A DNA stretch of 64,000 nt. It comes from Candidatus Gastranaerophilales bacterium. GTDB taxonomy: Bacteria; Cyanobacteriota; Vampirovibrionia; Gastranaerophilales; Gastranaerophilaceae. Position numbers and translations under genes: made by a program. A model generated the notes under the pieces. That model saw nothing but the letters and a program-made list of their open reading frames with translations. It was not told where the DNA came from and searched no databases. Positions 1 to 64,000 of this stretch are shown here, one piece after another (within the stretch, counting starts at the first letter, position 1; the number at the start of each line of letters is the position of its first letter). The stretch is taken from contig CALVEB010000008.1 in the NCBI GenBank assembly GCA_944326465.1, forward strand, positions 1-64,000. The letters run 5' to 3'.

Positions 1-252
1 AATCTATACGTAGATAGCAGCGGCAATGAAGTAACAATAGGAGCAAACGAAGACAAAAGCAACCTAAAAGTAAAGGAAGCATACCAAGAGAACCCTCCAC
101 TTACTCTTGGCTACACCTACTGGTCCAGTGAGGAGTACGGTGCGTATAACGCGTACTACCGGTACTTCACCACTTCCCGCACGCACGGCAATGACGGTTA
201 CTGGGGCCTCAAGGACCGCAGCGGCCGCCGCGCTATATGTCTCGGGAGCTAA
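1..252 (+). CDS. Prepilin-like protein, C-terminal end only
   Basis: The frame is open from base 1 and ends at TAA 250-252, giving about 83 residues; the start lies outside the window. The tail reads ...GYTYWSSEEYGAYNAYYRYF and ends RRAICLGS. The same plan, an aromatic W/Y-rich stretch, then a basic segment and a final (A)VCL/ICL, ends the prepilin-like protein at 13126-14430 (DRLAVCLDN). I therefore infer a type II secretion/type IV pilin-like surface protein. Codon use is richer in G and C than in most neighbouring genes. A strong terminator follows within 25 bases. The missing N-terminus should carry the FTLAE methylation motif. Confidence 0.6.
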   Translation, partial: NLYVDSSGNEVTIGANEDKSNLKVKEAYQENPPLTLGYTYWSSEEYGAYNAYYRYFTTSRTHGNDGYWGLKDRSGRRAICLGS

Positions 253-275
253 ATCATTCAATTATTCAATCATTT

Positions 276-308
276 AGCGCGTCTGCCCAGGTACGACGCG
301 CTTTTTAT
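276..308 (+). terminator. Rho-independent terminator after the prepilin-like gene
   Basis: AGCGCGTC at 276-283 pairs perfectly with GACGCGCT at 295-302, with an 11-base loop and a following T-rich run. Confidence 0.85.
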
Positions 309-562
309 TTATTTAATCAAATAACTGAAAAAGGCTGAACCATATTATTCAATTTTAAATATTATTAATTATTTATTTTTCATACCACGGATAAAAATTT
401 ACGTGGTTTTGCACCTCCGAAAGACTTGTAAACATTGTATTTTCAACACAATAAATATAACACAAAACGCCCGAAAAATCAAGCATTTCGCCCCCAAAAT
501 GACATGAATCTTAACATTTAAAAACGTATTAAAAATATCGCAAGAAGTTGCTTAATAAAAGA

Positions 563-586
563 AGGGAATAGGGGAATAAGGAAATA
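563..586. repeat. Dispersed GGGAATAGGGGAAT repeat, copy 1
   Basis: A 23-base block beginning GGGAATAGGGGAATAAGG. It recurs with one mismatch right after the aroC stop (6662-6685), and partly near 708. Confidence 0.6.
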
Positions 587-848
587 GCGGATTTGCGGAC
601 GGATGGCGCGAACGAAGTGAGCAAATCCGGATAGCGAGCAGATTGAGCCGGCTTGTGCGTAAGCACAACAGGCGATACTCTGCGAGCGTGGAGCAAATCC
701 AAGACAGGGGAATAAGTTCGTTACATGAATTAGTCCCCTTTCCGATTTTCCTAGTCCCGTTTTTTCAATTGGCTGGATTGCTTCGCCTAAAGGCTCGCAA
801 TGACATGTTTGTGAGATTCCCCACGTTGCCTCTTTTTATTAACTGTCA

Positions 849-867
849 TGCTGAACTTGTTTCAGCA
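849..867. repeat. Palindromic intergenic element
   Basis: TGCTGAAC and TTTCAGCA arms around a TTG loop. It is of the TCATGCTGAAC type found as dispersed intergenic repeats in many bacterial genomes. Confidence 0.55.
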
Positions 868-931
868 TCTAGCCACCGTCGAATTTCACGGGTATTCGAA
901 ACGTCCCCCGCAGAGGCGCAACATTGGCCAG

Positions 932-952
932 ACCCTGAACCAAGTTCAGGGT
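932..952. repeat. Perfect palindrome, ACCCTGAAC arms
   Basis: ACCCTGAAC at 932-940 and its exact reverse complement at 944-952 are separated by three bases. It belongs to the same class of dispersed palindromes as the element at 849. Confidence 0.6.
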
Positions 953-1176
953 GACATGAAAATGTTGGACTGTATACCCGCAAAGGTTCAACGGCGCCCG
1001 CTATACATTCCTTCTCCCCAAGGGGCGAGGGTTGAAATACTTGTCTCAAGGGGCGAGGAATACGTAACGGTTCCGCTGTACTTTAGCGGATATCCAGTGT
1101 ATTAAGAGCAGACCTGTCTGTCCCTCGGCGAGGGCAAGAGATATATACGACCTGGCGGTATCTGTTGCAACTCTTC

Positions 1177-2508
1177 TTATTTGTTTTTCTCTGTCCGTTC
1201 GCGGACTGAAAGTTTTATCGGCGTCCCAAAGAATCCAAATGCTTCCCGCAGTTTGTTCTCAATATATTTTTTGTAATGATCTTTCATCAAATCCGCATTG
1301 TTCGCAAAAATCACAATATGTGGCGGCTGTATACCGGTTTGTGTTACATACAAAAGTTTCAGACGCTTGCCCTTTGAGGATTGCGGCGGGTTTAACATAT
1401 AGGCTTCTTTTATAATTTTGTTCAAAAGCCCTGTTGAAATGCGTTTTGTACATTCTGCATAAACTTCCTGCGCCTTGTCAAAAATCGTATTTATGCGCTG
1501 TTTAGTGAGAGCACTTATAAAAATTTTCGGCGCAAATTCCAAAAACGGAATGTCATTTGTAATCTTTTTAGAAAATTCGTTTATTGTATTAGATTTTTTG
1601 TTTTCTATTAAATCCCATTTGTTTATGGCAATTATTAATCCCTTGCCGGCTTCTGTAATTATAGAGGCTATTTTTTTATCCTGATCGGAAATTCCTTCTG
1701 TTGCGTCTATAACCAGAAGTGCCACATCGCATTCTCTGATTGAGCGGATAGCGCGGTCAACGGCAAATTTCTCAACGCCATAGTCAACCCTTGCTTTTTT
1801 TCTTATGCCCGCTGTATCAATTATTATAAATTCTTTGTCCTTGTAGGTTAATTTGCTGTCTATGCTGTCGCGTGTTGTGCCTGAAATATCTGATACAATA
1901 ACACGATTTTCATTAAGTACTGCATTAACAATAGAGGATTTACCGGCATTCGGGCGTCCGACAATAGCTATTTTAATTATTTTTTCTTGTTCGGTTTCTT
2001 CCGAAATCTCAAAATCTTCTGTTATTATCTCCAGCAAATCCCCGACGCCGCCGCTTCCGTGAAGGGCTGATATACCAATCGGATCACCGAGCGCAAGCCC
2101 GTAAAAATCATTTATCATCATTAATGATGCCGGATTATCGATTTTGTTAACCGCAAGAAAAACAGGTTTTCCGGATTGCCTCAAGATATTTGCAATGTCG
2201 TAATCTACAGGGTTAACACCTTCTTTGCCGTCAACAAGAAATATGATTTTATCTGCTTCTTCACAGGCAATTTTTGCCTGATCAAAGATTGAGAGCATAA
2301 TTTCATCTTCATCGCCCGGAATAATTCCGCCGGTGTCAATTACAGTGAATACTTTATTCTGCCACTCTACATCAAAATAAATCCTGTCGCGCGTAACCCC
2401 CGGCAAATCATCCACTATTGAGTTTCGTGAACCTACAAGCCTGTTTACGAAAGTTGATTTGCCTACATTCGGGCGTCCTACTATTGCTACTATCGGTTTT
2501 CTTTCCAT
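1177..2508 (-). CDS. der: Ribosome-assembly GTPase Der (EngA)
   Basis: A double-GTPase protein of 443 residues, the usual Der length, needed for late assembly of the 50S ribosomal subunit. The first G domain starts with GRPNVGKST (about residues 11-19) and has a DTGG switch motif and NKID. The second has GRPNAGKSS (about 183-191), a DTAG motif and NKWD. The C-terminal KH-like domain is complete and ends in a basic tail. It lies 22 bases downstream of recJ on the same strand and is probably co-transcribed with it. Nothing is unusual in the motifs. Confidence 0.97.
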   Translation of the reverse strand: MERKPIVAIVGRPNVGKSTFVNRLVGSRNSIVDDLPGVTRDRIYFDVEWQNKVFTVIDTGGIIPGDEDEIMLSIFDQAKIACEEADKIIFLVDGKEGVNPVDYDIANILRQSGKPVFLAVNKIDNPASLMMINDFYGLALGDPIGISALHGSGGVGDLLEIITEDFEISEETEQEKIIKIAIVGRPNAGKSSIVNAVLNENRVIVSDISGTTRDSIDSKLTYKDKEFIIIDTAGIRKKARVDYGVEKFAVDRAIRSIRECDVALLVIDATEGISDQDKKIASIITEAGKGLIIAINKWDLIENKKSNTINEFSKKITNDIPFLEFAPKIFISALTKQRINTIFDKAQEVYAECTKRISTGLLNKIIKEAYMLNPPQSSKGKRLKLLYVTQTGIQPPHIVIFANNADLMKDHYKKYIENKLREAFGFFGTPIKLSVRERTEKNK

Positions 2509-2530
2509 AGGTTTTATTGTAGCACAAATA

Positions 2531-4894
2531 TCAAACTATTTCTAATGTATTCAAATCATCTTCAAGAAGGCTTTTTTGGAAAGCTTCACATTCATCTATC
2601 AAATCAAGCAGGCGCGCGTATTTTGTACTGTGCAAAACAGCGGATAATTCTGCTTTTCCAAGGTAATCTATAATGTAATAATCTTTAGCGCGTTCAAGTA
2701 TTTTGATAAGAGAAATTTCTTCAAATATATCAAACAGTAATTCCAGAACTGCGTAAGATTTGCCTAAAAAGCTTGCAAATCTCCTGAATTCAACCTTTCC
2801 GCCGTTGTTGTGCGCTGCAAATTTCAACATTCCGCATACTGTTTTAAGAAAATCTTTTTCATCAAAAGATTTGATATCATAGTTCATAAAATGAATTGCA
2901 TGCGGATTTGTTTGCTCAATAATTCTGTTGAATGTTGTACTGTCAGCCGGATAGTCGAAAAACATTAATCCGTCACACGGCTGTAAATTGTCGCGCGTCA
3001 TTGATTTTTCAAAAAGTGTTGAAAACGGGCGCAGCATATCCAGAACAGATTTGCTTTCCGCAAACACCATAATATTGTTTCTGGCATTTTTTACATAATC
3101 GTTTACCTGCTGCAAAATGTCTGTTTTTTTGCGGTGATCATAGAGTTTAATCTTATTCCCGGAAACTTCTTCCTCTTCTTTAAGGTATTCCGAATGGATA
3201 TCGTCTACAATAAGCTGGACGCTTACATTACCGTTAAATTCATTTTTTTGCGGGTGGAACGCGACATCAAAAGTATCGCCGTTAACTAAAGATATATCGC
3301 CGTGCTGCCACCAGATACAGTTGAATTCTGATGTTGCATTCGGAGCAAGGCTGACAAGTTTTAGATGGTCTTTGTTTTCTCCCATAAGGCGTTTTTCTTT
3401 TACTTTAAGATTTTTAAGAGAGAAAACAGGGCTCGGGTTGGAGGCGCCAAACGGCTCAAGTTTTGATATTTCTTCAACAAGATTAAGATCAACGTCATCA
3501 GGCTGGAGGTCTAAATCTATATTGATAAAAGGTTTTAATTCTTTGCCGTTAAGAAAATCTTTAACTGTTTTGTTAAGCGCTGCTTTTACTGTTTCAAAAG
3601 ATGTCTTTTCTGTTGAAAAAGCAAGTCCTGCTGCCATTTCGTGCCCGCCGAAACCGTCAAACAATTCTGCATTTTCGTTAATGACGTCATAGAGATTTAT
3701 GCCGGAAATACTTCTTGCAGAACATCTCACCTGTTTTGTTTCTTCCGAATAGGTCATCAGGAATGTCGGCTTGTAATATTTTTCAACAAGCTTTGCGGCA
3801 ACAATACCGACGATACCGACATGCCAGTCCGGCTTAAACAACACGATAGCGGGATAACGATTACCTTCTGCCTGCAGCATTGCATCTGCTTCCATAAATG
3901 TATCCTGACAGAGAGTCTGGCGGACTTTGTTAAAGTTTTCCAACTCTGTTATTGCCATTTGAATTTCCTGCTTGTTGTCGGAAATAAGTACTTTTAAGGC
4001 GGCCTCTACAGTGTCGAGCCTGCCTGAGGCGTTAATTCTAGGCGCAATACCAAAGGCAATTTGTTCGGATGTTACACCGTTTGACGGCTTGTAACCCGCG
4101 TTTTCAAGCAGTTTTTCTAATCCCCAGTGTTTGCCGTTTGATATGAGTTCCAACCCTTTTGTTACAAAATATCTGTTTTCACCTATAAGCGGCACAACAT
4201 CCGCAACAGTTCCGACAGCGACATAAGGCAAAAGATCATATATAAATTCTGTTTTTTGATATTTTTCCAAAAGTGCCTGCGCTGTTTTAAACGCAACACC
4301 GACACCGGCAAGAGATGTCAGACTTGTAATCTGTTTTGTTGTTAAACTTTCATCAAGTGCATTTTGGGCTTTCGGGTTAATTATTGCGTAGGCTTTTGGT
4401 AATTCTTCCGGAGCTTCGTGGTGATCAGTGATTATAACATCTATTTTAAAGCTGTTTAAGAAGTTTACGGCATCCACATCACTAATCCCGCAGTCGCAAG
4501 AGATTATGACTTTTGGTTTAACAGATGTCATGATTTTGACGAGTGCTTTTGTATCAAACCCGTGTCCTTCTTTTTCTCTGTCCGGAATAAAATAGTTAAC
4601 GTCTGCCCCGAGATGCTTAAAAGTTCTGTATAAAAGCGAGGTTGAAGTTACCCCGTCAGCGTCAAAATCCCCGTGGATAACGATTTTTTCCTGATTATCA
4701 ATGGCTCTTGCGAGTCTTTCAACGCATTTTTCCATATCAGTAAAAACATTAGGATGCGTTAATTTCATCTCCAGCGGGTTTAAAAACTCCTGAATTTCTT
4801 CATCGGTATTTATGCCGCGGGAAGATAAAAGTCTTTTGATTAAAGACTTTTCATTGCTGTCATTATCGTTATATATCCACTCTTTTTTCATCAT
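2531..4894 (-). CDS. recJ: Single-strand-specific 5'-3' exonuclease RecJ
   Basis: RecJ trims 5' single-stranded DNA in RecF-pathway recombination and mismatch repair. The DHH catalytic core is clear: HGDFDADG (about residues 73-80), CDCGISD, TDHHEAP and VGTVADVVPL. The DHHA1 domain shows DWHVGIVGIVAAKL and FGGHEMAAG. An OB-fold region follows, with ELEPFGASNPSP-like sequence near its start. At 787 residues it is longer than E. coli RecJ (577), with an extra C-terminal region of about 200 residues, as in other long RecJ proteins. The start is an ATGATG pair; which is used is not certain. It is upstream of der. Confidence 0.95.
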   Translation of the reverse strand: MMKKEWIYNDNDSNEKSLIKRLLSSRGINTDEEIQEFLNPLEMKLTHPNVFTDMEKCVERLARAIDNQEKIVIHGDFDADGVTSTSLLYRTFKHLGADVNYFIPDREKEGHGFDTKALVKIMTSVKPKVIISCDCGISDVDAVNFLNSFKIDVIITDHHEAPEELPKAYAIINPKAQNALDESLTTKQITSLTSLAGVGVAFKTAQALLEKYQKTEFIYDLLPYVAVGTVADVVPLIGENRYFVTKGLELISNGKHWGLEKLLENAGYKPSNGVTSEQIAFGIAPRINASGRLDTVEAALKVLISDNKQEIQMAITELENFNKVRQTLCQDTFMEADAMLQAEGNRYPAIVLFKPDWHVGIVGIVAAKLVEKYYKPTFLMTYSEETKQVRCSARSISGINLYDVINENAELFDGFGGHEMAAGLAFSTEKTSFETVKAALNKTVKDFLNGKELKPFINIDLDLQPDDVDLNLVEEISKLEPFGASNPSPVFSLKNLKVKEKRLMGENKDHLKLVSLAPNATSEFNCIWWQHGDISLVNGDTFDVAFHPQKNEFNGNVSVQLIVDDIHSEYLKEEEEVSGNKIKLYDHRKKTDILQQVNDYVKNARNNIMVFAESKSVLDMLRPFSTLFEKSMTRDNLQPCDGLMFFDYPADSTTFNRIIEQTNPHAIHFMNYDIKSFDEKDFLKTVCGMLKFAAHNNGGKVEFRRFASFLGKSYAVLELLFDIFEEISLIKILERAKDYYIIDYLGKAELSAVLHSTKYARLLDLIDECEAFQKSLLEDDLNTLEIV

Positions 4895-4996
4895 TGTTCT
4901 GATATAAATATATCACAAAACATGCTTTGCGGGCAAGTGTTAAATAGGCAACGCGGAAAATTTAACATTCGGTACAGCCTTTTTTATATCTGAATT

Positions 4997-5025
4997 TTAC
5001 AAAATAAATTATTCTATGATATAAT
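4997..5025 (+). promoter_or_regulatory. Probable sigma-70 promoter
   Basis: TTACAA at 4997-5002 and TATAAT at 5020-5025 with 17 bases between, about 65 bases before the NTF2-like gene. Confidence 0.55.
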
Positions 5026-5092
5026 TATTTTAGTAAATGAACAAAAATTATATTTGTGTCGTTATACTACCGGAAGGTAAGGAGAAAAAATA

Positions 5093-5572
5093 ATGAAAAA
5101 ATTACTATCAATATTATCCGTTTTTGTAATGGTATTTAGTATCGGAACACAGGCGCTTGCAGATGGTGCTCAGGAAGCACTTGCGTTTTTTAACAACTAC
5201 GTTAAAGCAGCTAACAGTTACAGTAACGAAGTCGGCACTATGTATTCACCGAACGCTAAAATCATAAGACAGGTTGTTAAACCGGACGGCTCTCTGGTTA
5301 ATGTTTACACTGATACCGCAACTTATTTAAAACAAATGAAACTCGGTCAGGCTGGCGCCCGAATAAGAGGTTATAAAAACACTTACACTGACATTAATGT
5401 AACATCTGCCGGTAACGGCGCCTATAAGGTAAGTTCTTTAAGACAGCCTACAGGCGAAACCTACAAACTTAAAACCTATATGATTGTAAAAAAACAGCCT
5501 GACGGCAAATGGCTTATTACAGAAGAAATGATGCAGACAAAAGTGCAGACATTCCTTAAATACGCAAAATAA
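5093..5572 (+). CDS. Secreted NTF2-like fold protein
   Basis: A 159-residue protein with a clear Sec signal peptide (MKKLLSILSVFVMVFSIGTQALA, cut probably after ALA). The mature part looks like the SnoaL/DUF4440 group of the NTF2-like fold: a helical start (AQEALAFFNNYVKAANSY), YSPNAKI, a central strand region, and a closing KKQPDGKWLITEEM strand pair typical of these domains. The specific role is unknown; it may bind a small ligand or act as a scaffold in the cell envelope. AAGGAG sits 8 bases before the ATG. aroC starts 9 bases downstream, so the two are likely co-transcribed. Confidence 0.7.
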   Translation: MKKLLSILSVFVMVFSIGTQALADGAQEALAFFNNYVKAANSYSNEVGTMYSPNAKIIRQVVKPDGSLVNVYTDTATYLKQMKLGQAGARIRGYKNTYTDINVTSAGNGAYKVSSLRQPTGETYKLKTYMIVKKQPDGKWLITEEMMQTKVQTFLKYAK

Positions 5573-5581
5573 AAGGAAATT

Positions 5582-6661
5582 ATGGAAAAATTCAGATTTT
5601 TAACAGCGGGAGAAAGCCACGGTAAAGGTTTAACCGCAATAATAGAAGGTATTCCGTCAGGGTTTGAAATAAACCCTGACTTTATCAATACAGAACTCAA
5701 ACGCCGTCAGCAGGGTTACGGCCGCGGCGGCAGAATGAAAATAGAAACCGATACAGTAGAAATTCTTTCAGGTGTTCGTTTCGGCAAAACCCTTGGTTCT
5801 CCGGTTGCGCTTTTTATTAAAAACAAAGACTTTGAGAACTGGGAAAAAATAATGAGCACTGATCCGCAGGATTATACAGAAGAAAAATCTTTTTCTGCAT
5901 ATCGCCCCGGACACGCTGATTTTGCCGGAAGTGTTAAATATAATCAGAAGGATTTGCGAAACATTCTTGAGCGCTCAAGTGCACGCCAGACAGCAATAGA
6001 GGTAGCCGTCGGCGCTGTTGCAAAACAGATTTTAAGCACTCTTGGTATTAACTGTTCATCAAAAATTTTACAAATAGGAAACGCTGTTAACGAAGTTGAT
6101 TTTCATAAAGAAATAGATGCTGCAAAAGAAACCGGCGACACGCTTGGCGGCAAAATAGAAGTTATTTTTTCAGGTCTGCCGGTCGGACTGGGCTCGCATG
6201 TTCACTGGGACAGAAAACTTGACGGACGTGTTGCGCAGGCGGTTATGAGTATTCCGGCGATTAAAACTGTTGAAATAGGCGACAACCCGCTCGGACTTAC
6301 AGGCAGCGAATACCATGATGAAATGTATCTTGAGGGGGGAAAAGTTGTCCGCAAAACAAATCATGCAGGCGGAATTGAGGGCGGAATGACAAACGGTGAA
6401 AACCTTGTTGTAAGGGCTGTTATGAAACCTATCCCGACATTAAGAAAACCGCTTAACACGGTTGATAGCAGCACTATGCAGGAAATACAGGCGCATTTTG
6501 AACGTTCTGATACCTGTGCTGTAGAAGCGTGTGCAGTTGTTGCAGAAGCAAGAATTGCCAGTGTTCTGGTTAACGAAATTTTATTGAAATTCGGCGGCGA
6601 TTCGCTGGAGGAAATACTTAAAAACATGGACCATGGAAAATCCCATATTGACTGTTTTTAA
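5582..6661 (+). CDS. aroC: Chorismate synthase
   Basis: Converts 5-enolpyruvylshikimate-3-phosphate to chorismate using reduced FMN, the last step of the shikimate pathway. Family signatures are all present: GESHGKG near residue 11, RRQQGYGRGGRM, SGVRFGKTLGSP, RPGHADFAG, NILERSSARQT, and GGIEGGMTNG in the second half. The length of 359 residues is normal. AAGGA lies just before the ATG. The partner genes aroB and aroK lie far away at 60.9-62.5 kb. A dispersed repeat begins one base after the stop codon. Confidence 0.97.
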   Translation: MEKFRFLTAGESHGKGLTAIIEGIPSGFEINPDFINTELKRRQQGYGRGGRMKIETDTVEILSGVRFGKTLGSPVALFIKNKDFENWEKIMSTDPQDYTEEKSFSAYRPGHADFAGSVKYNQKDLRNILERSSARQTAIEVAVGAVAKQILSTLGINCSSKILQIGNAVNEVDFHKEIDAAKETGDTLGGKIEVIFSGLPVGLGSHVHWDRKLDGRVAQAVMSIPAIKTVEIGDNPLGLTGSEYHDEMYLEGGKVVRKTNHAGGIEGGMTNGENLVVRAVMKPIPTLRKPLNTVDSSTMQEIQAHFERSDTCAVEACAVVAEARIASVLVNEILLKFGGDSLEEILKNMDHGKSHIDCF

Positions 6662-6685
6662 GGGAATAGGGGAATGAGGAAATAA
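6662..6685. repeat. Dispersed GGGAATAGGGGAAT repeat, copy 2
   Basis: Nearly identical to 563-586 (one A/G change). It starts directly after the aroC stop, continues with a further GGGAATAAG unit, and abuts the reading frame of the HTH remnant that follows. Confidence 0.6.
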
Positions 6686-6892
6686 GGGAATAAGAGAAAA
6701 CAATTAGGCAGAAATATCAAAGCAGAACGTGTACGAAAAGGTTACACGCAAGAATTGTTTGCAGAAAAAGCCGGAGTCTCAAGAGAATACATTAGCCGCA
6801 TAGAACGCGGACAAGAAAATATGTCTATTCTGAAAATACTAAATATAGCAAAAATATTAGAGACTGATATTAAAAATTTATTGTTATTTTGA
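6686..6892 (+). pseudogene. XRE-type HTH gene lacking a start codon
   Basis: Reading codons from 6686 gives KRKQLGRNIKAERVRKGYTQ, then a full helix-turn-helix (ELFAEKAGVSREYISRIERG) and a normal end IKNLLLF at TGA 6890-6892. No ATG, GTG or TTG start lies before the HTH in this frame; a TAA sits at 6683-6685. The 5' end has apparently been replaced by the GGGAATAGGGG repeat. An unusual start or translation coupled from aroC cannot be excluded. The intact family members are DNA-binding regulators of mobile or toxin-antitoxin loci. Confidence 0.65.
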
Positions 6893-7015
6893 TTTTCATA
6901 AAAAAAGTTGTTATTTTGAAGATATAGAACTCAGTATTAATTGCTGTATTTTTTTTCATAGCCAACCCCGAAACCTTAAACAAATTAAGGTCAAAAATTT
7001 AATATAAATTAATGG

Positions 7016-7044
7016 TTGACAAAATTTTATTTCTATGTTATAAA
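7016..7044 (+). promoter_or_regulatory. Strong sigma-70 promoter without an obvious gene
   Basis: TTGACA at 7016-7021 and TATAAA at 7039-7044, spaced by exactly 17 bases. No open frame with a ribosome binding site begins in the next 170 bases. Confidence 0.65.
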
Positions 7045-7049
7045 AGATG

Positions 7050-7180
7050 TGGGGTAAATGTATATTTATAAGTCTTGTCAAATGGCGAGACTTTCTTTTT
7101 CGCTAAGCAAACGGGTTTACCGGTTATTCAATACTTGTTGAAAAACAGGCATGATAAATTTGTGCGGCATGTTTTTTATA
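7050..7180 (+). ncRNA. Candidate small structured RNA or leader
   Basis: This stretch follows the promoter at 7016 and can fold: AAGTCT/AGACTT arms around 7070-7094, an alternative TGGCGA/TCGCTA stem, and a CGG/CCG hairpin near 7110. It ends in a T-run at about 7172-7177 after a weak CATG/CATG stem. I could not match it to a known RNA family by eye. It could be a free small RNA or a leader of the TrmB-like gene, although that gene has its own closer promoter. Confidence 0.25.
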
Positions 7181-7182
7181 GC

Positions 7183-7211
7183 TTGCCTCAATATTGCAGA
7201 TTTGTTATAAT
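7183..7211 (+). promoter_or_regulatory. Promoter giving a leaderless mRNA
   Basis: TTGCCT at 7183-7188 and TATAAT at 7206-7211, 17-base spacing. The ATG of the TrmB-like gene is at 7218, six bases after the -10, where transcription should start. Confidence 0.65.
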
Positions 7212-7217
7212 TCTTTT

Positions 7218-8012
7218 ATGGATGAAATTGTAGAAAAACTTAAACAACTCGGATTTAACAGCTATGAGGCAAAAGTATATCTTGCTCTGCTTAAAAAATA
7301 TCCGGCAACCGGATATGAAATCAGTAAATTAGCCGATATTCCGCAGGCAAGAGCCTACGATACTCTCAAAGCTCTTGAAAATTCACAAATAGTTATTTCG
7401 TCCAAAACAAAACCCGTTACTTACACTCCGATTAAACCAAAAGAATTAACTAAACGCTTTAAACGTAAAATAGATTCAACAATAGACTTTTTAGACAAAA
7501 AACTGCCTAATGTAAAAGATGATTATATTGAACCGGTATTGAATGTTGCCGGCAGTCATAGAATTACTGAAAAAATTATAGAACTTATAAAAAACGCAAA
7601 AGAAGAAATTTTTCTCCAGATATGGTCACAAGATTATAAAATAATAGAACAATATTTGTTGGATGCATATCACCGCGGACTTGAAATAAAAATTGTCGGC
7701 TGTGACAGCTTTATAAGTCCTTTTAGCCAGATTTTTTATCTTTCAGGAACAAATATTCTTGAATACAATAAGGGTAAACGTTACCTTTTCTTAACAATTG
7801 ATAACAAAGAAGGTTTATTCGGAAAACTCGGCTCTAATTTGAAAAATGAAGATATAACAATGCTCTGGACAAAAAATGAAGAAATTGTATTCCTGATGAA
7901 ATCTTATATTGTTAATAATATGTTTCTTGTTGACATAGAGGACAATTTCCCTGAACAATTGCGCTATTTCTACGGTCATGGACTGAAAAAACTCAAAGAC
8001 AAAATTCTATAG
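7218..8012 (+). CDS. TrmB-family transcriptional regulator
   Basis: A 264-residue regulator. The N-terminus MDEIVEKLKQLGFNSYEAKV leads into a TrmB winged-helix domain (KKYPATGYEISKLADIPQARAYDTLKALE, about residues 20-55). The rest (from about 100) resembles the PLD-like effector domain of TrmB proteins, which often sense sugars. An upstream in-frame ATG at 7194 overlaps the promoter, so I place the start at 7218. There is no Shine-Dalgarno. The ligand and target genes cannot be read from context, since the neighbours are tdk and a possible small RNA. Confidence 0.8.
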   Translation: MDEIVEKLKQLGFNSYEAKVYLALLKKYPATGYEISKLADIPQARAYDTLKALENSQIVISSKTKPVTYTPIKPKELTKRFKRKIDSTIDFLDKKLPNVKDDYIEPVLNVAGSHRITEKIIELIKNAKEEIFLQIWSQDYKIIEQYLLDAYHRGLEIKIVGCDSFISPFSQIFYLSGTNILEYNKGKRYLFLTIDNKEGLFGKLGSNLKNEDITMLWTKNEEIVFLMKSYIVNNMFLVDIEDNFPEQLRYFYGHGLKKLKDKIL

Positions 8013-8093
8013 TTTTACAAAAATTAACTTTTCAAATTTACAGATGAGATTTATAATAGTAACGAAAAGAAGATTTTGGGAAACGGGATTAAT

Positions 8094-8717
8094 ATGCAAG
8101 GATATACTTTTGAGCTTATAACAGGGCCGATGAGCTGCGGCAAAACAGAAGAATTATTACGACGGGTAAGACGTTGTATTATTGCTAAAAAGAAGGTGAA
8201 GGTCATTTCTCCGGATATTGATACACGCTCAAAAGGTGATTATATTGAATCACGTAATGGTTTATGGCTTGATGCTATAAAAGTTAAACATTCTATTCAG
8301 ATAATGAGTGTTGTGAAACCTGATGATGAAGTTGTTGCGATTGACGAATTGCAGTTTTTTGACAGCAATATAGTAAAAGTTATATCAAAATTAATGGATG
8401 AAGGAAAACGTGTTATCGGCACCGGGCTTGAACTGGATTTTAAATGCGAACCGTTTGGCAGCATGCCGGAATTGATGTGTATAGCAACAAAAGTTGATAA
8501 ATTACATGCGGTTTGCATGAAATGCGGCTGTGACCACGCAACAAGAACGCAGAGGCTTATTGACGGAAAACCGGCTGATAAAAATTCACCGCTTATTATG
8601 ATAGGCGGCGATGAAACTTATGAAGCCAGATGTGTTAAATGTTATGAATTGCCTGATGCACAGCACGAAAAACAAAAACGCGGCTTAAAACTTTTGAATT
8701 TTGAACACAAGTTTTAA
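8094..8717 (+). CDS. tdk: Thymidine kinase (type II)
   Basis: Phosphorylates thymidine to dTMP in pyrimidine salvage. The P-loop GPMSCGKTEELL is near the N-terminus, followed by KVKVISPDIDTR, the Walker B-like VVAIDELQFFD, and GTGLELDFKCEPFGSMPEL of the thymidine-binding region. The zinc-binding site shows two CxxC pairs (CMKC and CVKC) as in type II kinases. The length is 207 residues. The start ATG 8094 follows a GGGA motif by 6 bases; an in-frame TTG at 8076 is less likely. Confidence 0.93.
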   Translation: MQGYTFELITGPMSCGKTEELLRRVRRCIIAKKKVKVISPDIDTRSKGDYIESRNGLWLDAIKVKHSIQIMSVVKPDDEVVAIDELQFFDSNIVKVISKLMDEGKRVIGTGLELDFKCEPFGSMPELMCIATKVDKLHAVCMKCGCDHATRTQRLIDGKPADKNSPLIMIGGDETYEARCVKCYELPDAQHEKQKRGLKLLNFEHKF

Positions 8718-8852
8718 CTTTCACGGATACATATAATTGTTTTTGTCGTGTTGATTATTTTTTTTTAATTTCATCCATTTATATGGTTGATTTTTTTTAA
8801 AACATCATTAATATAAAAACAGGCAGGTAGTAAACAAGAAGGATATATTATT

Positions 8853-9404
8853 ATGGGAAGTTCAAATTTATTTACCGGCATATATGCAGGTCTGACAAAT
8901 ACTTATGCTCAACTGGCAGCGCAGAATCCGGATGGCTTAACTCTTGAAGGGATTTCAGAGGCAAGAACTAATCAGGATAATTTGTACTCTCTGAACCAAA
9001 CTTTCGCTTCATATTTGCAAACAAACTTTTCTAATATAGATAAAGACGGTGACGGTATAATCTCCGCTGAAGAAATGACCAACTTAACAAATATGATGAG
9101 TTCACAAGGGCTTACAAAAGCTGAATTAAGTCAGTTGTATGCATCAGGCGCAAGCGGCCTTTCTTCAAGTACAATTAATGAAATTTTGGAACACTTTGAC
9201 GATATGGACACAAACCACGACGGCAGAATTACGCAGGAAGAAATCTCTGCATATACCGTAAATTCTGCAAGACAGGAAAAAGTTGATGAATATGCTCATA
9301 AAGCTGCAACTAATATGTCTGTGTTTTATGGTAGTGAATCATCTGACACATCCGGTACCTATAGCATGCTTAGCTATAGATACAAAACAAATAGTAACTC
9401 ATAG
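8853..9404 (+). CDS. EF-hand calcium-binding protein
   Basis: A 183-residue protein with two canonical EF-hand loops: DKDGDGIISAEE (about residues 60-71) and DTNHDGRITQEE (about 118-129). Each has acidic residues at positions 1, 3, 5 and 12. The first 50 residues (MGSSNLFTGIYAGLTNTYAQ...) are not recognised, and no signal peptide is seen. Bacterial EF-hand proteins may buffer or sense calcium. AAGGA lies 13 bases before the ATG. It is a single gene with its own terminator. Confidence 0.8.
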   Translation: MGSSNLFTGIYAGLTNTYAQLAAQNPDGLTLEGISEARTNQDNLYSLNQTFASYLQTNFSNIDKDGDGIISAEEMTNLTNMMSSQGLTKAELSQLYASGASGLSSSTINEILEHFDDMDTNHDGRITQEEISAYTVNSARQEKVDEYAHKAATNMSVFYGSESSDTSGTYSMLSYRYKTNSNS

Positions 9405-9451
9405 TACACACTTAGTAACAAGCGCTGTGATGCGCGTGGAAAAGGGAATTG

Positions 9452-9480
9452 AAGCTTGCCGCGGGGCAGGCTTTTTGTTT
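9452..9480 (+). terminator. Terminator after the EF-hand gene
   Basis: AAGCTTGCC pairs with GGCAGGCTT (one G-T pair), followed by TTTTTGTTTT. Confidence 0.8.
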
Positions 9481-9513
9481 TCTATGGTATTTAAAATACA
9501 CAATGATACAAAC

Positions 9514-9541
9514 ATGACAAAAGATTATTCCATGATATAAT
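9514..9541 (+). promoter_or_regulatory. dnaG-rpoD promoter, leaderless type
   Basis: ATGACA at 9514-9519, a 16-base spacer, and TATAAT at 9536-9541. The dnaG ATG (9548) is six bases beyond the -10 and has no Shine-Dalgarno. Confidence 0.6.
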
Positions 9542-9547
9542 TTTATT

Positions 9548-11437
9548 ATGGCCGATACATTAGAAGAACTTGTTCAACAGATAAAAGAAAGACTTAACAT
9601 AGTCGATGTAGTTTCCGAAAAGGTTATTTTGAAAAAAAACGGAAACCATTACTGGGGTTTATGTCCGTTCCATAAAGAAAAAACGCCTTCATTCAGTGTT
9701 AACCCGCGGCTTGGTATTTATAAGTGTTTTGGCTGCGGAGCCGGCGGCGATGCGCTTAGCTTTATTATGAAAACCGAAAACCGCGATTTTATGGACGTCA
9801 TAGTAGATCTTGCCGAACAGTTCGGGCTCGAAGTTCCGCTTAAAAAGAAAAAACTCGTCTCTAAAGAACTTAAAGACCAGATGATAAGCGCATGCCAGAA
9901 AGCCGCTGAATACTACAATACATATCTTCTTCAGGATAAAAGCACTGAAACTCTTAAAGTAATGGAATATCTCGCAAATCGCGGGATTACAAAAGATATT
10001 ATACAAAAATATTCCCTCGGACTTGCACCTAAAACATACAAAAGTCTTTATGAGCTTTTAAGAGCAAAATTCCCTGATGAAGTTATGGAAAAAGCCGGCC
10101 TGATTATCCCGTCAAAAACCGATAACGGATATATTGACAGGTTTAGAAACAGAATTATTATTCCGATTGTAAATGAATACGGTGAAAATGTTGCGTTCGG
10201 CGCGCGCGCCATTGAACCCGATCAGATGCCGAAATATCTTAACTCATCAGATTCTTTGATTTACAATAAAAGTAAGTTATTATTCGGGCTTTACACTGCA
10301 AAAGAAGCTATTAAAGAGCAGGACAGTGTAATTTTAATGGAAGGTTATTTTGATGTAATTTCCGCACAGGCGCACGGGATTGAAAACGCTGTTGCAACTT
10401 GCGGAACAGCGCTTACGCCTGACCATATCAAGCTTTTATCGCGTTACTTAAAGTCCAGAAAAATCTATCTTTCTTTTGATACGGATTCAGCGGGTCAAAA
10501 GGCTACTAACCGTAATGCAGAGCTTTTGCGAGAAGCTTTTCAGGGACTCGGGAACATAAAACAGTTTGACGAAAGCTACATTTCCACAACAGATGACCGT
10601 TATGCCTGCGAAATACGCGTAATTGCGCCGCCGGAGGGTAAAGATCCCGATGAATTTATCCGCTCTGTCGGGGCTGAAAGTTACAGGCAATATATGGAAA
10701 ATGCTCCGCTATTGATTGATTTCCAGATAAACAGTCTGCTTAAACATAAAAACGAGATTAAAACCCCGACCGACAAAACACGGTTTGTAAAAGAATTAAT
10801 TCCTATTCTGGAAGAAATAAACAATGATATTATACAGTCCGAATATATTAAAATGGTTGCCGGAACTCTTAATATCAATGAAGATGCGCTTTACCGCGAA
10901 GTCAGAAAAGCAAAAAGGCAAAATACAATTATAGATTCTGATGTCACAAAAATTGTTAAGAAAAATTTATCAATTTCAGAAAAAGCGCAAAAAAATTTGT
11001 TGAGCGTTTTTCTAGTAACCGATTGCAATTTCACCTTTCAACAAATTAACGAAATGATTGGTGACACCCCGTTTACGGATGAAATGTTAATAAATGTAAA
11101 ATCTACAATTGACAAATCAATCAACTCCGTAAATAATGTTAAAGAATTGATAGAAAAACTCTACACAGCTTTTCTTGAAAATCCGGAAATACAAAGCATT
11201 ATAACCGATTTGATAAGTATTTCCGAAACCTTCAGCCATCTGGATGACAAAGATTTCCGGAACGTAATTCAGGAAAACATAAACAAAATAATACAGTGTC
11301 AGAAGGATGAAGAAAAAGAAAAAATGCGTCATTTATATAAAAGTGCAAATGACAACGAAACTGAAGCCCTTAAAATACAAATACAACTCAGAGATAAGAT
11401 AAATAACAGATTAAAATTGGAGAAAATGAATGACTAA
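9548..11437 (+). CDS. dnaG: DNA primase DnaG
   Basis: Makes RNA primers at the replication fork. The CHC2 zinc finger is at about residues 39-70 ([11 protein letters not shown] ... [10 protein letters not shown]). The catalytic core includes [15 protein letters not shown] and GRAI-like FGARAIEP, then the TOPRIM domain with MEGYFDVI and [11 protein letters not shown]. The C-terminal helicase-binding region is divergent, as usual. Length is 629 residues. Its stop overlaps the start of rpoD by 8 bases, giving a core of the classical macromolecular-synthesis operon (here without rpsU). Confidence 0.97.
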
Positions 11438-12530
11438 AAAAAGACAACCGGGATCTTCCGTCGTAAGCATTATGGACGAAGAGAACCTTGACCTCCAGGA
11501 TTTAGATGAAGAAGCAGGTCTTTCTTCCGGACGCGACGGCGTTAATTATATGAATGTAGATATCAGTACTGATAATATTGAAGATATCGTTACTGCTAAA
11601 ATGGATCATAAAATAAATCTTGAAGATATTTACATGATAAATTCTCAAGAAGAACAGGAACAATCAGACTTTGATCTTCCTAAAGGCGTTGCTGTTGATG
11701 ACCCTGTAAGATTGTATCTTAGAGAAATAGGCCGTATTAAGCTGCTTTCTGCAAACGAAGAAATTGAACTTGCAAGAAAGATTTTAGAAGGCGGCACACC
11801 GGGGGCCATTGCAAAAAGAAAACTTGTACAGGCAAACCTCCGTCTGGTTGTGAGTATTGCAAAAAAATACGTAGGACGCGGAATGCTGTTCTTAGACTTG
11901 ATTCAGGAAGGCAACCTCGGACTTATTCGTGCGGCTGAAAAGTTTGATCACGAAAGAGGGTTCAAATTCTCTACATACGCAACATGGTGGATAAGACAGG
12001 CAATTACAAGAGCGATTGCAGATCAGGCAAGAACAATTCGTATTCCTGTCCACATGGTAGAAACCATTAACAAGCTTAAAAAAGTTACAAGACGTCTTGC
12101 ACAGGAACTTTCAAGAAAACCGACCGAAGATGAACTTGCAATTGAGATGAATGTTTCTATCCCGAAACTTCGTGAAATCATTAAAATTGCACAAGAACCT
12201 TTATCTCTGGAAACACCTATCGGTAAAGAAGAAGATTCACGTCTTGGTGACTTTATTGAAGATAAAGAAGCAGACGCACCGATTAAAACAGTTGCATCAG
12301 AACTTTTAAGAGAAGATCTGGCAGAAGTTTTGTGTACTCTTTCACCTCGCGAACGCGATGTTTTAAGACTGCGTTTCGGTATGGATGACGGACGTCAGAG
12401 AACGTTAGAAGAAGTAGGACAATTGTTCGGCGTAACCCGTGAACGTATCAGACAAATTGAGGCAAAAGCTTTGAGAAAACTGCGTCATCCTAACCGCAGC
12501 AAACGTCTGAGAGAATACGTTGAAACATAA
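11430..12530 (+). CDS. rpoD: Principal RNA polymerase sigma factor (sigma-70/SigA)
   Basis: The main housekeeping sigma factor, 366 residues. After an acidic N-terminal region it shows region 1.2 ([22 protein letters not shown]), region 2 ([38 protein letters not shown] and the -10-binding [24 protein letters not shown], given here as family landmarks), region 3, and region 4 ([26 protein letters not shown], then [20 protein letters not shown]). Region 1.1 is not recognisable. It overlaps dnaG by 8 bases and ends before a strong terminator. Confidence 0.97.
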
Positions 12531-12556
12531 TTTGAATAAATTGTAATCTAAAATTG

Positions 12557-12597
12557 AAACCCTAAAGCTAAACATTGAAAATTAGTTTTAGGGTTTT
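12557..12597 (+). terminator. Terminator of dnaG-rpoD
   Basis: AAACCCTAAAGCTAA pairs with TTAGTTTTAGGGTTT (one bulge) with a TTTT tail. Confidence 0.85.
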
Positions 12598-12654
12598 ATT
12601 ATACACTTGTGAAAAAAGCCGCTGAAATCAATAATCTTGCTAAAGTCCGGCGCT

Positions 12655-12969
12655 TTAATCCAAATTTGTAATAACTAGATAAAGAAATCTGGTATTTTTT
12701 TCGTCAAGAATTTCCAATTTTTGACGAATTTTTTCTTTTAATATTTCTGTTGATTCATAATAATCATTTTCAAACAAAGACTGAATAGGTACTTGCAGGG
12801 CAGAAGCCAACTTTTTCAATGTTTCTAATGACGGGTAAGCCTGACCCATTTCTATTTTTACCATTTGGCGCGGACTAATATCTATCTTTTCTGAGAGCAT
12901 TTCTTGTGTAATTTTTTTGCTTTTTCTAATAGTTCTTATTTTTAAGCCCAAAAGTTCTTTGTCATTCAT
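12655..12969 (-). CDS. XRE-family HTH transcriptional regulator
   Basis: About 104 residues with a Cro/C1-type HTH (KKITQEMLSEKIDISPRQMVKIEMG, about residues 18-42), followed by a helical tail (EKIRQKLEILDEKNTRFLYLVITNLD). An ATG at 12975 lies directly against the GGAG motif, while the ATG at 12969 has correct 6-base spacing, so I choose the latter. It is divergent from the prepilin-like gene. The shared 150-base intergenic region holds AT-rich inverted repeats such as AAATAAATTTTATTT, plausible operators for autoregulation or control of the pilin gene. Confidence 0.8.
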   Translation of the reverse strand: MNDKELLGLKIRTIRKSKKITQEMLSEKIDISPRQMVKIEMGQAYPSLETLKKLASALQVPIQSLFENDYYESTEILKEKIRQKLEILDEKNTRFLYLVITNLD

Positions 12970-13037
12970 ATTCATCTCCTAAATAAATTTTATTTATTAT
13001 TTAAGACCAATATAATGAGCTAAAATTCATTAATAAC

Positions 13038-13066
13038 TTGACAATATGCAAAAATTTTCATATAAT
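13038..13066 (+). promoter_or_regulatory. Consensus sigma-70 promoter of the prepilin-like gene
   Basis: TTGACA at 13038-13043 and TATAAT at 13061-13066, both full consensus with 17-base spacing. AAAGGAG precedes the ATG at 13126. Confidence 0.85.
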
Positions 13067-13125
13067 CTGAACATAAATACATAAAATAACAATTTAATGA
13101 ATAAAAATTCACAGAAAGGAGCTTT

Positions 13126-14430
13126 ATGAAAAAGAAATTAAATGCATTCACACTCGCCGGGTGCAGGCCATGCGGACAAGTCCGCTCTTATACTCGGGTT
13201 ACCGCTAAAGGCACAAAGGCGTGCTCTTACACTCAGGTGCCCGTTAAAGGTGGACAAATCCAATACAGCGAACGCGAAACAATCCAGCCAATTAAAACAG
13301 ACATTAATCGTCACAGTACAACAGGCACTAATTCCTGTAACCACTTAATCACTCAATCACTTAGTCACTTAATCACTTCCAAAGCGATCGCCTTTACACT
13401 AGCCGAGGTCCTCATCACCCTCGCGGTCATCGGCATCGTGGCAGTGCTGACATTACCTGCTCTCATCCGGAACCACAATCAGAAGGCATGGTCAACCGCA
13501 CAGGATGTATTCACCAAGCGTTTGGAAGTAGCAACGCGGCAAATGAATACAGAAGAAAAACTTGCGGGTTACGACAACACCATGGATTTTGTAAACGAAC
13601 TCAAAAAGTACATCAAAATCACAAAAGTATGCGACAACAGCGAAATAACAAAGTGTTTTGACAAAGAGGTTATCTGGAGTACAGAAGAAGAACCTGTTGA
13701 TATGTCTAAAATCCGGACAGCGAAAAGTTTTGGACTTGATTGGGATACAGATACCGTTGCCGTTCAATTCGCCAACGGCGTAAATGCAATAATCGCCTAC
13801 AATCCAAACACAATACAGGATCCTTTTAATAATCAATTCAACGCAACTTCAAACAGCATGGCGATATTATACGATGTATCCGGTAATAAAAATCCCAATA
13901 CAAACGGTAAGGATATAAGTAAGATAAATGTAACAGAATTAGCAGATGTAAGAGGATGTTTGATACCTGAATTAAAGGATACGATGTGCATAACACAGAT
14001 ATTGGCGCCAGATAGTGGTTATAGCCCGATGACATTAGCAGAATGTAATCAAGCAGTATCTGAAGGCAAACTAGGTATAAAAGCATGTCGTTACAGCACG
14101 GATTATTGGGCCGGAGCCGTAAAAGCATGTAAAGGAACAAAAAATATGCCAAATTCTAGTCAATTAACTTTATTAGCACAATACATTTATGATTTGGAAA
14201 ACATAGGAGCAAACGAAGTATCCGGTCTTAATATGGACACAGATAAAGCAAGACAATTTCTTTTAGTATCACCATATTCAAATTATTTTTTTGTATGGGG
14301 CGGTATTGAGTACTCAAAGAGCTATAGTTATTTCCGTGATTTCTATCATGACAAAACTGCTTTGCGTACCAACTATAAAGGTGCCAATCGCAGTTATGAA
14401 GACAGGCTCGCGGTTTGTCTCGACAATTAG
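13126..14430 (+). CDS. Prepilin-like protein with an insert in its signal region
   Basis: A 434-residue type II secretion/type IV pilin-like protein. The expected N-terminus is present twice: MKKKLNAFTLAG at residues 1-12 and AIAFTLAEVLITLAVIGIVA starting near residue 87. Between them are about 75 odd residues rich in Cys, Arg, Thr and Ser. The second copy leads into the normal hydrophobic helix (LITLAVIGIVAVLTLPALI) and a pseudopilin body with paired cysteines. The C-terminus (EDRLAVCLDN) resembles that at 1-252. The insert looks like an in-frame repeat element (see 13150-13398). Whether prepilin peptidase still processes the protein is uncertain. Confidence 0.8.
   Translation: MKKKLNAFTLAGCRPCGQVRSYTRVTAKGTKACSYTQVPVKGGQIQYSERETIQPIKTDINRHSTTGTNSCNHLITQSLSHLITSKAIAFTLAEVLITLAVIGIVAVLTLPALIRNHNQKAWSTAQDVFTKRLEVATRQMNTEEKLAGYDNTMDFVNELKKYIKITKVCDNSEITKCFDKEVIWSTEEEPVDMSKIRTAKSFGLDWDTDTVAVQFANGVNAIIAYNPNTIQDPFNNQFNATSNSMAILYDVSGNKNPNTNGKDISKINVTELADVRGCLIPELKDTMCITQILAPDSGYSPMTLAECNQAVSEGKLGIKACRYSTDYWAGAVKACKGTKNMPNSSQLTLLAQYIYDLENIGANEVSGLNMDTDKARQFLLVSPYSNYFFVWGGIEYSKSYSYFRDFYHDKTALRTNYKGANRSYEDRLAVCLDN
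13150..13398. repeat. In-frame insertion inside the prepilin signal sequence
   Basis: The insert is bracketed by GCATTCACACTCGCCG (13143-13158) and GCCTTTACACTAGCCG (about 13390-13405), 13 of 16 bases alike, both encoding AFTLA. Inside are two imperfect copies of a GCTCTTAYACTCRGGT unit (near 13182 and 13221) and a run of CACTTAATCACT-like units (13341-13378). One other plus-strand frame and one minus-strand frame are also free of stops through most of it, as expected for palindromic repeats that tolerate translation. Confidence 0.55.
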
Positions 14431-14505
14431 AAAAGTATATTTAACAGACCTATTATGCACATATCTGAAGCAACAAAATAGTTACATATAAATGTTATAA
14501 CAGTT

Positions 14506-14584
14506 GTCTACTCATAATAAATTTTCTAAGAATAGCAAAGCATCCGTGCAGCGTCTTTAGAAAATTTTAATGAGTAGACTTTTT
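14506..14584. terminator. Very long hairpin terminator between convergent genes
   Basis: GTCTACTCA...TAAATTTTCTAA (from 14506) pairs over more than 20 bases with TTAGAAAATTTTAATGAGTAGAC (to 14580), then TTTTT. It can serve the prepilin-like gene; on the other strand it faces the end of the 617-residue gene. Confidence 0.85.
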
Positions 14585-14604
14585 ATGTTTAAGGCCACGG
14601 CGCA

Positions 14605-16458
14605 CTATGAAAATGCCTTAAATGAGCGGTCTGTATTTTTTTCGATTACTGATTTAATAGAGTCATATTCTGTTTGGAGTGCGTTATGTTCTGTGTCCAG
14701 TTTTTTCAAGTCAGTATCATATTCTTTATCTTTGGATTGAATTTCTTTTGTTTTTCTCTGGTATTCGGCCTCTGCTCTGGATATTGCAAGTTCATCGGTT
14801 TCTTCATACATATCGGCACAATTATTGTGTTGAATAGATACCCATGCATACTGATTCATTTTTTCATCTATTGTTTCGCCTTCTTCTTGATATTGTACCT
14901 GTTCCATTGTTACAATACCGTGTTCAAGCGCAAATTTTATCCAGTCGTCATTATCGACATAGAAATCTTCAAGTATTTTGTAATGATTCTGGTCAGGTTC
15001 TTTTTTAGTTTCGGAAATACCGCCCATTCTGAACCAGAGGTTCGTATACCATTGATATTTAGGGTCATCTTCATCAGGAATTGTAGCCGGCGGAAGATTG
15101 TCAATTGCTTCCTGATAATTGTTATGCGCCATATTTACATTATTATTCCAGGTTTCCAACTGGCCGATAAACTCTGTTTCCCATTGTTTAAGTGCATCTT
15201 TATACTCCTGCATTTTTTGATTGTAAATATCCAGTTGTTCCAGATATTCCTGATACTTTTCATTATAGTCAGCAACTGCATCATCCCACGCCGTAGAATC
15301 TTTAGCTGCAGCAAGGTCAACATGAATTATCTCGAAAAATTTATCTAAATTTGCCTGTGATGCATCGCCGCCAGTTGCCGAACCGTCATAATCACCGTGC
15401 GTATCCCACAAAAAGTCAACTATTTTTTGATAAATTGTTTTGTTAGGATCATCCTGACAAGGAGTTCTGCTGATGATATCTCTAACAGCATCAATCTGTC
15501 CGCCATAGGTGTGACCGCTTGAACCTACGTGACAGGTATTCCAATCCCAGTCACTGGATTGTATTACATTAAATGGTTGACCGCTGGATGTTATATGCTG
15601 TCCGGGGCCTAACAAGTCTGATAAAACGTGCATATAGCAGTTTTTGCCATCTTCAGCATAACCGTAACACTGGCCGTCTACAACATATTGTACAAAGTCA
15701 TCCAGTACCTGATAATCATCAGGATCCGGCGGTGTAGGAGGCGTTGGCGGTGTTGCATTAGGTGCAATAGGTTTTTCAATGTAGTCCGGAACATCTTTTA
15801 TTTCATCAAGCCATGTATTATAAAGTCCGTCAGATTTATTATCATTGTTTTTAATACTATCTACTGCATTGGCAAGGTCTTGCTTCCATTTCTCATAAGC
15901 AGCTTCATCTTCTATAATATTATAGTTAAAAGTAGGATTAACAGACGTAGAATTTGTCACAACATCATCAATAATTCCGCTTGTTGCACCGGTAACCTGA
16001 TCCAGCCAGTTGTGCGGGTTACCGTCATCATACCACTGTCCAAACTCTTCACCATAAATTTTATCCAGTTCAATATCTCTTTGCGGGTTATTAGTATCGC
16101 CAATATTATAGCACGCAAGGAAATCAGCCAATGCCCCGCTGTTCTCATAGTTTTTGGCATCTTCGGCTGAAACAAGTATACGCCCGACTGAATCTATAAA
16201 ACCATACTGGTTTTTAATCTCACTAAATTGTGTAACAGCTCCAAAAGTAAAATCCTGTGTCTTACGCGTTCCAGTAGAATCGTAATTTGTGTATATGAAT
16301 TTAGTTGCATTTAACGAATCCATATACTCCTGACTTGCTTCTCCGGATTTTCCGGCAAGCCGTAATTTTGCATTGGTTATCAGTTGAGAACGCGTCTCAT
16401 TCTGGGTTAACCTTGCGGTTATACTTAATAATCGTGCCTGTGATGCTGATAAACCCAT
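14605..16458 (-). CDS. Large lineage-specific protein, unknown function
   Basis: A 617-residue protein beginning MGLSASQARLLSITARLTQN, a start I associate with gut Melainabacteria proteins. No signal peptide is visible. The first 50 residues are Q/N/R-rich and helical. The middle has a Pro-rich linker (PTPPTPPDPDD, about residue 235) and a Cys-containing segment (GQCYGYAEDGKNCYMHVL). The last third (from about 380) is strongly charged and coiled-coil-like (DYNEKYQEYLEQLDIYNQKM; the final 70 residues are K/E/D-rich). This fits a structural or surface-layer-associated role, but function is unknown. CGGGA lies 9 bases before the ATG. Confidence 0.75.
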   Translation of the reverse strand: MGLSASQARLLSITARLTQNETRSQLITNAKLRLAGKSGEASQEYMDSLNATKFIYTNYDSTGTRKTQDFTFGAVTQFSEIKNQYGFIDSVGRILVSAEDAKNYENSGALADFLACYNIGDTNNPQRDIELDKIYGEEFGQWYDDGNPHNWLDQVTGATSGIIDDVVTNSTSVNPTFNYNIIEDEAAYEKWKQDLANAVDSIKNNDNKSDGLYNTWLDEIKDVPDYIEKPIAPNATPPTPPTPPDPDDYQVLDDFVQYVVDGQCYGYAEDGKNCYMHVLSDLLGPGQHITSSGQPFNVIQSSDWDWNTCHVGSSGHTYGGQIDAVRDIISRTPCQDDPNKTIYQKIVDFLWDTHGDYDGSATGGDASQANLDKFFEIIHVDLAAAKDSTAWDDAVADYNEKYQEYLEQLDIYNQKMQEYKDALKQWETEFIGQLETWNNNVNMAHNNYQEAIDNLPPATIPDEDDPKYQWYTNLWFRMGGISETKKEPDQNHYKILEDFYVDNDDWIKFALEHGIVTMEQVQYQEEGETIDEKMNQYAWVSIQHNNCADMYEETDELAISRAEAEYQRKTKEIQSKDKEYDTDLKKLDTEHNALQTEYDSIKSVIEKNTDRSFKAFS

Positions 16459-16572
16459 GTAAATTTCCCGATTCTACATTGATGTTTTGAAAGACGGCAT
16501 AAAAGCCGTTTTTCTTTGCCTGAAAAAAGGATTTTTTACATATATGTTACATTTGTTTACAATAATGTATGA

Positions 16573-16578
16573 TATTAT
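16573..16578 (+). promoter_or_regulatory. -10 hexamer, leaderless start
   Basis: TATTAT lies six bases before the ATG at 16585; no clear -35 and no Shine-Dalgarno are seen. Confidence 0.4.
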
Positions 16579-16584
16579 AGGTTT

Positions 16585-17355
16585 ATGAATTTAAATTACA
16601 TCGTAGTATTTATACTATTATTACTGTTCTGGGCTGTGTTAATAGAACCTAATATTTTAACGGTCAAACATCTGGCAATCAAATGTGATGAACTTAAAGG
16701 TAAACGAATAGTTTTTGCAACCGACCTGCACATAAAACCTTACGAAAGAATACGTCTAAGAAAATTAGTTAAAAAGATTAATGCGCAAAATCCTGATATA
16801 GTACTGCTAGGCGGCGATTATGTTAACGGACACAGAAAAGGGCGTTCAATGTTAATACAGGATATTGCCCGTGAACTCGGGAAAATTAACGCACCCACGG
16901 TCGGTATAGTCGGCAACCATGACGGCTGGCAAGGCAAAGAAGAAGTCGTTCAGGCTCTTGAAAACAACAATATAACGGTTCTGGTTAATGAAAATATTAA
17001 GTTAGAAAATCTATATATCGCAGGGCTTGACGATATTCAGACAGGTCATGCAAATATAGAAAAGGCCTTACAAAATACCAGATCTCCGCGGATAGTGTTA
17101 ACTCATTCGCCCGATACATTTCCTGATTTACCCGAAGATATAACACTTGTTCTTGCAGGGCATCTTCATGGCGGGCAGATTGTTTTTCCGTTTATAAAGC
17201 CATTAATCGTTCCTTCCATTTACGGCAACAGGTACGCATACGGACTCATTGAAGAAAATCATAAAAAAATGTTTGTCTCAAGAGGCCTCGGCACAAGTAT
17301 TCTCGCTATGCGTTTTAACTGCCCGCCGCAAATTGTTGTTATTGATTTTTTGTAA
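16585..17355 (+). CDS. Membrane-anchored metallophosphoesterase (YkuE/YaeI-like)
   Basis: A 256-residue calcineurin-like phosphoesterase. The N-terminus is a transmembrane anchor (YIVVFILLLLFWAVL). The metal-binding motifs follow in order: DLHIKP, GGDYVNG, VGNHDG, LTHSPD and AGHLHGGQ. Relatives (YkuE, YaeI) hydrolyse phosphodiesters or phosphate esters of lipids such as UDP-2,3-diacylglucosamine; the substrate here is not known. It is transcribed alone, just before the ctpA-like gene and on the same strand. Confidence 0.85.
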   Translation: MNLNYIVVFILLLLFWAVLIEPNILTVKHLAIKCDELKGKRIVFATDLHIKPYERIRLRKLVKKINAQNPDIVLLGGDYVNGHRKGRSMLIQDIARELGKINAPTVGIVGNHDGWQGKEEVVQALENNNITVLVNENIKLENLYIAGLDDIQTGHANIEKALQNTRSPRIVLTHSPDTFPDLPEDITLVLAGHLHGGQIVFPFIKPLIVPSIYGNRYAYGLIEENHKKMFVSRGLGTSILAMRFNCPPQIVVIDFL

Positions 17356-17513
17356 AAGTATTACCAAAATTTTAAATATTGTGTTACAATAAAATAAGAA
17401 AACTTTTAATACCAAATATTCAAGGAAACTTTTTTTATGAAAAAACATCTTATACCTTATAAGTTGTACAACAGTTGGTAGGAATTAAGAGTTTTTGGAG
17501 GAACTACTGAAAT

Positions 17514-18743
17514 ATGAGAAATTTTATGAAAAAAAGTATTTTATCGCTAGGCATATTTGTTCTGTTATTCGGATGTGTTATAAAAAACAATGTTTTTGCA
17601 TACACTCCTGTTGAATTGTATGATCAGGTTTGGCGTCTTATCAATGCGAAATTTGTTGACCAGACAAATAACGCTCAGGACTGGAATAAGTGGCGTCACA
17701 AATATGACAACGTTATTATGACTAACGATGATGCTTATGTCGCGATTAATACAATGATAGCAAGTTTAAATGATCCATACACAAAATTTATGGACCCGAA
17801 AGAGTTTGCAGAAGAAACAAACTCAATTAAAGGCTCTTTAAAAGGTATCGGTATTCAGATAGGTGTTAAAGACGGCAAATTAATGGTTATAGCACCAATT
17901 GAAGATACTCCGGCAGAAAAAGCAGGTTTGCTCGCAGATGACGAAATCCTTGAAATTAACGGCGAAAGCACAAAAGGTATTACTGTTGACAAAGCAGCTG
18001 ACAAAATCCGCGGTAAAGAAGGAACAACCGTTACTCTGCTTGTAAAACGCAAAGGCATGGAACCTAAAAAATACACAATTACCCGTGCTGAAATAGAAAT
18101 TAAATCCATTTCACAAAAATTGCCTATAGAAATGAAAGTCCCTGATGAGTTCTGCTATATCAGATTGAGTTCTTTCATCAGCAGGAATGCAGCGAGTGAA
18201 TTTGGTGAAATTTTGAATAACACCAGAGACAAAAAAGGTTATATTATCGACCTTCGTTCAAATCCGGGTGGACTGTTAAGCAATGCAATATACATTTCTG
18301 ATATGTTTCTCCCTGGCGGCACAATTGTAAGTACAGTTGACCGTGACGGTTACAAAGAAACCCAGAAAGCATCATATACAACATACACCGACAAACCGGT
18401 AGTAGTATTGATTAACAAGGGGTCAGCCTCCGCAAGTGAGATTTTCTCAGGCGCAATGAAAGATAACGGACGTGCTGTTATCATTGGTGAACAGTCTTTT
18501 GGTAAAGGACTTGTTCAAGAAATAAACAAACTGCCTTACGATGCAGGTATAAATATTACAATCCAAAAATATCTGACACCAAACGGTACTGATATTAATA
18601 AAAAAGGGATTACACCTGATATCACGGTAGAATTAACTGAAGAAAATGTTAAAAACAAAGATGATGTCCAACTGAAAAAAGCAATAGAAGTGCTTTCTAA
18701 AATGACAGGAACTAACACCTTTGCAATAAACAACAATAAATAA
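17514..18743 (+). CDS. C-terminal processing peptidase (S41 family, CtpA-like)
   Basis: A 409-residue periplasmic serine protease. An N-terminal hydrophobic segment (SILSLGIFVLLFGCVIKNNVFA) acts as signal; LLFGC is a weak lipobox, and cleavage after VFA is the alternative. A PDZ domain covers about residues 100-185 (GIGIQIGVKDGKLMVIAPIE... AEKAGL). The S41 core shows SSFISRNAA, IDLRSNPGGLL, and the Ser-Lys dyad region NKGSASASEIFSGAMKDNGR with the lysine in GEQSFGKG. GGAGG is 12 bases before ATG 17514; ATG 17526 is also possible. Such proteases trim D1 protein or lipoproteins in relatives. Confidence 0.9.
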   Translation: MRNFMKKSILSLGIFVLLFGCVIKNNVFAYTPVELYDQVWRLINAKFVDQTNNAQDWNKWRHKYDNVIMTNDDAYVAINTMIASLNDPYTKFMDPKEFAEETNSIKGSLKGIGIQIGVKDGKLMVIAPIEDTPAEKAGLLADDEILEINGESTKGITVDKAADKIRGKEGTTVTLLVKRKGMEPKKYTITRAEIEIKSISQKLPIEMKVPDEFCYIRLSSFISRNAASEFGEILNNTRDKKGYIIDLRSNPGGLLSNAIYISDMFLPGGTIVSTVDRDGYKETQKASYTTYTDKPVVVLINKGSASASEIFSGAMKDNGRAVIIGEQSFGKGLVQEINKLPYDAGINITIQKYLTPNGTDINKKGITPDITVELTEENVKNKDDVQLKKAIEVLSKMTGTNTFAINNNK

Positions 18744-18748
18744 AAATC

Positions 18749-18778
18749 AAAAAGCCCCTTTTTAAAAAGGGGCTTTTT
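18749..18778. terminator. Terminator, copy 1 of a duplicated hairpin
   Basis: AAAAAGCCCCTTTTT and AAAAAGGGGCTTTTT form a 15-bp perfect hairpin, active in both directions. The 33 bases 18750-18782 recur exactly at 19667-19699. Confidence 0.9.
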
Positions 18779-18818
18779 AGTGCCAAATTTAATCGCTTGA
18801 TAGAACATAATAATGCAA

Positions 18819-19172
18819 TTATGCAGATTTTAAGTGAATTTTATATCCTAAACCGTTTAATAATTTTAATGTTGTACTAATTTTTGGTTGAACTTTGCCA
18901 TTAAGAATATCTGACAAGTTACTCCTATCCATGTCCAAATCTCTTGCCAATGCCGAAATTGTACCACGCCCACGAGCTTTTACAACATGTTGTAAAGAAC
19001 GAATAAATGCATTTATATTTCCATCTTTTGCAAATTCTTCAAGTGAAGTTTCCAGATAAATTCTCTGGTAATCTTTATCCTGTAGCTTTTTATTCATATA
19101 ATCTTCATGGCTAAGTGTGTTAGCAATAACTTTTTCCATATCTAAATTAAATTCTTCTGCAAAATCTGTCAT
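18819..19172 (-). CDS. HTH antitoxin (HI1420/TIGR02684-like addiction module antidote)
   Basis: A 117-residue antitoxin of the HI1420 type. It has EFNLDMEKVIANTLSHEDYM, the family phrase YLETSLEEFAKDGNINAFIRSLQHVVKARG, then an HTH (ISALARDLDMDRSNLSDILNG) and a final LNGLGYKIHLKSA. It should bind and neutralise the toxin encoded upstream and repress the operon. The gene overlaps the toxin by 4 bases. The same family recurs at 55744-56049 and as a fragment at 56868-57164. Confidence 0.88.
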   Translation of the reverse strand: MTDFAEEFNLDMEKVIANTLSHEDYMNKKLQDKDYQRIYLETSLEEFAKDGNINAFIRSLQHVVKARGRGTISALARDLDMDRSNLSDILNGKVQPKISTTLKLLNGLGYKIHLKSA

Positions 19173-19513
19173 TTTGAGTTCCTTTCAATAAAGTCTTTGA
19201 GATATTTTTCTGCTTGTTTAATAACCCTGTTTTGGTTGCCTTTATCACTTCCTGCGACAATTATTATTACAAAATTTGTAAGATCTTTGTAATAAATTCT
19301 ATAGCCCTTACCAACAAAAAGTCTTAATTCTGATAATAAACTATTAGATAATTTCCGGTGATCGCCATATAAACCATCCATTAAACGTTCTATTCTATTA
19401 TCAATAATTGACTTATGCTTGTTGTCTAAGGTATTTATCCATTCATCAAAAGGACAACGTCCGTCAACAGTTTTATAATATATAATTTGTTTTAAGTGTT
19501 CATTTTCTGACAT
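19169..19513 (-). CDS. RelE/ParE-superfamily toxin (HI1419/TIGR02683-like)
   Basis: A 114-residue addiction-module killer protein. Family marks are GRCPFDEWINTLDNKHKSIID, RLMDGLYGDHRKLSNSLLSELRLFVGKGYRIYY and FVIIIVAGSDKGNQNRVIKQAEKYL. Members act as mRNA interferases of the RelE fold. The toxin gene is first and the antitoxin second, the reverse of relBE but usual for this family. The promoter with an overlapping inverted repeat lies just upstream. A few bases of AGGT lie before the ATG. Confidence 0.88.
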   Translation of the reverse strand: MSENEHLKQIIYYKTVDGRCPFDEWINTLDNKHKSIIDNRIERLMDGLYGDHRKLSNSLLSELRLFVGKGYRIYYKDLTNFVIIIVAGSDKGNQNRVIKQAEKYLKDFIERNSK

Positions 19514-19531
19514 ATAATATTACCTACTTAT

Positions 19532-19560
19532 ATTGTAGGCTATAGACTACAAAAAGTCAA
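19532..19560 (-). promoter_or_regulatory. Toxin-antitoxin promoter with overlapping operator
   Basis: On the minus strand TTGACT (19560-19555) and TACAAT (19537-19532) are 17 bases apart. The inverted repeat TTGTAG-N8-CTACAA at 19533-19552 covers the spacer and -10, and a second CCTAC/GTAGG pair overlaps it. This fits autorepression by the antitoxin. Confidence 0.75.
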
Positions 19561-19666
19561 TCCTAAAAATCTATAATTTTACAAAATTTATAATACTATG
19601 GACGGTTTTTGTGTGTAATAATTATAGAGTAAAATACAGATTAAAAAGATCTTTAAAGATCAACTG

Positions 19667-19699
19667 AAAAGCCCCTTTTTAAAAAGGGGCTTTTTAGTG
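19667..19699. terminator. Terminator, copy 2 of a duplicated hairpin
   Basis: Exact 33-base copy of 18750-18782. The two copies bracket the toxin-antitoxin operon. Confidence 0.9.
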
Positions 19700-19708
19700 T
19701 TAATTTTT

Positions 19709-19918
19709 TTACTTACGTTTCTCAAATTTTATATCATATCCCAGCAAGTCCGCAATCGCATCAACTTCTGTAAATTTTATTGTATTATTGCGTAATTTTT
19801 TAGATAAATTATTGAGTTGCATTTTGCAACCTTTTTCCAATGACATGCGCTCGGCAATTTTAGTCAAAGTTGTTGCCTCTAAAGATATTAAATGTTTAAT
19901 TTCGGAACGTATATCCAT
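19709..19918 (-). CDS. Small HTH protein
   Basis: A 69-residue protein: MDIRSEIKHLISLEATTLTK, then IAERMSLEKGCKMQLNNLSKKL and FTEVDAIADLLGYDIKFEKR. It fits a compact HTH fold of the type found next to toxin-antitoxin and phage genes, with the typical ...LLGYDIKF ending. No partner toxin is adjacent. Its role is likely DNA binding, but the target is unknown. Confidence 0.65.
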   Translation of the reverse strand: MDIRSEIKHLISLEATTLTKIAERMSLEKGCKMQLNNLSKKLRNNTIKFTEVDAIADLLGYDIKFEKRK

Positions 19919-20011
19919 AATAATGATATCTTAATATATTTGACAAATATTGACCAATAACATACAATATTGGAAGTTATAGTATATTTATAGAAATTAA
20001 AGTATAATTAT

Positions 20012-20194
20012 ATGAAAGATTCGGATGTAATTATAAATGCTTTTGAAGAAATATTAGATCTTGAACAAGTCTTACAGGAAGCATTAGAACATAATGAAAT
20101 AGCAGGAACACACTATGCAACAATAAATATGATAATAATCAATAAAATCAAGAATCTATTTGATACAATCCTTCAAAGCTCCCGGATACAATAA
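20012..20194 (+). CDS. Small hypothetical protein
   Basis: A 60-residue acidic helical protein (MKDSDVIINAFEEILDLEQV ... HYATINMIIINKIKNLFDTI). I do not recognise it with confidence. A TATAAT lies only 3 bases before the ATG, so the start or promoter is uncertain. Composition is protein-like, and the gene sits among accessory HTH genes. Confidence 0.45.
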   Translation: MKDSDVIINAFEEILDLEQVLQEALEHNEIAGTHYATINMIIINKIKNLFDTILQSSRIQ

Positions 20195-20377
20195 ATGTTT
20201 ATTTTGGTTGAAGTGATGTATACGACACCTATAAAGGAGATAGTATGAGTAAAAGTATTAAATATTACAGTATTTGACTGTCTCAACTTGGTTTTTCGTT
20301 GTCTCAAAATCCTTGTAATGCTTGGTGCAGCACATTCATCACTCGTTTTAAGATAGAAGTCAAGTGGAATGGAAATT

Positions 20378-20712
20378 TTATTCCCAATAAACTTTAAAAT
20401 TTTTAATTTCTTCAAGAGTTTTATTATAATCTCCCTTGAAACATATTGTTCTATCATCAATATAAAGATATGAGGGCAATTTTACATTAGTCACATCCTT
20501 AAAAAATTTGTCTAAATTATTATTTATCAACCATTTAGTTGCAAGCATTAAATTTCTTGATGTAAAAAGATACAATTCAGCATTTTGATATAAACTTTCT
20601 AAAAATTCATAAGCACCGACTTTAATTTTAGGAATATAATTTTCATTAAATTTTTCTTTTTCATATTCATTTAGTACGCCGTCAAATCTATAAGTATCTT
20701 TTTAGTGAACAT
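20378..20712 (-). pseudogene. HAD-type phosphatase gene with a one-base frameshift
   Basis: From ATG 20712 (AAGGT upstream) the frame reads MFTKKILID and then runs to an early stop. A +1 shift at the T-run near 20684-20687 restores FDGVLNEYEKEKFNE..., ELYLFTSRN, and finally LPSYLYIDDRTICFKGDYNK to the stop at 20378. Read together this is a small HAD phosphatase: DFDGVLN motif I, a TSRN threonine/serine motif II, and the IDDR motif IV. Loss of one T in GATTTTGAC explains it. It may be a sequencing error or true decay. Confidence 0.75.
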
Positions 20713-20778
20713 AAAATTACCTTATAAAATGGAATGTCATTCCTGTTAATAATGTCTTAATAATAACATAATTGGAAT

Positions 20779-20988
20779 ATGAGTCAAGATATTAGACAAA
20801 TATTAGCAAATAATATAAAAAATCTGCGAACACAGAAAAAGTTAAGCAGAGAAGAATTATCTTTGGCTTTAGGAGTTGATAATTCTTATGTTTCAAAACT
20901 GGAAAAAGGTAAAATAAATATTACTTTGGATAAAATTGAAATGCTAGCCAATTATTTTGAAACAGAAGTATATTTATTATTGAAATAA
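20779..20988 (+). CDS. Small XRE-family HTH protein
   Basis: A 69-residue Cro/C1-type protein: MSQDIRQILANNIKNLRTQK, HTH at KLSREELSLALGVDNSYVSKLEKGK, then LDKIEMLANYFETEVYLLLK. It is probably a regulator of the mobile island. CATAAT at 20767-20772 is six bases before the ATG and no Shine-Dalgarno is present, so it may be leaderless. It ends 8 bases before the left direct repeat of the restriction island. Confidence 0.75.
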   Translation: MSQDIRQILANNIKNLRTQKKLSREELSLALGVDNSYVSKLEKGKINITLDKIEMLANYFETEVYLLLK

Positions 20989-20996
20989 ATCTTATT

Positions 20997-21074
20997 GATA
21001 ATTAGGGGTATCTCGGTTTGTGATTAAAAATTGCACTTCTTTGCACTAGGCTAAAATAGGCCTTGTGAGTGTAA
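20997..21074. repeat. Left direct repeat of the restriction/defence cassette
   Basis: A 78-base sequence that recurs at 32939-33017 with about seven differences. The last 33 bases (from TGCACTAGGC to GTGTAA) are identical. They contain a hairpin: CAC-T-AGGC ... GCCT-T-GTG. Confidence 0.85.
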
Positions 21075-21115
21075 ATAAACTTTTGTTTAAAGATTAAATA
21101 CACAAAAAGATGAGA

Positions 21116-21295
21116 TTAATTAAATAATTTAGAACATTTTTCTTGAATATCTAATGCAATGTCTTTTGCAAATTTTACCTTGAATCCTATATTTTTTGCC
21201 ACAGCTAAAATATCATCTAAGGTAGGATTTTTCCCCCCGCCATTAATTGTGGTTGCGTGTTCTCCATTAAATGAAAAAGTTACATGAAATTTTAT
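21116..21295 (-). pseudogene. Small gene remnant without a start codon
   Basis: A minus-strand frame reads KFHVTFSFNGEHATTINGGG, KNPTLDDILAVAKNIGFKVK and ends QEKCSKLFN at TAA 21118-21116. No start codon precedes it; an in-frame stop lies at about 21296. Composition is clearly protein-like, but the family is not identified. It sits just inside the left direct repeat. Confidence 0.5.
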
Positions 21296-21407
21296 TTATG
21301 AAAAATACTTTATAAAATTGCAGCGTAAAGAATGTTCTTGAATTTGCTTGTAGATTTATATTAAAACAGCAATTTTTATGCTAGTATAAATTAGTGCTGG
21401 GGTTTTT

Positions 21408-24400
21408 ATGAGCAATTTTGAGTTCTTAAAAAATGAATATCCTGAATTAGCTGAACTTGGAGCGATAGCAGAGGAGTTAATAGACACTGACGCTGCATCT
21501 TGTCTTACAAAATTGCGTTTAATTGCAGAATATATCGCAAAAGATATTTATTTTAGATATTTCCACGAAAAGTCTTATGAAAAACAAATAGATCTTTTAA
21601 AAGAATTAGAACCCTATATTGATTCTAAATATATGGATGTGTTTCATATTATAAGAAAAAAGGGGAATTTAGCAACTCATGCAAATGTTGGGAGTAAAGA
21701 AAATGCACATATTCTTCTAAAATATGCTTGGGCGTTATGTGTTTGGCATTATGTAACTAACTGTGGTGGAGATAGCTCTCTTATCAAACCTTATGAAAGA
21801 CCTGTAAGTAGAAAACTTTTACTTGAAAAAGAGCTTGAGGAAGCTAAAAAAAGAAGTGCTGAACTTGAAGCAGAACTGAAAGTTAAAGAAGAGCAGTTAA
21901 GTAAAGTAACAGTTTCATCTAAAGAAGAATTTATAAATAATCAAAACGAAAATAGAGAAACGACTGATAGACTTGGTGATTTAACTGAAACTCAAACAAG
22001 AAACTATATCATTGATGAAATGCTTATTGAAGCTGGTTGGAACATCAAAAAAGTTGAAAATTTTAATAAAGAAATCCAAGAATATGATACAGAAGAAGTC
22101 AAACGTGAAGTTGCAGTAAGCAATTTGCCAAATACTCCTTCCGGAAAAGGTTATATTGATTATGCTTTATATGATGCAACAGGTAAAATTATTGCAATTA
22201 TAGAAGCTAAAAAAACTAGGAGAGATCCAAAAGAAGGTAAAACACAAGCTTTCTATTATGCAAATTCTGTTGAAATGGAAACTGGTTTTAGACCACTAAT
22301 ATTCTATACAAACGGTTTTGAGACTTATTTCTGGGATGATGTTAATTATTCTCCAAGACGCATTTATGGAATGTTTTCTAAAGATGATATTGAGACAAGA
22401 CTTTTCCAAAGACAAAACCGTATGCCGTTAGAAAACGTTGAAATTGATACATCAATAACAAACAGAGATTATCAAATTTCTGCTATCAGAAAGACGTATG
22501 AAGCTTTTAGCGTAGGACAAAGAAAAGCACTTATTGTAATGGCAACAGGAACAGGTAAAACCAGAACTGCAATGTCAATAATTAAAGGCTTAGTAAATGC
22601 TAATTGGGTTAAAAGAATTCTATTTTTAGTTGATAGAGATGAATTAAGGAAACAAGCTGATAGTGCTTTTAACAAACATTTAAACTCATTATCAAGAGTT
22701 CTATTGAATTCTGAAACTAGAGGCAATATGAATTCAAAAGTCTATATTGCAACTTATCCTGCAATGCAAAAGGCTTATCAACTATATACACCAGGATTTT
22801 TTGATTTAATAATCGCAGATGAATCTCACCGTTCAATTTATAATGTGTATGGCGAAATCTTCAAATATTTTGATGCTTTCCAAATCGGTTTAACAGCAAC
22901 ACCTGTTGATTATATATCAAGAAACACATTCTCAATGTTTGACACTGAAGATGGAAACCCTACTTTCAGCTACGAACTTGATGATGCGATTAAGGAAAAA
23001 TATCTTGTGCCTTATAAAGTTCAAAAAGTTCAAACTCAGTTTCTTGAAAGAGGTATCAAATATTCTGACTTAAGTCAAAAACAGAAACAGGAACTGGCTG
23101 AGCAAGTCGAAGATCCTGAAAAATTTGATTTTGAAAGTAGTGAACTTGAATCTCAAATAACAAATAAAGATACCAATAGAAAAATAATAAAGAACCTTAT
23201 GGATAATGGGCTAAGAGATTCTAACGGTAGACTAGGTAAAACAATAATTTTTGCAAGAAGCCATAAACACGGTGAAATTCTTGAAGATTTATTTAATCAA
23301 ATGTACCCTGAATATAAGGGAAAATATGCAAGACTAATTGATTCACACGATCCTAATGCATCGCTTTTACTTGATGATTTTAAAGGAGAAGAACAAGAGA
23401 ATAATATCAATATTGCGATTTCTGTTTCTATGCTAGATACAGGTGTTGACGTCCCTGAGATTTTGAACCTTGCATTTGCCAAGCCTATTTATTCAAAAGT
23501 TAAATTTTGGCAGATGATAGGCAGAGGTACAAGACTTTGTGAAAACTTATTTGGTCCTGGCAAAGATAAAGAAGGTTTTGTAATTTTTGATCATTACTCT
23601 AATTTTGAATTCTTTGGAGAAAATCCGGAAGGTTATGTTCCAAAAGAACAGCTATCCTTATATGAAAGACTCTTTATGTCGAGGATTTCTCTAGCAGTAA
23701 CTGCAAAAGAATTAGGCGATGAAAAGATTCTGAATAAGACCATTGAACAGTTAAAAAATGATATAAAAACACTGCCTAAAAAATCAGTTGATGTTCAAGA
23801 ACATGCAATGAAACTTGATGAAATCTTAAAAACTGATTATTATTGGCAAGACTTGGATGATGATTTTTTACATGTTCTTGATACTATTGTAAGACCTTTG
23901 ATGAAAAGACATCAAACAACATTTTCGCAAGATAGAGCAATGCAGTTTGAAATTAATGTAATTCAATTGGAAGTGTTGGAGCTTGAAAGGTTAATTCTTC
24001 AACAAAGACAAATTGAAACAACGCAACAAGATAAAAAAATAGAACTTGTAAAAAATAAAATAAGAAAAACCGTTTTCCACCTAAGAGAAACTATTAACAA
24101 GGTCAAAGAAAAAACTGAGACGATAAACAAAGTTAAATCTCAAAATTTTGGTACACCTTTTAATTTTGATGAAATGGAAACTATCAAAGATGAACTAGCT
24201 CCGATTATGCAGTATAGTCAAAGAAGTGCATTGGATGATGATATTATAGAAATTGATATTACTGACGATGTCGAGATTAATGAAGAACTTCAACTTAATC
24301 TTTTTGCAGCGTTTGGCGAAGGCTTTAAATATAATATAGAACAATTCTTGAATAAAATAGCGAGTGAAAATATAGTTCTTCAAAAAATCAAAAGAGGGCA

Positions 24401-24785
24401 AAAAACAACAGAACAAGATATTCAATCACTTGTTTCAATTGTTCTTGAACAAAACCCTCATTTTACATTGAAGCAGTTGGAAAAATTATACCCGGATAAA
24501 GCGCAGGATATTGATTTGCTAATCCGTTCAATTATTGGCGTTGACGAAAATGAAGTTCATTCAAGGATAAATAATTTTATTGAAAAACATACAACACTTA
24601 CATCTGTACAATTACAATGCCTAAAATTAATTGAAAACCAGTTAAAAGCTAATAATTACTTTAATTTCAGTTGTTTATATGAGCAACCATTTACAAGATT
24701 AGGTTATGATATCTTTACGGAAGAAGAGCTAAACGAGCTAATGCAAGCATTAGATGGTTATGTAGTAAAACAACAAGTTGGTTAA
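21408..24785 (+). CDS. hsdR: Type I restriction endonuclease, R (motor/nuclease) subunit
   Basis: A 1125-residue HsdR. The N-terminus (about 1-125) is a DUF4145-like helical domain. A short coiled coil leads to the PD-(D/E)xK nuclease (GYIDYALYDATGKIIAIIEAK, about residues 246-267). The SF2 motor has ATGTGKT (about 381), DESH (about 472), GLTATP, and QMIGRGTR. The C-terminal helical region (from about 870) should bind the methyltransferase. It cuts unmodified foreign DNA after ATP-driven translocation. GGGG is placed 5-6 bases before the ATG. hsdM starts 3 bases after its stop. Confidence 0.96.
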   Translation: MSNFEFLKNEYPELAELGAIAEELIDTDAASCLTKLRLIAEYIAKDIYFRYFHEKSYEKQIDLLKELEPYIDSKYMDVFHIIRKKGNLATHANVGSKENAHILLKYAWALCVWHYVTNCGGDSSLIKPYERPVSRKLLLEKELEEAKKRSAELEAELKVKEEQLSKVTVSSKEEFINNQNENRETTDRLGDLTETQTRNYIIDEMLIEAGWNIKKVENFNKEIQEYDTEEVKREVAVSNLPNTPSGKGYIDYALYDATGKIIAIIEAKKTRRDPKEGKTQAFYYANSVEMETGFRPLIFYTNGFETYFWDDVNYSPRRIYGMFSKDDIETRLFQRQNRMPLENVEIDTSITNRDYQISAIRKTYEAFSVGQRKALIVMATGTGKTRTAMSIIKGLVNANWVKRILFLVDRDELRKQADSAFNKHLNSLSRVLLNSETRGNMNSKVYIATYPAMQKAYQLYTPGFFDLIIADESHRSIYNVYGEIFKYFDAFQIGLTATPVDYISRNTFSMFDTEDGNPTFSYELDDAIKEKYLVPYKVQKVQTQFLERGIKYSDLSQKQKQELAEQVEDPEKFDFESSELESQITNKDTNRKIIKNLMDNGLRDSNGRLGKTIIFARSHKHGEILEDLFNQMYPEYKGKYARLIDSHDPNASLLLDDFKGEEQENNINIAISVSMLDTGVDVPEILNLAFAKPIYSKVKFWQMIGRGTRLCENLFGPGKDKEGFVIFDHYSNFEFFGENPEGYVPKEQLSLYERLFMSRISLAVTAKELGDEKILNKTIEQLKNDIKTLPKKSVDVQEHAMKLDEILKTDYYWQDLDDDFLHVLDTIVRPLMKRHQTTFSQDRAMQFEINVIQLEVLELERLILQQRQIETTQQDKKIELVKNKIRKTVFHLRETINKVKEKTETINKVKSQNFGTPFNFDEMETIKDELAPIMQYSQRSALDDDIIEIDITDDVEINEELQLNLFAAFGEGFKYNIEQFLNKIASENIVLQKIKRGQKTTEQDIQSLVSIVLEQNPHFTLKQLEKLYPDKAQDIDLLIRSIIGVDENEVHSRINNFIEKHTTLTSVQLQCLKLIENQLKANNYFNFSCLYEQPFTRLGYDIFTEEELNELMQALDGYVVKQQVG

Positions 24786-24788
24786 GTT

Positions 24789-26246
24789 ATGACAGATAAA
24801 GAATTTAAAGCGATTATTGACGAATTATGGGACAAATTTTGGTCCTCAGGTATAAGTAACCCAATATCAGTGGTAGAACAAATGACCTACTTGATATTTT
24901 TTAAGATGTTTGAATCCCAAGAGGATTTAGAAGACAAAAAAGCAAAACATTTTGGCAAACCAAGAAAATCCTTTTTTGAAAATAGAGAAAACTTGAGATG
25001 GAGCAATTTCAAACAACTATCTGCTGATGAAATGCTAAAAACTTATCGCGAAAAAGTTTTTCCACTCTTAGGCGAAATCAATCCTGCACTACAAGATTCT
25101 GTTTGTTTAATTACAAAACCGTCACTACTTGATACCGCTGTTCAAACCCTTGATAAAATGGATTTTTCTGATGGAAATGACAGAAAAGGCGATATTTATG
25201 AATATATGCTGAATAAACTTGCAATAGCAGGACAAAATGGGCAGTTCAGAACTCCTCGCCATATTATCGAAATGATGGTAAAGCTGATGCAACCGACACC
25301 ACAAGACAAAATTTGCGATCCTGCATGTGGTACAGGCGGCTTTTTGTGCGGTGCTTACAGATATATTTTAGAACAAGGTACATCTGATGATTTTAAAGAA
25401 ATTTCTCCTATCTTTGGGGACCTTTTGAGTGATGAAGATAGAAAAAATATCGATGATAATGTCTTTTTCGGCAGAGAATTTGACCCGACAATGTATAAAA
25501 TTGGTCTTATGAATATGATTTTGCACAACATAAAACCTAAAAACATAAAACTGCAAGATTCTTTATCAAAAGACGCTGACGAAAAAGATAAATATACTCT
25601 GGTACTTGCTAATCCGCCTTTTACTGGCAATTTAGATGAAAAGGATGTATCAAATAAATTAACGACAATCGTAAAAACCAAAAAAACAGAACTTCTTTTT
25701 ATGGCAAAATTTATGCGAATGCTTGATATTGGGGGTAGAGCTGCCGTAATTATTCCGACGGGCGTTTTATCTACTGATTCAAAAGCTCATAAAACCTTGA
25801 GAGAAAAACTCATTGAACAAAATAGACTCGATGCAGTAATTTCTATGCCTTCAGGAGTTTTCAAACCCTATGCAGGTGTTGCAACCGCAGTTCTTATCTT
25901 TACTAAAGGTGAACCAACAAAATCAACCTGGTTCTACGAAATGCAAAACGATGGCTTTACCCTTGATGATAAAAGAAATGAAATCGAAGAAAACGATATT
26001 CCTGATATTCTTGCAAAATTTTCTGACAGAGAAGAATCTAAGAAGTCATTTAATGTATCTATAGAAGATTTGAGAGAAAATGAATACAATCTGCTCCCAT
26101 CAAGATACAAAAAAATAGAATATACTCCGCCAACTTTTGAGCACACACCGCTAGAGTATGTTCAAATTCTTTTGGACTCAGAAAGAAAATCAATCGAACT
26201 CCTTGAATCCCTAAAAGAAAAACTTGGAGGGAAACTAAATGTTTGA
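24789..26246 (+). CDS. hsdM: Type I restriction-modification methyltransferase subunit
   Basis: A 485-residue N6-adenine methyltransferase. An N-terminal HsdM helical domain is followed by GQFRTPRHIIEMMV, SAM motif I DPACGTGGFL (about 178-187), GREFDPTMYKIGLMN, and catalytic motif IV NPPF (about 276-279). It methylates the site chosen by HsdS. It overlaps hsdS by 8 bases. All key motifs are intact, in contrast to the methyltransferase-like gene two places downstream. Confidence 0.96.
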   Translation: MTDKEFKAIIDELWDKFWSSGISNPISVVEQMTYLIFFKMFESQEDLEDKKAKHFGKPRKSFFENRENLRWSNFKQLSADEMLKTYREKVFPLLGEINPALQDSVCLITKPSLLDTAVQTLDKMDFSDGNDRKGDIYEYMLNKLAIAGQNGQFRTPRHIIEMMVKLMQPTPQDKICDPACGTGGFLCGAYRYILEQGTSDDFKEISPIFGDLLSDEDRKNIDDNVFFGREFDPTMYKIGLMNMILHNIKPKNIKLQDSLSKDADEKDKYTLVLANPPFTGNLDEKDVSNKLTTIVKTKKTELLFMAKFMRMLDIGGRAAVIIPTGVLSTDSKAHKTLREKLIEQNRLDAVISMPSGVFKPYAGVATAVLIFTKGEPTKSTWFYEMQNDGFTLDDKRNEIEENDIPDILAKFSDREESKKSFNVSIEDLRENEYNLLPSRYKKIEYTPPTFEHTPLEYVQILLDSERKSIELLESLKEKLGGKLNV

Positions 26247-27492
26247 AAATATACCTAAACATTGGAAAAAGAAAAAAATAAAAGAACTTTGCGACTTTCA
26301 AAATGGATATGCTTTTAACAGTAATGATTATGTAAACGATGGCTTTCCTATTATTCGAATGAGTAATATTTCTGTTAATGGAGAACTTAATTTAAATACA
26401 AATAATACAAAATTTTTTCCAAAGGAAAATATTGATAAAGTTAAACAATACTTTTTAAAAGAAAACGATGTTATAATAGCAATGACTGATATGTCTAAAG
26501 AAATGGGTATAATAGGAAAAACTGCTATTATAGATAAATCAGATATATATTTGTTAAATCAACGAGTGGGTAAATTTATTATTAAGGATAATAAAGTTCT
26601 TAATTACAAATATTTACATGCCTACACAAATTCACCACTATTTATAAATTATGCAAGACAGCAATGTTCTGGTGGGGTTCAACTTAATTTATCAACTAAG
26701 GCGATAATGGAACATCAACTACTTTTACCTACATTAGAAGAGCAACAAGAGATAGTAGATGTTTTAGATGCAGCGAGTGAAATAATTCGTTTACGCACTG
26801 CCTGTATCGAAAGTGCCCAATCCCTCATCCCTGCCCTCTTCCAAGAGATGTTCGGAGACATTAATAATAATATTCATAGTTTACCAATATCAGAGATTAA
26901 ATCTTGTGTGGAAATAAATCCTACAAAGATCATTATGAATGACAATGATGATGTCACATTTTTAGGAATGAAAGATGTAACCGAAAATGGTCAAATGGAT
27001 TTATCAACAATAAAAAAATATGAGGAAGTAAAAAAAGGGTTTACAAGTTTTAAAAATGATGATGTTTTGTTGGCAAAAATTACTCCTTGTTTTGAAAATG
27101 GTAAAGCTGCAATAGCTAAAAACTTAGTAAATAATACAGGATTTGGTAGTACTGAGTTTTATGTTCTTAGACCTGAACAAAACAAGATTTTACCTGAATA
27201 TCTTTACTCAATAGTAAAATCTTCTCGTTTTTTAGAAATTGGGAAGTCTAATATGAAAGGTGCGGCAGGACAAAAACGATTAATAAAAGATTTTGTATCC
27301 AATTATAAATTTTTGTTGCCAGATATGCCACAACAAGAACTTTTTGCAACAAAAGCTCAAGAGATAGAGGCATATATAAAAATACAACAAGCTGAACTAG
27401 AAAATGCCAAAACCATGTTCCAATCCCTCCTCCACTATGCTTTTATGGGTAAGTTGACAGAAAATATAACTTTTGAGGTAAAAAATGAATAA
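26239..27492 (+). CDS. hsdS: Type I restriction-modification specificity subunit
   Basis: A 417-residue HsdS with two target recognition domains. TRD1 begins CDFQNGYAFNSNDYVNDGFP and TRD2 begins CVEINPTKIIMNDNDDVTFL. Each is followed by a conserved helical spacer (LPTLEEQQEIVDVLDAASEI; LPDMPQQELFATKAQEIEAY). It fixes the bipartite DNA sequence for both methylation and restriction. Overlaps of 8 bases at each end (hsdM before, methyltransferase-like gene after) tie the whole cassette together. No recombinase or second hsdS is adjacent. Confidence 0.95.
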   Translation: MFENIPKHWKKKKIKELCDFQNGYAFNSNDYVNDGFPIIRMSNISVNGELNLNTNNTKFFPKENIDKVKQYFLKENDVIIAMTDMSKEMGIIGKTAIIDKSDIYLLNQRVGKFIIKDNKVLNYKYLHAYTNSPLFINYARQQCSGGVQLNLSTKAIMEHQLLLPTLEEQQEIVDVLDAASEIIRLRTACIESAQSLIPALFQEMFGDINNNIHSLPISEIKSCVEINPTKIIMNDNDDVTFLGMKDVTENGQMDLSTIKKYEEVKKGFTSFKNDDVLLAKITPCFENGKAAIAKNLVNNTGFGSTEFYVLRPEQNKILPEYLYSIVKSSRFLEIGKSNMKGAAGQKRLIKDFVSNYKFLLPDMPQQELFATKAQEIEAYIKIQQAELENAKTMFQSLLHYAFMGKLTENITFEVKNE

Positions 27493-29464
27493 TAAGGCGA
27501 ACAACTTAATATTCAAACTTTTTGATGATGTAAAAAGATTTCAAAATAACATAGACGAATCTCTTGCAATAACGTTAGGATTAGTTTATCTGATATATAC
27601 AGACAAGGAATCTTTTTTAACAGCAAGCGGAATGCATGATCCCAATAATACATATCCATATATCGATGTTGTAGATTTTTATATGGATAATATTCGCAAT
27701 AGAATGGATCTTAAATTTGCCAATGAACAACTTGAAAGATACTTAGTTAATAATATAAAAAGTTATGAGGAATTTGCAACTTTTTCTAAAATAGACATAA
27801 AAAATGCAATAGAAAATTTGTTACAAGATAAAAGTCCGATGTTACAAGCCTCTTCAAGGCAAACTGATAGTTTTACTCAAAGAGTTATTACTCAAATTGC
27901 AAAGCTACTAAATTCTAAAGGTCCATACATTGATCTCGCTGTAGGTACTGGAAGTTTATTAAAAGATTTTGATGGAGAAGTTTGGGGAGATGATATCAAT
28001 CCTAAAATGGTAGTTATTGCCAGATGTTATTTGTATTTTTATTTAAATGATGTAACTTATGAAAGTTTAATAAATGATATTAGACTACAAGATAGTATAG
28101 AAACTTTTAATTATACAGGATATAAAAATGCTGTTATATTTTTTGATCCTCCAATGGGTGATTTTAGACTATATCCCAAAGATGAAAGATGGCAAAATAC
28201 AGAAATTTTCAATAAAAAACCAGTAAAATTACAAAGTGAAATTTTGTTTCTTATGAATTTTTTAGTTAATGCTAAAAATAATGATTATTTTATAGGATTA
28301 TTCCCCGAAAATATATTAAATAAAAATAGCTACGAATATAACAATATTCGAAAATACTTAATAGAACATTCTTTAATTTGCGTTATTAGAGTTTTAACAG
28401 GACATGTTTTATTGATTGGACAAAAAAAGTTAGATATCAAAAAATATCCGGACATTTCAGTTATTAGAATTCAACAGCTATTAAATTCTGAACAATTAGA
28501 CTTTATTGTTAAAGAAATAATAAAAGGTAAAGATATAAATTTTACCCCTTATTTCAGTATTAAACCAAGTGATTTTGGTACCATTATAAAAAATTATGAT
28601 AGTATTGAAAATTATAATAAAGACTTTAGAAGCATTACCTATGCAATATATAAACGAAATGACTTATTAAAAAATAATTTTGCAATAAATTTACCCGAAA
28701 AATTAACATATGAAGATTTGCATAAGAATAATAAAGAAACCCTTCAAGAACTCTTAAAAAAAATTAATGATAATGAAGAAGAGATTAAAATAAAAATACA
28801 GCAAATAAATGACACTGTTTCTCAAATACAAAGTAAAGAAGAAACACAATATAAATTTGAACCTTGGTTTAGTAATAATATAACAGATAAAATAAATAAT
28901 GTTTTATCTTATTTCTATTCAAAGTACTATTTAGATTTATTAACTGAAGATAATATTGAAAGTTGGTTTGATTTTCAAATAAGAGATAATGTAACGCCAG
29001 AAAAATTTACTAATTTGAAAATATTATTTGAAAGTCGACGTGTTAAATTGTTAAAAAATAAAGTAAAAATATATTTTGGAGAAAATAAAGAGAATTTACA
29101 AAAAGATATTAATTGGATGGAATTTTACAATTTATTTGATCCTCTCAAAGATAAAGATTTAAAATGTATATTTGAATTAACAAATAATGATAAGAATATA
29201 AAACTTATTTTTGAAAACCTTTGTCAATATTGGATGTTAGATCAAAATGAAGATAATACATTATTAAAACAAAAAGAATTTCCAATAAAAGAATTTACTC
29301 GATGTTTAAAAGTATTAGAAAATTTAGGATTAGTTATTTTTGATAAAAGGAAAGTTTATACTTCTGAACACGAACATTCTGAAATTGACCTATATAAAAG
29401 ATTTATTCCAAATATAAAATATATAGATGCTATAAGAATTGAGGAAGCACAAAATGTTCGATGA
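27485..29464 (+). CDS. Methyltransferase-fold protein with altered motifs
   Basis: A 659-residue protein. Residues 1-130 are helical; 148-160 form a SAM-like motif I (YIDLAVGTGSLL); the acidic GDDIN follows at 168-172. The catalytic position reads FFDPPMGDF (219-227), where N6-adenine methyltransferases have (N/D)PP(Y/F/W). The C-terminal half (from about 420) is a coiled-coil-rich, K/E-rich region ending in a possible winged-helix (CLKVLENLGLVIFDKRKVYT). It overlaps hsdS by 8 bases and the ATPase gene by 11. I suggest a divergent methyltransferase or a DNA/nucleotide-sensing pseudoenzyme partner of the ATPase. The gene is visibly more AT-rich than hsdR. Confidence 0.65.
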   Translation: MNNKANNLIFKLFDDVKRFQNNIDESLAITLGLVYLIYTDKESFLTASGMHDPNNTYPYIDVVDFYMDNIRNRMDLKFANEQLERYLVNNIKSYEEFATFSKIDIKNAIENLLQDKSPMLQASSRQTDSFTQRVITQIAKLLNSKGPYIDLAVGTGSLLKDFDGEVWGDDINPKMVVIARCYLYFYLNDVTYESLINDIRLQDSIETFNYTGYKNAVIFFDPPMGDFRLYPKDERWQNTEIFNKKPVKLQSEILFLMNFLVNAKNNDYFIGLFPENILNKNSYEYNNIRKYLIEHSLICVIRVLTGHVLLIGQKKLDIKKYPDISVIRIQQLLNSEQLDFIVKEIIKGKDINFTPYFSIKPSDFGTIIKNYDSIENYNKDFRSITYAIYKRNDLLKNNFAINLPEKLTYEDLHKNNKETLQELLKKINDNEEEIKIKIQQINDTVSQIQSKEETQYKFEPWFSNNITDKINNVLSYFYSKYYLDLLTEDNIESWFDFQIRDNVTPEKFTNLKILFESRRVKLLKNKVKIYFGENKENLQKDINWMEFYNLFDPLKDKDLKCIFELTNNDKNIKLIFENLCQYWMLDQNEDNTLLKQKEFPIKEFTRCLKVLENLGLVIFDKRKVYTSEHEHSEIDLYKRFIPNIKYIDAIRIEEAQNVR

Positions 29465-30830
29465 GTTATACATAAATGACTATTGTAATTTTAACACCTT
29501 TAGAATGATTTTTCCTATAAAGAAAAATACAAAAAATTGTGCAAATTTAAATTTAATAGTTGGGAAAAATGGCTCAGGTAAAAGTTCTTTATTAGATGCT
29601 CTATTTGAAATTGGAGAATACAATTTAAAGGATAATTTTGCTCAAGTTGATAACACTAGATTTGAATATAAAATAATTAAAGAAAACAAAATAATTAGTT
29701 CTAATTTAAAAATTAAAGGCAGTGAATTAATGCCAAAAGATGAAAAGAATGATTATTTTTGGGATGCAATCATTCGTTTGCATACAGGACATACTGCAAG
29801 ACAATATAATTCATATCGAAACAATATATATTCATTAACAACAAATACTACAAAGTGGGCCTTACTTGCATATATTACAAGTGGAATATGGCATTCATTA
29901 TATAAATGTACTATTGATGCAGCATTATGGGATAAACTACAAAATATAATATTTGGGGAAAATAACCATATAAAAATACAAATTATTTGGTTAGATATCA
30001 AAAAAGAACATGATTATGACGAAATAGACAATTCTGTAATAAGAGATATTAGAGAACCAGATGGTTATATATATATTGGAAACAAAATAACAAGATATTT
30101 TTGGAATTTAGAAAAACCAATTACTATAGAACCATTCGGGACTAATATTAAACAAAAAAAAATTAATCCATTGCCTATATTAGCAACTTTTTTAGATAAA
30201 ATAGATCCTATAAAAATATCCAAAGATTTAAACGGGAAATATATTGATACCGGATTTTTATACAGCAAAGGTGATTCTAATAAATTATATCCAGATTCAT
30301 TTTTAAGTGATGGGGAACATGGTTTTTTTACAAGATTTGCACTACTAATGCTTTTAAAAGAAGAAAATTTAAACTATCATAAACATTTTCTAATATTATT
30401 AGATGAACCAGAAACTCATTTTAATGAAAATTGGAAAACATCGTTTCTAAATCTTGTGTGTAAAATTTTTGAGAATACAAATCATGATATTTTTATTGCA
30501 ACGCACTCTGCAATGTTGGTTACAGATGCAAAAGAAGATGAAATTCATCGATTAGAGAATTTACCTTCGGGCATAGTGCACTATCCTGTGCCAATAAAAA
30601 CTTATGGGGCAAATATTATTGATATAGGACGTGCCTTATTTAAAATGGAGTCTGATGTTGGAGAACGGGTTAAAAGTGATATTCAGCAGGCAATGGATAA
30701 TAATGATAAAGAAAAATTAGAAGAATTAATCAGAGAAGTAGGCCCAGGAGAATGGCGTTGGAAAATAAGAAGTAAATTAAATCAATTAGAAAAAGCTGAT
30801 ATGTGCTGTAATTTTAAAACAAAAGGTTAA
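29454..30830 (+). CDS. AAA/ABC-type ATPase, Septu PtuA/OLD-like
   Basis: A 458-residue ATPase with an SMC/ABC-like head: Walker A VGKNGSGKSS (about 36-45), a signature-like LSDGEHGFFTR (about 284), Walker B FLILLDEPETHF (about 315), and an H-loop IFIATHSAML. This is the arrangement in PtuA, RloC and OLD-family defence ATPases; no Toprim domain is seen. The start ATG 29454 has GAGGAAG upstream; an earlier ATG at 29439 lacks one. An HNH nuclease gene follows 10 bases later, the Septu (PtuAB) order. Confidence 0.8.
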   Translation: MFDELYINDYCNFNTFRMIFPIKKNTKNCANLNLIVGKNGSGKSSLLDALFEIGEYNLKDNFAQVDNTRFEYKIIKENKIISSNLKIKGSELMPKDEKNDYFWDAIIRLHTGHTARQYNSYRNNIYSLTTNTTKWALLAYITSGIWHSLYKCTIDAALWDKLQNIIFGENNHIKIQIIWLDIKKEHDYDEIDNSVIRDIREPDGYIYIGNKITRYFWNLEKPITIEPFGTNIKQKKINPLPILATFLDKIDPIKISKDLNGKYIDTGFLYSKGDSNKLYPDSFLSDGEHGFFTRFALLMLLKEENLNYHKHFLILLDEPETHFNENWKTSFLNLVCKIFENTNHDIFIATHSAMLVTDAKEDEIHRLENLPSGIVHYPVPIKTYGANIIDIGRALFKMESDVGERVKSDIQQAMDNNDKEKLEELIREVGPGEWRWKIRSKLNQLEKADMCCNFKTKG

Positions 30831-30840
30831 TAGTTGGAAA

Positions 30841-31716
30841 ATGAAAAATAAAAATCTTTTTAAAAAAATTTTAGAACAAAGATTTTTTAAAATTCTAGGA
30901 ACCAGTATCCTAAAAAGCGACTATGAGCAATTTTTATGGACAGTAAAAGATATTTCAGAAGATTTAAAAACAAACATAATCAATAAATTTGATACAATGA
31001 CTTGTAATAGTTCTGAATTTAGAAGTAAATTTGGGCATTTGTCTTTTAAACAAGCATTTATAAAAGATTATTTTAATGGTACAACTCCAAGATGTTGTTT
31101 TTGTGGAAAACTTTTAGAAGAAGCACACAATAAATATAATGAAACATATATTATTGCAGATATTGAACATGTTTTTCCTAAAAGTAAATTTCCTCAATTT
31201 ACTTTACACATAGATAATTGGGTACCTTGTTGCAAAGAGTGTAATGAAATAATCAAAAAAGATGAATTTTTTCCTTCAGACCCAATACAAAATTTTAACA
31301 CTGTATTAGAAGATTTACACACAGATATTGATAATATGCATCCGCTTGAATTATGGAAATTATATACCATAAATTATGATGAAAACTTAAACATTAAAAT
31401 TAATAAAAATTGTAGCGAAGCTACAACAGAATTTTTAAGTTTTTATGGAATTGAATCTCGAATTAAAATAATGGCAGCACGTTGTTATGATATTTTACTC
31501 AATATAATTCGGCATTCAAATATTCGTTCTCCTGAATCTTTAGAACGATTGCTTGAAAATATGGCTTCAAGTAACTGGCATGAGATTAATGATGGCTATT
31601 CTTTAAATAATAGTCCACAAATCTGGCAAGAATTTATTGAAAATATTTTGTATGATGAATGTAAACTTATGGCTCTTTGGGACGAAGTAAAATCTATGAA
31701 TATGAGCATTTTTTAA
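30841..31716 (+). CDS. HNH endonuclease, Septu PtuB-like
   Basis: A 291-residue HNH nuclease. The zinc knuckle is CFCGK (C85-x2-C88) with CKECN (C131-x2-C134). The catalytic DIEHVFPKSKFP (H110) and DNWVPC (N126) complete the beta-beta-alpha-metal fold. About 80 helical residues precede it and about 140 follow. It would be the nuclease effector driven by the ATPase encoded immediately upstream. It is the last intact gene of the six-gene operon; a decayed CxxC gene starts one base after its stop. Confidence 0.8.
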   Translation: MKNKNLFKKILEQRFFKILGTSILKSDYEQFLWTVKDISEDLKTNIINKFDTMTCNSSEFRSKFGHLSFKQAFIKDYFNGTTPRCCFCGKLLEEAHNKYNETYIIADIEHVFPKSKFPQFTLHIDNWVPCCKECNEIIKKDEFFPSDPIQNFNTVLEDLHTDIDNMHPLELWKLYTINYDENLNIKINKNCSEATTEFLSFYGIESRIKIMAARCYDILLNIIRHSNIRSPESLERLLENMASSNWHEINDGYSLNNSPQIWQEFIENILYDECKLMALWDEVKSMNMSIF

Positions 31717-31717
31717 T

Positions 31718-32101
31718 ATGAAGGGAAAAAACGAAAAACAAATTGTAGGAATATGTAAATTCTGTGGACAGGAAAAGAAATTAATTAAAGCACACATAAT
31801 TCTAAGGCATTTTTACCTTAATTATAAAAATGAAACAATGCTGCAATAAATTCAAAAGCAGAAGATTTCTCAAATATAAACCTGGACAATATGAAGATAT
31901 CGCTTAAAAAATACTAAAAGTTGAAATTGAAAAAGATAACTTATTTAAAATATTAATATTCAAATTCCCTCGAAATATGGACAATAATTCTATAGCTCAT
32001 TTATCAAAAATAAAACTCAAGCACGAAGCATATTGTTTATGCATGGCAGGATATTATATTTATATTTTTATTAATGAAAAAAAATATTCCTTTCGATGTT
32101 A
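31718..32101 (+). pseudogene. Remnant of a CxxC zinc-knuckle gene
   Basis: ATG 31718 opens MKGKNEKQIVGICKFCGQEK, KLIKAHIILRHFY and stops early. Further downstream, in shifted frames, fragments such as KFKSRRFLKYKPGQYEDIA, KILKVEIEKDNLFKILIFKF and MAGYYIYIFINEKKYSF look like the rest of the same protein. The N-terminus matches the CxFCG...KAHIIP type found beside HNH and ATPase genes. Several stops and frame changes make it a clear pseudogene. It ends where the dgt fragment begins on the other strand. Confidence 0.6.
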
Positions 32102-32154
32102 TCAAATACTACGGAGAAATTTTTTTAAGAAAAGAAAATTTATATTTAAGATAC

Positions 32155-32565
32155 TTTCTACTGCATGACCAAAAGGCGTATGCCCTAAATCATGACCAAG
32201 AGAAATTGCTTCGATTAAGTTTTGATTGAGTCCTAAAGATGAAGCTACCGAACGTGATATCTGAGTAATTTCTAAAGTATGAGATAATCGATTCGTATAA
32301 TGATCTCCTTGGTTTGTCATGTACACTTGCGTTTTTTCCATTAATCTTTTAAACGCGAGTGAATAATAATAATCCTATCTTTGTCTCTTTCAAATTCGGT
32401 TCTTCTAGTACATGGTTTATAGTTTTCCATGTACAATCTAGTTGCATTGTTTGATTTTATTGCGTATTTGGCTAATGTATTTTCTTCGATTTTTTCTATA
32501 TTTTCACGAATTCTATTTATAGTTTTCTTTTGCATATAATTCTCATAATACTCACCATATAACAA
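32155..32565 (-). pseudogene. dgt: dGTPase (HD domain) fragment with frameshift
   Basis: The N-terminal part (32565-32343) reads NTLAKYAIKSN...[18 protein letters not shown], and the next frame reads [53 protein letters not shown]. In intact dGTPases these are continuous (HSRAFxRLxxKTQV). Four bases are missing at about 32350-32355. The gene then breaks off after the HD motif near 32155, so about two thirds of the protein is lost. Intact dGTPase hydrolyses dGTP to deoxyguanosine and triphosphate and can protect against phage. Confidence 0.75.
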
Positions 32566-32938
32566 TAAAAGTAAGCCATGCGCGATATTATGTTAAGGAT
32601 TATTAATTTTTGAGTTTGATATATTAAATTAATACTTTTTAATAAAAGATTACACAAACATTTGCAGGAGTTATTCTATACCTAAAATTTCACGCTCGAT
32701 TTGGCGGATGAAGTCTGGAGAAAGTTCTGTTTTTATTTGCGGAGTTTTATTTCTATTCAAAAATGGTTTTATTTAAAAAATGATTTAATCCAAAAATATA
32801 AATATCCTAAATTTCTATTAAATTTTATAAGTTTCAAGATTAGAACTTCTAATGGAGAATTTATAGTAGCTAAATTAGATAAAAAATTACAAAAAGCGAT
32901 TATTGAAGATATAAAATAAAGTATTGTTCAATCTAATA
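32566..32938. other. Decayed intergenic stretch with gene scraps
   Basis: On the minus strand 32767-32676 reads KPFLNRNKTPQIKTELSPDF, IRQIEREILGIE and a stop, like the end of a lost gene. On the plus strand 32760-32919 reads ...GEFIVAKLDKKLQKAIIEDI K and a stop, with no start of its own. Neither is recognised. Confidence 0.35.
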
Positions 32939-33017
32939 GATAATTTGGGGTACCTCGGGTTGTGAGTAAAAAATTGCACTTTTCTGCACTAGGCTAAAAT
33001 AGGCCTTGTGAGTGTAA
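32939..33017. repeat. Right direct repeat of the restriction/defence cassette
   Basis: Partner of 20997-21074, same orientation, about 90 percent identical by eye, with one extra A. The two copies enclose 11.9 kb. Confidence 0.85.
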
Positions 33018-33120
33018 TAGACCCTGTGAAACAAATTCAGGATGGCAGAATTTTTATATTTTCCCTGTCTCAATATCCCGGAAATTCGTCCTCTGCCGGC
33101 TCGCGCTTCGTCCGCAAATC

Positions 33121-33200
33121 CGCTCGAACCAAAATAGTGTTTCTCGCCCTACTACAGAGATTAAAAAAGACAGGTACAAGACCTGTCTTCTTTAATCTGG
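33121..33200. repeat. 80-bp repeat with terminator hairpin, copy A
   Basis: Begins CGCTCGAACCAAAATAGTG and ends in the hairpin GATTAAAAAAGACAGG ... CCTGTCTTCTTTAATC. It is repeated at 33306-33385 with two mismatches. The last three bases join the tRNA-Ile 3' fragment. Confidence 0.8.
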
Positions 33201-33213
33201 GCCGCAGTGGACT
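33198..33213 (-). repeat. 16-bp fragment of the tRNA-Ile 3' end
   Basis: TGGGCCGCAGTGGACT is identical to 46073-46088, the 3' acceptor and T-stem of tRNA-Ile(GAU), in the same orientation. It is a candidate attachment-site remnant (see findings). Confidence 0.6.
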
Positions 33214-33305
33214 GTCTTGCTCACTCGCGTTTAACGGCAATTTCGCATTTTGTTTTCAGTGATTTCATCACTTCAAACAAAACTGCTCCAGCCTCAGCTC
33301 GTTCG

Positions 33306-33385
33306 CGCTCGAACCAAAATAGTGCTTCTCGCCCTACTACAGAGATTAAAAAAGACAGGTACAAGACCTGTCTTTTTTAATCTGG
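33306..33385. repeat. 80-bp repeat with terminator hairpin, copy B
   Basis: Second copy of 33121-33200, 185 bases further on. It lacks the tRNA fragment after the hairpin. Confidence 0.8.
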
Positions 33386-33574
33386 ACGTTGACGTACGGT
33401 TTAACACTCCAAATTCGCCAAATTGCAGCATAGCTTAGGATTTGGACTAGTTGAAAACCTGCAATTTTTCTGACTGATTTTTCTGAACTTCTGTAGGCAA
33501 AAAACTGCAAAACTGTTGAAAGCTTGAATATGACTGCAAAACAAGTATGTCGCAACAAAATGAAAGGGATTTTT

Positions 33575-33847
33575 ATGGCAAGGCTTAGTTCTAAAAAATT
33601 GAATGAGTTGAAAGAAGTTAATCTGCTGACAAATGACGAGATTTCTAAGTTGACAGGCATACCTCTGTTCACTGTTGAAAATCTTTTTTCTGGGCGAAAT
33701 CTTTACCCTACTATGTGGATGCTTGTTGCTCTTATGGAGTTGTTTAGCTGTGATATGAAAGATTTCTTTGAGTATGAGGAAGATGAGTTTAACAGCTATG
33801 ACAGTTTTTCCAGTCAGTTTCCAGAAATTATCACAAATTTATTCTAA
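33575..33847 (+). CDS. Small HTH protein of the mobile element
   Basis: About 90 residues. MARLSSKKLNELKEVNLLTN leads to an HTH (NDEISKLTGIPLFTVENLFSGRN), then LVALMELFSCDMKDFFEYEE. The start ATG 33575 follows AAAGGGA by 5-6 bases; an upstream in-frame ATG at 33524 has none. It is the first plus-strand gene after the tRNA fragment and may be an element regulator, though the target is not known. Confidence 0.65.
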   Translation: MARLSSKKLNELKEVNLLTNDEISKLTGIPLFTVENLFSGRNLYPTMWMLVALMELFSCDMKDFFEYEEDEFNSYDSFSSQFPEIITNLF

Positions 33848-33877
33848 TGCTACAGGCAAATGTATGTGAAATAAATA

Positions 33878-34960
33878 TTATTCATTAATCCATTGGACTT
33901 CAATATTACCATTCATAGATATTTCATATTTGATATGATGTGTTGCATCTGGACAAGTTGTAATGGATGTACTTTTTAAAGCTATTTTACGAACTAAAAA
34001 CTCAGCATCCCCAAATACTGTTTTTTGACTTTTATCTTTTAATACTCTTATTTGGGTTGAATGTGTCATTATTTTTTCTAAAATTTCTGATTTAGGAATT
34101 CTGGATTTATTATATGGTGATATTATTATCTGGTAATCTTTACCCCAAATATCCCAAATCTCTTTATTATATGCCCCTCCACTTCCATGATGTGGTGCTT
34201 TAAGAAAAACTAAATTGCTTTTTAATAATGGATACCGTTCTTCTTTATATATTTCTTGCCAAGATTCGTTAGTTACATCTCCACCTAATAAAATTTTTAA
34301 ATCACCAAATTCAATGATTAAAGCTACTGAAATTATATTATGAACAGATGATTCTATTGAAAAATTACCAGATAAGCCATTATTTTTACACGCTTTATAC
34401 AAACACTCATTATATTTTTTACTATACTCATCAATGTCATTTGCACAAGGTGCAATACAAGTTATAGCTATATTTTCATCAAGCGTATTTAAACCATATA
34501 GTATTTTCCCTAAACATAGCTGTGCATCTATAGTTTTTATTAATTTTTTATTCTTTAAATCAGAAATTTTTTCAAATAATTTCAAAAGATATCCCGGTTT
34601 AGGTTTAGAAATATAAATATCTGTTGAATTCTTTAAGAATTTTTCATCAATTTGTTCAATAAGCTCTGAGAGACCTTTTAATCTCCCAAAATGAAACCGT
34701 CCTAATAAGTTAATTTGAATTTCATGTGCTTCACAATATGTTAGTAAATCTATTAAATAATGAGTGTGGTCATCATGAGGATGTGTCCATAACAAAAATT
34801 CAATTGAACTTAATTTGTTTTCTGATACATACAGATTAAACCATTTTAAAAAATCTTTATACCCAAAATCTACAATACCAATCTTACCATTAGGAAACTT
34901 TATAAAAATAGTTTCACCATTGCCATCTCCAAAAACCCTAATCACAAGATTAGATGTCAT
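33878..34960 (-). CDS. Metallo-beta-lactamase-fold hydrolase (ComEC C-domain-like)
   Basis: About 360 residues. MBL motifs are WTHPHDDHTHY (metal ligands, about residues 59-69), a LGGD motif (ILLGGDVTNES), and APHHGSGGAYN. This matches the ComEC/Rec2-like MBL group often found in defence islands; such enzymes may act on nucleic acids or cyclic nucleotides. ATG 34960 has GAGGAAAA upstream. It overlaps the preceding gene by 11 bases and is the last gene of a three-gene minus-strand operon. Confidence 0.75.
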   Translation of the reverse strand: MTSNLVIRVFGDGNGETIFIKFPNGKIGIVDFGYKDFLKWFNLYVSENKLSSIEFLLWTHPHDDHTHYLIDLLTYCEAHEIQINLLGRFHFGRLKGLSELIEQIDEKFLKNSTDIYISKPKPGYLLKLFEKISDLKNKKLIKTIDAQLCLGKILYGLNTLDENIAITCIAPCANDIDEYSKKYNECLYKACKNNGLSGNFSIESSVHNIISVALIIEFGDLKILLGGDVTNESWQEIYKEERYPLLKSNLVFLKAPHHGSGGAYNKEIWDIWGKDYQIIISPYNKSRIPKSEILEKIMTHSTQIRVLKDKSQKTVFGDAEFLVRKIALKSTSITTCPDATHHIKYEISMNGNIEVQWINE

Positions 34961-35369
34961 AGTTTTCCTCATATAAAGAAATCCTATTAGCAAATTTTCT
35001 ATCTTCAATTTTTTCTAGTAATGTTTCATTGTACTTTTCAAATTCAAAGGTCATATCATACTGTTTAAGTAAGATAAAATCATTTACTTTGATATCAAAT
35101 TCAAATTTATCAATGTTAAATTGATAAGCTTCCCCGATACCAGAATCGGTATTTTTAAAAACTATAGTTACAATATTATCATTAATTTCAGTAATTAAAC
35201 CTTTAAACTGTTCAACTAAATTCCTTTGTTCAATTATAATATTTTGCCAACCGATTTTTTCCTCTATTTGTTCATTAGTTGCTTTATATAAATATTCATT
35301 CATAGGGCTCTCAAACCAATGAGGAACTAAATCTATTTGAGATTGTATTTGTATATAATCTTTTAACAT
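34950..35369 (-). CDS. Unknown protein, middle gene of MBL cassette
   Basis: A 139-residue protein that I do not recognise. It has a charged helical N-terminus (MLKDYIQIQSQIDLVPHWFE) and a beta-rich middle (GLITEINDNIVTIVFKNT), which could be a small barrel. It ends in a helical KYNETLLEKIEDRKFANR. No membrane segment or signal is seen. Its stop overlaps the MBL gene, and it lies 14 bases from the TIGR04255-like gene, so all three are likely made together. Confidence 0.6.
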   Translation of the reverse strand: MLKDYIQIQSQIDLVPHWFESPMNEYLYKATNEQIEEKIGWQNIIIEQRNLVEQFKGLITEINDNIVTIVFKNTDSGIGEAYQFNIDKFEFDIKVNDFILLKQYDMTFEFEKYNETLLEKIEDRKFANRISLYEENYDI

Positions 35370-35383
35370 AATAAACCTCTATA

Positions 35384-36199
35384 TTATTTATTGTCAGAGA
35401 AAAATTTATCACCTAGCATATGCCTATACAAATTGTAAATAATTGTACTAAAATTATTTAAATCGTCTTCCATATGAATATTCAATTTACTTGGATTGTC
35501 TTTAAAAACTTGAAAATCGTAGATTAATGATTTAGACTTACCATCTGGATTTAAAGAGGAACCATTTCTAATAACTATTTTAGTTCCATCATTTTCTTGT
35601 GAAACAATTTCATTATAAAATCTGACAGGTTCTTCAATATCCAAACCATCATTATTAAGTAAATTAACTTCCTTTATATAATCGTTATTTAACTTATTTA
35701 ATGTATCAGCATCATAATTTACTTTATTAATCTTACGTACAAATAATGCTTTATTTTTAACAAAAATTTCTCGATTATATTCGCCTGCAACAAAAATCAA
35801 ACATTCGTATATTTTTTTAAAAGTTTTACTAAAATCTTTAAAATTAGAATAATTTGCATGTGGATTTATGCATTGAAAATCTAACATTTCGTTGTTTAGT
35901 ATTAGTTGAAATTTTCCATCTTCATCATAATATATATAATTTACAGAATTCTTTTCTTCTATTGAAACTTTATTCTTATTAAGACCTTCATTACTAATCT
36001 GTAACTTATGCTCTCGCATTGGACTTATTGTTCGTTCAGGAAATTCTGCGAAAATTTTATTATAAAAAGCCTGCTCAATACTATTTACGTTTGGATAAAC
36101 AAAATTCAATGCAATACCAACAAAATCTAGTGTATTAGTAGTATGTTGTTTTATATCCTCAATATTGTATTTTTTTAAAATTTCATATTTTATCGTCAT
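35384..36199 (-). CDS. TIGR04255-like sporadically distributed protein
   Basis: A 271-residue protein resembling the TIGR04255 family in layout. It has an early pairing of a core (TLDFVGIALNFVYPNV), FPERTISPMREHKLQIS, FQLILNNEMLDFQ, HANYSNFKDFSKTFKKIYEC, and a central FVRKINKVNYD where members have RYINRI/RYINxI. Function is unknown; the family is patchy and often near defence genes. The assignment is by pattern only. It is the first gene of the three-gene cassette; AAGGGC lies before its ATG. Confidence 0.5.
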   Translation of the reverse strand: MTIKYEILKKYNIEDIKQHTTNTLDFVGIALNFVYPNVNSIEQAFYNKIFAEFPERTISPMREHKLQISNEGLNKNKVSIEEKNSVNYIYYDEDGKFQLILNNEMLDFQCINPHANYSNFKDFSKTFKKIYECLIFVAGEYNREIFVKNKALFVRKINKVNYDADTLNKLNNDYIKEVNLLNNDGLDIEEPVRFYNEIVSQENDGTKIVIRNGSSLNPDGKSKSLIYDFQVFKDNPSKLNIHMEDDLNNFSTIIYNLYRHMLGDKFFSDNK

Positions 36200-36339
36200 C
36201 TTAAGCCCTTACTAAAAGATAATAACACCTCAAAATAAAAAATCCAATATTCATTTTAGTTATTTAAAAAAAATTTGTCTAAATATTTACATTTCTAAAA
36301 AATTAGCACTATATAGAACAGATTGACAGGAGATTTTTT

Positions 36340-36861
36340 ATGTATTGCTTTCCTGATTTAGATGAACAAACAAGATTGATTATGATTAGCGAGCTTGAAT
36401 TTGACATCCGTACAGGTTTATTTTATGAGCCGTTATCTATGACAACATCAGGCATGATTAGTTACAAAAGATTGCTAAAAGAGTGCTTTGAAAAAGGTAC
36501 TCCTGAAACTTTGCAACAAAAGCTTACTTCTTCTTTCTTTAGAGAAACAAACCGCAACGGTCGCAAAATTCCGTCTAACATTCGTGAAATGGTTAGCTTT
36601 AGTGACTTTAATCGTTACTATGTTCGTGCCCTACTATTGCGTGCATTTAGTGAGGGCAAAAAACTTTGCGTTTATCGTGCAAAACAAGTTATGAATGAAC
36701 GCAAAGAATCCAAATTATCGGTTAACAAAGTCTATTTTGACAAAAGACAAATCGGAGAAATGCTTGAATTGTTTAGAGATTACCGAAGACTTTTCAGCTC
36801 ACAACATGAACTTTTGCAGCCAAATTCAGGACTTAGTCTTAGATTGGTTGATACATTCTAA
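36340..36861 (+). CDS. Unknown protein of the mobile element
   Basis: A 173-residue basic protein. It includes DEQTRLIMISELEFDIRTGL, SYKRLLKECFEKGTPETLQQ, and RYYVRALLLRAFSEGKKLCV. It is on the plus strand between two minus-strand cargo cassettes, together with the element's other plus-strand genes. AGGAG precedes the ATG by 7 bases. I do not know its function; the position suggests an element core gene, perhaps for DNA binding or replication. Confidence 0.55.
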   Translation: MYCFPDLDEQTRLIMISELEFDIRTGLFYEPLSMTTSGMISYKRLLKECFEKGTPETLQQKLTSSFFRETNRNGRKIPSNIREMVSFSDFNRYYVRALLLRAFSEGKKLCVYRAKQVMNERKESKLSVNKVYFDKRQIGEMLELFRDYRRLFSSQHELLQPNSGLSLRLVDTF

Positions 36862-36880
36862 AATAGGAATTATGGTCTTT

Positions 36881-37438
36881 CTATTTTTTGTTAATTGAAA
36901 ACATTTCTCTGTATGTTTCTAATATTTTTCCAATAGAATTTTGCAAACTTTTTGCTAGATATATTAGTTCCTCAAGATCTTGTTTATTAAGTCGCAAAAT
37001 TCCATTTTGAGAAAGTGAACTTGTTTTTTGAAAAAATCCTTTAACAGAATCTAGAATAGGTTCTTTTAACTTAAGTAATTCACTATCAGCAATAAGCCAT
37101 AGACTAGCTTCGTTTAACCTAATTTCATTCCAAGCTTTTTGTAATTGTTCCTCTACTGCATTTATATCATCAACATTGGTATACTCAAGGTATTCGTAGT
37201 GATATAGCAAAACTGCAACTAAGTTTATTACAATATTGCGAAATTCATATAGTTTTCTGAAATGGTTTTCAAAGATATCTAACCTTTTTGAAAACAAAAA
37301 AGTAACTTTTTTGTTTTCAATTTCTAACTTTTTATTTAGAATTGGAGAGATTATTGATATAATAAGTGCAATCCATGCCGGAGTTGTTTTAAAAATTTCA
37401 ATAATGACATCTTTGTATTCATGAAGTATATTCATCAT
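36881..37438 (-). CDS. Predicted membrane protein of a two-gene cassette
   Basis: A 185-residue protein with one hydrophobic segment near the N-terminus (TPAWIALIISIISPIL, about residues 18-34) and a possible second (IVINLVAVLLYHY). The rest is helical and charged. An ATGATG pair begins it. The start overlaps the preceding gene by 20 bases, so they form one unit. A membrane-anchored effector paired with a soluble partner is a common defence layout, but here it is an inference. Confidence 0.55.
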   Translation of the reverse strand: MMNILHEYKDVIIEIFKTTPAWIALIISIISPILNKKLEIENKKVTFLFSKRLDIFENHFRKLYEFRNIVINLVAVLLYHYEYLEYTNVDDINAVEEQLQKAWNEIRLNEASLWLIADSELLKLKEPILDSVKGFFQKTSSLSQNGILRLNKQDLEELIYLAKSLQNSIGKILETYREMFSINKK

Positions 37439-38210
37439 CGTTTCCGTTAACTAATTCAATCCTTTCAATATTATAAACTTTTACTTTTTCTCCTTTATAC
37501 TCAACAGTTCCTGAAGCTCTGTATAAATTTCTAAAAATATTCGAATTTTCTTCTAAAATAGAGCTTTTTAATGTATCATCATTAAACAAAATTTTACTAG
37601 GTTTTTCTGATATGCTTGGAATAATAGCTTTATCACCTGGAGTTGAACCTTTAACATTTCTGGTTTGGAAAAACTGTAGTAATGCATTTTCAAAGATATT
37701 AATACGTTGAGCTTCAAGACTTTGCAGTTTTGCAATTGCCTTTTCTCTAACGACAATCCCCTGTTTATTAGAAATTTCTATTTTGTTTATTGGTTGGCGA
37801 TTTTTCATTGTTTCAACCTCAAGACACAAATTACCATCATCTGCAAACATATCTGTAATATTTTTTACATGCTTACAGTCTTTTCTTGTACAATACAAAT
37901 CATCTATTTCTTCAGTTTCAAACTTTTTCAAAAGTTTTTGAAGATATATAAAAAAATCAACTATTGTATATTGTAAAATCTCTGGATACAAAACAAGTGA
38001 TGATACAATAATTAACTCATATATTTGGCTACCAGATTCTATTTGTGACACTGCTATTTCAGGAATAGAGTCATCAATATGTTTTTGGTAATCTTTCCCG
38101 ACAGAAGAGTTATATTCTTTTTGTATAGCTGAGAAAAACGCTACTAAATTTTCAACTTTAATAGGCCTAGTATTTTTTATATGAATTTGTGCGGTGTATT
38201 GATCATTCAT
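37419..38210 (-). CDS. Unknown protein of a two-gene cassette
   Basis: About 263 residues. It starts MNDQYTAQIHIKNTRPIKVE, with SQIESGSQIYELIIVSSLVL, a helical region, and a DDLYCTRKDCKHVKN stretch with two close cysteines. The C-terminal part reads LYRASGTVEYKGEKVKVYNI. The family is not known. The ATG at 38210 is preceded by TTAACT, a 17-base spacer, TACTAT and six bases, so it appears leaderless. No Shine-Dalgarno is seen. Confidence 0.55.
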   Translation of the reverse strand: MNDQYTAQIHIKNTRPIKVENLVAFFSAIQKEYNSSVGKDYQKHIDDSIPEIAVSQIESGSQIYELIIVSSLVLYPEILQYTIVDFFIYLQKLLKKFETEEIDDLYCTRKDCKHVKNITDMFADDGNLCLEVETMKNRQPINKIEISNKQGIVVREKAIAKLQSLEAQRINIFENALLQFFQTRNVKGSTPGDKAIIPSISEKPSKILFNDDTLKSSILEENSNIFRNLYRASGTVEYKGEKVKVYNIERIELVNGNDDEYTS

Positions 38211-38422
38211 AAGCAAATAGTAACATGCAAATGCAATCTAGTTAATTTATATATACATTTTTTTTACTAAAGTTAATGTTTATTTTCCATTTTATAGAAA
38301 GGCTTTCTAAGTGATTTTAGATTTTCTACTCTAAAACTACGCCTTTGCGACACTCCGACGACAGAGAAACTACACAGTAGCACATGGCTGAAATCTTTTC
38401 TTAGCTCCGTTGTTGAGCTTTT

Positions 38423-38443
38423 GACTACACAAACTACACTTTT
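38423..38443. repeat. GACTACACAAACTACAC direct repeat, copy 1
   Basis: A 21-base sequence repeated exactly at 44226-44246, in the same orientation and also followed by TGAGA. Inside is a near-tandem ACTACAC. Confidence 0.65.
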
Positions 38444-38467
38444 TTGAGACAATTGAACAAATTTTTC

Positions 38468-38827
38468 TTAGAAGTTCTTTACCACTGGTTTGAAATTCGG
38501 ATTTATGGTCATCTCGTGAAGAACTTCACCGATTTCATTCTTTGGCAATATGATTGAGGGATTTTTGTAGAGGATTTGTAGAAGAATTTTGATTGAAGAT
38601 ATGCTCATTTTATGGTCTTTGACAAGTATTCTAAGGCATTGAAGCCACTCAACATCGTACAAGCTGTAGAGCCTTTTCTGAACTTTGCCTGTTTTTACCC
38701 TCTGGGTATTGATCAGCTTTTCTGTGTCGTATGTTCTTAGCCTGTCAGGAGTTATTCCTAATCTTTCAGCTACAATGCTAGTTGTCAGTATTGGTTCATT
38801 TTTCTCAAACTTGTTCTTGAGTACCAT
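38468..38827 (-). CDS. MerR-like HTH regulator
   Basis: A 119-residue protein. The HTH-wing portion (LTTSIVAERLGITPDRLRTYDTEKLINTQR) fits the MerR family, with YSLYDVEWLQCLRIL as in its second helix-turn-helix half. The effector domain is short, as in HspR-like members. GAGG precedes the ATG. It lies near the 21-base repeat at 38423 and is divergent from a secreted protein gene, which it may regulate. Confidence 0.7.
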   Translation of the reverse strand: MVLKNKFEKNEPILTTSIVAERLGITPDRLRTYDTEKLINTQRVKTGKVQKRLYSLYDVEWLQCLRILVKDHKMSISSIKILLQILYKNPSIILPKNEIGEVLHEMTINPNFKPVVKNF

Positions 38828-38987
38828 ATTTTATCCTCATATCCTTTCAATGATAATACACAAGGCAAATTATAGCTATTTGCATGTAGCTATTCGACAA
38901 AAGACTAAATTCTTAATTTATGTAAACCATATTTACAAATTTATGGTTTATGTGTATTATGGTTTTGGTTATGAAAGAGAGGTAAAA

Positions 38988-40001
38988 ATGAGAAAAGCTT
39001 TATTTATGTTAGTTTTATGTTTATTTGTATCCGCAGGATTGTGTTATGCTAATGATTTAAACGGAGTATTTAGAGGTATCAAGAATGGAATTGATGTCTT
39101 TTCAGACGTAAATAAATTAAAACAACAAGTTCAACGACCACAAAATCAAACGTCTCAATCATCAACAGAGACGATAACTGCTCCAACCAATAATAGTTCT
39201 ACAATAAATGATGAATCAGCTTCAAATGTTCAGGAAACTCTACAAAAACCAGTAGAAATAAGTTTTTTTGGTGGATTAAAGCCTGATAGTTCTATTTTAG
39301 ATGTAATCAATACATTTAAAAAATATGATTCAGTTACAAATATCAAGGTTGCATTTGGAGGAAAGGTTATTAGTGATAACAATCAGCCAGTAAACTTCAA
39401 AACTGCTTATTGTGATAAAGCAACAATGTCTAAATATTTAGAACAGACAATCCCTGATGGGCTATATAATAAACGATATGGCTACAAAATGGATGATTAC
39501 ACAAAACTTGTAGATTTAATTAATGGGAAAAAAGGAAAAATAATAGGGTTGACAGATAAGATCTATATTAATATCGACAAAATGTACATTGATGGGATTC
39601 CTTGTTCCGTTGAAGCAAAGTTTACACTATCTGGAGAATTTTATAGCTTACATTCCGAAAAAGTCTTTATAGGACCAACCAAACATATTGCATATCCTTA
39701 TATAATTGAGACAATAACTTTTAATACCGATTTTTACGATAAAAGTGTTCAAGGAATAGCAGAACAAAAAAGAGAAGGTATCCTCAACAAATACATTGAA
39801 AAATATGGAGTAATTAAAGACCAATCTTGTTATGAAGGTGATCATTGTAATAATTTTGTTGCTATTAAATTTTACCCAAATTTTGGAATTACTTACAAAA
39901 ACTATACGTATATTAATGAATTAGCTACTAAGTATAATGATTTTAAAATGAAAACGACAATTCAAGAAAGCAAGAAATTTGATAGCAGTAATGATATTTA
40001 A
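38988..40001 (+). CDS. Secreted protein of unknown function
   Basis: A 337-residue protein with a Sec signal peptide (MRKALFMLVLCLFVSAGLCYA). A Q/S/T-rich linker follows (about residues 45-80), then a folded domain beginning ISFFGGLKPDSSILDVINTF. Cysteines are few. No family is recognised. The start ATG 38988 has GAGAGGT 6 bases upstream; an earlier in-frame start at 38685 lies within the MerR gene and is unlikely. It may be cargo of the mobile element. Confidence 0.65.
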   Translation: MRKALFMLVLCLFVSAGLCYANDLNGVFRGIKNGIDVFSDVNKLKQQVQRPQNQTSQSSTETITAPTNNSSTINDESASNVQETLQKPVEISFFGGLKPDSSILDVINTFKKYDSVTNIKVAFGGKVISDNNQPVNFKTAYCDKATMSKYLEQTIPDGLYNKRYGYKMDDYTKLVDLINGKKGKIIGLTDKIYINIDKMYIDGIPCSVEAKFTLSGEFYSLHSEKVFIGPTKHIAYPYIIETITFNTDFYDKSVQGIAEQKREGILNKYIEKYGVIKDQSCYEGDHCNNFVAIKFYPNFGITYKNYTYINELATKYNDFKMKTTIQESKKFDSSNDI

Positions 40002-40028
40002 GGTCTTTAATTGCTAATTCAAAAAATC

Positions 40029-40073
40029 AGAGATGTATTCAAAACTCCTCCGATTTTTTGAATACATTTCTCT
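40029..40073. terminator. Long hairpin after the secreted protein gene
   Basis: AGAGATGTATTCAAAA pairs with TTTTGAATACATTTCTCT across a loop of about 11 bases. A T-run follows it on the minus strand but not clearly on the plus strand. Confidence 0.55.
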
Positions 40074-40075
40074 AA

Positions 40076-40636
40076 AAATACGTTGTAAGTTCGGTAATTA
40101 TTGTCTGTAGTTTGCTCAAGCTACTTCACAATTCTTAACTTATGGCTTGATTTGTCTTTTTTATCATGTAATCTCATGCATGTTGGGTGAAAAATCACCC
40201 TAGAGTACATTTAAAATAAAATATGCAAAGTCTGGAATTTTCTAACTGCTGGTAGAAGCATGAATGAAAAAATATCGTGGGTAGACTTCGACATCCTACG
40301 TTTGTCGGAAAATCAGAGAAAACTTTTAGAGAAATTCCAATATCACAAAACTAGGACTAGAGCCGTATTAGTTTAAATTGCATCGTAACCGAATCATATT
40401 AATTAAATATGTCTAGTGAAGGCACTATTTAGCTCGCTAACCTCCTTTTCTTTGAGATATGACCTTAATTATTCTGCAAGTGTATGACTGTATCTAAACA
40501 TTGTATCTGCATTCTGCAAGGAGTGTTGATTTGTGTCTTAATATGATACAACGCAGAAGTGTGTCTAAAAGCAGAGTGCTTTTAGTCGCTGAAACAAATT
40601 ATTGGCATATTCAACCAAAGTAAAGGAGAATTTGTT
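40076..40636. other. Hairpin-rich non-coding region, candidate element origin
   Basis: No gene is seen in 560 bases. Hairpins are GGGTGA-AAAA-TCACCC (40185-40200), CGTGGG/CCTACG near 40277-40301, and a perfect CTAAAAGCA-GAG-TGCTTTTAG (40565-40585). TTCTGCAAG occurs twice (about 40474 and 40512). It lies directly upstream of the microprotein and DUF927-like ATPase genes, which makes a replication or transfer origin plausible. Confidence 0.35.
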
Positions 40637-40756
40637 ATGCCAAAAAATATGGCAAAAATAATAGTTTCAGATTTCTCTGAAAACGAAAAACAAATGTTAG
40701 CAGAACTTATTCACATTATTGTGAAAGAAATTGTTAGGGAGGTATGCAATGACTAA
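40637..40756 (+). CDS. 39-residue microprotein
   Basis: MPKNMAKIIVSDFSENEKQM followed by a helical LAELIHIIVKEIVREVCND. AAGGAG lies 8 bases before the ATG. Its end overlaps the start of the ATPase gene by 8 bases, so translation is probably coupled. It is short and amphipathic. A regulatory or accessory role for the ATPase is possible but unproven. Confidence 0.6.
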   Translation: MPKNMAKIIVSDFSENEKQMLAELIHIIVKEIVREVCND

Positions 40757-42482
40757 TTTTGAAGAAAAAAGATTTTTACCAGTACCTGTGACACAAGCAG
40801 AACAGGATAATCCAGACGAAAAAATTTTAGATGAGACTAACCTTGAAGAAGATCAGGATATTACAATAGCAAAAAAATTATGTATAGAACCTGTGATGAT
40901 AGTGGTGCAAAAAGATGCCCGATTTCCTCTAAAACAAATTGTAGAAAAATTTTTGCTAAGAATACATGTTTCAGACGAACAATCATCTGTTCTGATATTG
41001 CTTTCAGGTAAAGCCTTTGTTGATTTTAGAACTTTTGCCAATGAGCTTGGGGAGTATTTTACCTGTCTAAATTTTGGTGTTGGTCCAAAAGGTTTTAACA
41101 AATTCAAATACCACTTACACGAAAGTACACCACGTAGAATTATATATGCTTGTGGTGGAAGTCAATTCGGACGCTTTGTATATAAGAATGCGGAAGTTAT
41201 ATATAGTCCGTTTGATGTTAATTATTCAAAAAAATTGGATATCTCAAAAAATTATGATGATCTTCAAAATAGCTTGATAGATATAGACAATAATTGTCGT
41301 CCCGAATTATCTATGTCGGGAATAGCACCTAATGAAGTGGCTTTCAAATTTTTTATGAATTTAAAGGAATGTTTTTTAGACCCAAAAACTCTTTTATGTT
41401 TTGGTGCTGCTATTGCTACAGTATTTTGGGATTTGTTCCAACAAGAAGTTAAAGGATTTCCAGTAATTTTCTTTTTAGGTGAAACTCATTCGGGGAAAAG
41501 TACATTAATGTTCTGTTTGTCATCTTTATTTGGCTTGACAGATAATAGTATTATGTCTGGGACATCTACCCCATTTGCAATCACAAAAGAACTTGGGGGA
41601 AGAATATGTATACCTTTATTTATAGAAGAATTAGACCAAAATTTCTTTAAAAAGTATGCTGAAAACATCGTAAAAGTTGTTTATAGTGCAATACCTCGTG
41701 AAAGAGGAACAAAAACTGGTGTTGAAAAATTGCCAACATTTACTTCATTTGTTGCAACGTCAAATTATTCTTTTGTGCAACCTTCTGAAGCTTTATTATC
41801 TAGAACATTATTTATTCACATGAAGAAATCGGATTTTGTTCAAGAAAATTTTAAGTACTTTGATGAGTCTTTACGGAAAGATCTATCTTTAATATTACCG
41901 AAACTTTTGCTATACAGAGATTATGTTTTACCTATTTTTAAGTCTGTATATCAGAATCTTATTAATAATATTCCAAATTACAGTGGTGATAGGTACTTGA
42001 GAAGTGTAGCGATGTCATGTACTATGTGGATTTTGATTAATAAACTTGTAGGGCAGAACTTATTTAATTGGCAACAAATGGTTCTTGAATACTATGGATA
42101 TTATGAAAAAATTTTGAAATCTAAAGTGACAAATGCAGATATGATGTTAAGGCATATCTCAAAACTTATTGACAATAAAGATTTGCGGTATGGAGTACAT
42201 TACAAGCTTATACGTGATGTAATCTTACGCCTTAACCTAAGCAAATTTATTACAAAGTTCAATATTCTTTATGGTAATACGCAAGAGCAAACCCTTGAAA
42301 TGAGTGACTTTTGCAATTATGTAGCTAATGACAATCGTTTTGATTTAGAACGTAAGGTTATGGATATTGGTAGAACTATATCTATTAACATTGCAAATGA
42401 AGATTATTTACTTGATACAGTCAAAGCATATAAATATGACCAAGCATACCATGGAAAGTATGAAGATGAGAGTGAAATGTAA
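40749..42482 (+). CDS. DUF927-like ATPase/helicase of a mobile element
   Basis: A 577-residue P-loop protein. Walker A is FLGETHSGKSTLMF (about 240-253), Walker B IPLFIEELDQ (about 290), a sensor-like SFVATSNYSF, and an arginine-finger candidate LLSRTLFIH. The order fits the DUF927/AAA+ helicase-like ATPases of integrative elements and phages. The first 200 residues are not recognised. ATG 40749 has GGGAGG upstream; an in-frame TTG at 40731 is less likely. It may drive element replication. Confidence 0.7.
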   Translation: MTNFEEKRFLPVPVTQAEQDNPDEKILDETNLEEDQDITIAKKLCIEPVMIVVQKDARFPLKQIVEKFLLRIHVSDEQSSVLILLSGKAFVDFRTFANELGEYFTCLNFGVGPKGFNKFKYHLHESTPRRIIYACGGSQFGRFVYKNAEVIYSPFDVNYSKKLDISKNYDDLQNSLIDIDNNCRPELSMSGIAPNEVAFKFFMNLKECFLDPKTLLCFGAAIATVFWDLFQQEVKGFPVIFFLGETHSGKSTLMFCLSSLFGLTDNSIMSGTSTPFAITKELGGRICIPLFIEELDQNFFKKYAENIVKVVYSAIPRERGTKTGVEKLPTFTSFVATSNYSFVQPSEALLSRTLFIHMKKSDFVQENFKYFDESLRKDLSLILPKLLLYRDYVLPIFKSVYQNLINNIPNYSGDRYLRSVAMSCTMWILINKLVGQNLFNWQQMVLEYYGYYEKILKSKVTNADMMLRHISKLIDNKDLRYGVHYKLIRDVILRLNLSKFITKFNILYGNTQEQTLEMSDFCNYVANDNRFDLERKVMDIGRTISINIANEDYLLDTVKAYKYDQAYHGKYEDESEM

Positions 42483-42570
42483 TATATCACAATTAATCAA
42501 AAACTGCCCTGCATAACTAATTGCGGGGTAGTCTTAACTTTATCTAATAGAAAAAAGGAGAAATATTAAA

Positions 42571-44046
42571 ATGAAAACACAAAATCAAAAATTAGAAAAA
42601 CTTAAAAGTGCTGCTTGTATTATATATTGTAGGGTATCCAGCAAAGACCAAGCGGACAATACTTCACTTGATGATCAAGAAAGGCTGTGTATAGACTTTG
42701 CAAAAAAGTACAATATGAAAATCGAACACATCTATAAAGAGGACGCAAGTGCCATGAAACCAGAAACCCGACCTTTGTTCAATGAAATGGTTAAAAAGTT
42801 CCAAAACGGGGCAGCAGATGTCGCAATTTTTGCCTTTATTGACAGAATGTCAAGGAATCCCATTGATGGATACAAAATTCTTAAACTCGTTGAAGAAGAA
42901 GGCTTGACTGCCGTTTTTGTTCAGGAAAACCTGAGCTTACAAGCTCCAATAAGGGCTCATGAAATGCTTATGCTAGACACTATTTTAGGTGTTTCTAATT
43001 ATAGAGTTCGTCAAGATAGAGAAAAATGTTTAGCGGGAATTAAGGCAAAGGCATTGGGTGGTTTCCGCCCTTGCCGTCCGCCTTATGGGTATGAAAATGA
43101 CGGACCAAGAGACAAAAGGCAGGCTGTTATCAGTAAAAAGCGTGCTGACTTCGTCAAAAAAGCCTTTGAACTCTATGCAACGGGTGATTATACTGTGCTA
43201 GAAGTTGTTGATAGACTGTATGAATTAGGTTTTCGCTATGAATTACAGTCATCTAAACTTATTCCCAAACAATCGCTTATATCTATGCTGAAAAATCCTT
43301 TCTACACAGGTAAATATTATGTGAGACAGGCTGATGAGTATGTAACAGGGGAGCACAGGGCTATTATTTCAGAAGAACTCTTTGAAAAAGTTCAAAAACT
43401 TCTTGATATAGCTCCAAAAGCCCCACGCAAGCATAATTTACCTTACTCGAAACTCTTAACCTGTTCTAATTGCGGACATTGTATGACTGGTGATGTTAAG
43501 GTTAAACCAAATGGCAAAAAGTATGTGTATTACCGTTGTACCAATCCAAAATGCAGTGAACATGTATATGTCAGTGAAGCCTTAATTGATGATGATTTAT
43601 GTGCATATCTGAAAGAGATACGGCTAGGACTTATCCCTGAAGAGATTGCAGCAGGAGTTCTTAAAGATGAACTCTATGCTATGACACAAAAATTATCTAT
43701 TCTAAAACGTGGTCGTAGCCATAAGTTTGACGCAGAAAGACGGGCATGGAACGACATTTCAAAAAAAGATATTACAGATGAACAGTATATTAAGGGAAAA
43801 TTTGCTAACATTCAAGAAAAATATGGTGATTTGGACTCAAAAATCTATGTAGCTGAAAATCAAATCAAAACAGTTAAGTCTAAGGTTGCTGAGGTTTTTG
43901 AAAAGCGACTTTATGATGTCTATACTGGCTTTGATACCACCACAAAACGACAAGTTCTTGAATTGGTGGTAAATATCTTCAAATGTGATGAGAATGGTCT
44001 AAAAATGACCTTCAAATCTGCATTTCGTAAGATTAGACGGAGATAG
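42571..44046 (+). CDS. Large serine recombinase 1
   Basis: A 491-residue site-specific integrase. The catalytic domain holds IIYCRVSSKDQADNTSLDDQ with the nucleophile in RVSS, and FIDRMSRNPIDGYK. The Recombinase domain starts near PPYGYENDGP. A zinc ribbon follows (CSNCGHCMTG ... CTNPKCSEH), then a coiled coil and a basic tail. AAGGAG precedes it. It is the first of two such recombinases in tandem. Confidence 0.93.
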   Translation: MKTQNQKLEKLKSAACIIYCRVSSKDQADNTSLDDQERLCIDFAKKYNMKIEHIYKEDASAMKPETRPLFNEMVKKFQNGAADVAIFAFIDRMSRNPIDGYKILKLVEEEGLTAVFVQENLSLQAPIRAHEMLMLDTILGVSNYRVRQDREKCLAGIKAKALGGFRPCRPPYGYENDGPRDKRQAVISKKRADFVKKAFELYATGDYTVLEVVDRLYELGFRYELQSSKLIPKQSLISMLKNPFYTGKYYVRQADEYVTGEHRAIISEELFEKVQKLLDIAPKAPRKHNLPYSKLLTCSNCGHCMTGDVKVKPNGKKYVYYRCTNPKCSEHVYVSEALIDDDLCAYLKEIRLGLIPEEIAAGVLKDELYAMTQKLSILKRGRSHKFDAERRAWNDISKKDITDEQYIKGKFANIQEKYGDLDSKIYVAENQIKTVKSKVAEVFEKRLYDVYTGFDTTTKRQVLELVVNIFKCDENGLKMTFKSAFRKIRRR

Positions 44047-44103
44047 TGTTCTTCCTATTTATTGTCTTGTATGAAGTTTAGATTTTTTTATCTGAATTTT
44101 CAG

Positions 44104-44130
44104 CCGCACAAATTACTTGTGCGGTTTTTC
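44104..44130 (+). terminator. Terminator between the recombinase genes
   Basis: CCGCACAA pairs with TTGTGCGG, followed by TTTTTC. Confidence 0.85.
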
Positions 44131-44225
44131 TTTGCCAAAACGACACCAAAACAACCCGATGACAACACAAAAGTTACATTCCACAAACTTCTAAAAGGCT
44201 TAATTTGAGTGAATTTTAGCCAATA

Positions 44226-44246
44226 GACTACACAAACTACACTTTT
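44226..44246. repeat. GACTACACAAACTACAC direct repeat, copy 2
   Basis: Exact match to 38423-38443 over 21 bases, located between the recombinase genes. It could be a binding site. Confidence 0.65.
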
Positions 44247-44488
44247 GTGAGAAAATCTTACAAATTTTCTTTTTCCGACATGATTTTTTACCTTAGATGT
44301 ACTCTATTACTGGATTTCGCAAATTTTTATGAACCATTTTGCAGATTTGAGTAGATTTCTATTGCTTTCAGCCCAGTTATTTCGAGATTTCCTTAGCGGG
44401 AAATCGTCCGCCAACCTTACTTTACTTTCTTGCAAAATGAGTAAAAATAAAAACAAAGAAGTTCAGAAAATTCTAAGGAGTTCAGATT

Positions 44489-46146
<1,658 letters not shown>

Positions 46147-46195
46147 TTATCAATATTTTAGTATTTAACTGTCAAATTTTTGCGTATCGGGCGAC

Positions 46196-46276
46196 CCTTA
46201 TCAGGCCTCTCATAAAAAATAATCCACCGGATTATTTTTATTCGGCAGAGTGCTCTACCGCCTGAGCTAGATGCCC
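46196..46276 (-). pseudogene. tRNA-like 5' half and anticodon-arm remnant
   Basis: From 46276 the minus strand reads GGGCATCTAGCTCAGGCGGT and AGAGCACTCTGCC, which is a normal acceptor/D-arm half. Then a hairpin AAAAATAATCC-GGT-GGATTATTTTT intervenes. A CCTGATAAGGG piece like the tRNA-Ile anticodon arm lies at 46196-46206. No T-arm is found. It looks like a broken tRNA-Ile duplicate. Confidence 0.5.
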
Positions 46277-46475
46277 TTACAATTTTCAGACTACCCTTTC
46301 CTGTCTATCCTTGATATCCAGTAAAATTTATCTTAGAGTTTGTCCGCATGAATTAATCTAATATAAAAAAAAATTAAAATCAACCCTTTTTTAGAATTTT
46401 TTTGACTTTACCAGCTTTACTCTTGATTTAATCCGTAAAATATGCTATTATTTTTCTGAAAATGAGGATATATAT

Positions 46476-47348
46476 ATGAAAAATATTGTTGTTTATACTT
46501 ATAAAAAGGTCTCAACTCTGGCTGATACGCTCGCTCAAATCGAAGACGCTAATGTCAGAATTGAAGATGCCGCTAATCTACGTGACTATGAAACCCTTAA
46601 TCCCGGATTAATAGTTATTGAAAATGTACCTGATATAAAAGATGTTTTAATGGTTGTTAAATTTAAATCTCCGGTTCTTTTTATAGGTGATGTCTTTAAA
46701 GGCTCTACCGTAAGATCCGTTGCTTTTGATTTTATTAAAACTCCAGTTGATAATTTAGAACTGGTTATCCGCGCTAAGTCTCTCCTTAAGATTAAAGAAC
46801 TTAGAGATAAAATAAAAGTCGTTTCCACTACAGATGAACTCACAGGATTACACAACAGAAAATACCTACAAGAACGTCTTGAGCAGGAAATCTCACGTGC
46901 AAAACGTTATGGAAACAAATTATCCTGTCTGCTTTTTGATCTCGATTTCTTTAAAGTTGTAAATGATATCTATGGCTATGAATGGGGAGATGTTCTCCTG
47001 CGCTCTATTGCCGACAAGTTAAAACAGCTTATAAGAAAAGAAGATATTCTTACACGCTACGGTGATGAAGAATTTCTTCTCATTCTCCCGAATACCTCCG
47101 AAGATAATGCGTTCCTCTTCGCTGAAAGATTTAGACGCGATATCGAAAGAATGGAGTTTATTCCGGCAGGTGAAGAAGAAAGGCATCCTATAACCATCTC
47201 CGGCGGTATCTCTACTTATCCTTGTATTGAAAATACCGAAGAAGATGCTAATACAATTATTCGTTACGCTGAACACGCTCTATATAACGCTAAAAAACGC
47301 GGTAAAAATAAAATAGTTCAGTTCTCTAAATTGAATTTGGGCGAATAG
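46476..47348 (+). CDS. GGDEF-domain protein with altered GDEEF motif
   Basis: A 290-residue probable diguanylate cyclase. The N-terminal 120 residues look like a degenerate receiver-like fold (IVVYTYKKVSTLADTLAQ). The GGDEF domain starts TDELTGLHNRKYLQERL and contains LLFDLDFFKVVNDIYGYEWG. The signature reads RYGDEEFLL instead of RYGGDEF, and an intact I-site RKED lies five residues before it. It may make c-di-GMP weakly, or bind it as an effector. GAGG precedes the ATG. No partner gene is adjacent. Confidence 0.85.
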   Translation: MKNIVVYTYKKVSTLADTLAQIEDANVRIEDAANLRDYETLNPGLIVIENVPDIKDVLMVVKFKSPVLFIGDVFKGSTVRSVAFDFIKTPVDNLELVIRAKSLLKIKELRDKIKVVSTTDELTGLHNRKYLQERLEQEISRAKRYGNKLSCLLFDLDFFKVVNDIYGYEWGDVLLRSIADKLKQLIRKEDILTRYGDEEFLLILPNTSEDNAFLFAERFRRDIERMEFIPAGEEERHPITISGGISTYPCIENTEEDANTIIRYAEHALYNAKKRGKNKIVQFSKLNLGE

Positions 47349-47364
47349 GTTACACTTTTAAATA

Positions 47365-47398
47365 AGAGGGGCGCGGCTTAAAAAAGCCGCGCCCCTCT
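47365..47398. terminator. Bidirectional terminator
   Basis: AGAGGGGCGCGGCTT pairs perfectly with AAGCCGCGCCCCTCT around AAAA, between two convergent genes. Confidence 0.85.
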
Positions 47399-47407
47399 AT
47401 TAAAATA

Positions 47408-48160
47408 CTATTTATGATTAACACCGTAACCAAACATCGAAAAATCATATTTAATAGGGTCTTCTGCATCAAATTCCCTAAGTTTTGTACTTAACTCCAA
47501 TACAGATTTAAAATCATTTGCTTTACGGGTCAATAGTCCCATTTCCCGTGAAATCCTTGCTACATGCACATCCAGAGGAATAAGGAGTTCAGATGCCGGC
47601 ATGAAATTCCATAAACCTAAATCTACAGGCCCTTTTCTTATCATCCATCTTAAATACATGCACATGCGTTTCATTGCCCCGCCGTTTCGAGGATTAGGTA
47701 TCATAAAATAAAACCCCTGTCCTGTAGCTTTTCCGGCACGGGTATAAAAATAATCCGTTACAGGGATAAACATATTATTATCAACCGGATTTTCATAGCC
47801 GTATTTAAAAAGTTCTTCAAGCCCGCCATCTTTTTCATACAACATTCGTAAAATCTTAAAAATCTCTGCAAAATCAGCAGTTGTCCCGAAACGATAGTTA
47901 AAGTCACCCAGCACGCCAGTTTCAAAATTCATAATAAAATTATAAGGCTCATTGTCAGCAATATTAACAAAAAGCTCATTGAGCTTCTTTATAAAAACAT
48001 TTCTATTTCCATAAGCAAGCAATGAAGCAATAAAACCCGCTATTTCGCTGTCCTGACGGGAGCCATTGTAACGGTGTGGAAACTGTACCGGATCGTCTTT
48101 AATAAAATCCGCTGTTTCATACTCCCTCACTAATTCTTCTATTTCAAGTTTTGTTATCAT
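47408..48160 (-). CDS. TIGR02757/DUF2400 family protein
   Basis: A 250-residue protein of the conserved TIGR02757 group. Marks are DPVQFPHRYNGSRQDSEIAG, FIASLLAYGNRNVF, NPRNGGAMKRMCMYLRWMIR, GLWNFMPASELLIPLDVHVA, and FSMFGYGVNH at the end. The fold is suggested to be helix-hairpin-helix DNA-glycosylase-like, but the function is unknown. The terminator downstream is shared with the GGDEF gene. Confidence 0.85.
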   Translation of the reverse strand: MITKLEIEELVREYETADFIKDDPVQFPHRYNGSRQDSEIAGFIASLLAYGNRNVFIKKLNELFVNIADNEPYNFIMNFETGVLGDFNYRFGTTADFAEIFKILRMLYEKDGGLEELFKYGYENPVDNNMFIPVTDYFYTRAGKATGQGFYFMIPNPRNGGAMKRMCMYLRWMIRKGPVDLGLWNFMPASELLIPLDVHVARISREMGLLTRKANDFKSVLELSTKLREFDAEDPIKYDFSMFGYGVNHK

Positions 48161-48248
48161 AGTTTTATATTAACAATAAAATATAAATTTGTAAAATTAA
48201 ATTTGCAATATTAGAAAAAATGCGATAAGATTATTATAGGAGATGTAA

Positions 48249-48653
48249 ATGGCAAACGAGATTAATATAAATATTTTAAAAGACTGTTTTAATACATTAG
48301 AAGAATGTTATAATGACTATTTGTCACAAACTGATGAAAAAATGCAAACTTATATTAAAGATTCATGTATAAAACGTTTTGAATATACTTATGAATGTGC
48401 AAAAAAAATAATGAATAAATATCTTAAAAAAGTATATGATAAACCGGATAAAGAACTAACAATAAATAATATTTTTAGAGAAATGTATGGTTTAGGATTT
48501 ATTAAAAATTTTGATAACTGGATTTTATATAGAGCAAAAAGAAATGTTACTTCTCATGAATATAATCTCAATGAAACATATAGTATAATCAATATTATAC
48601 CTGATTTTATTGATGATGTCAGATATTTAATAGAAAAATTGGAGGGAAAATGA
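48249..48653 (+). CDS. HEPN/HI0074-type nucleotidyltransferase partner
   Basis: A 134-residue helical protein with CIKRFEYTYECAKKIMNKYL, REMYGLGFIKNFDNWILYRA and KRNVTSHEYN. The RNVTSHEY piece corresponds to the RxxxxH/Y region of HEPN-type partners (HI0074/TIGR01987 group). In such pairs one partner acts as toxin or effector and the nucleotidyltransferase neutralises it by modifying it. GGAG precedes the ATG. It overlaps the next gene by 4 bases. Confidence 0.8.
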   Translation: MANEININILKDCFNTLEECYNDYLSQTDEKMQTYIKDSCIKRFEYTYECAKKIMNKYLKKVYDKPDKELTINNIFREMYGLGFIKNFDNWILYRAKRNVTSHEYNLNETYSIINIIPDFIDDVRYLIEKLEGK

Positions 48654-48940
48654 TACCCGGAGTTAATGAGAAAGAAGAAAAGATTATCAAGGATATTTTG
48701 AAGAATTATCCTTACGAGTTTTATTATTACGGCTCACGGGCAAACGGTGATTTTACACGGGCCTCTGATTTAGATATTCTAATCAAAGGTGATGAGGAAA
48801 TGCCGTGGAATGTATTGTCCAAACTTCGTTTTGAATTTGATGAAAGTCTTATTCCTTATATCGTTAACTTTGCAGATTACCACAAGATTTCACCGGAATT
48901 TTATTCATTGATAAAAGACACTCTTGTTAAAGTTTTTTAA
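48650..48940 (+). CDS. MntA/HI0073-type nucleotidyltransferase
   Basis: A 96-residue minimal nucleotidyltransferase. The motif is YYYGSRANGDFTRASDLDIL (GSR then D-x-D of the Pol-beta fold), with the third acidic residue near LIPYIVNFADYH. It pairs with the HEPN-like protein encoded just upstream in a HEPN/MNT toxin-antitoxin system. The end of the gene abuts tadA on the other strand. Confidence 0.85.
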   Translation: MIPGVNEKEEKIIKDILKNYPYEFYYYGSRANGDFTRASDLDILIKGDEEMPWNVLSKLRFEFDESLIPYIVNFADYHKISPEFYSLIKDTLVKVF

Positions 48941-49366
48941 TTAATCTTTATCACGCATATTGCTAAAATAATCATCAAGAAGCTGCCTGCATTTGTCTTC
49001 CAGAATACCGCCATAGACTTGCATTTTGGAATTAGCTTGAGATCTCAAATCAATTACAGAGCCTAATGCACCGTAATTAGGGTCATAAGCGCCAAAATAG
49101 ACAGCCTTCAATCTTGATTGCAAAATTGCCCAGGCACACATCGGGCATGGTTCAAGCGTAACATACATTATACAGTCATCCAGACGCCAACGTCCTAATT
49201 TAGAGGCTGCCTGCCTCAGCGCAAGAATTTCAGCGTGAGCAGTCACATCATTTTGTGCTTCTTTTTGGTTACAAGCAGATGCAATGATATTGTCATCTTT
49301 GACTATAACAGCACCAACGGGTATTTCGCCTCCGGCACGTAAAGCCGCCTCAATCGCTCTTTGCAT
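48941..49366 (-). CDS. tadA: tRNA-specific adenosine deaminase TadA
   Basis: About 141 residues. It converts A34 to inosine in tRNA-Arg(ACG). The zinc site is HAEILAL (catalytic HAE) with PCPMCAWA. The GAVIVKDDNIIASACN core is normal. I take the start at ATG 49366, which overlaps the stop of the histidine kinase gene by one base (TAATG) with GAGGTG upstream; a longer frame from 49426 lies within the kinase. It is thus translationally coupled to the two-component pair. Confidence 0.9.
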   Translation of the reverse strand: MQRAIEAALRAGGEIPVGAVIVKDDNIIASACNQKEAQNDVTAHAEILALRQAASKLGRWRLDDCIMYVTLEPCPMCAWAILQSRLKAVYFGAYDPNYGALGSVIDLRSQANSKMQVYGGILEDKCRQLLDDYFSNMRDKD

Positions 49367-51057
49367 TATGACACCTCTGCTTTTGATGTGTCTAATTGCA
49401 AGGTAATTTCTACGCAAAATCCGCATTCTTTTGTTGATGTAAGTTTGATTTTGCCATGCATTGCCTCTATTAAGCCTTTAACAATAAAAAGACCGAGTCC
49501 GGTACCGCGTGTCGTACGCGTTGTATTATCATCCAGACGTATAAATTTGCCGAAAAGCTGTTTCAGCTTTTTCTCAGGAATAACTTCACAGTCATTTTTG
49601 ACTAAAATCACTGCATCATCACCCTTTATATAGCCGTCAACAATAATTTTAGTTTCAGGCAATGCGTATTTCGCAGCGTTTTCCAATAGGTTTACAAATA
49701 CCTGTATCAACCGGTCTTTATCGGCCCAGAGTTGCGGAAAGTCTTCCGGAATGTTGAATATTATTTCTTTATGGTCTTTATTTTTTATCAAAACCTTGGC
49801 TTCTTCCAGAACTTCCGGCAACCAGACAGATTCGCTTACTGTACGCAGCCGCATGCCTTCTATATCCGGTATTGTAAGCAAATCTTCAATAAGTCTTTTT
49901 AAACGTTCGGATTGATCTTTAATTATACGGAGTGATTTTTGTTTGGTTTCCTCATCAATAACAATATCCTGACGCATAAGCCGCGTAGTATAGCCCTGAA
50001 TACTTGTTAATGGTGTGCGCAGTTCATGACTCACTGTATCTATAAGGTTTGAACGAAATTCATTCAACTGTTTTAATTCTTTGTTGTTTTTCTTCAATTG
50101 AATATAAGATTTCCGGATTTCTGACGCCATACGGTTAAATTCAAATGCGAGGAAAACGATTTCATGCGGTGTAAAGGCTGTTGTCAAAAGTCTTATCTGG
50201 CGGTCATAATTACCCTTTGAAATAGCAATTATACCTTTAAACAGCTGACGGATATTGATATAAAGATAATAAGTATACAATGCCGAAACAAAAATAATTG
50301 TCAAAAATGCCGCAAGAGAACAAACTATTATTTTATATCTGCCATTAAGAATAGCCTTTCTGGTAATTCGTTCAGTTGTATTTACGATAATAGTGATTTG
50401 CGGGTCAGCTTTGCGGAAATATACAAGCGGCTGGTTTTTTACGTCGCCAAAAATAACAGGTGTGTCATATTCCATATTTTTAGGCAACAGAGATAACGAC
50501 TCCTTAAAAACATCTTCTGTATAATTATGTGAGGCGATAAGTGTACCGTCATTTGTCATAACGTAAATCTGGCGCTTATCATCTTTCAGTGAGCGAAACA
50601 ATTCTTCTTTCAGGTTTTCTAATCTGTATGTTGCAACAAGATATGTGTCATCTTTCATTGTAACATGCAGTGTTGTCTTGCCGTTTGCGCGGTTATCACG
50701 ATAGAGTTTATTTAATTCATCCTGTGTTTTTATGATTTTTATACTTTCACAATCAACAAAGTTCTTTGCAACTTCGCTTAAATACACCTGTTTTTGTCTG
50801 TAAGTCGGGATATAATCAAGTGAAAAAACAAGTTGATTAAGATTATTGGTAACCGTTGTTGCGAAAAAATCTGTTTCATCAGAAACCATATTAGCAATTA
50901 ACACAGCGGATTCCCGTAACTGGTGCCGGACTGATTGCTGGTTAATATTGTTTATAACAAACGCACTTATTGTCATCGGGATAAGTACGGAAAAAAACAA
51001 TACTATAGCAATTTGTTCAACAATCTTGAGTCTTTTAAATTTAAACAATTCAGCCAA
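49366..51057 (-). CDS. Sensor histidine kinase
   Basis: A 563-residue membrane kinase. A first membrane helix is near residue 15-35 (IVLFFSVLIPMTISAFVI) and a second near 245-265 (IIVCSLAAFLTIIFVSALYT), with a Cache-like extracytoplasmic domain between. HAMP follows, then HisKA (DTVSHELRTPLTSIQGY) with the phosphorylated His, and the HATPase domain (NLLENAAKYA; GTGLGLFIVKGL). It signals to the response regulator encoded 2 bases upstream. The ligand is unknown. Confidence 0.93.
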   Translation of the reverse strand: MAELFKFKRLKIVEQIAIVLFFSVLIPMTISAFVINNINQQSVRHQLRESAVLIANMVSDETDFFATTVTNNLNQLVFSLDYIPTYRQKQVYLSEVAKNFVDCESIKIIKTQDELNKLYRDNRANGKTTLHVTMKDDTYLVATYRLENLKEELFRSLKDDKRQIYVMTNDGTLIASHNYTEDVFKESLSLLPKNMEYDTPVIFGDVKNQPLVYFRKADPQITIIVNTTERITRKAILNGRYKIIVCSLAAFLTIIFVSALYTYYLYINIRQLFKGIIAISKGNYDRQIRLLTTAFTPHEIVFLAFEFNRMASEIRKSYIQLKKNNKELKQLNEFRSNLIDTVSHELRTPLTSIQGYTTRLMRQDIVIDEETKQKSLRIIKDQSERLKRLIEDLLTIPDIEGMRLRTVSESVWLPEVLEEAKVLIKNKDHKEIIFNIPEDFPQLWADKDRLIQVFVNLLENAAKYALPETKIIVDGYIKGDDAVILVKNDCEVIPEKKLKQLFGKFIRLDDNTTRTTRGTGLGLFIVKGLIEAMHGKIKLTSTKECGFCVEITLQLDTSKAEVS

Positions 51058-51059
51058 TA

Positions 51060-51773
51060 TTATTCTCCCACAAACGGTGTTAATTTATAACCTACATTTG
51101 TGACAGTATGCAGATATTTTGGATTTTTGGCATCAGGTTCAATTTTGTTACGCAGCCCTCCAACATGAACTCTCAACATTCTGACATCTTCATTGCTGTC
51201 ATAGCCCCATACTTCATCAAGCAGGGTTGCCAGAGTCACAGGATGATTGAAATGCTGCATTAAACAGTATAATATCTCAAACTCAGTAGGTGTAAGCTTT
51301 ACACGCTTATTAACAATTACAGCTTCAAGTGTTTCAGGTGAAATTTCAATATCCCCTGCTTTTAAAATTTCATTAGAAAGGGAATTATCATCCTCAATGT
51401 TGTTACGTCTCAAAAGGACACGTATTCTGAGCAGAACTTCCTGAATATCAAACGGTTTGACGAGGTAATCATCAGCCCCGCAGTCAAAACCTTCTGTTTT
51501 GTCATCTATAGTGCCTTTTGCAGTCAACATTAATACAGGTATGGCAAGTTTGGCCTGACGAATATTTTTGCACACATCAAAGCCATTCATTTTAGGCATC
51601 ATAACATCAAGCAAAATAAGATCATAAGTATTATTCAAAGCTTTATTAAGCGCTTCCATACCGTCTTTTGCCGTATCAACAAAATAACCGCTCTGAGCAA
51701 CATCAAACTCTAACAATTCTCTTATTTCATCATCATCATCGGCTATTAAAATACGTTTTTGAATATTGCTCAT
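51060..51773 (-). CDS. OmpR/PhoB-family response regulator
   Basis: A 237-residue regulator. The receiver domain begins KRILIADDDDEIRELLEFDV with the acidic pocket, LILLDVMMPKMNGFD carries the phospho-Asp, and TAKG and KPFD complete it. The C-terminal winged helix (VKLTPTEFEILYCLMQHFN, ...VRMLRVHVGGLRNKIEPD) is of the OmpR type. It is first in the operon with the kinase and tadA. Targets are not visible here. Confidence 0.94.
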   Translation of the reverse strand: MSNIQKRILIADDDDEIRELLEFDVAQSGYFVDTAKDGMEALNKALNNTYDLILLDVMMPKMNGFDVCKNIRQAKLAIPVLMLTAKGTIDDKTEGFDCGADDYLVKPFDIQEVLLRIRVLLRRNNIEDDNSLSNEILKAGDIEISPETLEAVIVNKRVKLTPTEFEILYCLMQHFNHPVTLATLLDEVWGYDSNEDVRMLRVHVGGLRNKIEPDAKNPKYLHTVTNVGYKLTPFVGE

Positions 51774-51857
51774 ATTAATTACCTCTTCATTGAGTAAGTA
51801 TTATTATTTTAAAGTATTTTTTCAGGCTTTGCAATAAATATAAAGTTATATGTCGAA

Positions 51858-53291
51858 TTATTTAAACCTTCGCATCATAGCCATGGCTTTGTTAACAGCG
51901 TGTTTACCCATTTTGTTTTTAACACCGCCTAACCCTCCGAGCCTGCCTAAATCAGGGAAATTGCTGCCGGCGCTGCTCATTTTGCCCATTAAGCCTTTCA
52001 TATCACCCATGCTTTTCATCATAAGACGCATTTGCTCAAACTGTGATATAAACTGGTTAATTTCCTGCTGTCCGAGTCCTGTTCCTTTTGCCAGACGTTT
52101 TCTGCGGCTTGTATTCATCAAATTAGGGTTGCGGCGTTCTTCAGGAGTCATACTTTGAATTATAACTTCAATTTTTTTAAACTGTTTTTCACCTTCGTGT
52201 GATATTTTCTGCCTGTCGTCGCGTCCGATATTTATACCCGGAATCATCCCGAGAATTTGATCTATAGACCCGAACATTTTCATCTGTTTTTGAAGTTTCA
52301 GGAAATCTTCAAATGAAAATTCCGATTTTTGCATTTTTTCTTGTAATTCCAGCGCCTGCTGCTCGTCAAACACTTCCTGCGCACGTTCTACAAACGATAC
52401 AATATCGCCCATGCCCAAAATTCTTGTGGCCATTCTTTCAGGATAAAAATCTTCAAGTGCATTTAATTTTTCACCTGTACCGGTAAGCTTAATCGGTTTT
52501 CCTGTACAGTATGCAACACTCAAAGCAGAGCCGCCGCGGGAATCGCCGTCCAATTTTGTTAAAACAAGTCCGGTTAAACCGAGTTGCGCATCAAAGTTTT
52601 CTGCAACATTAACGGCTTCTTGCCCTGTCATAGCGTCTATTACAAGTAATTTTTCATTCGGATGGAAAATTCTGTCGATAAGTAAAAGTTCGGCCATCAT
52701 ATCAGTATCTATTTGCAGCCGTCCTGCTGTATCAAGGATTAGTGTATTAAACCCTTTTTCTTTAGCATACTCAATTGCAGAGCGTACAATCTGCTGTACA
52801 TCTTTGCAATCAGGTATTGTAAAAACTTCTGTACCAATATCATTACCCAGCGTCTGTAATTGTGAAATTGCGGCCGGTCTGTAAACATCACATGCTACAA
52901 GCAGAGGGTTACGTTTTTCTTTTTTCAGTTTAACAGCGAGTTTTGCGCTGGAAGTTGTTTTACCTGACCCTTGAAGACCGAGCATCATAATGATATTTGG
53001 CTGTCCTGTTAAATCAAGCGGTTTAGCTTCTTTGCCAAGGAGTTCGACAAGTTCATCATGCACAATTTTTACAAGCTGCTGTGACGGATCAACTCCTTTT
53101 AAAACATTTTCACCTTCAGCTTTATCCTTAATGGAAGATATGAAAGCCTTGACCACACGCAAATTAACATCAGCTTCCAGAAGTGCACGCCTTATCTCAC
53201 GAAGTGCATCCTGCATATTATCCTGCGTTAATTCCTGATTACGCGTTTTGCTTATTATTCCTTGTAATTTTTCACTAAGACTGTCGAACAT
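51858..53291 (-). CDS. ffh: Signal recognition particle protein Ffh
   Basis: A 477-residue SRP54 protein, which binds signal sequences on the ribosome and targets them to FtsY. The NG domain has GLQGSGKTTSSAKLA, DTAGRLQID, and TKLDGDSRGG. The methionine-rich M domain follows (MTPEERRNPNLMNTSRRKRL, then many Met). I place the start at ATG 53291 (MFDSLSEKLQGIISKTRNQE), with AAGGGA about 7 bases upstream; 16 extra upstream residues in frame are not family-like. Confidence 0.95.
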   Translation of the reverse strand: MFDSLSEKLQGIISKTRNQELTQDNMQDALREIRRALLEADVNLRVVKAFISSIKDKAEGENVLKGVDPSQQLVKIVHDELVELLGKEAKPLDLTGQPNIIMMLGLQGSGKTTSSAKLAVKLKKEKRNPLLVACDVYRPAAISQLQTLGNDIGTEVFTIPDCKDVQQIVRSAIEYAKEKGFNTLILDTAGRLQIDTDMMAELLLIDRIFHPNEKLLVIDAMTGQEAVNVAENFDAQLGLTGLVLTKLDGDSRGGSALSVAYCTGKPIKLTGTGEKLNALEDFYPERMATRILGMGDIVSFVERAQEVFDEQQALELQEKMQKSEFSFEDFLKLQKQMKMFGSIDQILGMIPGINIGRDDRQKISHEGEKQFKKIEVIIQSMTPEERRNPNLMNTSRRKRLAKGTGLGQQEINQFISQFEQMRLMMKSMGDMKGLMGKMSSAGSNFPDLGRLGGLGGVKNKMGKHAVNKAMAMMRRFK

Positions 53292-53372
53292 TTTTTTCCC
53301 TTTTGCATTATTAAAACTTATAATAATAAGATAACACAAAAAACCTGAAAATGTTATTTACTACAAGGCTTA

Positions 53373-53753
53373 TTAATCATTATAGTTAAACATACTCGGC
53401 GGTTCCGGCTCAGGCTTTGGTTCTTCCTGATCAAATTTGCCGGATTCATAATCGCGTATAGCATCTTCTAAAGGCCCAAAATTGTTATTATTCGGGTTAA
53501 TCATATCTCGAATATCGCCTAAGTCAGGATCCCAGGTTTCAAGAATCTGTTCTTCTTCCTCTTTGGTTACTTTTGGTTTTTTAGATTTAAACAAATCCAG
53601 AATAGAATAACCGTTTGAAGGCCCTGAAAATAATTCATCGTCATCATAAAACGCTTTAAATGACGGAGCAGTTGGTTTGCTTTCTGTTTTTTTAGATTGA
53701 ATATTGTTTTGAGATGTATAATTGTTATAAACACTAACCGGTGCGATTCTCAT
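53373..53753 (-). CDS. Small lineage-specific protein with PVS/SFKA motif
   Basis: A 126-residue protein beginning MRIAPVSVYNNYTSQNNIQS, then TAPSFKAFYDDDELF. The rest is Pro/Glu-rich and low in complexity, ending EPEPPSMFNYND. A similar opening is at 55026 (MMISPVSFRAA). The opening motif seems common to many proteins of this lineage, but the function is not known. It is upstream of ffh on the same strand. Confidence 0.55.
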   Translation of the reverse strand: MRIAPVSVYNNYTSQNNIQSKKTESKPTAPSFKAFYDDDELFSGPSNGYSILDLFKSKKPKVTKEEEEQILETWDPDLGDIRDMINPNNNNFGPLEDAIRDYESGKFDQEEPKPEPEPPSMFNYND

Positions 53754-53935
53754 TTATAATGCCCTTTCTGAATAATATTGATGATGTCATGATAACGCCT
53801 AAATATATTTTTATGCTACTTATGTAATAAAAAATTTACATAATTTTACATAGTTAAAATTTAAAACATCATAAAAACGAATGATTTAATTAAGATAGTA
53901 ATTTGCTAATATAAAACCATACTCCTTAGAGACTA

Positions 53936-53994
53936 AGATACACATATCCCTAATCAACAGCTATGCACCTTAAAGTACATAGCTTTTCTTTATA
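53936..53994 (+). promoter_or_regulatory. Hairpin leader before the DMT transporter gene
   Basis: CTTAG-AGA-CTAAG near 53937 and AGCTATG ... CATAGCT (about 53961-53989) followed by TTTTC form a small hairpin and a terminator-like hairpin. The transporter ATG comes 60 bases later. This could be an attenuator or riboswitch, or a small RNA; no known class is recognised. Confidence 0.35.
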
Positions 53995-54049
53995 AAAGCC
54001 GGCTGGAAGGAGAAGAATTTTTGTAATAGACTTTTGACAGGAGGAGAGA

Positions 54050-54943
54050 ATGAGAAGACGTGCAGCAGGAATATTAAACGGCGCAATAGCGGCCGCAAGT
54101 TACGGGACAAATCCATTGTTTGGCCTGCCTTTATACCATGCCGGAATAGGAGTGAATTCTGTTCTTTTTTACAGGTATTTTTTTGCTGTACTTATTTACT
54201 GGATATGGCTCAAATTTTACAAAAAAGTTTCGCTTAAAATTTCTAAAAAAGAATTTTGGCCGTTGCTAATAATGGGGATATTTTTTTCATTATCTTCACT
54301 TACACTTTTTGAGGCGTTTAAATATATAGATGCCGGTATTGCCTGTACAATTCTTTTTATTTATCCGGTAATTGTTGCGGTAATCATGGCGATATTTTTT
54401 AAGGAAAAAATCACAGCAACGGTTGTGAGTGCGATAATATTAACCTCTACCGGCATAGGGCTGTTATACAAAGGGGATTCAGGAGCGGCTTTAAACTTAT
54501 ACGGTATAGCAGTAGTATTGTTATCGGCGTTGTTATATGCATTATATATCGTAGGAGTGAAGAATATTAAAGTAATCAAGCACATGGATAGTGCAAGACT
54601 AAGCTTTTATGTTATGCTTTTCGGCTTGTTGGTCTATATATATAATTTGAAATTTTGTACAGAGTTACAAATACTTGACAGGCCTGTTTTATGGCTGCTT
54701 GCACTGGGTTTAGCTATTTTCCCGACGATAATTTCACTTGAGACAATTACTATTGCAATAAAGCTAATCGGGTCTACCAATACGGCAATTCTCGGGGCGT
54801 TGGAGCCTTTAACGGCAATATTTTTCGGAATAATTTTCTTTAATGAGCATTTGACTATCAGAATAGCTATTGGTGTCATATCAATCTTATTCGGCGTATT
54901 TTTGATTATTTCGCAAAAAATGCATGCACATAAGGTTACTTAA
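54050..54943 (+). CDS. EamA/DMT-superfamily transporter
   Basis: A 297-residue membrane protein with about ten hydrophobic segments, arranged as two EamA repeats. The first (GAIAAASYGTNPLFGLPLYH) has the FYRYFFAV... AFKYIDAGIACTILFIYPVI features, and the second GLAIFPTIISLETITIAIKL and ALEPLTAIFFGIIFFNEHLT. It is probably an exporter of amino acids or other metabolites; the substrate is unknown. AGGAGGAGAG precedes the ATG. Its transcript may start before the hairpins at 53937. Confidence 0.9.
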   Translation: MRRRAAGILNGAIAAASYGTNPLFGLPLYHAGIGVNSVLFYRYFFAVLIYWIWLKFYKKVSLKISKKEFWPLLIMGIFFSLSSLTLFEAFKYIDAGIACTILFIYPVIVAVIMAIFFKEKITATVVSAIILTSTGIGLLYKGDSGAALNLYGIAVVLLSALLYALYIVGVKNIKVIKHMDSARLSFYVMLFGLLVYIYNLKFCTELQILDRPVLWLLALGLAIFPTIISLETITIAIKLIGSTNTAILGALEPLTAIFFGIIFFNEHLTIRIAIGVISILFGVFLIISQKMHAHKVT

Positions 54944-54958
54944 AATTAATTTACAAAT

Positions 54959-54995
54959 CTATCAAAAAAGGCAAAAAATATTTTGATAGGCTTTT
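54959..54995 (+). terminator. Terminator after the transporter gene
   Basis: CTATCAAAA pairs with TTTTGATAG, followed by GCTTTTAT. Confidence 0.7.
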
Positions 54996-55025
54996 ATATG
55001 TATGTAAAAAATAAGGAATTTTGAT

Positions 55026-55343
55026 ATGATGATATCTCCAGTTAGTTTTAGAGCAGCGGCAACCCAGGCCGGTACAAATCAAAACACCAGACAAGAAGAA
55101 AAAAATAGTATAAAGGCACCTAAATTTACACCTGTGCAAAAGGCAACATTCAATGGTGTAGCGTGGGGAATATTTGGATATGCTATGGATAGAGTAATGA
55201 ATATGCTTCCGGGTAATCTATTTAAAACATCTACGAAGCAATCTATTTTAATAAATACAGGTATAGGTCTTGCTACGGGTGTATTATCGTATTTTAAAAT
55301 CAAGAAAACTCAATCGGAAAAAGAAACTGCGCCTGCTAAATAA
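55026..55343 (+). CDS. Small lineage-specific membrane-associated protein
   Basis: A 105-residue protein starting MMISPVSFRAAATQAGTNQN. A helical, weakly hydrophobic region runs AWGIFGYAMDRVMNML and TGIGLATGVLSYFKI. It has the same opening motif type as the protein at 53373. Function unknown. Confidence 0.5.
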   Translation: MMISPVSFRAAATQAGTNQNTRQEEKNSIKAPKFTPVQKATFNGVAWGIFGYAMDRVMNMLPGNLFKTSTKQSILINTGIGLATGVLSYFKIKKTQSEKETAPAK

Positions 55344-55356
55344 TTTTCCCTTTATT

Positions 55357-55436
55357 AATTTCCTGTGGCGTCGTCCGAAAAGGGAATATTACGCAGAAAG
55401 CGAAAAGCATAAATATTGGCGGCGGCAACGGGAATT
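55357..55436. repeat. tRNA-Glu 3'-end scar, copy 1
   Basis: An 80-base segment that matches 55531-55609 closely. It ends with the reverse complement of the tRNA-Glu 3' end (TGGCGGCGGCAACGGGAATT) but lacks the rest of the tRNA. Confidence 0.75.
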
Positions 55437-55497
55437 TGCTTAGCCGTGCGTGAGAATATGAAATTCGAACGCAACGGATAAGTATGCGTAGCTAACC

Positions 55498-55527
55498 CAA
55501 ATAATTTTCCAACAGAAAATTATTTGT
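55498..55527. terminator. Perfect hairpin downstream of tRNA-Glu
   Basis: AAATAATTTTC pairs with GAAAATTATTT around CAACA. It is placed to terminate tRNA-Glu on the minus strand, although a clear T-run is missing. Confidence 0.5.
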
Positions 55528-55530
55528 TTC

Positions 55531-55609
55531 AATTTCCGTGGCGTCGTCGTAAAAGGGAATATTGAGCAGAAAGCGAAAAGCATAAATATTGGCGGCGGCA
55601 ACGGGAATT
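55531..55609. repeat. tRNA-Glu 3'-end repeat, copy 2 (with the real tRNA)
   Basis: Partner of 55357-55436. This copy runs into the intact tRNA-Glu gene. Confidence 0.75.
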
Positions 55610-55664
55610 GAACCCGTGTCAACAGAATGAGAATCTGCTATCCTAACCTCTAGACGATGCCGCT
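55590..55664 (-). tRNA. tRNA-Glu(CUC)
   Basis: From 55664 the minus strand gives GCGGCA... D-arm, the anticodon arm GCAGA-TTCTCAT-TCTGT with anticodon CTC, the T-arm ACGGG-TTCAATT-CCCGT, discriminator G and encoded CCA. The first acceptor base appears as A opposite C, so either the end is one base off or the first pair is mismatched. Confidence 0.85.
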
Positions 55665-55743
55665 AAGTAACCTTATAATATTACTAAAATTTTATTTATT
55701 CAAGCCGTCTAATAAACTGTATAACATAAATGAAACAATAATA

Positions 55744-56049
55744 TCATGCTACTTCAAGTTCATAGCCTAATTCCTGAAAGATTTTTGCTATAGTTGAGAA
55801 TTTGGGTTCTTTTTCACTTTTAAACAAACTGTACAAGTGACTTCTTGACATTCCTACTTTTTTAGCAAAACTGGATATAGTGTCTTTTGCTTTTATGACA
55901 ATTTCTAATGCTCGATAAAAAGAATTAAAATCACCGTCTTCCAAATAATCCTTTAAACTTGCTTTTAGAAACAGTTTAATATCTTCGTCTGATTTTAAAT
56001 CATTAACTATATAATTTTCTAAATTTACAGTATTTTTTAAATATTTCAT
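55744..56049 (-). CDS. HI1420-type HTH antitoxin
   Basis: A 101-residue protein: LKSDEDIKLFLKASLKDYLE, DGDFNSFYRALEIVIKAKDT, HTH FAKKVGMSRSHLYSLFKSEK, and FQELGYELEVA. It belongs to the same family as the antitoxin at 18819. It lies 2 bases after hicB with no HI1419 toxin nearby, so it may act as an extra regulator of the hicAB operon or be an orphan. Confidence 0.8.
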   Translation of the reverse strand: MKYLKNTVNLENYIVNDLKSDEDIKLFLKASLKDYLEDGDFNSFYRALEIVIKAKDTISSFAKKVGMSRSHLYSLFKSEKEPKFSTIAKIFQELGYELEVA

Positions 56050-56051
56050 AA

Positions 56052-56456
56052 TTAAGCATTAGATAATCTTTTATTTAAGTGTTTTAAAGATTTATTTTTA
56101 TTTGTTGTATCACTTACAAAATCACTTACTATATTTACTATTAGTTTATTTAAACTTATATTTTCAAGTTCTGCGATTTCAGCTAGAGCTTGGTGAATTT
56201 GTGGTCCTGTTCTTACATTAAAACTGCCGCTATAAGCCTTTTGAGGTTTTTTACCTAATTCTTTACAAGTTTCTAAGTAATCATCAACCATTTCATGAAA
56301 AGCATTTTCTAATTCTTCAATAGTTTCACCCTCATAAGTTACTAAATCATCTATAAATAATATTTTTCCATACAGACATTTATCGGTTAAATCATATTCA
56401 ACAGAACCTATATAATTTTTATATTTTAAAAAATTGTCTTTTTTCATATCAAACAT
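56052..56456 (-). CDS. hicB: HicB-family antitoxin
   Basis: A 134-residue antitoxin. The N-terminal HicB-like fold (YKNYIGSVEYDLTDKCLYGK, DDLVTYEGETIEELENAFHE) neutralises HicA. The C-terminal part GSFNVRTGPQIHQALAEIAE is a ribbon-helix-helix DNA-binding domain. The gene overlaps hicA by one base. It should repress its own operon from the operator at 56743-56759. Confidence 0.88.
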   Translation of the reverse strand: MFDMKKDNFLKYKNYIGSVEYDLTDKCLYGKILFIDDLVTYEGETIEELENAFHEMVDDYLETCKELGKKPQKAYSGSFNVRTGPQIHQALAEIAELENISLNKLIVNIVSDFVSDTTNKNKSLKHLNKRLSNA

Positions 56457-56710
56457 TATATTAACCCATTCCTTTCAAGTTTTTCTATTATCTGATTGAT
56501 TACATAACTTTTTATAATATTCCCGGGATGTGGTTTGTGGAAATTTATTAAGTCGTTATTCTCATTTTTAAACTTTTTGGCAGATCCTGTTGTTTTTCCT
56601 GTTGTTAATTCTGAATATCCAAAATATTTTAAAACTTGAACAAGTTCATCATACGTCAAATCTTTTGGTTTACTTAAAAATTTTTTTAATAGTTTTTCTG
56701 CCTTTGTCAT
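56456..56710 (-). CDS. hicA: HicA-family mRNA interferase toxin
   Basis: An 84-residue toxin, MTKAEKLLKKFLSKPKDLTY, then GSAKKFKNENNDLINFHKPH and GNIIKSYVINQIIEKL, the pattern of HicA members with an HxPHP motif. The usual His in GSxxxF differs (GSAKKF). ATG 56710 is six bases after TATAAT with no Shine-Dalgarno, so it is probably leaderless; earlier in-frame ATGs overlap the promoter. Confidence 0.85.
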   Translation of the reverse strand: MTKAEKLLKKFLSKPKDLTYDELVQVLKYFGYSELTTGKTTGSAKKFKNENNDLINFHKPHPGNIIKSYVINQIIEKLERNGLI

Positions 56711-56716
56711 ATTTAC

Positions 56717-56759
56717 ATTATACATCATAAATTACAAAATTGCAACTATTTTTTAGTTG
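56717..56759 (-). promoter_or_regulatory. hicAB promoter with inverted-repeat operator
   Basis: On the minus strand TTGCAA (56745-56740), a 17-base spacer and TATAAT (56722-56717). The inverted repeat CAACTA-N5-TAGTTG at 56743-56759 overlaps the -35. It fits autorepression by HicB. Confidence 0.75.
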
Positions 56760-56777
56760 CTATTAATATTTATTTGT

Positions 56778-56844
56778 ATAAACCTAAAACGACCGTTAAC
56801 CGTCGGTAAATCTATAAAACGAAAAGGGTCGTGTTTTGGTTTAT
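56778..56844. repeat. Long inverted repeat upstream of hicAB
   Basis: ATAAACCTAAAACGACC and GGGTCGTGTTTTGGTTTAT are nearly complementary, with an inner ACCG...CGGT. It can form a long cruciform or RNA stem. No gene is inside. Confidence 0.6.
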
Positions 56845-56867
56845 AAATGCATAAAAGAAAAGTAGGA

Positions 56868-57164
56868 TTAATGCATTTTTAGTTGACAGGAGGCATTTTT
56901 ATGACAAATTATGAATGCTACTTCAAGTTCATAGCCTATTTCCTGAAAGATTTTTGCTATAGTTGAGAATTTGGGTTCTTTTTCACTTTTAAACAAACTG
57001 TACAAGTGACTTCTTGACATTCCTACTTTTTTAGCAAAGCCTGAAATGGTATCTTTTGCTCTTATGACAATTTCTAATGCTCGATAAAAAGAATTAAAAG
57101 CTCCATCCTCTAAATAATCCTTTAAACTTGCATTTAGGAACAATTTAATATCTTCATCAGATTT
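56868..57164 (-). pseudogene. Truncated second copy of the HI1420-type antitoxin
   Basis: From 57164 the frame reads KSDEDIKLFLNASLKDYLED, GAFNSFYRALEIVIRAKDT and FQEIGYELEVA, nearly identical to 55744-56049. The first 18 residues and the stop codon are missing. It begins directly after the metG stop codon. On the plus strand, the sequence just beyond it opens with GACAGGAGG and ATG 56901 (MTNYECYFKF), a gene start cut off by the duplication. Confidence 0.8.
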
Positions 57165-58748
57165 TTATTTTTTGCTTTTATCGGCGAGTTCGCTGTCGAC
57201 ACGCAAAAATACAGGTTTTATTTCTTCTTTTGATATAAGATGACCTGTTTTAATATTCTCGTATGTTAAATCATCTAATTTTTTGTTCAAATCAAACGAT
57301 AATTGACGTGCCATATCTTTTGCGATGTTCGGGCAGAACGGATAAATCAGTGCAGAAATTATACACATGACCTCCAGTACTGTTGTCAGAACCTGTCCGC
57401 ATTCAGTCATTTTACCTTCTTTGGCAAGCGTCCACGGCGCATTGTCTGTTACATATTTGTTTGTTATATCAACAAGATTTACTATTTCCAAACCTGCCTC
57501 TGCTATTGCAAAATTGTCAAAATTATTTTTAACCAGATCAATTTTATTCAATGCGGTTTTTAAAAGGCTTAAAGAGCCTTCTACAAGTTCAGAGCCGCGG
57601 CTGACAAAAAATTCTTCTTTAACATCACCGTCAAAATATTTAACAAGCATTGACAGAGTTCTGTTTAAAAGATTGCCCATGCTGTTTGCAAGATGCGCAT
57701 TAACTTTTTCTTTGAAATCGTCATCGGAATAGTTTCCGTCCTTGCCGCAAGGTGCAGCGGTTGCCATGTAGTATCTGAATGCATCAGGCGTTTCAAGTTC
57801 AAAAGCTTCAAGCACAGATGTCGGAGAAATTACATTACCGATTGATTTTGACATCTTAGCTTCGTCAATAGTAATCCAGCCGTGTGCAAGGATATGTTTT
57901 GGCAGCGGTAAATCAAGTGCAAGCAATATTGCCGGCCAATAAATACTGTGGAATTTCAGAATATCTTTGCCTATTACCTGAACGTCAGCCGGCCAGTAGG
58001 TCTTGAATTTGTCGGAAGGATTTTCTGTATCATACCCCAGTGCCGTAATATAGTTTGACAAAGCGTCTATCCATACATAAATTGATTGTTCCGGATCATC
58101 CAGTACATCAATCCCCCATTGTACATTTGATTTTGCACGGGATACAGAAATGTCCTGAATATCTTCAAGCTGATTTAGCACCTCATTTGCACGGAATTGA
58201 GGAATGATAAAATCAGGATTTTCTTTTATATGTTTGATTATTGCATCTTTGTATTTTGTAAGTTTAAAGAAATAGTTTTCTTCTCTGACAACTTCCGGTT
58301 TTTTAAGGTGATCCGGACAAAGCCCGTCCTCTGTTAAATCTTTCGGGTTTAAGAAACATTCACACCCGCTGCAATATAGACCTTCATAAGAATTTTTGTA
58401 GATGTCGCCGTTTTGTACAAGTTTTTGAAAGATTTTTTGTACAATTTTAACGTGATCTTCATCAGTTGTTCTTATAAATCTTGTATAGTCAATATCAAGT
58501 GCTTTCCAGGCATCTTTGAATTTTTGTGCATTTTCATCACATAGTTCTTTCGGGGTAATGCCTTTAGATGCAGCAGTTTTCTGGATTTTTATACCGTGTT
58601 CATCAGTCCCTGTCAAAAAATACACATTATCGCATCTCTGTGAAAAGTGTCTTGCGATAACATCTGTAATTATTTTTTCGTAAGCATGTCCGATATGCGG
58701 AGCACCGTTAACGTAATCAATTGCGGTTGTTAAGTAAAATTTATCCAT
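57165..58748 (-). CDS. metG: Methionyl-tRNA synthetase
   Basis: Charges tRNA-Met. A 527-residue protein with a Rossmann domain (TTAIDYVNGAPHIGHAYEKI carrying HIGH), a zinc-knuckle segment (CSGCECFLNPKDLTEDGLCP), and KMSKSIGN. The helical anticodon-binding domain ends at about residue 500, and no EMAP/tRNA-binding C-terminal domain is present. Its stop codon is immediately followed by a truncated antitoxin copy, so the last codons may be altered by that insertion. Confidence 0.96.
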   Translation of the reverse strand: MDKFYLTTAIDYVNGAPHIGHAYEKIITDVIARHFSQRCDNVYFLTGTDEHGIKIQKTAASKGITPKELCDENAQKFKDAWKALDIDYTRFIRTTDEDHVKIVQKIFQKLVQNGDIYKNSYEGLYCSGCECFLNPKDLTEDGLCPDHLKKPEVVREENYFFKLTKYKDAIIKHIKENPDFIIPQFRANEVLNQLEDIQDISVSRAKSNVQWGIDVLDDPEQSIYVWIDALSNYITALGYDTENPSDKFKTYWPADVQVIGKDILKFHSIYWPAILLALDLPLPKHILAHGWITIDEAKMSKSIGNVISPTSVLEAFELETPDAFRYYMATAAPCGKDGNYSDDDFKEKVNAHLANSMGNLLNRTLSMLVKYFDGDVKEEFFVSRGSELVEGSLSLLKTALNKIDLVKNNFDNFAIAEAGLEIVNLVDITNKYVTDNAPWTLAKEGKMTECGQVLTTVLEVMCIISALIYPFCPNIAKDMARQLSFDLNKKLDDLTYENIKTGHLISKEEIKPVFLRVDSELADKSKK

Positions 58749-58796
58749 TGTTTCTTATTCCTTATAATTTGTCTTGATTTAATTGTAGCATAAAAA

Positions 58797-60446
58797 CTAA
58801 TTAGGGCGTTTTTCAAAGATAACAAATCCGAAATCTTTACCAAAAGTGGCTGCAGGTTTGTAATTTTGTGTTATAAAAGCACAAAAATCCAATGCATAAT
58901 CCCTGCATATATATCCGGTGTTATAATCCTGCATCGCTTGATTGGAGAATATCATATAGTCAGGCGGATTTTCTTTAAAGTGTTTTATTAATACATCGTC
59001 CCCGAAAGTTTCTACATAAAGCGGTAAGAGAGAATTGTAAAAGTCATCACTTATCCGTGAATTATCAGATAGAAAATTAATTATTAAACCTTCAGGAAAT
59101 ACTGACACTTTTTTTTCGCCGGTTTTTGCGTTTAAAAATTGAATAACATCATTAACAGGTTTTGCAAATTCAGCAGAAGTATGTATTACTCCGTATTTTG
59201 AAAATATCTTAAAATTAAGTTGCTTTAACTGATTTGCACTAAAAATTACAAACCATAAGCTTACTACAATCAGATAAATTCCGGCGGCTTTTTGATATTT
59301 TTTATCTAAAACAGTAAACATTAATGCAAAAAATGCAGTCAAAACAATCGCGCAATAATAGTTACCGTAATTCAACGGGGTTAACCCCCAGAGTGATTTT
59401 AAACCGAGTGCCAAAGCCGAAAAAATCAGTATTAACAGCAATTTATTATTTTTGATATTATTGATTCGCAATATAGTCAACAGTATTGTAAGCCCGATTA
59501 AAAAAGCAAAAATGGCAGGATTTGTCAAATAATATGCCGCAGCTATGCCGATAATCAATAGAATGGTACCTAATTCCAGATTTTTTTCAAAATATTTTAT
59601 ACCGCACGTAATTATCCCAAAACCGAGTGCAGATTTTATAAAGTTTATAACCCAATAAATCAATATCGGGATAGAAAAATACACGCCCGAATGACGGTAA
59701 AAATAATTAAGTGATTTTGTGTGCACCATTGTATTAATTATTCCTGCATTTTCAACTAAATCATTAAACTTTAGTCCCTGTATAAACAGTGTTCCGAAAC
59801 TAATTGCAGGAATAATTAAAAAAGCCCCGAGAGCCTTTAATATTGTTTTAAAATTTTTAGTAAGAGCAATATTTACAAGTACAACCGCCGCAAATAACAT
59901 AAAATCATATTTGCATATAGCAGCGCAACCGCTTAAAAATGCTGAAATATAAAGAAATTTATCACGCCCGGATTTATTAAATTCCAAAAGCGCAAGCAAA
60001 GAATAAAGACTTAAAACTGTTCCATAGAGCATTGCCTGACTATAAGGAAAAGTGTAATTAAAAAGATGTACCGCGCAAACACCGGTTGCGATTGTGAAAA
60101 TTCCTATTGAAAATCCCAAAAAATCAGAAAGAAAACGTTTTGCAATAAGGAAAACCGCATTCACTATCGCGAAAGCGCATAAAATTCCCGCTGCATAAAG
60201 GGTTTTTAGATTTATACCAAAAATTTTGTATAAAACGGCATTCCACTGATACACCAGAGGCCCGTAAATATCAAACATATCTTTATACAAAACCTTGCCG
60301 CTCAAGATTCTTTCGGGGTAATAAACCTCCCGTCCGACATCCAGCAGAATGTTGGAGTAATGCCCTGTATAGAAAAAGAGTCCTATTGCACACAAAATCC
60401 AGAGGGCAATCAAGTATAAATTATTAGCAAAAAATTTCTTTATCAT
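58797..60446 (-). CDS. Membrane glycosyltransferase-like protein (GT-C/PMT-like)
   Basis: About 549 residues with ten or more hydrophobic segments. After the first helix comes YYPERILSGKVLYKDMFDIYGPLVY, typical of ArnT/PMT-type GT-C glycosyltransferases, with acidic residues in the first outer loop. The C-terminal soluble part (DNSRISDDFYNSLLPLYVET; NPPDYMIFSNQAMQDY) resembles the same group. It may transfer a lipid-linked sugar; the acceptor is unknown. The start may be ATG 60446 or 60464; no Shine-Dalgarno decides. Confidence 0.65.
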   Translation of the reverse strand: MIKKFFANNLYLIALWILCAIGLFFYTGHYSNILLDVGREVYYPERILSGKVLYKDMFDIYGPLVYQWNAVLYKIFGINLKTLYAAGILCAFAIVNAVFLIAKRFLSDFLGFSIGIFTIATGVCAVHLFNYTFPYSQAMLYGTVLSLYSLLALLEFNKSGRDKFLYISAFLSGCAAICKYDFMLFAAVVLVNIALTKNFKTILKALGAFLIIPAISFGTLFIQGLKFNDLVENAGIINTMVHTKSLNYFYRHSGVYFSIPILIYWVINFIKSALGFGIITCGIKYFEKNLELGTILLIIGIAAAYYLTNPAIFAFLIGLTILLTILRINNIKNNKLLLILIFSALALGLKSLWGLTPLNYGNYYCAIVLTAFFALMFTVLDKKYQKAAGIYLIVVSLWFVIFSANQLKQLNFKIFSKYGVIHTSAEFAKPVNDVIQFLNAKTGEKKVSVFPEGLIINFLSDNSRISDDFYNSLLPLYVETFGDDVLIKHFKENPPDYMIFSNQAMQDYNTGYICRDYALDFCAFITQNYKPAATFGKDFGFVIFEKRPN

Positions 60447-60487
60447 ATTAATCAAATGTAACAAATATTTTGACTAAAGGCAATTAT

Positions 60488-60943
60488 ATGACAAAAAGTT
60501 ACTTTATAGATACAGGAAGGTGTAATTCTATGGGTTATGGTGTAAATACAATAGTAAACGATCTTGTAAATTATGGAATAGTTGATTTTAATACAGGCAT
60601 GTATGTAATGGGTCAAACGCCGGTGATAGATGATCATCATCACGGCAGTCAATTGCATGATGCGCCAAAATTAAAGCCGCAGCCTGATAAAGATGAAGTT
60701 ATAAAAGAAAACGATAGTCTTACTGTTGTTAGTAATCCTAAATGGAAAAAAGTCTTGTTTGGAGTTCTTGCAGCAGCAGGTTTGGTGTTTGGCGGATACA
60801 AATTCCGTACAAAATTAATTCCGTTTGTCAAAAACGGCTGGAACAGGCTAAATCCTGTTCAAGGTCTGAAAAACGGCTGGAATAAATTCGTAAACTTTAT
60901 TACAAAGCCTTTCCGCAAAGCTCCGCCAACTTCTGCTCCGTAA
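60488..60943 (+). CDS. Small protein with one membrane helix, unknown
   Basis: A 151-residue protein from ATG 60488 (AAAGGC upstream; an earlier start at 60470 is weaker). The N-terminus MTKSYFIDTGRCNSMGYGVN is unusual and may be lineage-specific; a DDHHHG cluster follows. A helix (VLFGVLAAAGLVFGGY) precedes an amphipathic basic tail (RLNPVQGLKNGWNKFV...). Its last 44 bases overlap the end of aroB on the opposite strand. Confidence 0.55.
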   Translation: MTKSYFIDTGRCNSMGYGVNTIVNDLVNYGIVDFNTGMYVMGQTPVIDDHHHGSQLHDAPKLKPQPDKDEVIKENDSLTVVSNPKWKKVLFGVLAAAGLVFGGYKFRTKLIPFVKNGWNRLNPVQGLKNGWNKFVNFITKPFRKAPPTSAP

Positions 60944-61982
60944 TGTCAAACATATCAACACCGGAATAATCAACAGGCAAAACGAAAGTTATACCCTCTG
61001 AGCTTGCTTTTTTATCAAGTTTCATTATTTGTATCATTTTGTCAGTATTGAATGACGAAATTGGCATAAAACGATATTTTTTAAAAACATCCTCAGCATA
61101 AAACTGATAATTTTTATCAATCAATCCTTTTTTAACAGCAAGCCCGAATGCAAATCTCATACCTTCCACAACCGCTTCTCCATGGGTGTACTTTTTGTAA
61201 TTAGTAATCTTTTCAATAGCGTGTCCGTAAGTGTGTCCGAAATTCAATATTCTGCGCAAGCCGCCTTCTTTTTCATCCTTTTCAACCACTGATTTTTTAA
61301 GGCTTACACAAATTTTTATTAATTCGTTGAGGGTTTTTGTATCACGCGCAAAAATCTTTTCAAAATTTTCATTCAAAAAATTTGTAAGGTTAAAATCTTC
61401 ACATTTACAGCTTTTTTCAATAAAAGCATACTTAACAACTTCTCCCAATCCGGTTTTTAATTGACGTTCATCAAGTGTTTTTAAAAAGTTAGTATTAATC
61501 AAAACAACTTTAGGCTGATAAAAAGAACCGACAAGATTTTTGCCAAAACGTGTATCAATACCTGTTTTTCCGCCAACAGAACTATCTACACAGGCAAGAA
61601 GAGTAGTCGGGATTTGTATAAAATCTATTCCGCGCATATAAGTTGAAGCTGCAAAACCTGCTAAATCACCAACAACCCCGCCGCCAACCGCAATAATGGC
61701 ATCTTTTCTTGTTAGTTGCATTTTCAACGCACGCTCAAGTATTTTCCGGTAATTTTGAAAGTTTTTTTCCTTTTCGCCGTCTTTTAAAACAAAAACTCGT
61801 TCACTATTAAATCCAAGAATTTTGCCATAAAGCCGGTTAACCCTTTCTGAAATTACGACGAGATATTTTTTACCGCTGATGTAAGAAAATATTTTTGCTT
61901 TTAACAGCGAAATATCATTGTTTTCTATACAAATAGGATAAGATATTTCGTTTGATTTTATGTTTACGGAAAGGTTAATCAT
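60900..61982 (-). CDS. aroB: 3-dehydroquinate synthase
   Basis: Second step of the shikimate pathway, 360 residues. NAD and zinc motifs are GGGVVGDLAGFAASTYMRGI, PTTLLACVDSSVGGKTGID, NLVGSFYQPK, and the zinc His region GHTYGHAIE. The start overlaps the aroK stop by 8 bases. The 3' end overlaps a convergent gene by 44 bases. Confidence 0.96.
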   Translation of the reverse strand: MINLSVNIKSNEISYPICIENNDISLLKAKIFSYISGKKYLVVISERVNRLYGKILGFNSERVFVLKDGEKEKNFQNYRKILERALKMQLTRKDAIIAVGGGVVGDLAGFAASTYMRGIDFIQIPTTLLACVDSSVGGKTGIDTRFGKNLVGSFYQPKVVLINTNFLKTLDERQLKTGLGEVVKYAFIEKSCKCEDFNLTNFLNENFEKIFARDTKTLNELIKICVSLKKSVVEKDEKEGGLRRILNFGHTYGHAIEKITNYKKYTHGEAVVEGMRFAFGLAVKKGLIDKNYQFYAEDVFKKYRFMPISSFNTDKMIQIMKLDKKASSEGITFVLPVDYSGVDMFDITEQKLAELCGKAL

Positions 61983-62487
61983 TGATTACTCCTAAGATTT
62001 CTTTAACTATATTATCAGGCGTTTTACCATTAGTATCAATAATTTTAGCGGCTTTTTCATAATTAAATTTTCGTTTATTTAAAATTTCCGTGATTTTTTC
62101 AACAGAGAAATTTTTTCTCAAAAGCGGTCTGTGTATTTCTTCTTTAATGCGGTTATAAATTTCTTGCGGGGTGGCTTTCAGATATATTGTAAGAGTTGTT
62201 TTTCCGAGTAACTCTCTTGTCTGCGGATTTTCGAACGCCCCGCCGCCAAGTGAGATTATTTGATTTTGTTTTTCGCAAACGCGTTTAATTTTTTCACTTT
62301 CAAGCATTCTGAAATGATGTTCGCCGTACCTGAGAAAAATTTCGGAAATTTTTTTACCTGTGGATTTTTCTATTTCTTCATCAATGTCGACGAATGAATA
62401 TTCGGGCAAAAATTTGCTCATTTCTTTGCCGATAGTGGTTTTTCCACATCCCATCATTCCTATAAATGCTATGTTTTTCTTTTCCAT
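61975..62487 (-). CDS. aroK: Shikimate kinase
   Basis: Phosphorylates shikimate at the 3-hydroxyl. A 170-residue P-loop kinase: FIGMMGCGKTTIGKEMSKFL, the DIDEEIE shikimate-binding motif, GGGAFENPQTR, and the RPLL lid. It is the first gene of an aroK-aroB operon. ATG 62487 lies seven bases after TACAAT with no Shine-Dalgarno, another possible leaderless start. Confidence 0.93.
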   Translation of the reverse strand: MEKKNIAFIGMMGCGKTTIGKEMSKFLPEYSFVDIDEEIEKSTGKKISEIFLRYGEHHFRMLESEKIKRVCEKQNQIISLGGGAFENPQTRELLGKTTLTIYLKATPQEIYNRIKEEIHRPLLRKNFSVEKITEILNKRKFNYEKAAKIIDTNGKTPDNIVKEILGVIND

Positions 62488-62676
62488 TAAAATTATTGTA
62501 CTATAAAAATTTATAAAAGGGTATATAATAAGATATAGTCCCGCTATCAGATAATGTTTATTTTTTAATGACTGCTGTGTTTATAAATGCGTTATTTACA
62601 CAGATAATATATTATTTATTTATAAAAATATAATACACTATACAAAGCATTCTCACAAAAGTAAGTGATGATAGGC

Positions 62677-62728
62677 TTGACTTTTGGAAATTATTGGATT
62701 ATAATACAAGAAATTATTGGATTATAAT
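62677..62728 (+). promoter_or_regulatory. Promoter with a duplicated -10
   Basis: TTGACT at 62677-62682 and TATAAT at 62700-62705 with 17 bases between. A 19-base unit (GAAATTATTGGATTATAAT) is repeated at 62687-62705 and 62710-62728, giving a second TATAAT 23 bases downstream. Confidence 0.6.
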
Positions 62729-62753
62729 GTTATATTTTTTAAATAGAGGTATT

Positions 62754-63992
62754 ATGACATTCATTAAAAGGAATATTTTGAAACAAGTGGAAGAAAGTGT
62801 TAAAACAAGGCCTTTGACTTATTTAAACGGTGGCAGGCAGGTAGGCAAATCCACTCTTTGTGCGCATTTTCCGGAAAAAGCAAACCATATAACCTTTGAT
62901 TCTCCGCTTGTGCTTGTCTCTGCCAAATCTGAACCTGAAACATTTATAAATTCTCTTCCTGATGATATTTTAAATGTTATTGATGAAGTTCAGTTTGCAC
63001 CTGAAATATTTCCGTATCTGAAAATGCAAATTGACAGAAACAGACTTGAAGGCAATACTAAACAGCGTTTTTTGTTAACAGGGTCTGCAAACATTATGGC
63101 TATACCTAAATTATCAGAAGCACTTGTGGGCAGAATGTCAATTATAACTTTATACCCTTTTTCAACATGTGAATATTTTGAATCAAATATTTCATTAACT
63201 GACAGATTATTTAATGAAGATTTAAGAATAAAAAAGTATGATAATTATAATATTTTAGATGTCATAAAAAGTGCAACATATCCTGAAATTTCGCTTGATA
63301 ATTCAATTGATCGTATAAAATGGTTTGACAGCTATTTAACAACTATTTTAAACAGAGATATAAAAGCGCTATCAGACCTTAGAAATCCTGATTTAATAGT
63401 TGCATTGCTTTCTATGTTATCAATGAGAACAGGCGGTTTGCTAAACAACACTGAAATAGCAAAAGAAGTAGGGATTGATTACAGAACTTATGAAAAAATG
63501 CTGTCATTTGTTATTAATAGCTTTATGGTGTTTGAAGTCAAGCCGTGGGCACGACCTAATAAATTGAATAAAAGGTTTGTCAAATCACCTAAACTCTATT
63601 TTACTGACTGCAATTTCTTATCTTATATAATGAAAAGGAGTTTGGACGAATTATACTCTAATGACAAAATTACATTCGGACATATTTTTGAAAATTTTAT
63701 TGCTGCAGAACTTGTAAAAACTTCAAAAGTTAATAACATAGAATTGTCGCATTATCGTACTCAATCAGGTAAAGAAGCAGATTTTGTACTTGAAAATATG
63801 AATGGTGATGTTGTTGGTATTGAAGTAAAATCTTCAACCACTATTGATAAAAAATACATATCAGGCCTTCTTGAATTAAAAGAAATCTGTGGTGATAAGT
63901 TCAAAAAAGGTATAGTTTTATATACAGGGAATGATATTGTTCCTTTATCTGATAAAATATGGGCTGTACCTGCTTGTTATTTTTGGCGTTAA
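62754..63992 (+). CDS. AAA_14/DUF4143 ATPase
   Basis: A 412-residue P-loop ATPase of the AAA_14 plus DUF4143 family, common in gut bacteria. Walker A is NGGRQVGKSTL (about 25), Walker B NVIDEVQFAPEIFPYL, then FLLTGSANI and a C-terminal PD-(D/E)xK-like end (SHYRTQSGKEADFVLEN, GIEVKSS). The nuclease-like motif is seen as E-x13-E-x-K. ATG 62754 follows GAGG by 5 bases; an earlier in-frame ATG at 62694 lies in the promoter. Function is unknown, possibly DNA-linked defence or maintenance. Confidence 0.85.
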   Translation: MTFIKRNILKQVEESVKTRPLTYLNGGRQVGKSTLCAHFPEKANHITFDSPLVLVSAKSEPETFINSLPDDILNVIDEVQFAPEIFPYLKMQIDRNRLEGNTKQRFLLTGSANIMAIPKLSEALVGRMSIITLYPFSTCEYFESNISLTDRLFNEDLRIKKYDNYNILDVIKSATYPEISLDNSIDRIKWFDSYLTTILNRDIKALSDLRNPDLIVALLSMLSMRTGGLLNNTEIAKEVGIDYRTYEKMLSFVINSFMVFEVKPWARPNKLNKRFVKSPKLYFTDCNFLSYIMKRSLDELYSNDKITFGHIFENFIAAELVKTSKVNNIELSHYRTQSGKEADFVLENMNGDVVGIEVKSSTTIDKKYISGLLELKEICGDKFKKGIVLYTGNDIVPLSDKIWAVPACYFWR

Positions 63993-64000
63993 TTTATTCT

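Follow-up and report, generated by a model that had tools for sequence, protein, structure and literature searches.

Gene content of the locus

The 64,000 nucleotide stretch analysed here (the window) is part of contig CALVEB010000008.1 in the 2.07 Mb genome of a Candidatus Gastranaerophilales bacterium (GenBank assembly GCA_944326465.1). It carries on the forward strand an operon of six genes whose order is conserved in the gut-dwelling Gastranaerophilales: hsdR, hsdM, hsdS, a degenerate M gene, a PtuA/TIGR04435-like ATPase gene and a PtuB-like HNH gene. The first three form a complete type I restriction set with strong family matches. hsdR (21408–24785) encodes a restriction/translocase subunit of 1125 aa (PADLOC REase_I, 7e-198; Pfam ResIII, 1e-37, and EcoEI_R_C, 3e-15), hsdM (24789–26246) a modification subunit of 485 aa with intact DPACGTGG and, as read in the sequence, intact NPPF (PADLOC MTase_I, 4e-157; Pfam N6_Mtase, 6e-67), and hsdS (26239–27492) a specificity subunit of 417 aa that matches Pfam Methylase_S in two stretches (2e-30). 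The fourth gene, here designated M-like, encodes a 659 aa protein. A sequence-only reading of this DNA had reported an open reading frame with a DPPM catalytic motif, a motif I of sequence DLAVGTGSLL and an acidic second motif, and all of these were recovered exactly at 27485–29464 on the forward strand; the type I operon upstream, the paralogy with HsdM and the existence of NPPF counterparts outside the order had escaped it. The M-like gene overlaps hsdS by 8 bases and the ATPase gene by 26 bases and is therefore a member of a tight operon.

The same reading had assigned the protein to a module that includes an ATPase and a nuclease, and this assignment is well supported. An ABC/OLD-type ATPase gene (29439–30830; TIGR04435, 4.5e-29, below its cut-off; PADLOC PtuA, 3e-20) is followed by a gene for an HNH nuclease with paired CxxC and H/N residues (30841–31716; PADLOC PtuB, 1.5e-12), an adjacent pair as in Septu / PtuAB. 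In the ATPase the Walker A motif, the SDGE signature and LLDEPET are all present and invariant among the loci, and its profile matches solved PtuA chains. C85, C88, D107, H110, N126, C131, C134 and N135 of the HNH protein are invariant in 9 loci, and the protein matches the TIGR02646 chain 9n69_F (1.7e-4). Curated cut-offs were missed, with 39, 11 and 102 bits for NF041760, NF041761 and TIGR04435 against 500, 150 and 300, respectively. TIGR04435 is the "restriction system-associated AAA family ATPase" family. Directly 3' of the HNH gene, a seventh gene is present in L010 (encoding 263 aa that include a CxxC...HIIPK motif), L011, L047, L048, L064 and L065; its broken remains are found at 31718–32084 of the window as pieces matching residues 1–42 and 140–207.

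Other loci of the window lie on the reverse strand. A probable toxin-antitoxin pair (18819–19513), composed of an HI1420-type antidote (Pfam, 1.3e-9) and a small upstream partner, is found shortly before the restriction operon. Downstream of the operon, fragments at 32102–32565 read like an HD-domain dGTPase and apparently belong to a broken gene. Three adjacent genes at 33878–36199 have no Pfam match, one of them reading like a metallo-beta-lactamase fold (THPHDDHTH), and are possibly another defence unit.

The M-like protein and its motif IV

No family library recognises the M-like protein (Pfam, NCBIfam, PADLOC), and direct look-ups in these libraries and among PDB sequences gave weak, mostly coiled-coil matches only (DUF1759, JetC, FliT, thiazole kinase), which were discarded. 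Comparison by hhalign of a 12-member M-like alignment with HsdM gave a collinear match over 268 columns (P 97.7, E 1.4e-12), in which FDPPM is aligned opposite NPPF of HsdM and the M-like consensus N-x-Y-x-I-x-M-P falls on NEYNLLPSRY. The AlphaFold2 model of the protein (mean pLDDT 72) was compared with solved structures by Foldseek, and the best matches were all HsdM, among them 3lkd (E 3.4e-11), PacII M1 and M2, and EcoR124I. By both the profile alignment and the solved folds, the M-like protein is thus an HsdM paralogue, to which a C-terminal domain of about 200 residues not present in HsdM has been added. The Pfam N6_Mtase profile has no match to the M-like proteins of the window, L009, L065, L108 and L133, whereas it does match their intact second M counterparts at 1e-28 to 1e-31.

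Motif I (residues 150–159, 27932–27961) is mostly intact as GTG, its first Gly being nearly invariant in 15 homologues, with erosion to GMG in L108 and to GTA in L011 and L067; in the protein of the window it is followed by an acidic motif, WGDDIN. The altered motif IV, FDPPMG (residues 220–225, 28142–28159), stands in the context IFFDPPMGD. The pattern of active HsdM / N6_Mtase enzymes at this place is (N/D/S)PP(Y/F/W), and all 15 readable M-like homologues depart from this with FDPP[L/I/M]. F-D-P-P is invariant in each of them although they are only 20–40% identical, and the next residue is Met in four (the window, L107, L108 and L133), Leu in nine and Ile in two. Hence Met itself is not fixed, as had been asked at the outset, while the aliphatic, non-aromatic character of the position is, and no homologue restores Phe, Tyr or Trp. 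Since F-D-P-P is invariant and the aliphatic/Met residues after it are written with different codons among the homologues, the departure is due neither to chance nor to sequencing error. The HsdM encoded beside the M-like gene in the same operon keeps NPPF in 10/10 cases checked. dN/dS values among M-like homologues are 0.17–0.61, so that the protein is maintained under purifying selection; conservation and dN/dS together rule out an artefact or a pseudogene. The M-like gene of L051 (10270–12121) is frameshifted just before motif IV, with the other five genes open, by either an assembly error or a real inactivation. Of the two original proposals, a pseudoenzyme or a new methyltransferase subclass, the former is well supported by conservation and synteny for a protein of an ATPase/nuclease module; that it senses SAM or DNA state, as was put forward with the pseudoenzyme, is possible.

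In lacking the aromatic residue while retaining a folded methylase body, the M-like protein resembles METTL14, which has EPPL and an inactive site (PMC5023411). PacII-type systems have two different M subunits with NPPF and NPPY, and the double change N285A/Y288A in PacII M2 strongly lowers its methylation (PMC9613975).

The C-terminal half had been described as a long coiled-coil, which overstated a single helix of about 30 residues (residues 420–449, 28742–28831). In the AlphaFold2 model this helix occupies the position of the C-terminal helix of HsdM, where the hhalign alignment reaches the end of HsdM; the helix at that position of HsdM pairs with HsdS in known enzymes. It is followed by about 200 residues of mixed helix and strand (28859–29461), absent from HsdM, for which the winged helix of the first description may hold, possibly in tandem. 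Modelled alone, this domain had a mean pLDDT of 69.5 and no significant match in a structure search of the PDB; the weak matches were mostly winged-helix proteins, a hint only that such a fold is suggested. The N-terminal region is variable across the family, and a homologue in L108 (6642–8708, reverse strand) has an N-terminal, zinc-ribbon-like CPVC...CPNC not found in the protein of the window.

Linkage, cassette diversity and relatives in other phyla

All six genes were found in the same order at 12 loci, one of which is L051 with its frameshifted M-like copy. A search of 383 genomes of the order with HsdM found a protein at least 52% identical in 14, and in 14/14 the M-like gene lies beside hsdS (three are cut by contig ends and one is frameshifted); it is absent from 6/6 informative loci where HsdM is at most 50% identical. 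Wherever the flank was readable, complete M-like genes were seen only together with this HsdRM clade. A weak match in genome G124 (L006, L117) was rejected as false, as it falls in an unrelated gene whose sequence resembles a sugar nucleotidyltransferase. The other ATPase-HNH loci of the order are mostly pairs with neither restriction genes nor an M-like gene (e.g. L053–L060, L062) and were set aside. The M-like protein as query had no match in phage and plasmid records. The first viral scans were empty, and a scan with the ATPase then found L133, an IMG/VR contig in which a complete six-gene system lies beside genes that read like a terminase, a ParB and a serine recombinase. From these neighbours, the system may travel with a prophage.

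The window, L010, L011, L048 and L050 encode HsdR proteins 96–98% identical and HsdM proteins 94–99% identical, beside M-like proteins of only 19–27% identity (one pair 79%) and ATPases of 33–46% (one pair 91%). Similarities of M-like protein and ATPase are correlated across 11 loci (Spearman 0.62–0.66, Mantel p 5e-4), a correlation explicable in part by physical neighbourhood alone. In the same 11 loci the methylase-like part of the M-like protein follows neither HsdM (Spearman –0.12) nor HsdS (also about –0.1), and the last 75 residues of the HNH protein track HsdM (0.89). By these patterns, the variable block starts at the M-like gene, ends inside the HNH gene and is set in a constant frame. 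For the pattern scan the HNH alignment was used, the multi-family alignment having proved too diverse. In the HNH protein (30841–31716 of the window) the last 75 residues are 79–97% identical among loci and the N-terminal part as little as 26%; the C-terminal part could either mark a boundary of recombination or serve in docking on the restriction complex. Near-identical HsdR and HsdM beside very different sensor-effector cassettes amount to natural swap experiments on what such systems sense.

Outside the order, plasmid pHAU02 of Herpetosiphon (Chloroflexota) carries hsdR, hsdM, hsdS, a second N-6 methylase gene, an ATPase gene and an HNH gene in the same order, which recurs in two genomes of cyanobacteria, L150 and L151, the latter with a broken ATPase. 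The second M of the Chloroflexota and cyanobacterial loci has an intact NPPFG and matches N6_Mtase at about 1e-30. Six-gene loci with such an intact second M (L150, 8635–10626; L151, 9405–11483; L118, 9101–10972) are possibly, to judge from their gene content, two-M restriction systems with an attached ATPase-HNH pair, of which no description was found in the literature searched. The Gastranaerophilales M-like clade aligns with the NPPFG proteins over the methylase core only (P 96, E 3.9e-9), with DPPMG on NPPFG, and the HNH proteins of the two kinds of loci align at P 97. Many other loci have hsdM, hsdS, ATPase and HNH genes without a second M. In the ATPase tree the degenerate clade is held together (100/100). 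A single origin of all systems bearing a second M is not supported by this tree (one clade, p-AU 0.019), and as the tree does not hold these systems together, it does not establish that the second M was gained only once; that the aromatic residue was "lost" follows from homology with HsdM, not from the ATPase tree. A cyanobacterial locus, L152, has an open reading frame of 1122 aa (6648–10016) in which an HsdS with two specificity stretches is fused to a TIGR04435/PtuA-type ATPase, with a PtuB-like HNH gene following it. This fusion argues that ATPases of this kind attach to the specificity subunit. The occurrence of intact and degenerate second M genes in one gene order makes the step from an enzyme to a possible sensor testable.

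Function of the M-like subunit and comparison with known systems

The M-like protein is a conserved, selected HsdM paralogue with a non-consensus motif IV, whose gene is linked both to a single type I system and to the genes of a PtuAB-like pair. The best reading is that of a non-catalytic subunit that links the restriction complex with a Septu/PrrC-like effector, the trigger and the target of the effector being those which we infer below. A probability of roughly 0.45 was given to its being a second, degenerate HsdM-type subunit in a type I system with a built-in PtuAB-like effector, acting as adaptor or sensor. Such a subunit would no longer methylate a flipped base and would dock on the restriction complex through its M-like body, its extra C-terminal domain holding the ATPase-HNH pair inactive. 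A phage that inhibits or evades the restriction enzyme, with a DNA mimic or some other anti-restriction protein for instance, would make the sensor change state, and the ATPase would then license the HNH nuclease to cut tRNA or DNA so that growth stops, as with PrrC, PARIS and Septu. More tentatively, the second M may have turned into a dedicated, fast-diversifying guard of the restriction complex that fires a PtuAB-type nuclease on inhibition by phage. There are precedents: PrrC is held in EcoprrI and released by Stp (PMC3874165, PMC12409349), PARIS is triggered by Ocr (PMC9122126), Ronin provides a coupled latent toxin (PMC12409349), and PtuAB acts on tRNA-Tyr, or is linked to its loss, in retron-Eco7 and a Septu system (PMC11555353, PMC13096335). 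Against the adaptor, HsdM proteins 94–99% identical stand beside M-like proteins that share as little as 19%, so that there is no clear sign of a tight and conserved M-M interface; most of motif I is retained, and SAM binding or weak catalysis is possible; and DPP with Leu or Met might act on an unusual substrate.

An M-like protein outside the restriction complex could serve as a decoy of HsdM, binding phage anti-restriction proteins aimed at HsdM or HsdS and directly triggering the ATPase-HNH pair. An HsdM-like body without the catalytic residue would suit this role, anti-restriction proteins are sensed by PARIS (PMC9122126) and Ronin (PMC12409349), and a cassette far more diverse than HsdR and HsdM is what a receptor for changing phage proteins should look like; however, recombination alone could produce that diversity, the HsdS-ATPase fusion of the relative points to physical attachment, and the linkage to one HsdRM clade is exclusive, which makes a free decoy rather doubtful. 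It is unlikely that the protein methylates by means of a relaxed motif IV, in an M1-M2-S enzyme like PacII where the second M would modify the other strand or another base. Two different M subunits do occur in PacII-type systems (PMC9613975), motif I and the acidic motif are preserved for the most part, and the cyanobacterial and Chloroflexota counterparts carry NPPF, but an aromatic residue is found in 0/15 homologues, some of them have an eroded motif I as well (GMG, GTA), and the Pfam methylase profile misses the M-like clade while finding the intact counterparts at about 1e-30; moreover, N285A/Y288A strongly lowers the activity of PacII M2 (PMC9613975) and METTL14, with EPPL in place of an aromatic motif, has an inactive site (PMC5023411).

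The M-like protein, ATPase and HNH nuclease might instead form an independent three-gene defence unit that senses SAM level or DNA state and was merely co-transferred with the restriction genes. Some phages destroy SAM, the retained motif I could allow its binding, and the M-like and ATPase genes are exchanged together, independently of HsdR and HsdM. Yet, where the flank is readable, no complete M-like gene was seen away from this HsdRM clade, and in its C-terminal part the HNH protein varies with HsdM rather than with the cassette, so that we regard such a unit as improbable. Least probable by far is a decaying relic of a second hsdM without function: the loss of the catalytic motif and the frameshift in L051 would agree with it, but the reading frame is open in all other complete copies, the genes overlap, dN/dS is well below 1 and F-D-P-P is invariant at 20–40% identity, and by this conservation it is largely excluded.

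A subunit tying the effector to the restriction complex remains our preferred reading, and the parts of the system are each of a known kind. Suicide modules attached to restriction systems are known from PrrC and Ronin, and PARIS is a known stand-alone sensor of anti-restriction proteins. An assembly of these kinds of parts in which a degenerate second M stands, throughout a clade, between HsdS and the effector pair was not found in the literature searched; there was likewise no described case of an HsdM paralogue lacking the catalytic residue between HsdS and a PtuAB-like effector (subscription papers were mostly outside this literature). For the change in motif IV, METTL3-METTL14 offers an analogy and no more, an active DPPW methylase standing beside a homologue that ends in Leu (EPPL) and is non-catalytic yet needed for the complex; these are eukaryotic RNA enzymes of another methylase class. 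EcoprrI-PrrC and Ronin likewise couple type I-like restriction or modification subunits to a latent toxin that is encoded in the same operon and acts when a phage counters restriction, a likeness drawn here only from gene linkage and the HsdS-ATPase fusion in a relative. PrrC differs in being a single protein placed in the operon and Ronin in having no restriction component, and for neither of them has a degenerate second M or a PtuAB-type pair been described. In PacII (R-M1-M2-S), as in the six-gene order of the 12 loci, two different HsdM-type proteins accompany one HsdS and one HsdR, and PacII M1 and M2 are among the closest solved folds to the M-like protein. However, PacII M1 (NPPF) and M2 (NPPY) are both active, whereas in the M-like protein the aromatic residue is missing and about 200 aa are added at the C-terminus, and the genes for the ATPase and the HNH nuclease come next. 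Septu and retron I-A PtuA-PtuB, like TIGR04435 ATPases with an HNH partner, share with the present loci an ATPase gene followed by an HNH gene, with matching profiles and solved PtuA chains. The pair described here scores below the curated cut-offs of TIGR04435 and PtuA, has no reverse transcriptase among its genes and, unlike that of Septu or retron I-A, is embedded in a type I operon with an M-like subunit before the ATPase.

Follow-up and report, generated by a model that had tools for sequence, protein, structure and literature searches.

A TIGR04255-family gene and a predicted MBL-fold nuclease gene form the core of a mobile and probably defensive operon in Gastranaerophilales and Firmicutes

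What is the role of three closely spaced minus-strand genes that sit near restriction genes in the genome of a Gastranaerophilales bacterium? The stretch of DNA that we analyzed, here referred to as the window, is 64,000 nucleotides long and belongs to an assembly of 2.07 Mb in 52 contigs. The three genes, named A, B, and C in the order of their transcription, lie as follows:

Gene A: 35384-36199, minus strand, TIGR04255-family protein of 271 aa with an ATG start, assigned by an NCBIfam match.
Gene B: 34950-35369, minus strand, protein of 139 aa with an ATG start and without a known family.
Gene C: 33878-34960, minus strand, predicted MBL-fold hydrolase of 360 aa, counted from the ATG at 34960.

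An upstream TTG in the list of open reading frames would extend C to 376 aa. The tight packing described in the first-pass annotation agrees with these coordinates: A and B are separated by 14 nt (35370-35383), and B and C overlap by 11 nt (34950-34960). By eye, a purine-rich stretch resembling a ribosome binding site is present a few bases 5' of each of the three ATG codons, and promoter-like sites (28) were not above the number in shuffled sequences (23.2; standard deviation, 4.7). The three frames are real genes, since they are conserved as proteins elsewhere, in the same order and with 27 to 44% identity. The trio is real and conserved, it is mobile, and it is probably a defense system. 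On balance, we favor the reading that the A-(B)-C operon is a mobile antiphage or antiplasmid module whose core consists of A and the predicted MBL-fold nuclease C.

The surroundings of the trio provide the first line of evidence. The relevant features are the following:

HsdR gene: 21408-24785, plus strand, PADLOC REase_I at 658 bits, with a Pfam match.
HsdM gene: 24789-26246, plus strand, PADLOC MTase_I at 522 bits, with a Pfam match.
HsdS gene: 26239-27492, plus strand, PADLOC Specificity_I at 207 bits, with a Pfam match.
AAA ATPase gene: 29439-30830, plus strand, TIGR04435 at 4.5e-29 (below the cut-off) and PADLOC PtuA at 2.7e-20.
HNH protein gene: 30841-31716, plus strand, PtuB-like, PADLOC PtuB at 1.5e-12.
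Variable cargo slot: 33513-36334, no strand, occupied here by the trio and an HTH gene and in a sister species by a gene for an 816-aa P-loop protein.
HTH gene: 33524-33847, plus strand, 107 aa, HTH_26 (Pfam PF13443) at 22.3 bits with a cut-off of 22.
173-aa gene: 36340-36861, plus strand, 5' part conserved in the sister species, at the slot boundary.

The order in the window is therefore HsdR/HsdM/HsdS, a 659-aa protein, the AAA ATPase, the HNH protein, and then the trio. The trio had been described as interrupting plus-strand genes, which is correct with regard to the restriction, AAA, and HNH block (21408-31716), the HTH gene, and the 173-aa gene but does not extend further, because two more minus-strand genes follow at 36881-38216. 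Three window segments, 33369-33512, 36335-36629, and 38291-38979, have counterparts in the same order in the sister species (G149), with alignments at 87, 84, and 85%, respectively, and these aligned flanks adjoin HsdM and HsdS genes. The slot holds 2.8 kb in the window (the trio and the HTH gene) versus 2.5 kb in G149, where a single minus-strand gene encodes the 816-aa protein; this protein matches AAA_16 below the cut-off (E = 1.2e-4) and has, by eye, an HsdR_N-like N terminus. The minus-strand genes at 36881-38216 are also absent from G149. The HTH gene converges on the trio and lies within the slot, outside the region aligned with G149, and it is a possible regulator of the trio. An exchange of cargo at a single site next to restriction genes, as seen here, is typical of defense hotspots. 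A genus-wide DNA search with the left flank was dominated by a dispersed repeat.

Co-occurrence of the genes elsewhere had been set beforehand as the test of the operon, and it was found: the complete trio is present in two further genomes, and A is paired with C in several Firmicutes and two viral contigs. A search with C in a phylum-wide sample of 292 genomes (E ≤ 1e-6) gave nine positive genomes. The sole full-length strong matches were in the genome of the window (G000) and in G050 and G054 (3/292); truncated copies were present in G042 and G029, and weaker matches were seen in G144, G271, G107, and G087, with those of the latter two located in ComEC-size open frames. The trios of G050 and G054 are complete and have the gene order of the window, with identities to the window proteins of 34% for A, 27% for B, and 43 to 44% for C, and they are nearly identical to each other (96% for C). 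The same three genomes were found in the order with A (3/233 genomes) and with B (3/217 genomes, all trios), and the trio is therefore rare in this order. Homologues of A are the first gene of the operon at loci L009 and L010. No A gene adjoins the truncated C copies of G042 and G029, and G144 (L034) has an A-like gene followed by C, without B.

Beyond these genomes, a scan of GTDB genome contigs returned six loci, namely, two trios and the A+C pairs L024, L025, L026, and L027. The pairs without B come from Lacrimispora (L024), Schaedlerella (L025), and an Erysipelotrichaceae genome (L027), while L026 is the L025 pair in a metagenome-assembled genome. When 348 genomes of the Lachnospiraceae, the family of Schaedlerella, were searched with a C profile, 84 genomes had a match at E ≤ 1e-10, mostly in ComEC-size frames. 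Only three proteins were clearly C-like (E < 1e-40), and each has an A gene directly upstream: G403, the center of the search, which corresponds to L025; G704 (L052); and G505 (L053). No A gene was found beside the three further short-frame MBL loci that were examined (L056, L070, and L074), and the single gene above the cut-off of the TIGR04255 model among the 348 genomes is the one adjoining C in G505. Two IMG/VR viral contigs, L110 and L109, have A upstream of C, both found through C. The C protein of L110 is 100% identical to that of the G505 pair, and L109 is a different pair; a TIGR04255 profile from which the window and the pairs had been excluded gave its A protein 36.2 bits. Scans of viral contigs with the window C alone and with profiles A1 (C), A3, and A2 (B) revealed no relative; likewise, phage records contained no match to C, and plasmid records contained no match to A.

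Altogether, A precedes C in 9 of 9 distinct full-length systems (the window, L022, L024, L025, L027, L034, L052, L053, and L109). Three of these (L052, L053, and L109) were found via C alone, and their A proteins scored 94.1, 32.7, and 44.5 bits, respectively, with a pair profile lacking them. Over the nine systems, the identities of A and C correlate (Mantel rho, 0.57; permutation P, 0.001). In three more distant cases, an MBL gene is likewise the last member of a three-gene operon: in G222, a member of the window's family (L013), on an Adhaeribacter plasmid (L028), and on a Pantoea conjugative plasmid, between two integrases (L029). Their first and second genes were considered as homologues of A and B and were rejected, as the alignments were not above those of shuffled controls; these operons may be cousins or separate inventions.

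The recurrence data also define the standing of B. A neighborhood search with the 139-residue middle protein, as suggested by the first-pass annotation, did retrieve the trio, but B turned out to be confined to the three Gastranaerophilales trios, and elsewhere the gaps between A and C (approximately 125 to 200 bases) are too short for it, so B is not an equal partner. Hence, the proposal of a defense operon fares well with regard to its strong defense setting and the recurrence of the pair, but the view of three equal partners does not hold.

The settings of the other loci are in line with mobility and defense. In G704 (L052; setting L082), a Shedu SduA gene and a PD-T7-3-like gene are located upstream and HsdR/M/S genes downstream. 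In G505 (L053; setting L083), prophage tail genes and an amidase gene lie upstream, and genes for ParB and an actin-like protein lie downstream. An AbiH gene is found upstream at L024, a tyrosine integrase gene is seen by eye beside the trios of G050 and G054, and the C remnant of G042 adjoins a type I restriction-modification locus. By eye, no defense genes were present among the listed open reading frames near G144, L025, and L027, the last of which has a ClpP-like gene beside it. A defense or mobile setting was thus found for 7 of the 10 loci examined, a count that stands without a random-gene null.

Protein C has the hallmarks of a metal-dependent hydrolase. Its metal residues are H60-x-H62-x-D64-H65, D228, and H257, that is, the HxHxDH motif and the distal Asp and His ligands of MBL-fold hydrolases. 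Eighteen columns are invariant in all nine C proteins of the A+C set, including H60, D64, H65, N208, D228, and H257, which we take to be the metal site of ComEC-type nucleases; in L034 and L053, the second motif His (H62) gives way to Asp, the residue found in the ComEC references. C is below the gathering score of Pfam PF00753 (14.3 versus 22.7 bits). Its best NCBIfam matches are Avs1a (33.3 bits; cut-off, 420), the 6A-MBL antiphage system (NF058524; 26.8 bits; cut-off, 220), and ComEC/Rec2 (TIGR00361; 23.7 bits; cut-off, 190), all weak and below the cut-offs, and no STAND or protease partners like those of Avs1 (AVAST type 1) were found in the operon with Pfam, NCBIfam, or PADLOC. The initial label of a ComEC-like MBL protein is therefore apt for the fold and not for membership in ComEC, which is a membrane channel fused to an MBL domain, while C is a single-domain protein; this also argues against a part in competence or an unrelated pathway. 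C resembles the 6A-MBL protein in its fold and similar length and differs from it by the score given above. With PADLOC models, C scored 59.6 bits for LmuA and 61.6 bits for RTasMBL. We considered these matches as proof of defense and rejected them as not diagnostic, because MBL controls that do not look like defense genes score equally or higher (LmuA, 89.0 bits for L056 and 67.3 bits for L074).

We propose that C is a DNA nuclease effector. The MBL fold spans many substrates, and the NCBIfam and Pfam matches of C are low scoring and distributed among several MBL families, as would also be seen if C were a nucleotide or metabolite hydrolase, rather than a DNase, acting in a signaling or housekeeping pathway on mobile elements. 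We regard this as very unlikely, given that the best NCBIfam matches of the window protein are the three named above and that the distribution is sporadic, with defense and phage settings.

A further feature of C is its length between motif 1 and HHGS, which is 190 to 191 residues in the trios. The corresponding distance is 110 to 117 residues in ten ComEC-size open reading frames of the order (nine distinct genes; L003, L014 to L019, L021, L036, and L037, with L017 being the same as L037), 136 in the short frame L020, 116 to 153 in 26 Lachnospiraceae references, and 144 to 170 in the other C proteins of the A+C set, L109 being left out. The extra length in the trio proteins is compatible with self-blocking of the enzyme.

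The first gene had been labeled TIGR04255-like, and the window A protein is indeed a member of this family (NCBIfam, 43.7 bits over residues 41 to 267; curated cut-off, 30). To our knowledge, TIGR04255 is a sporadically distributed family with no described function. Among the other A proteins, that of L053 exceeds the cut-off (31.1 bits), those of L025 and L027 are below it (16.7 and 19.8 bits), and those of L009, L024, L034, and L052 have no match to the NCBIfam model. With a TIGR04255 profile built without it, the window protein reached 9.0 bits (E = 0.006), compared with 3.4 bits for the best decoy; it is thus the NCBIfam model that places it in the family. With the profile built without the window protein, the A proteins of L034, L022/L023, and L027 scored 25 to 34 bits, that of L025 scored 16.2 bits, and that of L024 scored -0.1 bits. 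The L024 and L052 proteins are too divergent for TIGR04255 profiles, and they are therefore called A through their 33% identity to the L025 protein, which is itself a weak match.

Across the nine A proteins, K156 and G213 are the sole invariant residues, and because there are just two of them, a controller is more likely than an enzyme. We propose that A is the sensor or controller of the system. No PADLOC-DB model matched A at E ≤ 1, and A had no DNA-binding family match in Pfam, NCBIfam, or PADLOC. In an AlphaFold2 model of A, based on six sequences (pLDDT, 61), the order of strands and helices seen in the TATA-binding protein (TBP) occurs twice; TBP topology consists of two beta-alpha-beta(4)-alpha repeats. 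VIA-align matched this low-confidence model to Med18/20 (Z, 8.9; 123 residues; root mean square deviation, 3.7) and to TBP (Z, 5.0 to 5.4, over residues 12 to 263). Since models that lack a clear match commonly reach best Z scores of 7 to 8, a duplicated, TBP-like beta-alpha-beta-sheet fold of A is a lead, and a repeat shared at the fold level with the RnlA/RnlB toxin-antitoxin system and with TBP/Mediator Med18-20 is possible. Foldseek found nothing at E ≤ 0.001, a profile comparison of the two halves of A gave no sign of a duplication in the sequence, and A had no sequence match in the PDB; profile searches of solved structures with A, B, and C yielded no informative match.

For B, no family was found at E ≤ 1 in Pfam, NCBIfam, or PADLOC. 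The model of B (pLDDT, 50) contains a core of residues 51 to 113 (pLDDT, approximately 75) that is predicted, with low confidence, to form a small five-stranded, OB-like barrel; its best matches are EF-P, IF5A, and cold-shock domains (Z, 7.5 to 5.5; Foldseek E value of 0.02 at best). B is proposed to be an accessory subunit for nucleic acid binding or docking. DUF3006 proteins are encoded beside ComEC-type MBL genes, and a DUF3006-like identity of B was considered for this reason. It was rejected, as a search of 60 genomes with the Pfam model was negative and B itself matches no Pfam family.

How might such a nuclease be kept in check? According to PMC12799240, MBL proteins are the DNase effectors of known defense systems, and the active site of HamM, Avs1a, and CanC is blocked by two insertions, which a partner protease cuts. 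These pro-nucleases and the Lamassu and DRT MBL proteins resemble C, the proposed effector, in being ComEC-like MBL proteins in defense islands, encoded by a separate gene beside a controller, and both groups are enlarged between the metal motifs. A-(B)-C is unlike them in its TIGR04255 partner, in that no trypsin or caspase partner was found, and in its order with C last, and C is far below the equivalog cut-offs of their models. Several points count against the defense reading: the known MBL effectors depend on a partner protease, and none turned up here; the system is rare in the order; and the first and second genes of the more distant MBL operons (L013, L028, and L029) did not align with TIGR04255 and B, respectively. 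A or B could be an unrecognized protease cleaving the insertions of C, which would make the operon a gated pro-nuclease like HamMAB, Avs1, or Canu; this would fit the approximately 75 residues by which C exceeds the same-order ComEC proteins where the gated nucleases have their insertions and also canABC, in which, according to the same text, the nuclease likewise comes last. Two very weak matches point the same way: a putative sortase model gave A 15.3 of 125 bits (E = 0.014), and B resembled a staphylococcal serine protease chain in the PDB (E = 0.24). However, the two invariant residues of A leave no catalytic set of Ser, Cys, His, or Asp, neither A nor B has a protease family match above the cut-off, and no trypsin or caspase model was matched at E ≤ 1 in Pfam, NCBIfam, or PADLOC. 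Moreover, pairs without B exist, and the enlargement is far smaller in the remaining C proteins of the set than in those of the trios. We therefore consider a protease in the operon to be quite unlikely.

In our preferred reading, A-(B)-C is a defense module. A would recognize a product of infection, such as a phage nucleic acid structure or protein, either directly or via B, and this would release or position C, a putative metal-dependent phosphodiesterase of the ComEC type. Until then, either A and B or the long insertions of C itself, situated between motif 1 and HHGS, would keep it inactive. Once active, C would cut DNA and phage replication would stop, with or without loss of the cell. 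The Gastranaerophilales versions contain the small, putatively OB-like B protein in addition to the A+C core. These roles are proposed on the basis of the conservation patterns, the extra length of C, and the models of A and B. The computational results establish the order of the genes, their co-occurrence, the conserved metal site, the defense or mobile surroundings, and the exchange of cargo in the slot; that C acts on DNA, that A is a sensor and B an adaptor, and that C has an off state are inferred.

TIGR04255 genes are not restricted to this operon. In the order, 11 of 233 genomes contain 12 such genes, and by eye, 9 of the 11 outside the window have a codirectional gene that overlaps or starts within 20 bases downstream; of the remaining two, one is broken by a stop (L044) and one stands alone (L038). 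Their partners are a pair of 80-aa and 214-aa proteins (L040, L042, and L045), a protein labeled by eye as HExxH, without a PDB match (L041 and L044), a small protein together with a KacT-like acetyltransferase that has KacT and other acetyltransferases among its PDB matches (L046), and further pairs without a known family (L039, L043, and L047; L049). Because the partners differ among operons, TIGR04255 seems to act as a controller whose partners can be exchanged.

The TIGR04255 gene heading the L046 operon is also what could be expected of a toxin-antitoxin-like addiction module, in which C would be a toxic nuclease and A, with B, its antitoxin, so that the operon would maintain mobile elements and defense would be secondary. 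The mobile settings of the pair and the RnlA toxin domains among the fold matches of the A model (Z, 6.0) are consistent with this. Against it, A has no DNA-binding family match, and the exchange of the trio for a P-loop gene beside type I restriction-modification genes favors defense. We consider addiction an unlikely primary role, though one to be taken seriously.

Among open-licence PMC papers, bioRxiv apart, the name TIGR04255 was absent, and the A+C pair was not described in the literature on MBL antiphage operons, 6A-MBL, Gastranaerophilales phage defense, or TBP-like toxin-antitoxin systems. The pair could be among the further nuclease loci of Fig. S2 in PMC12799240. Because the search turned up no experimental work on the A+C pair, that the operon serves defense is something that we infer. 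The effector class, an MBL nuclease, is already known, and the controller, TIGR04255, is new.

If the defense reading is true, the TIGR04255 family would gain a function, and protease-free control of an MBL nuclease would be added to bacterial immunity, in the form of a small, mobile, and phage-carried two-gene system that is easily cloned and tested. The diversity of TIGR04255 partners within one bacterial order would point to further systems. In a more speculative extension, which we hold to be rather improbable, TIGR04255 would be an immune sensor of modular design, equipped with a TBP-like saddle and heading operons with interchangeable effectors (an MBL nuclease, a GNAT toxin, an HExxH protein, and at least three further partner sets), and A-(B)-C would be its nuclease-armed form, a bacterial relative of the TBP fold that reads invading nucleic acid. 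If true, this would constitute a new class of bacterial defense.

In the sister species, the slot that carries the three-gene TIGR04255/MBL cassette here is filled by a single large gene, to which HsdM and HsdS are adjacent:

L101 (sister-species locus) 5339-7789, gene for an 816-aa P-loop protein.

No clear solved-structure relative of this protein was found. In the window itself, the slot adjoins a repeat, copies related to which are scattered genus-wide in a REP-like manner:

Window 33121-33385, 80-nt element, two copies (98%), with inverted arms.

Type I restriction-modification genes are also present in the window (HsdR, HsdM and HsdS; 21408-27492), and the genes that follow them, in the order given, resemble a Septu-type pair, as if it had been appended to the operon:

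Window 27485-31716, same strand as the HsdRMS genes, a 659-aa protein of no known family, an AAA ATPase (TIGR04435/PtuA-like) and an HNH protein (PtuB-like).

TIGR04255 genes also occur in operons of other composition, one of which includes what resembles a toxin-antitoxin pair, formed by its second and third genes:

L046 (locus from another genome or contig) 752-2277, TIGR04255 gene, small protein, KacT-like acetyltransferase.

Another three-gene operon, TIGR04255 with proteins of ~80 and ~214 aa, recurs in three genomes of the order (L040, L042 and L045). As for MBL operons, the divergent three-gene one of genome G222 has upstream a DnaB-type helicase, a retron-like reverse transcriptase and a WYL regulator (L086 751-7517). 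On an IMG/VR viral contig (L109 95-3055), a 297-aa gene lies ahead of the TIGR04255-MBL pair; its product, judged by eye only, resembles an Abi-C type protein.

The window also has a candidate second cargo, which is missing from the otherwise aligning locus of the sister genome G149:

Window 36881-38216, minus strand, two overlapping genes (185 and 265 aa) of no known family.
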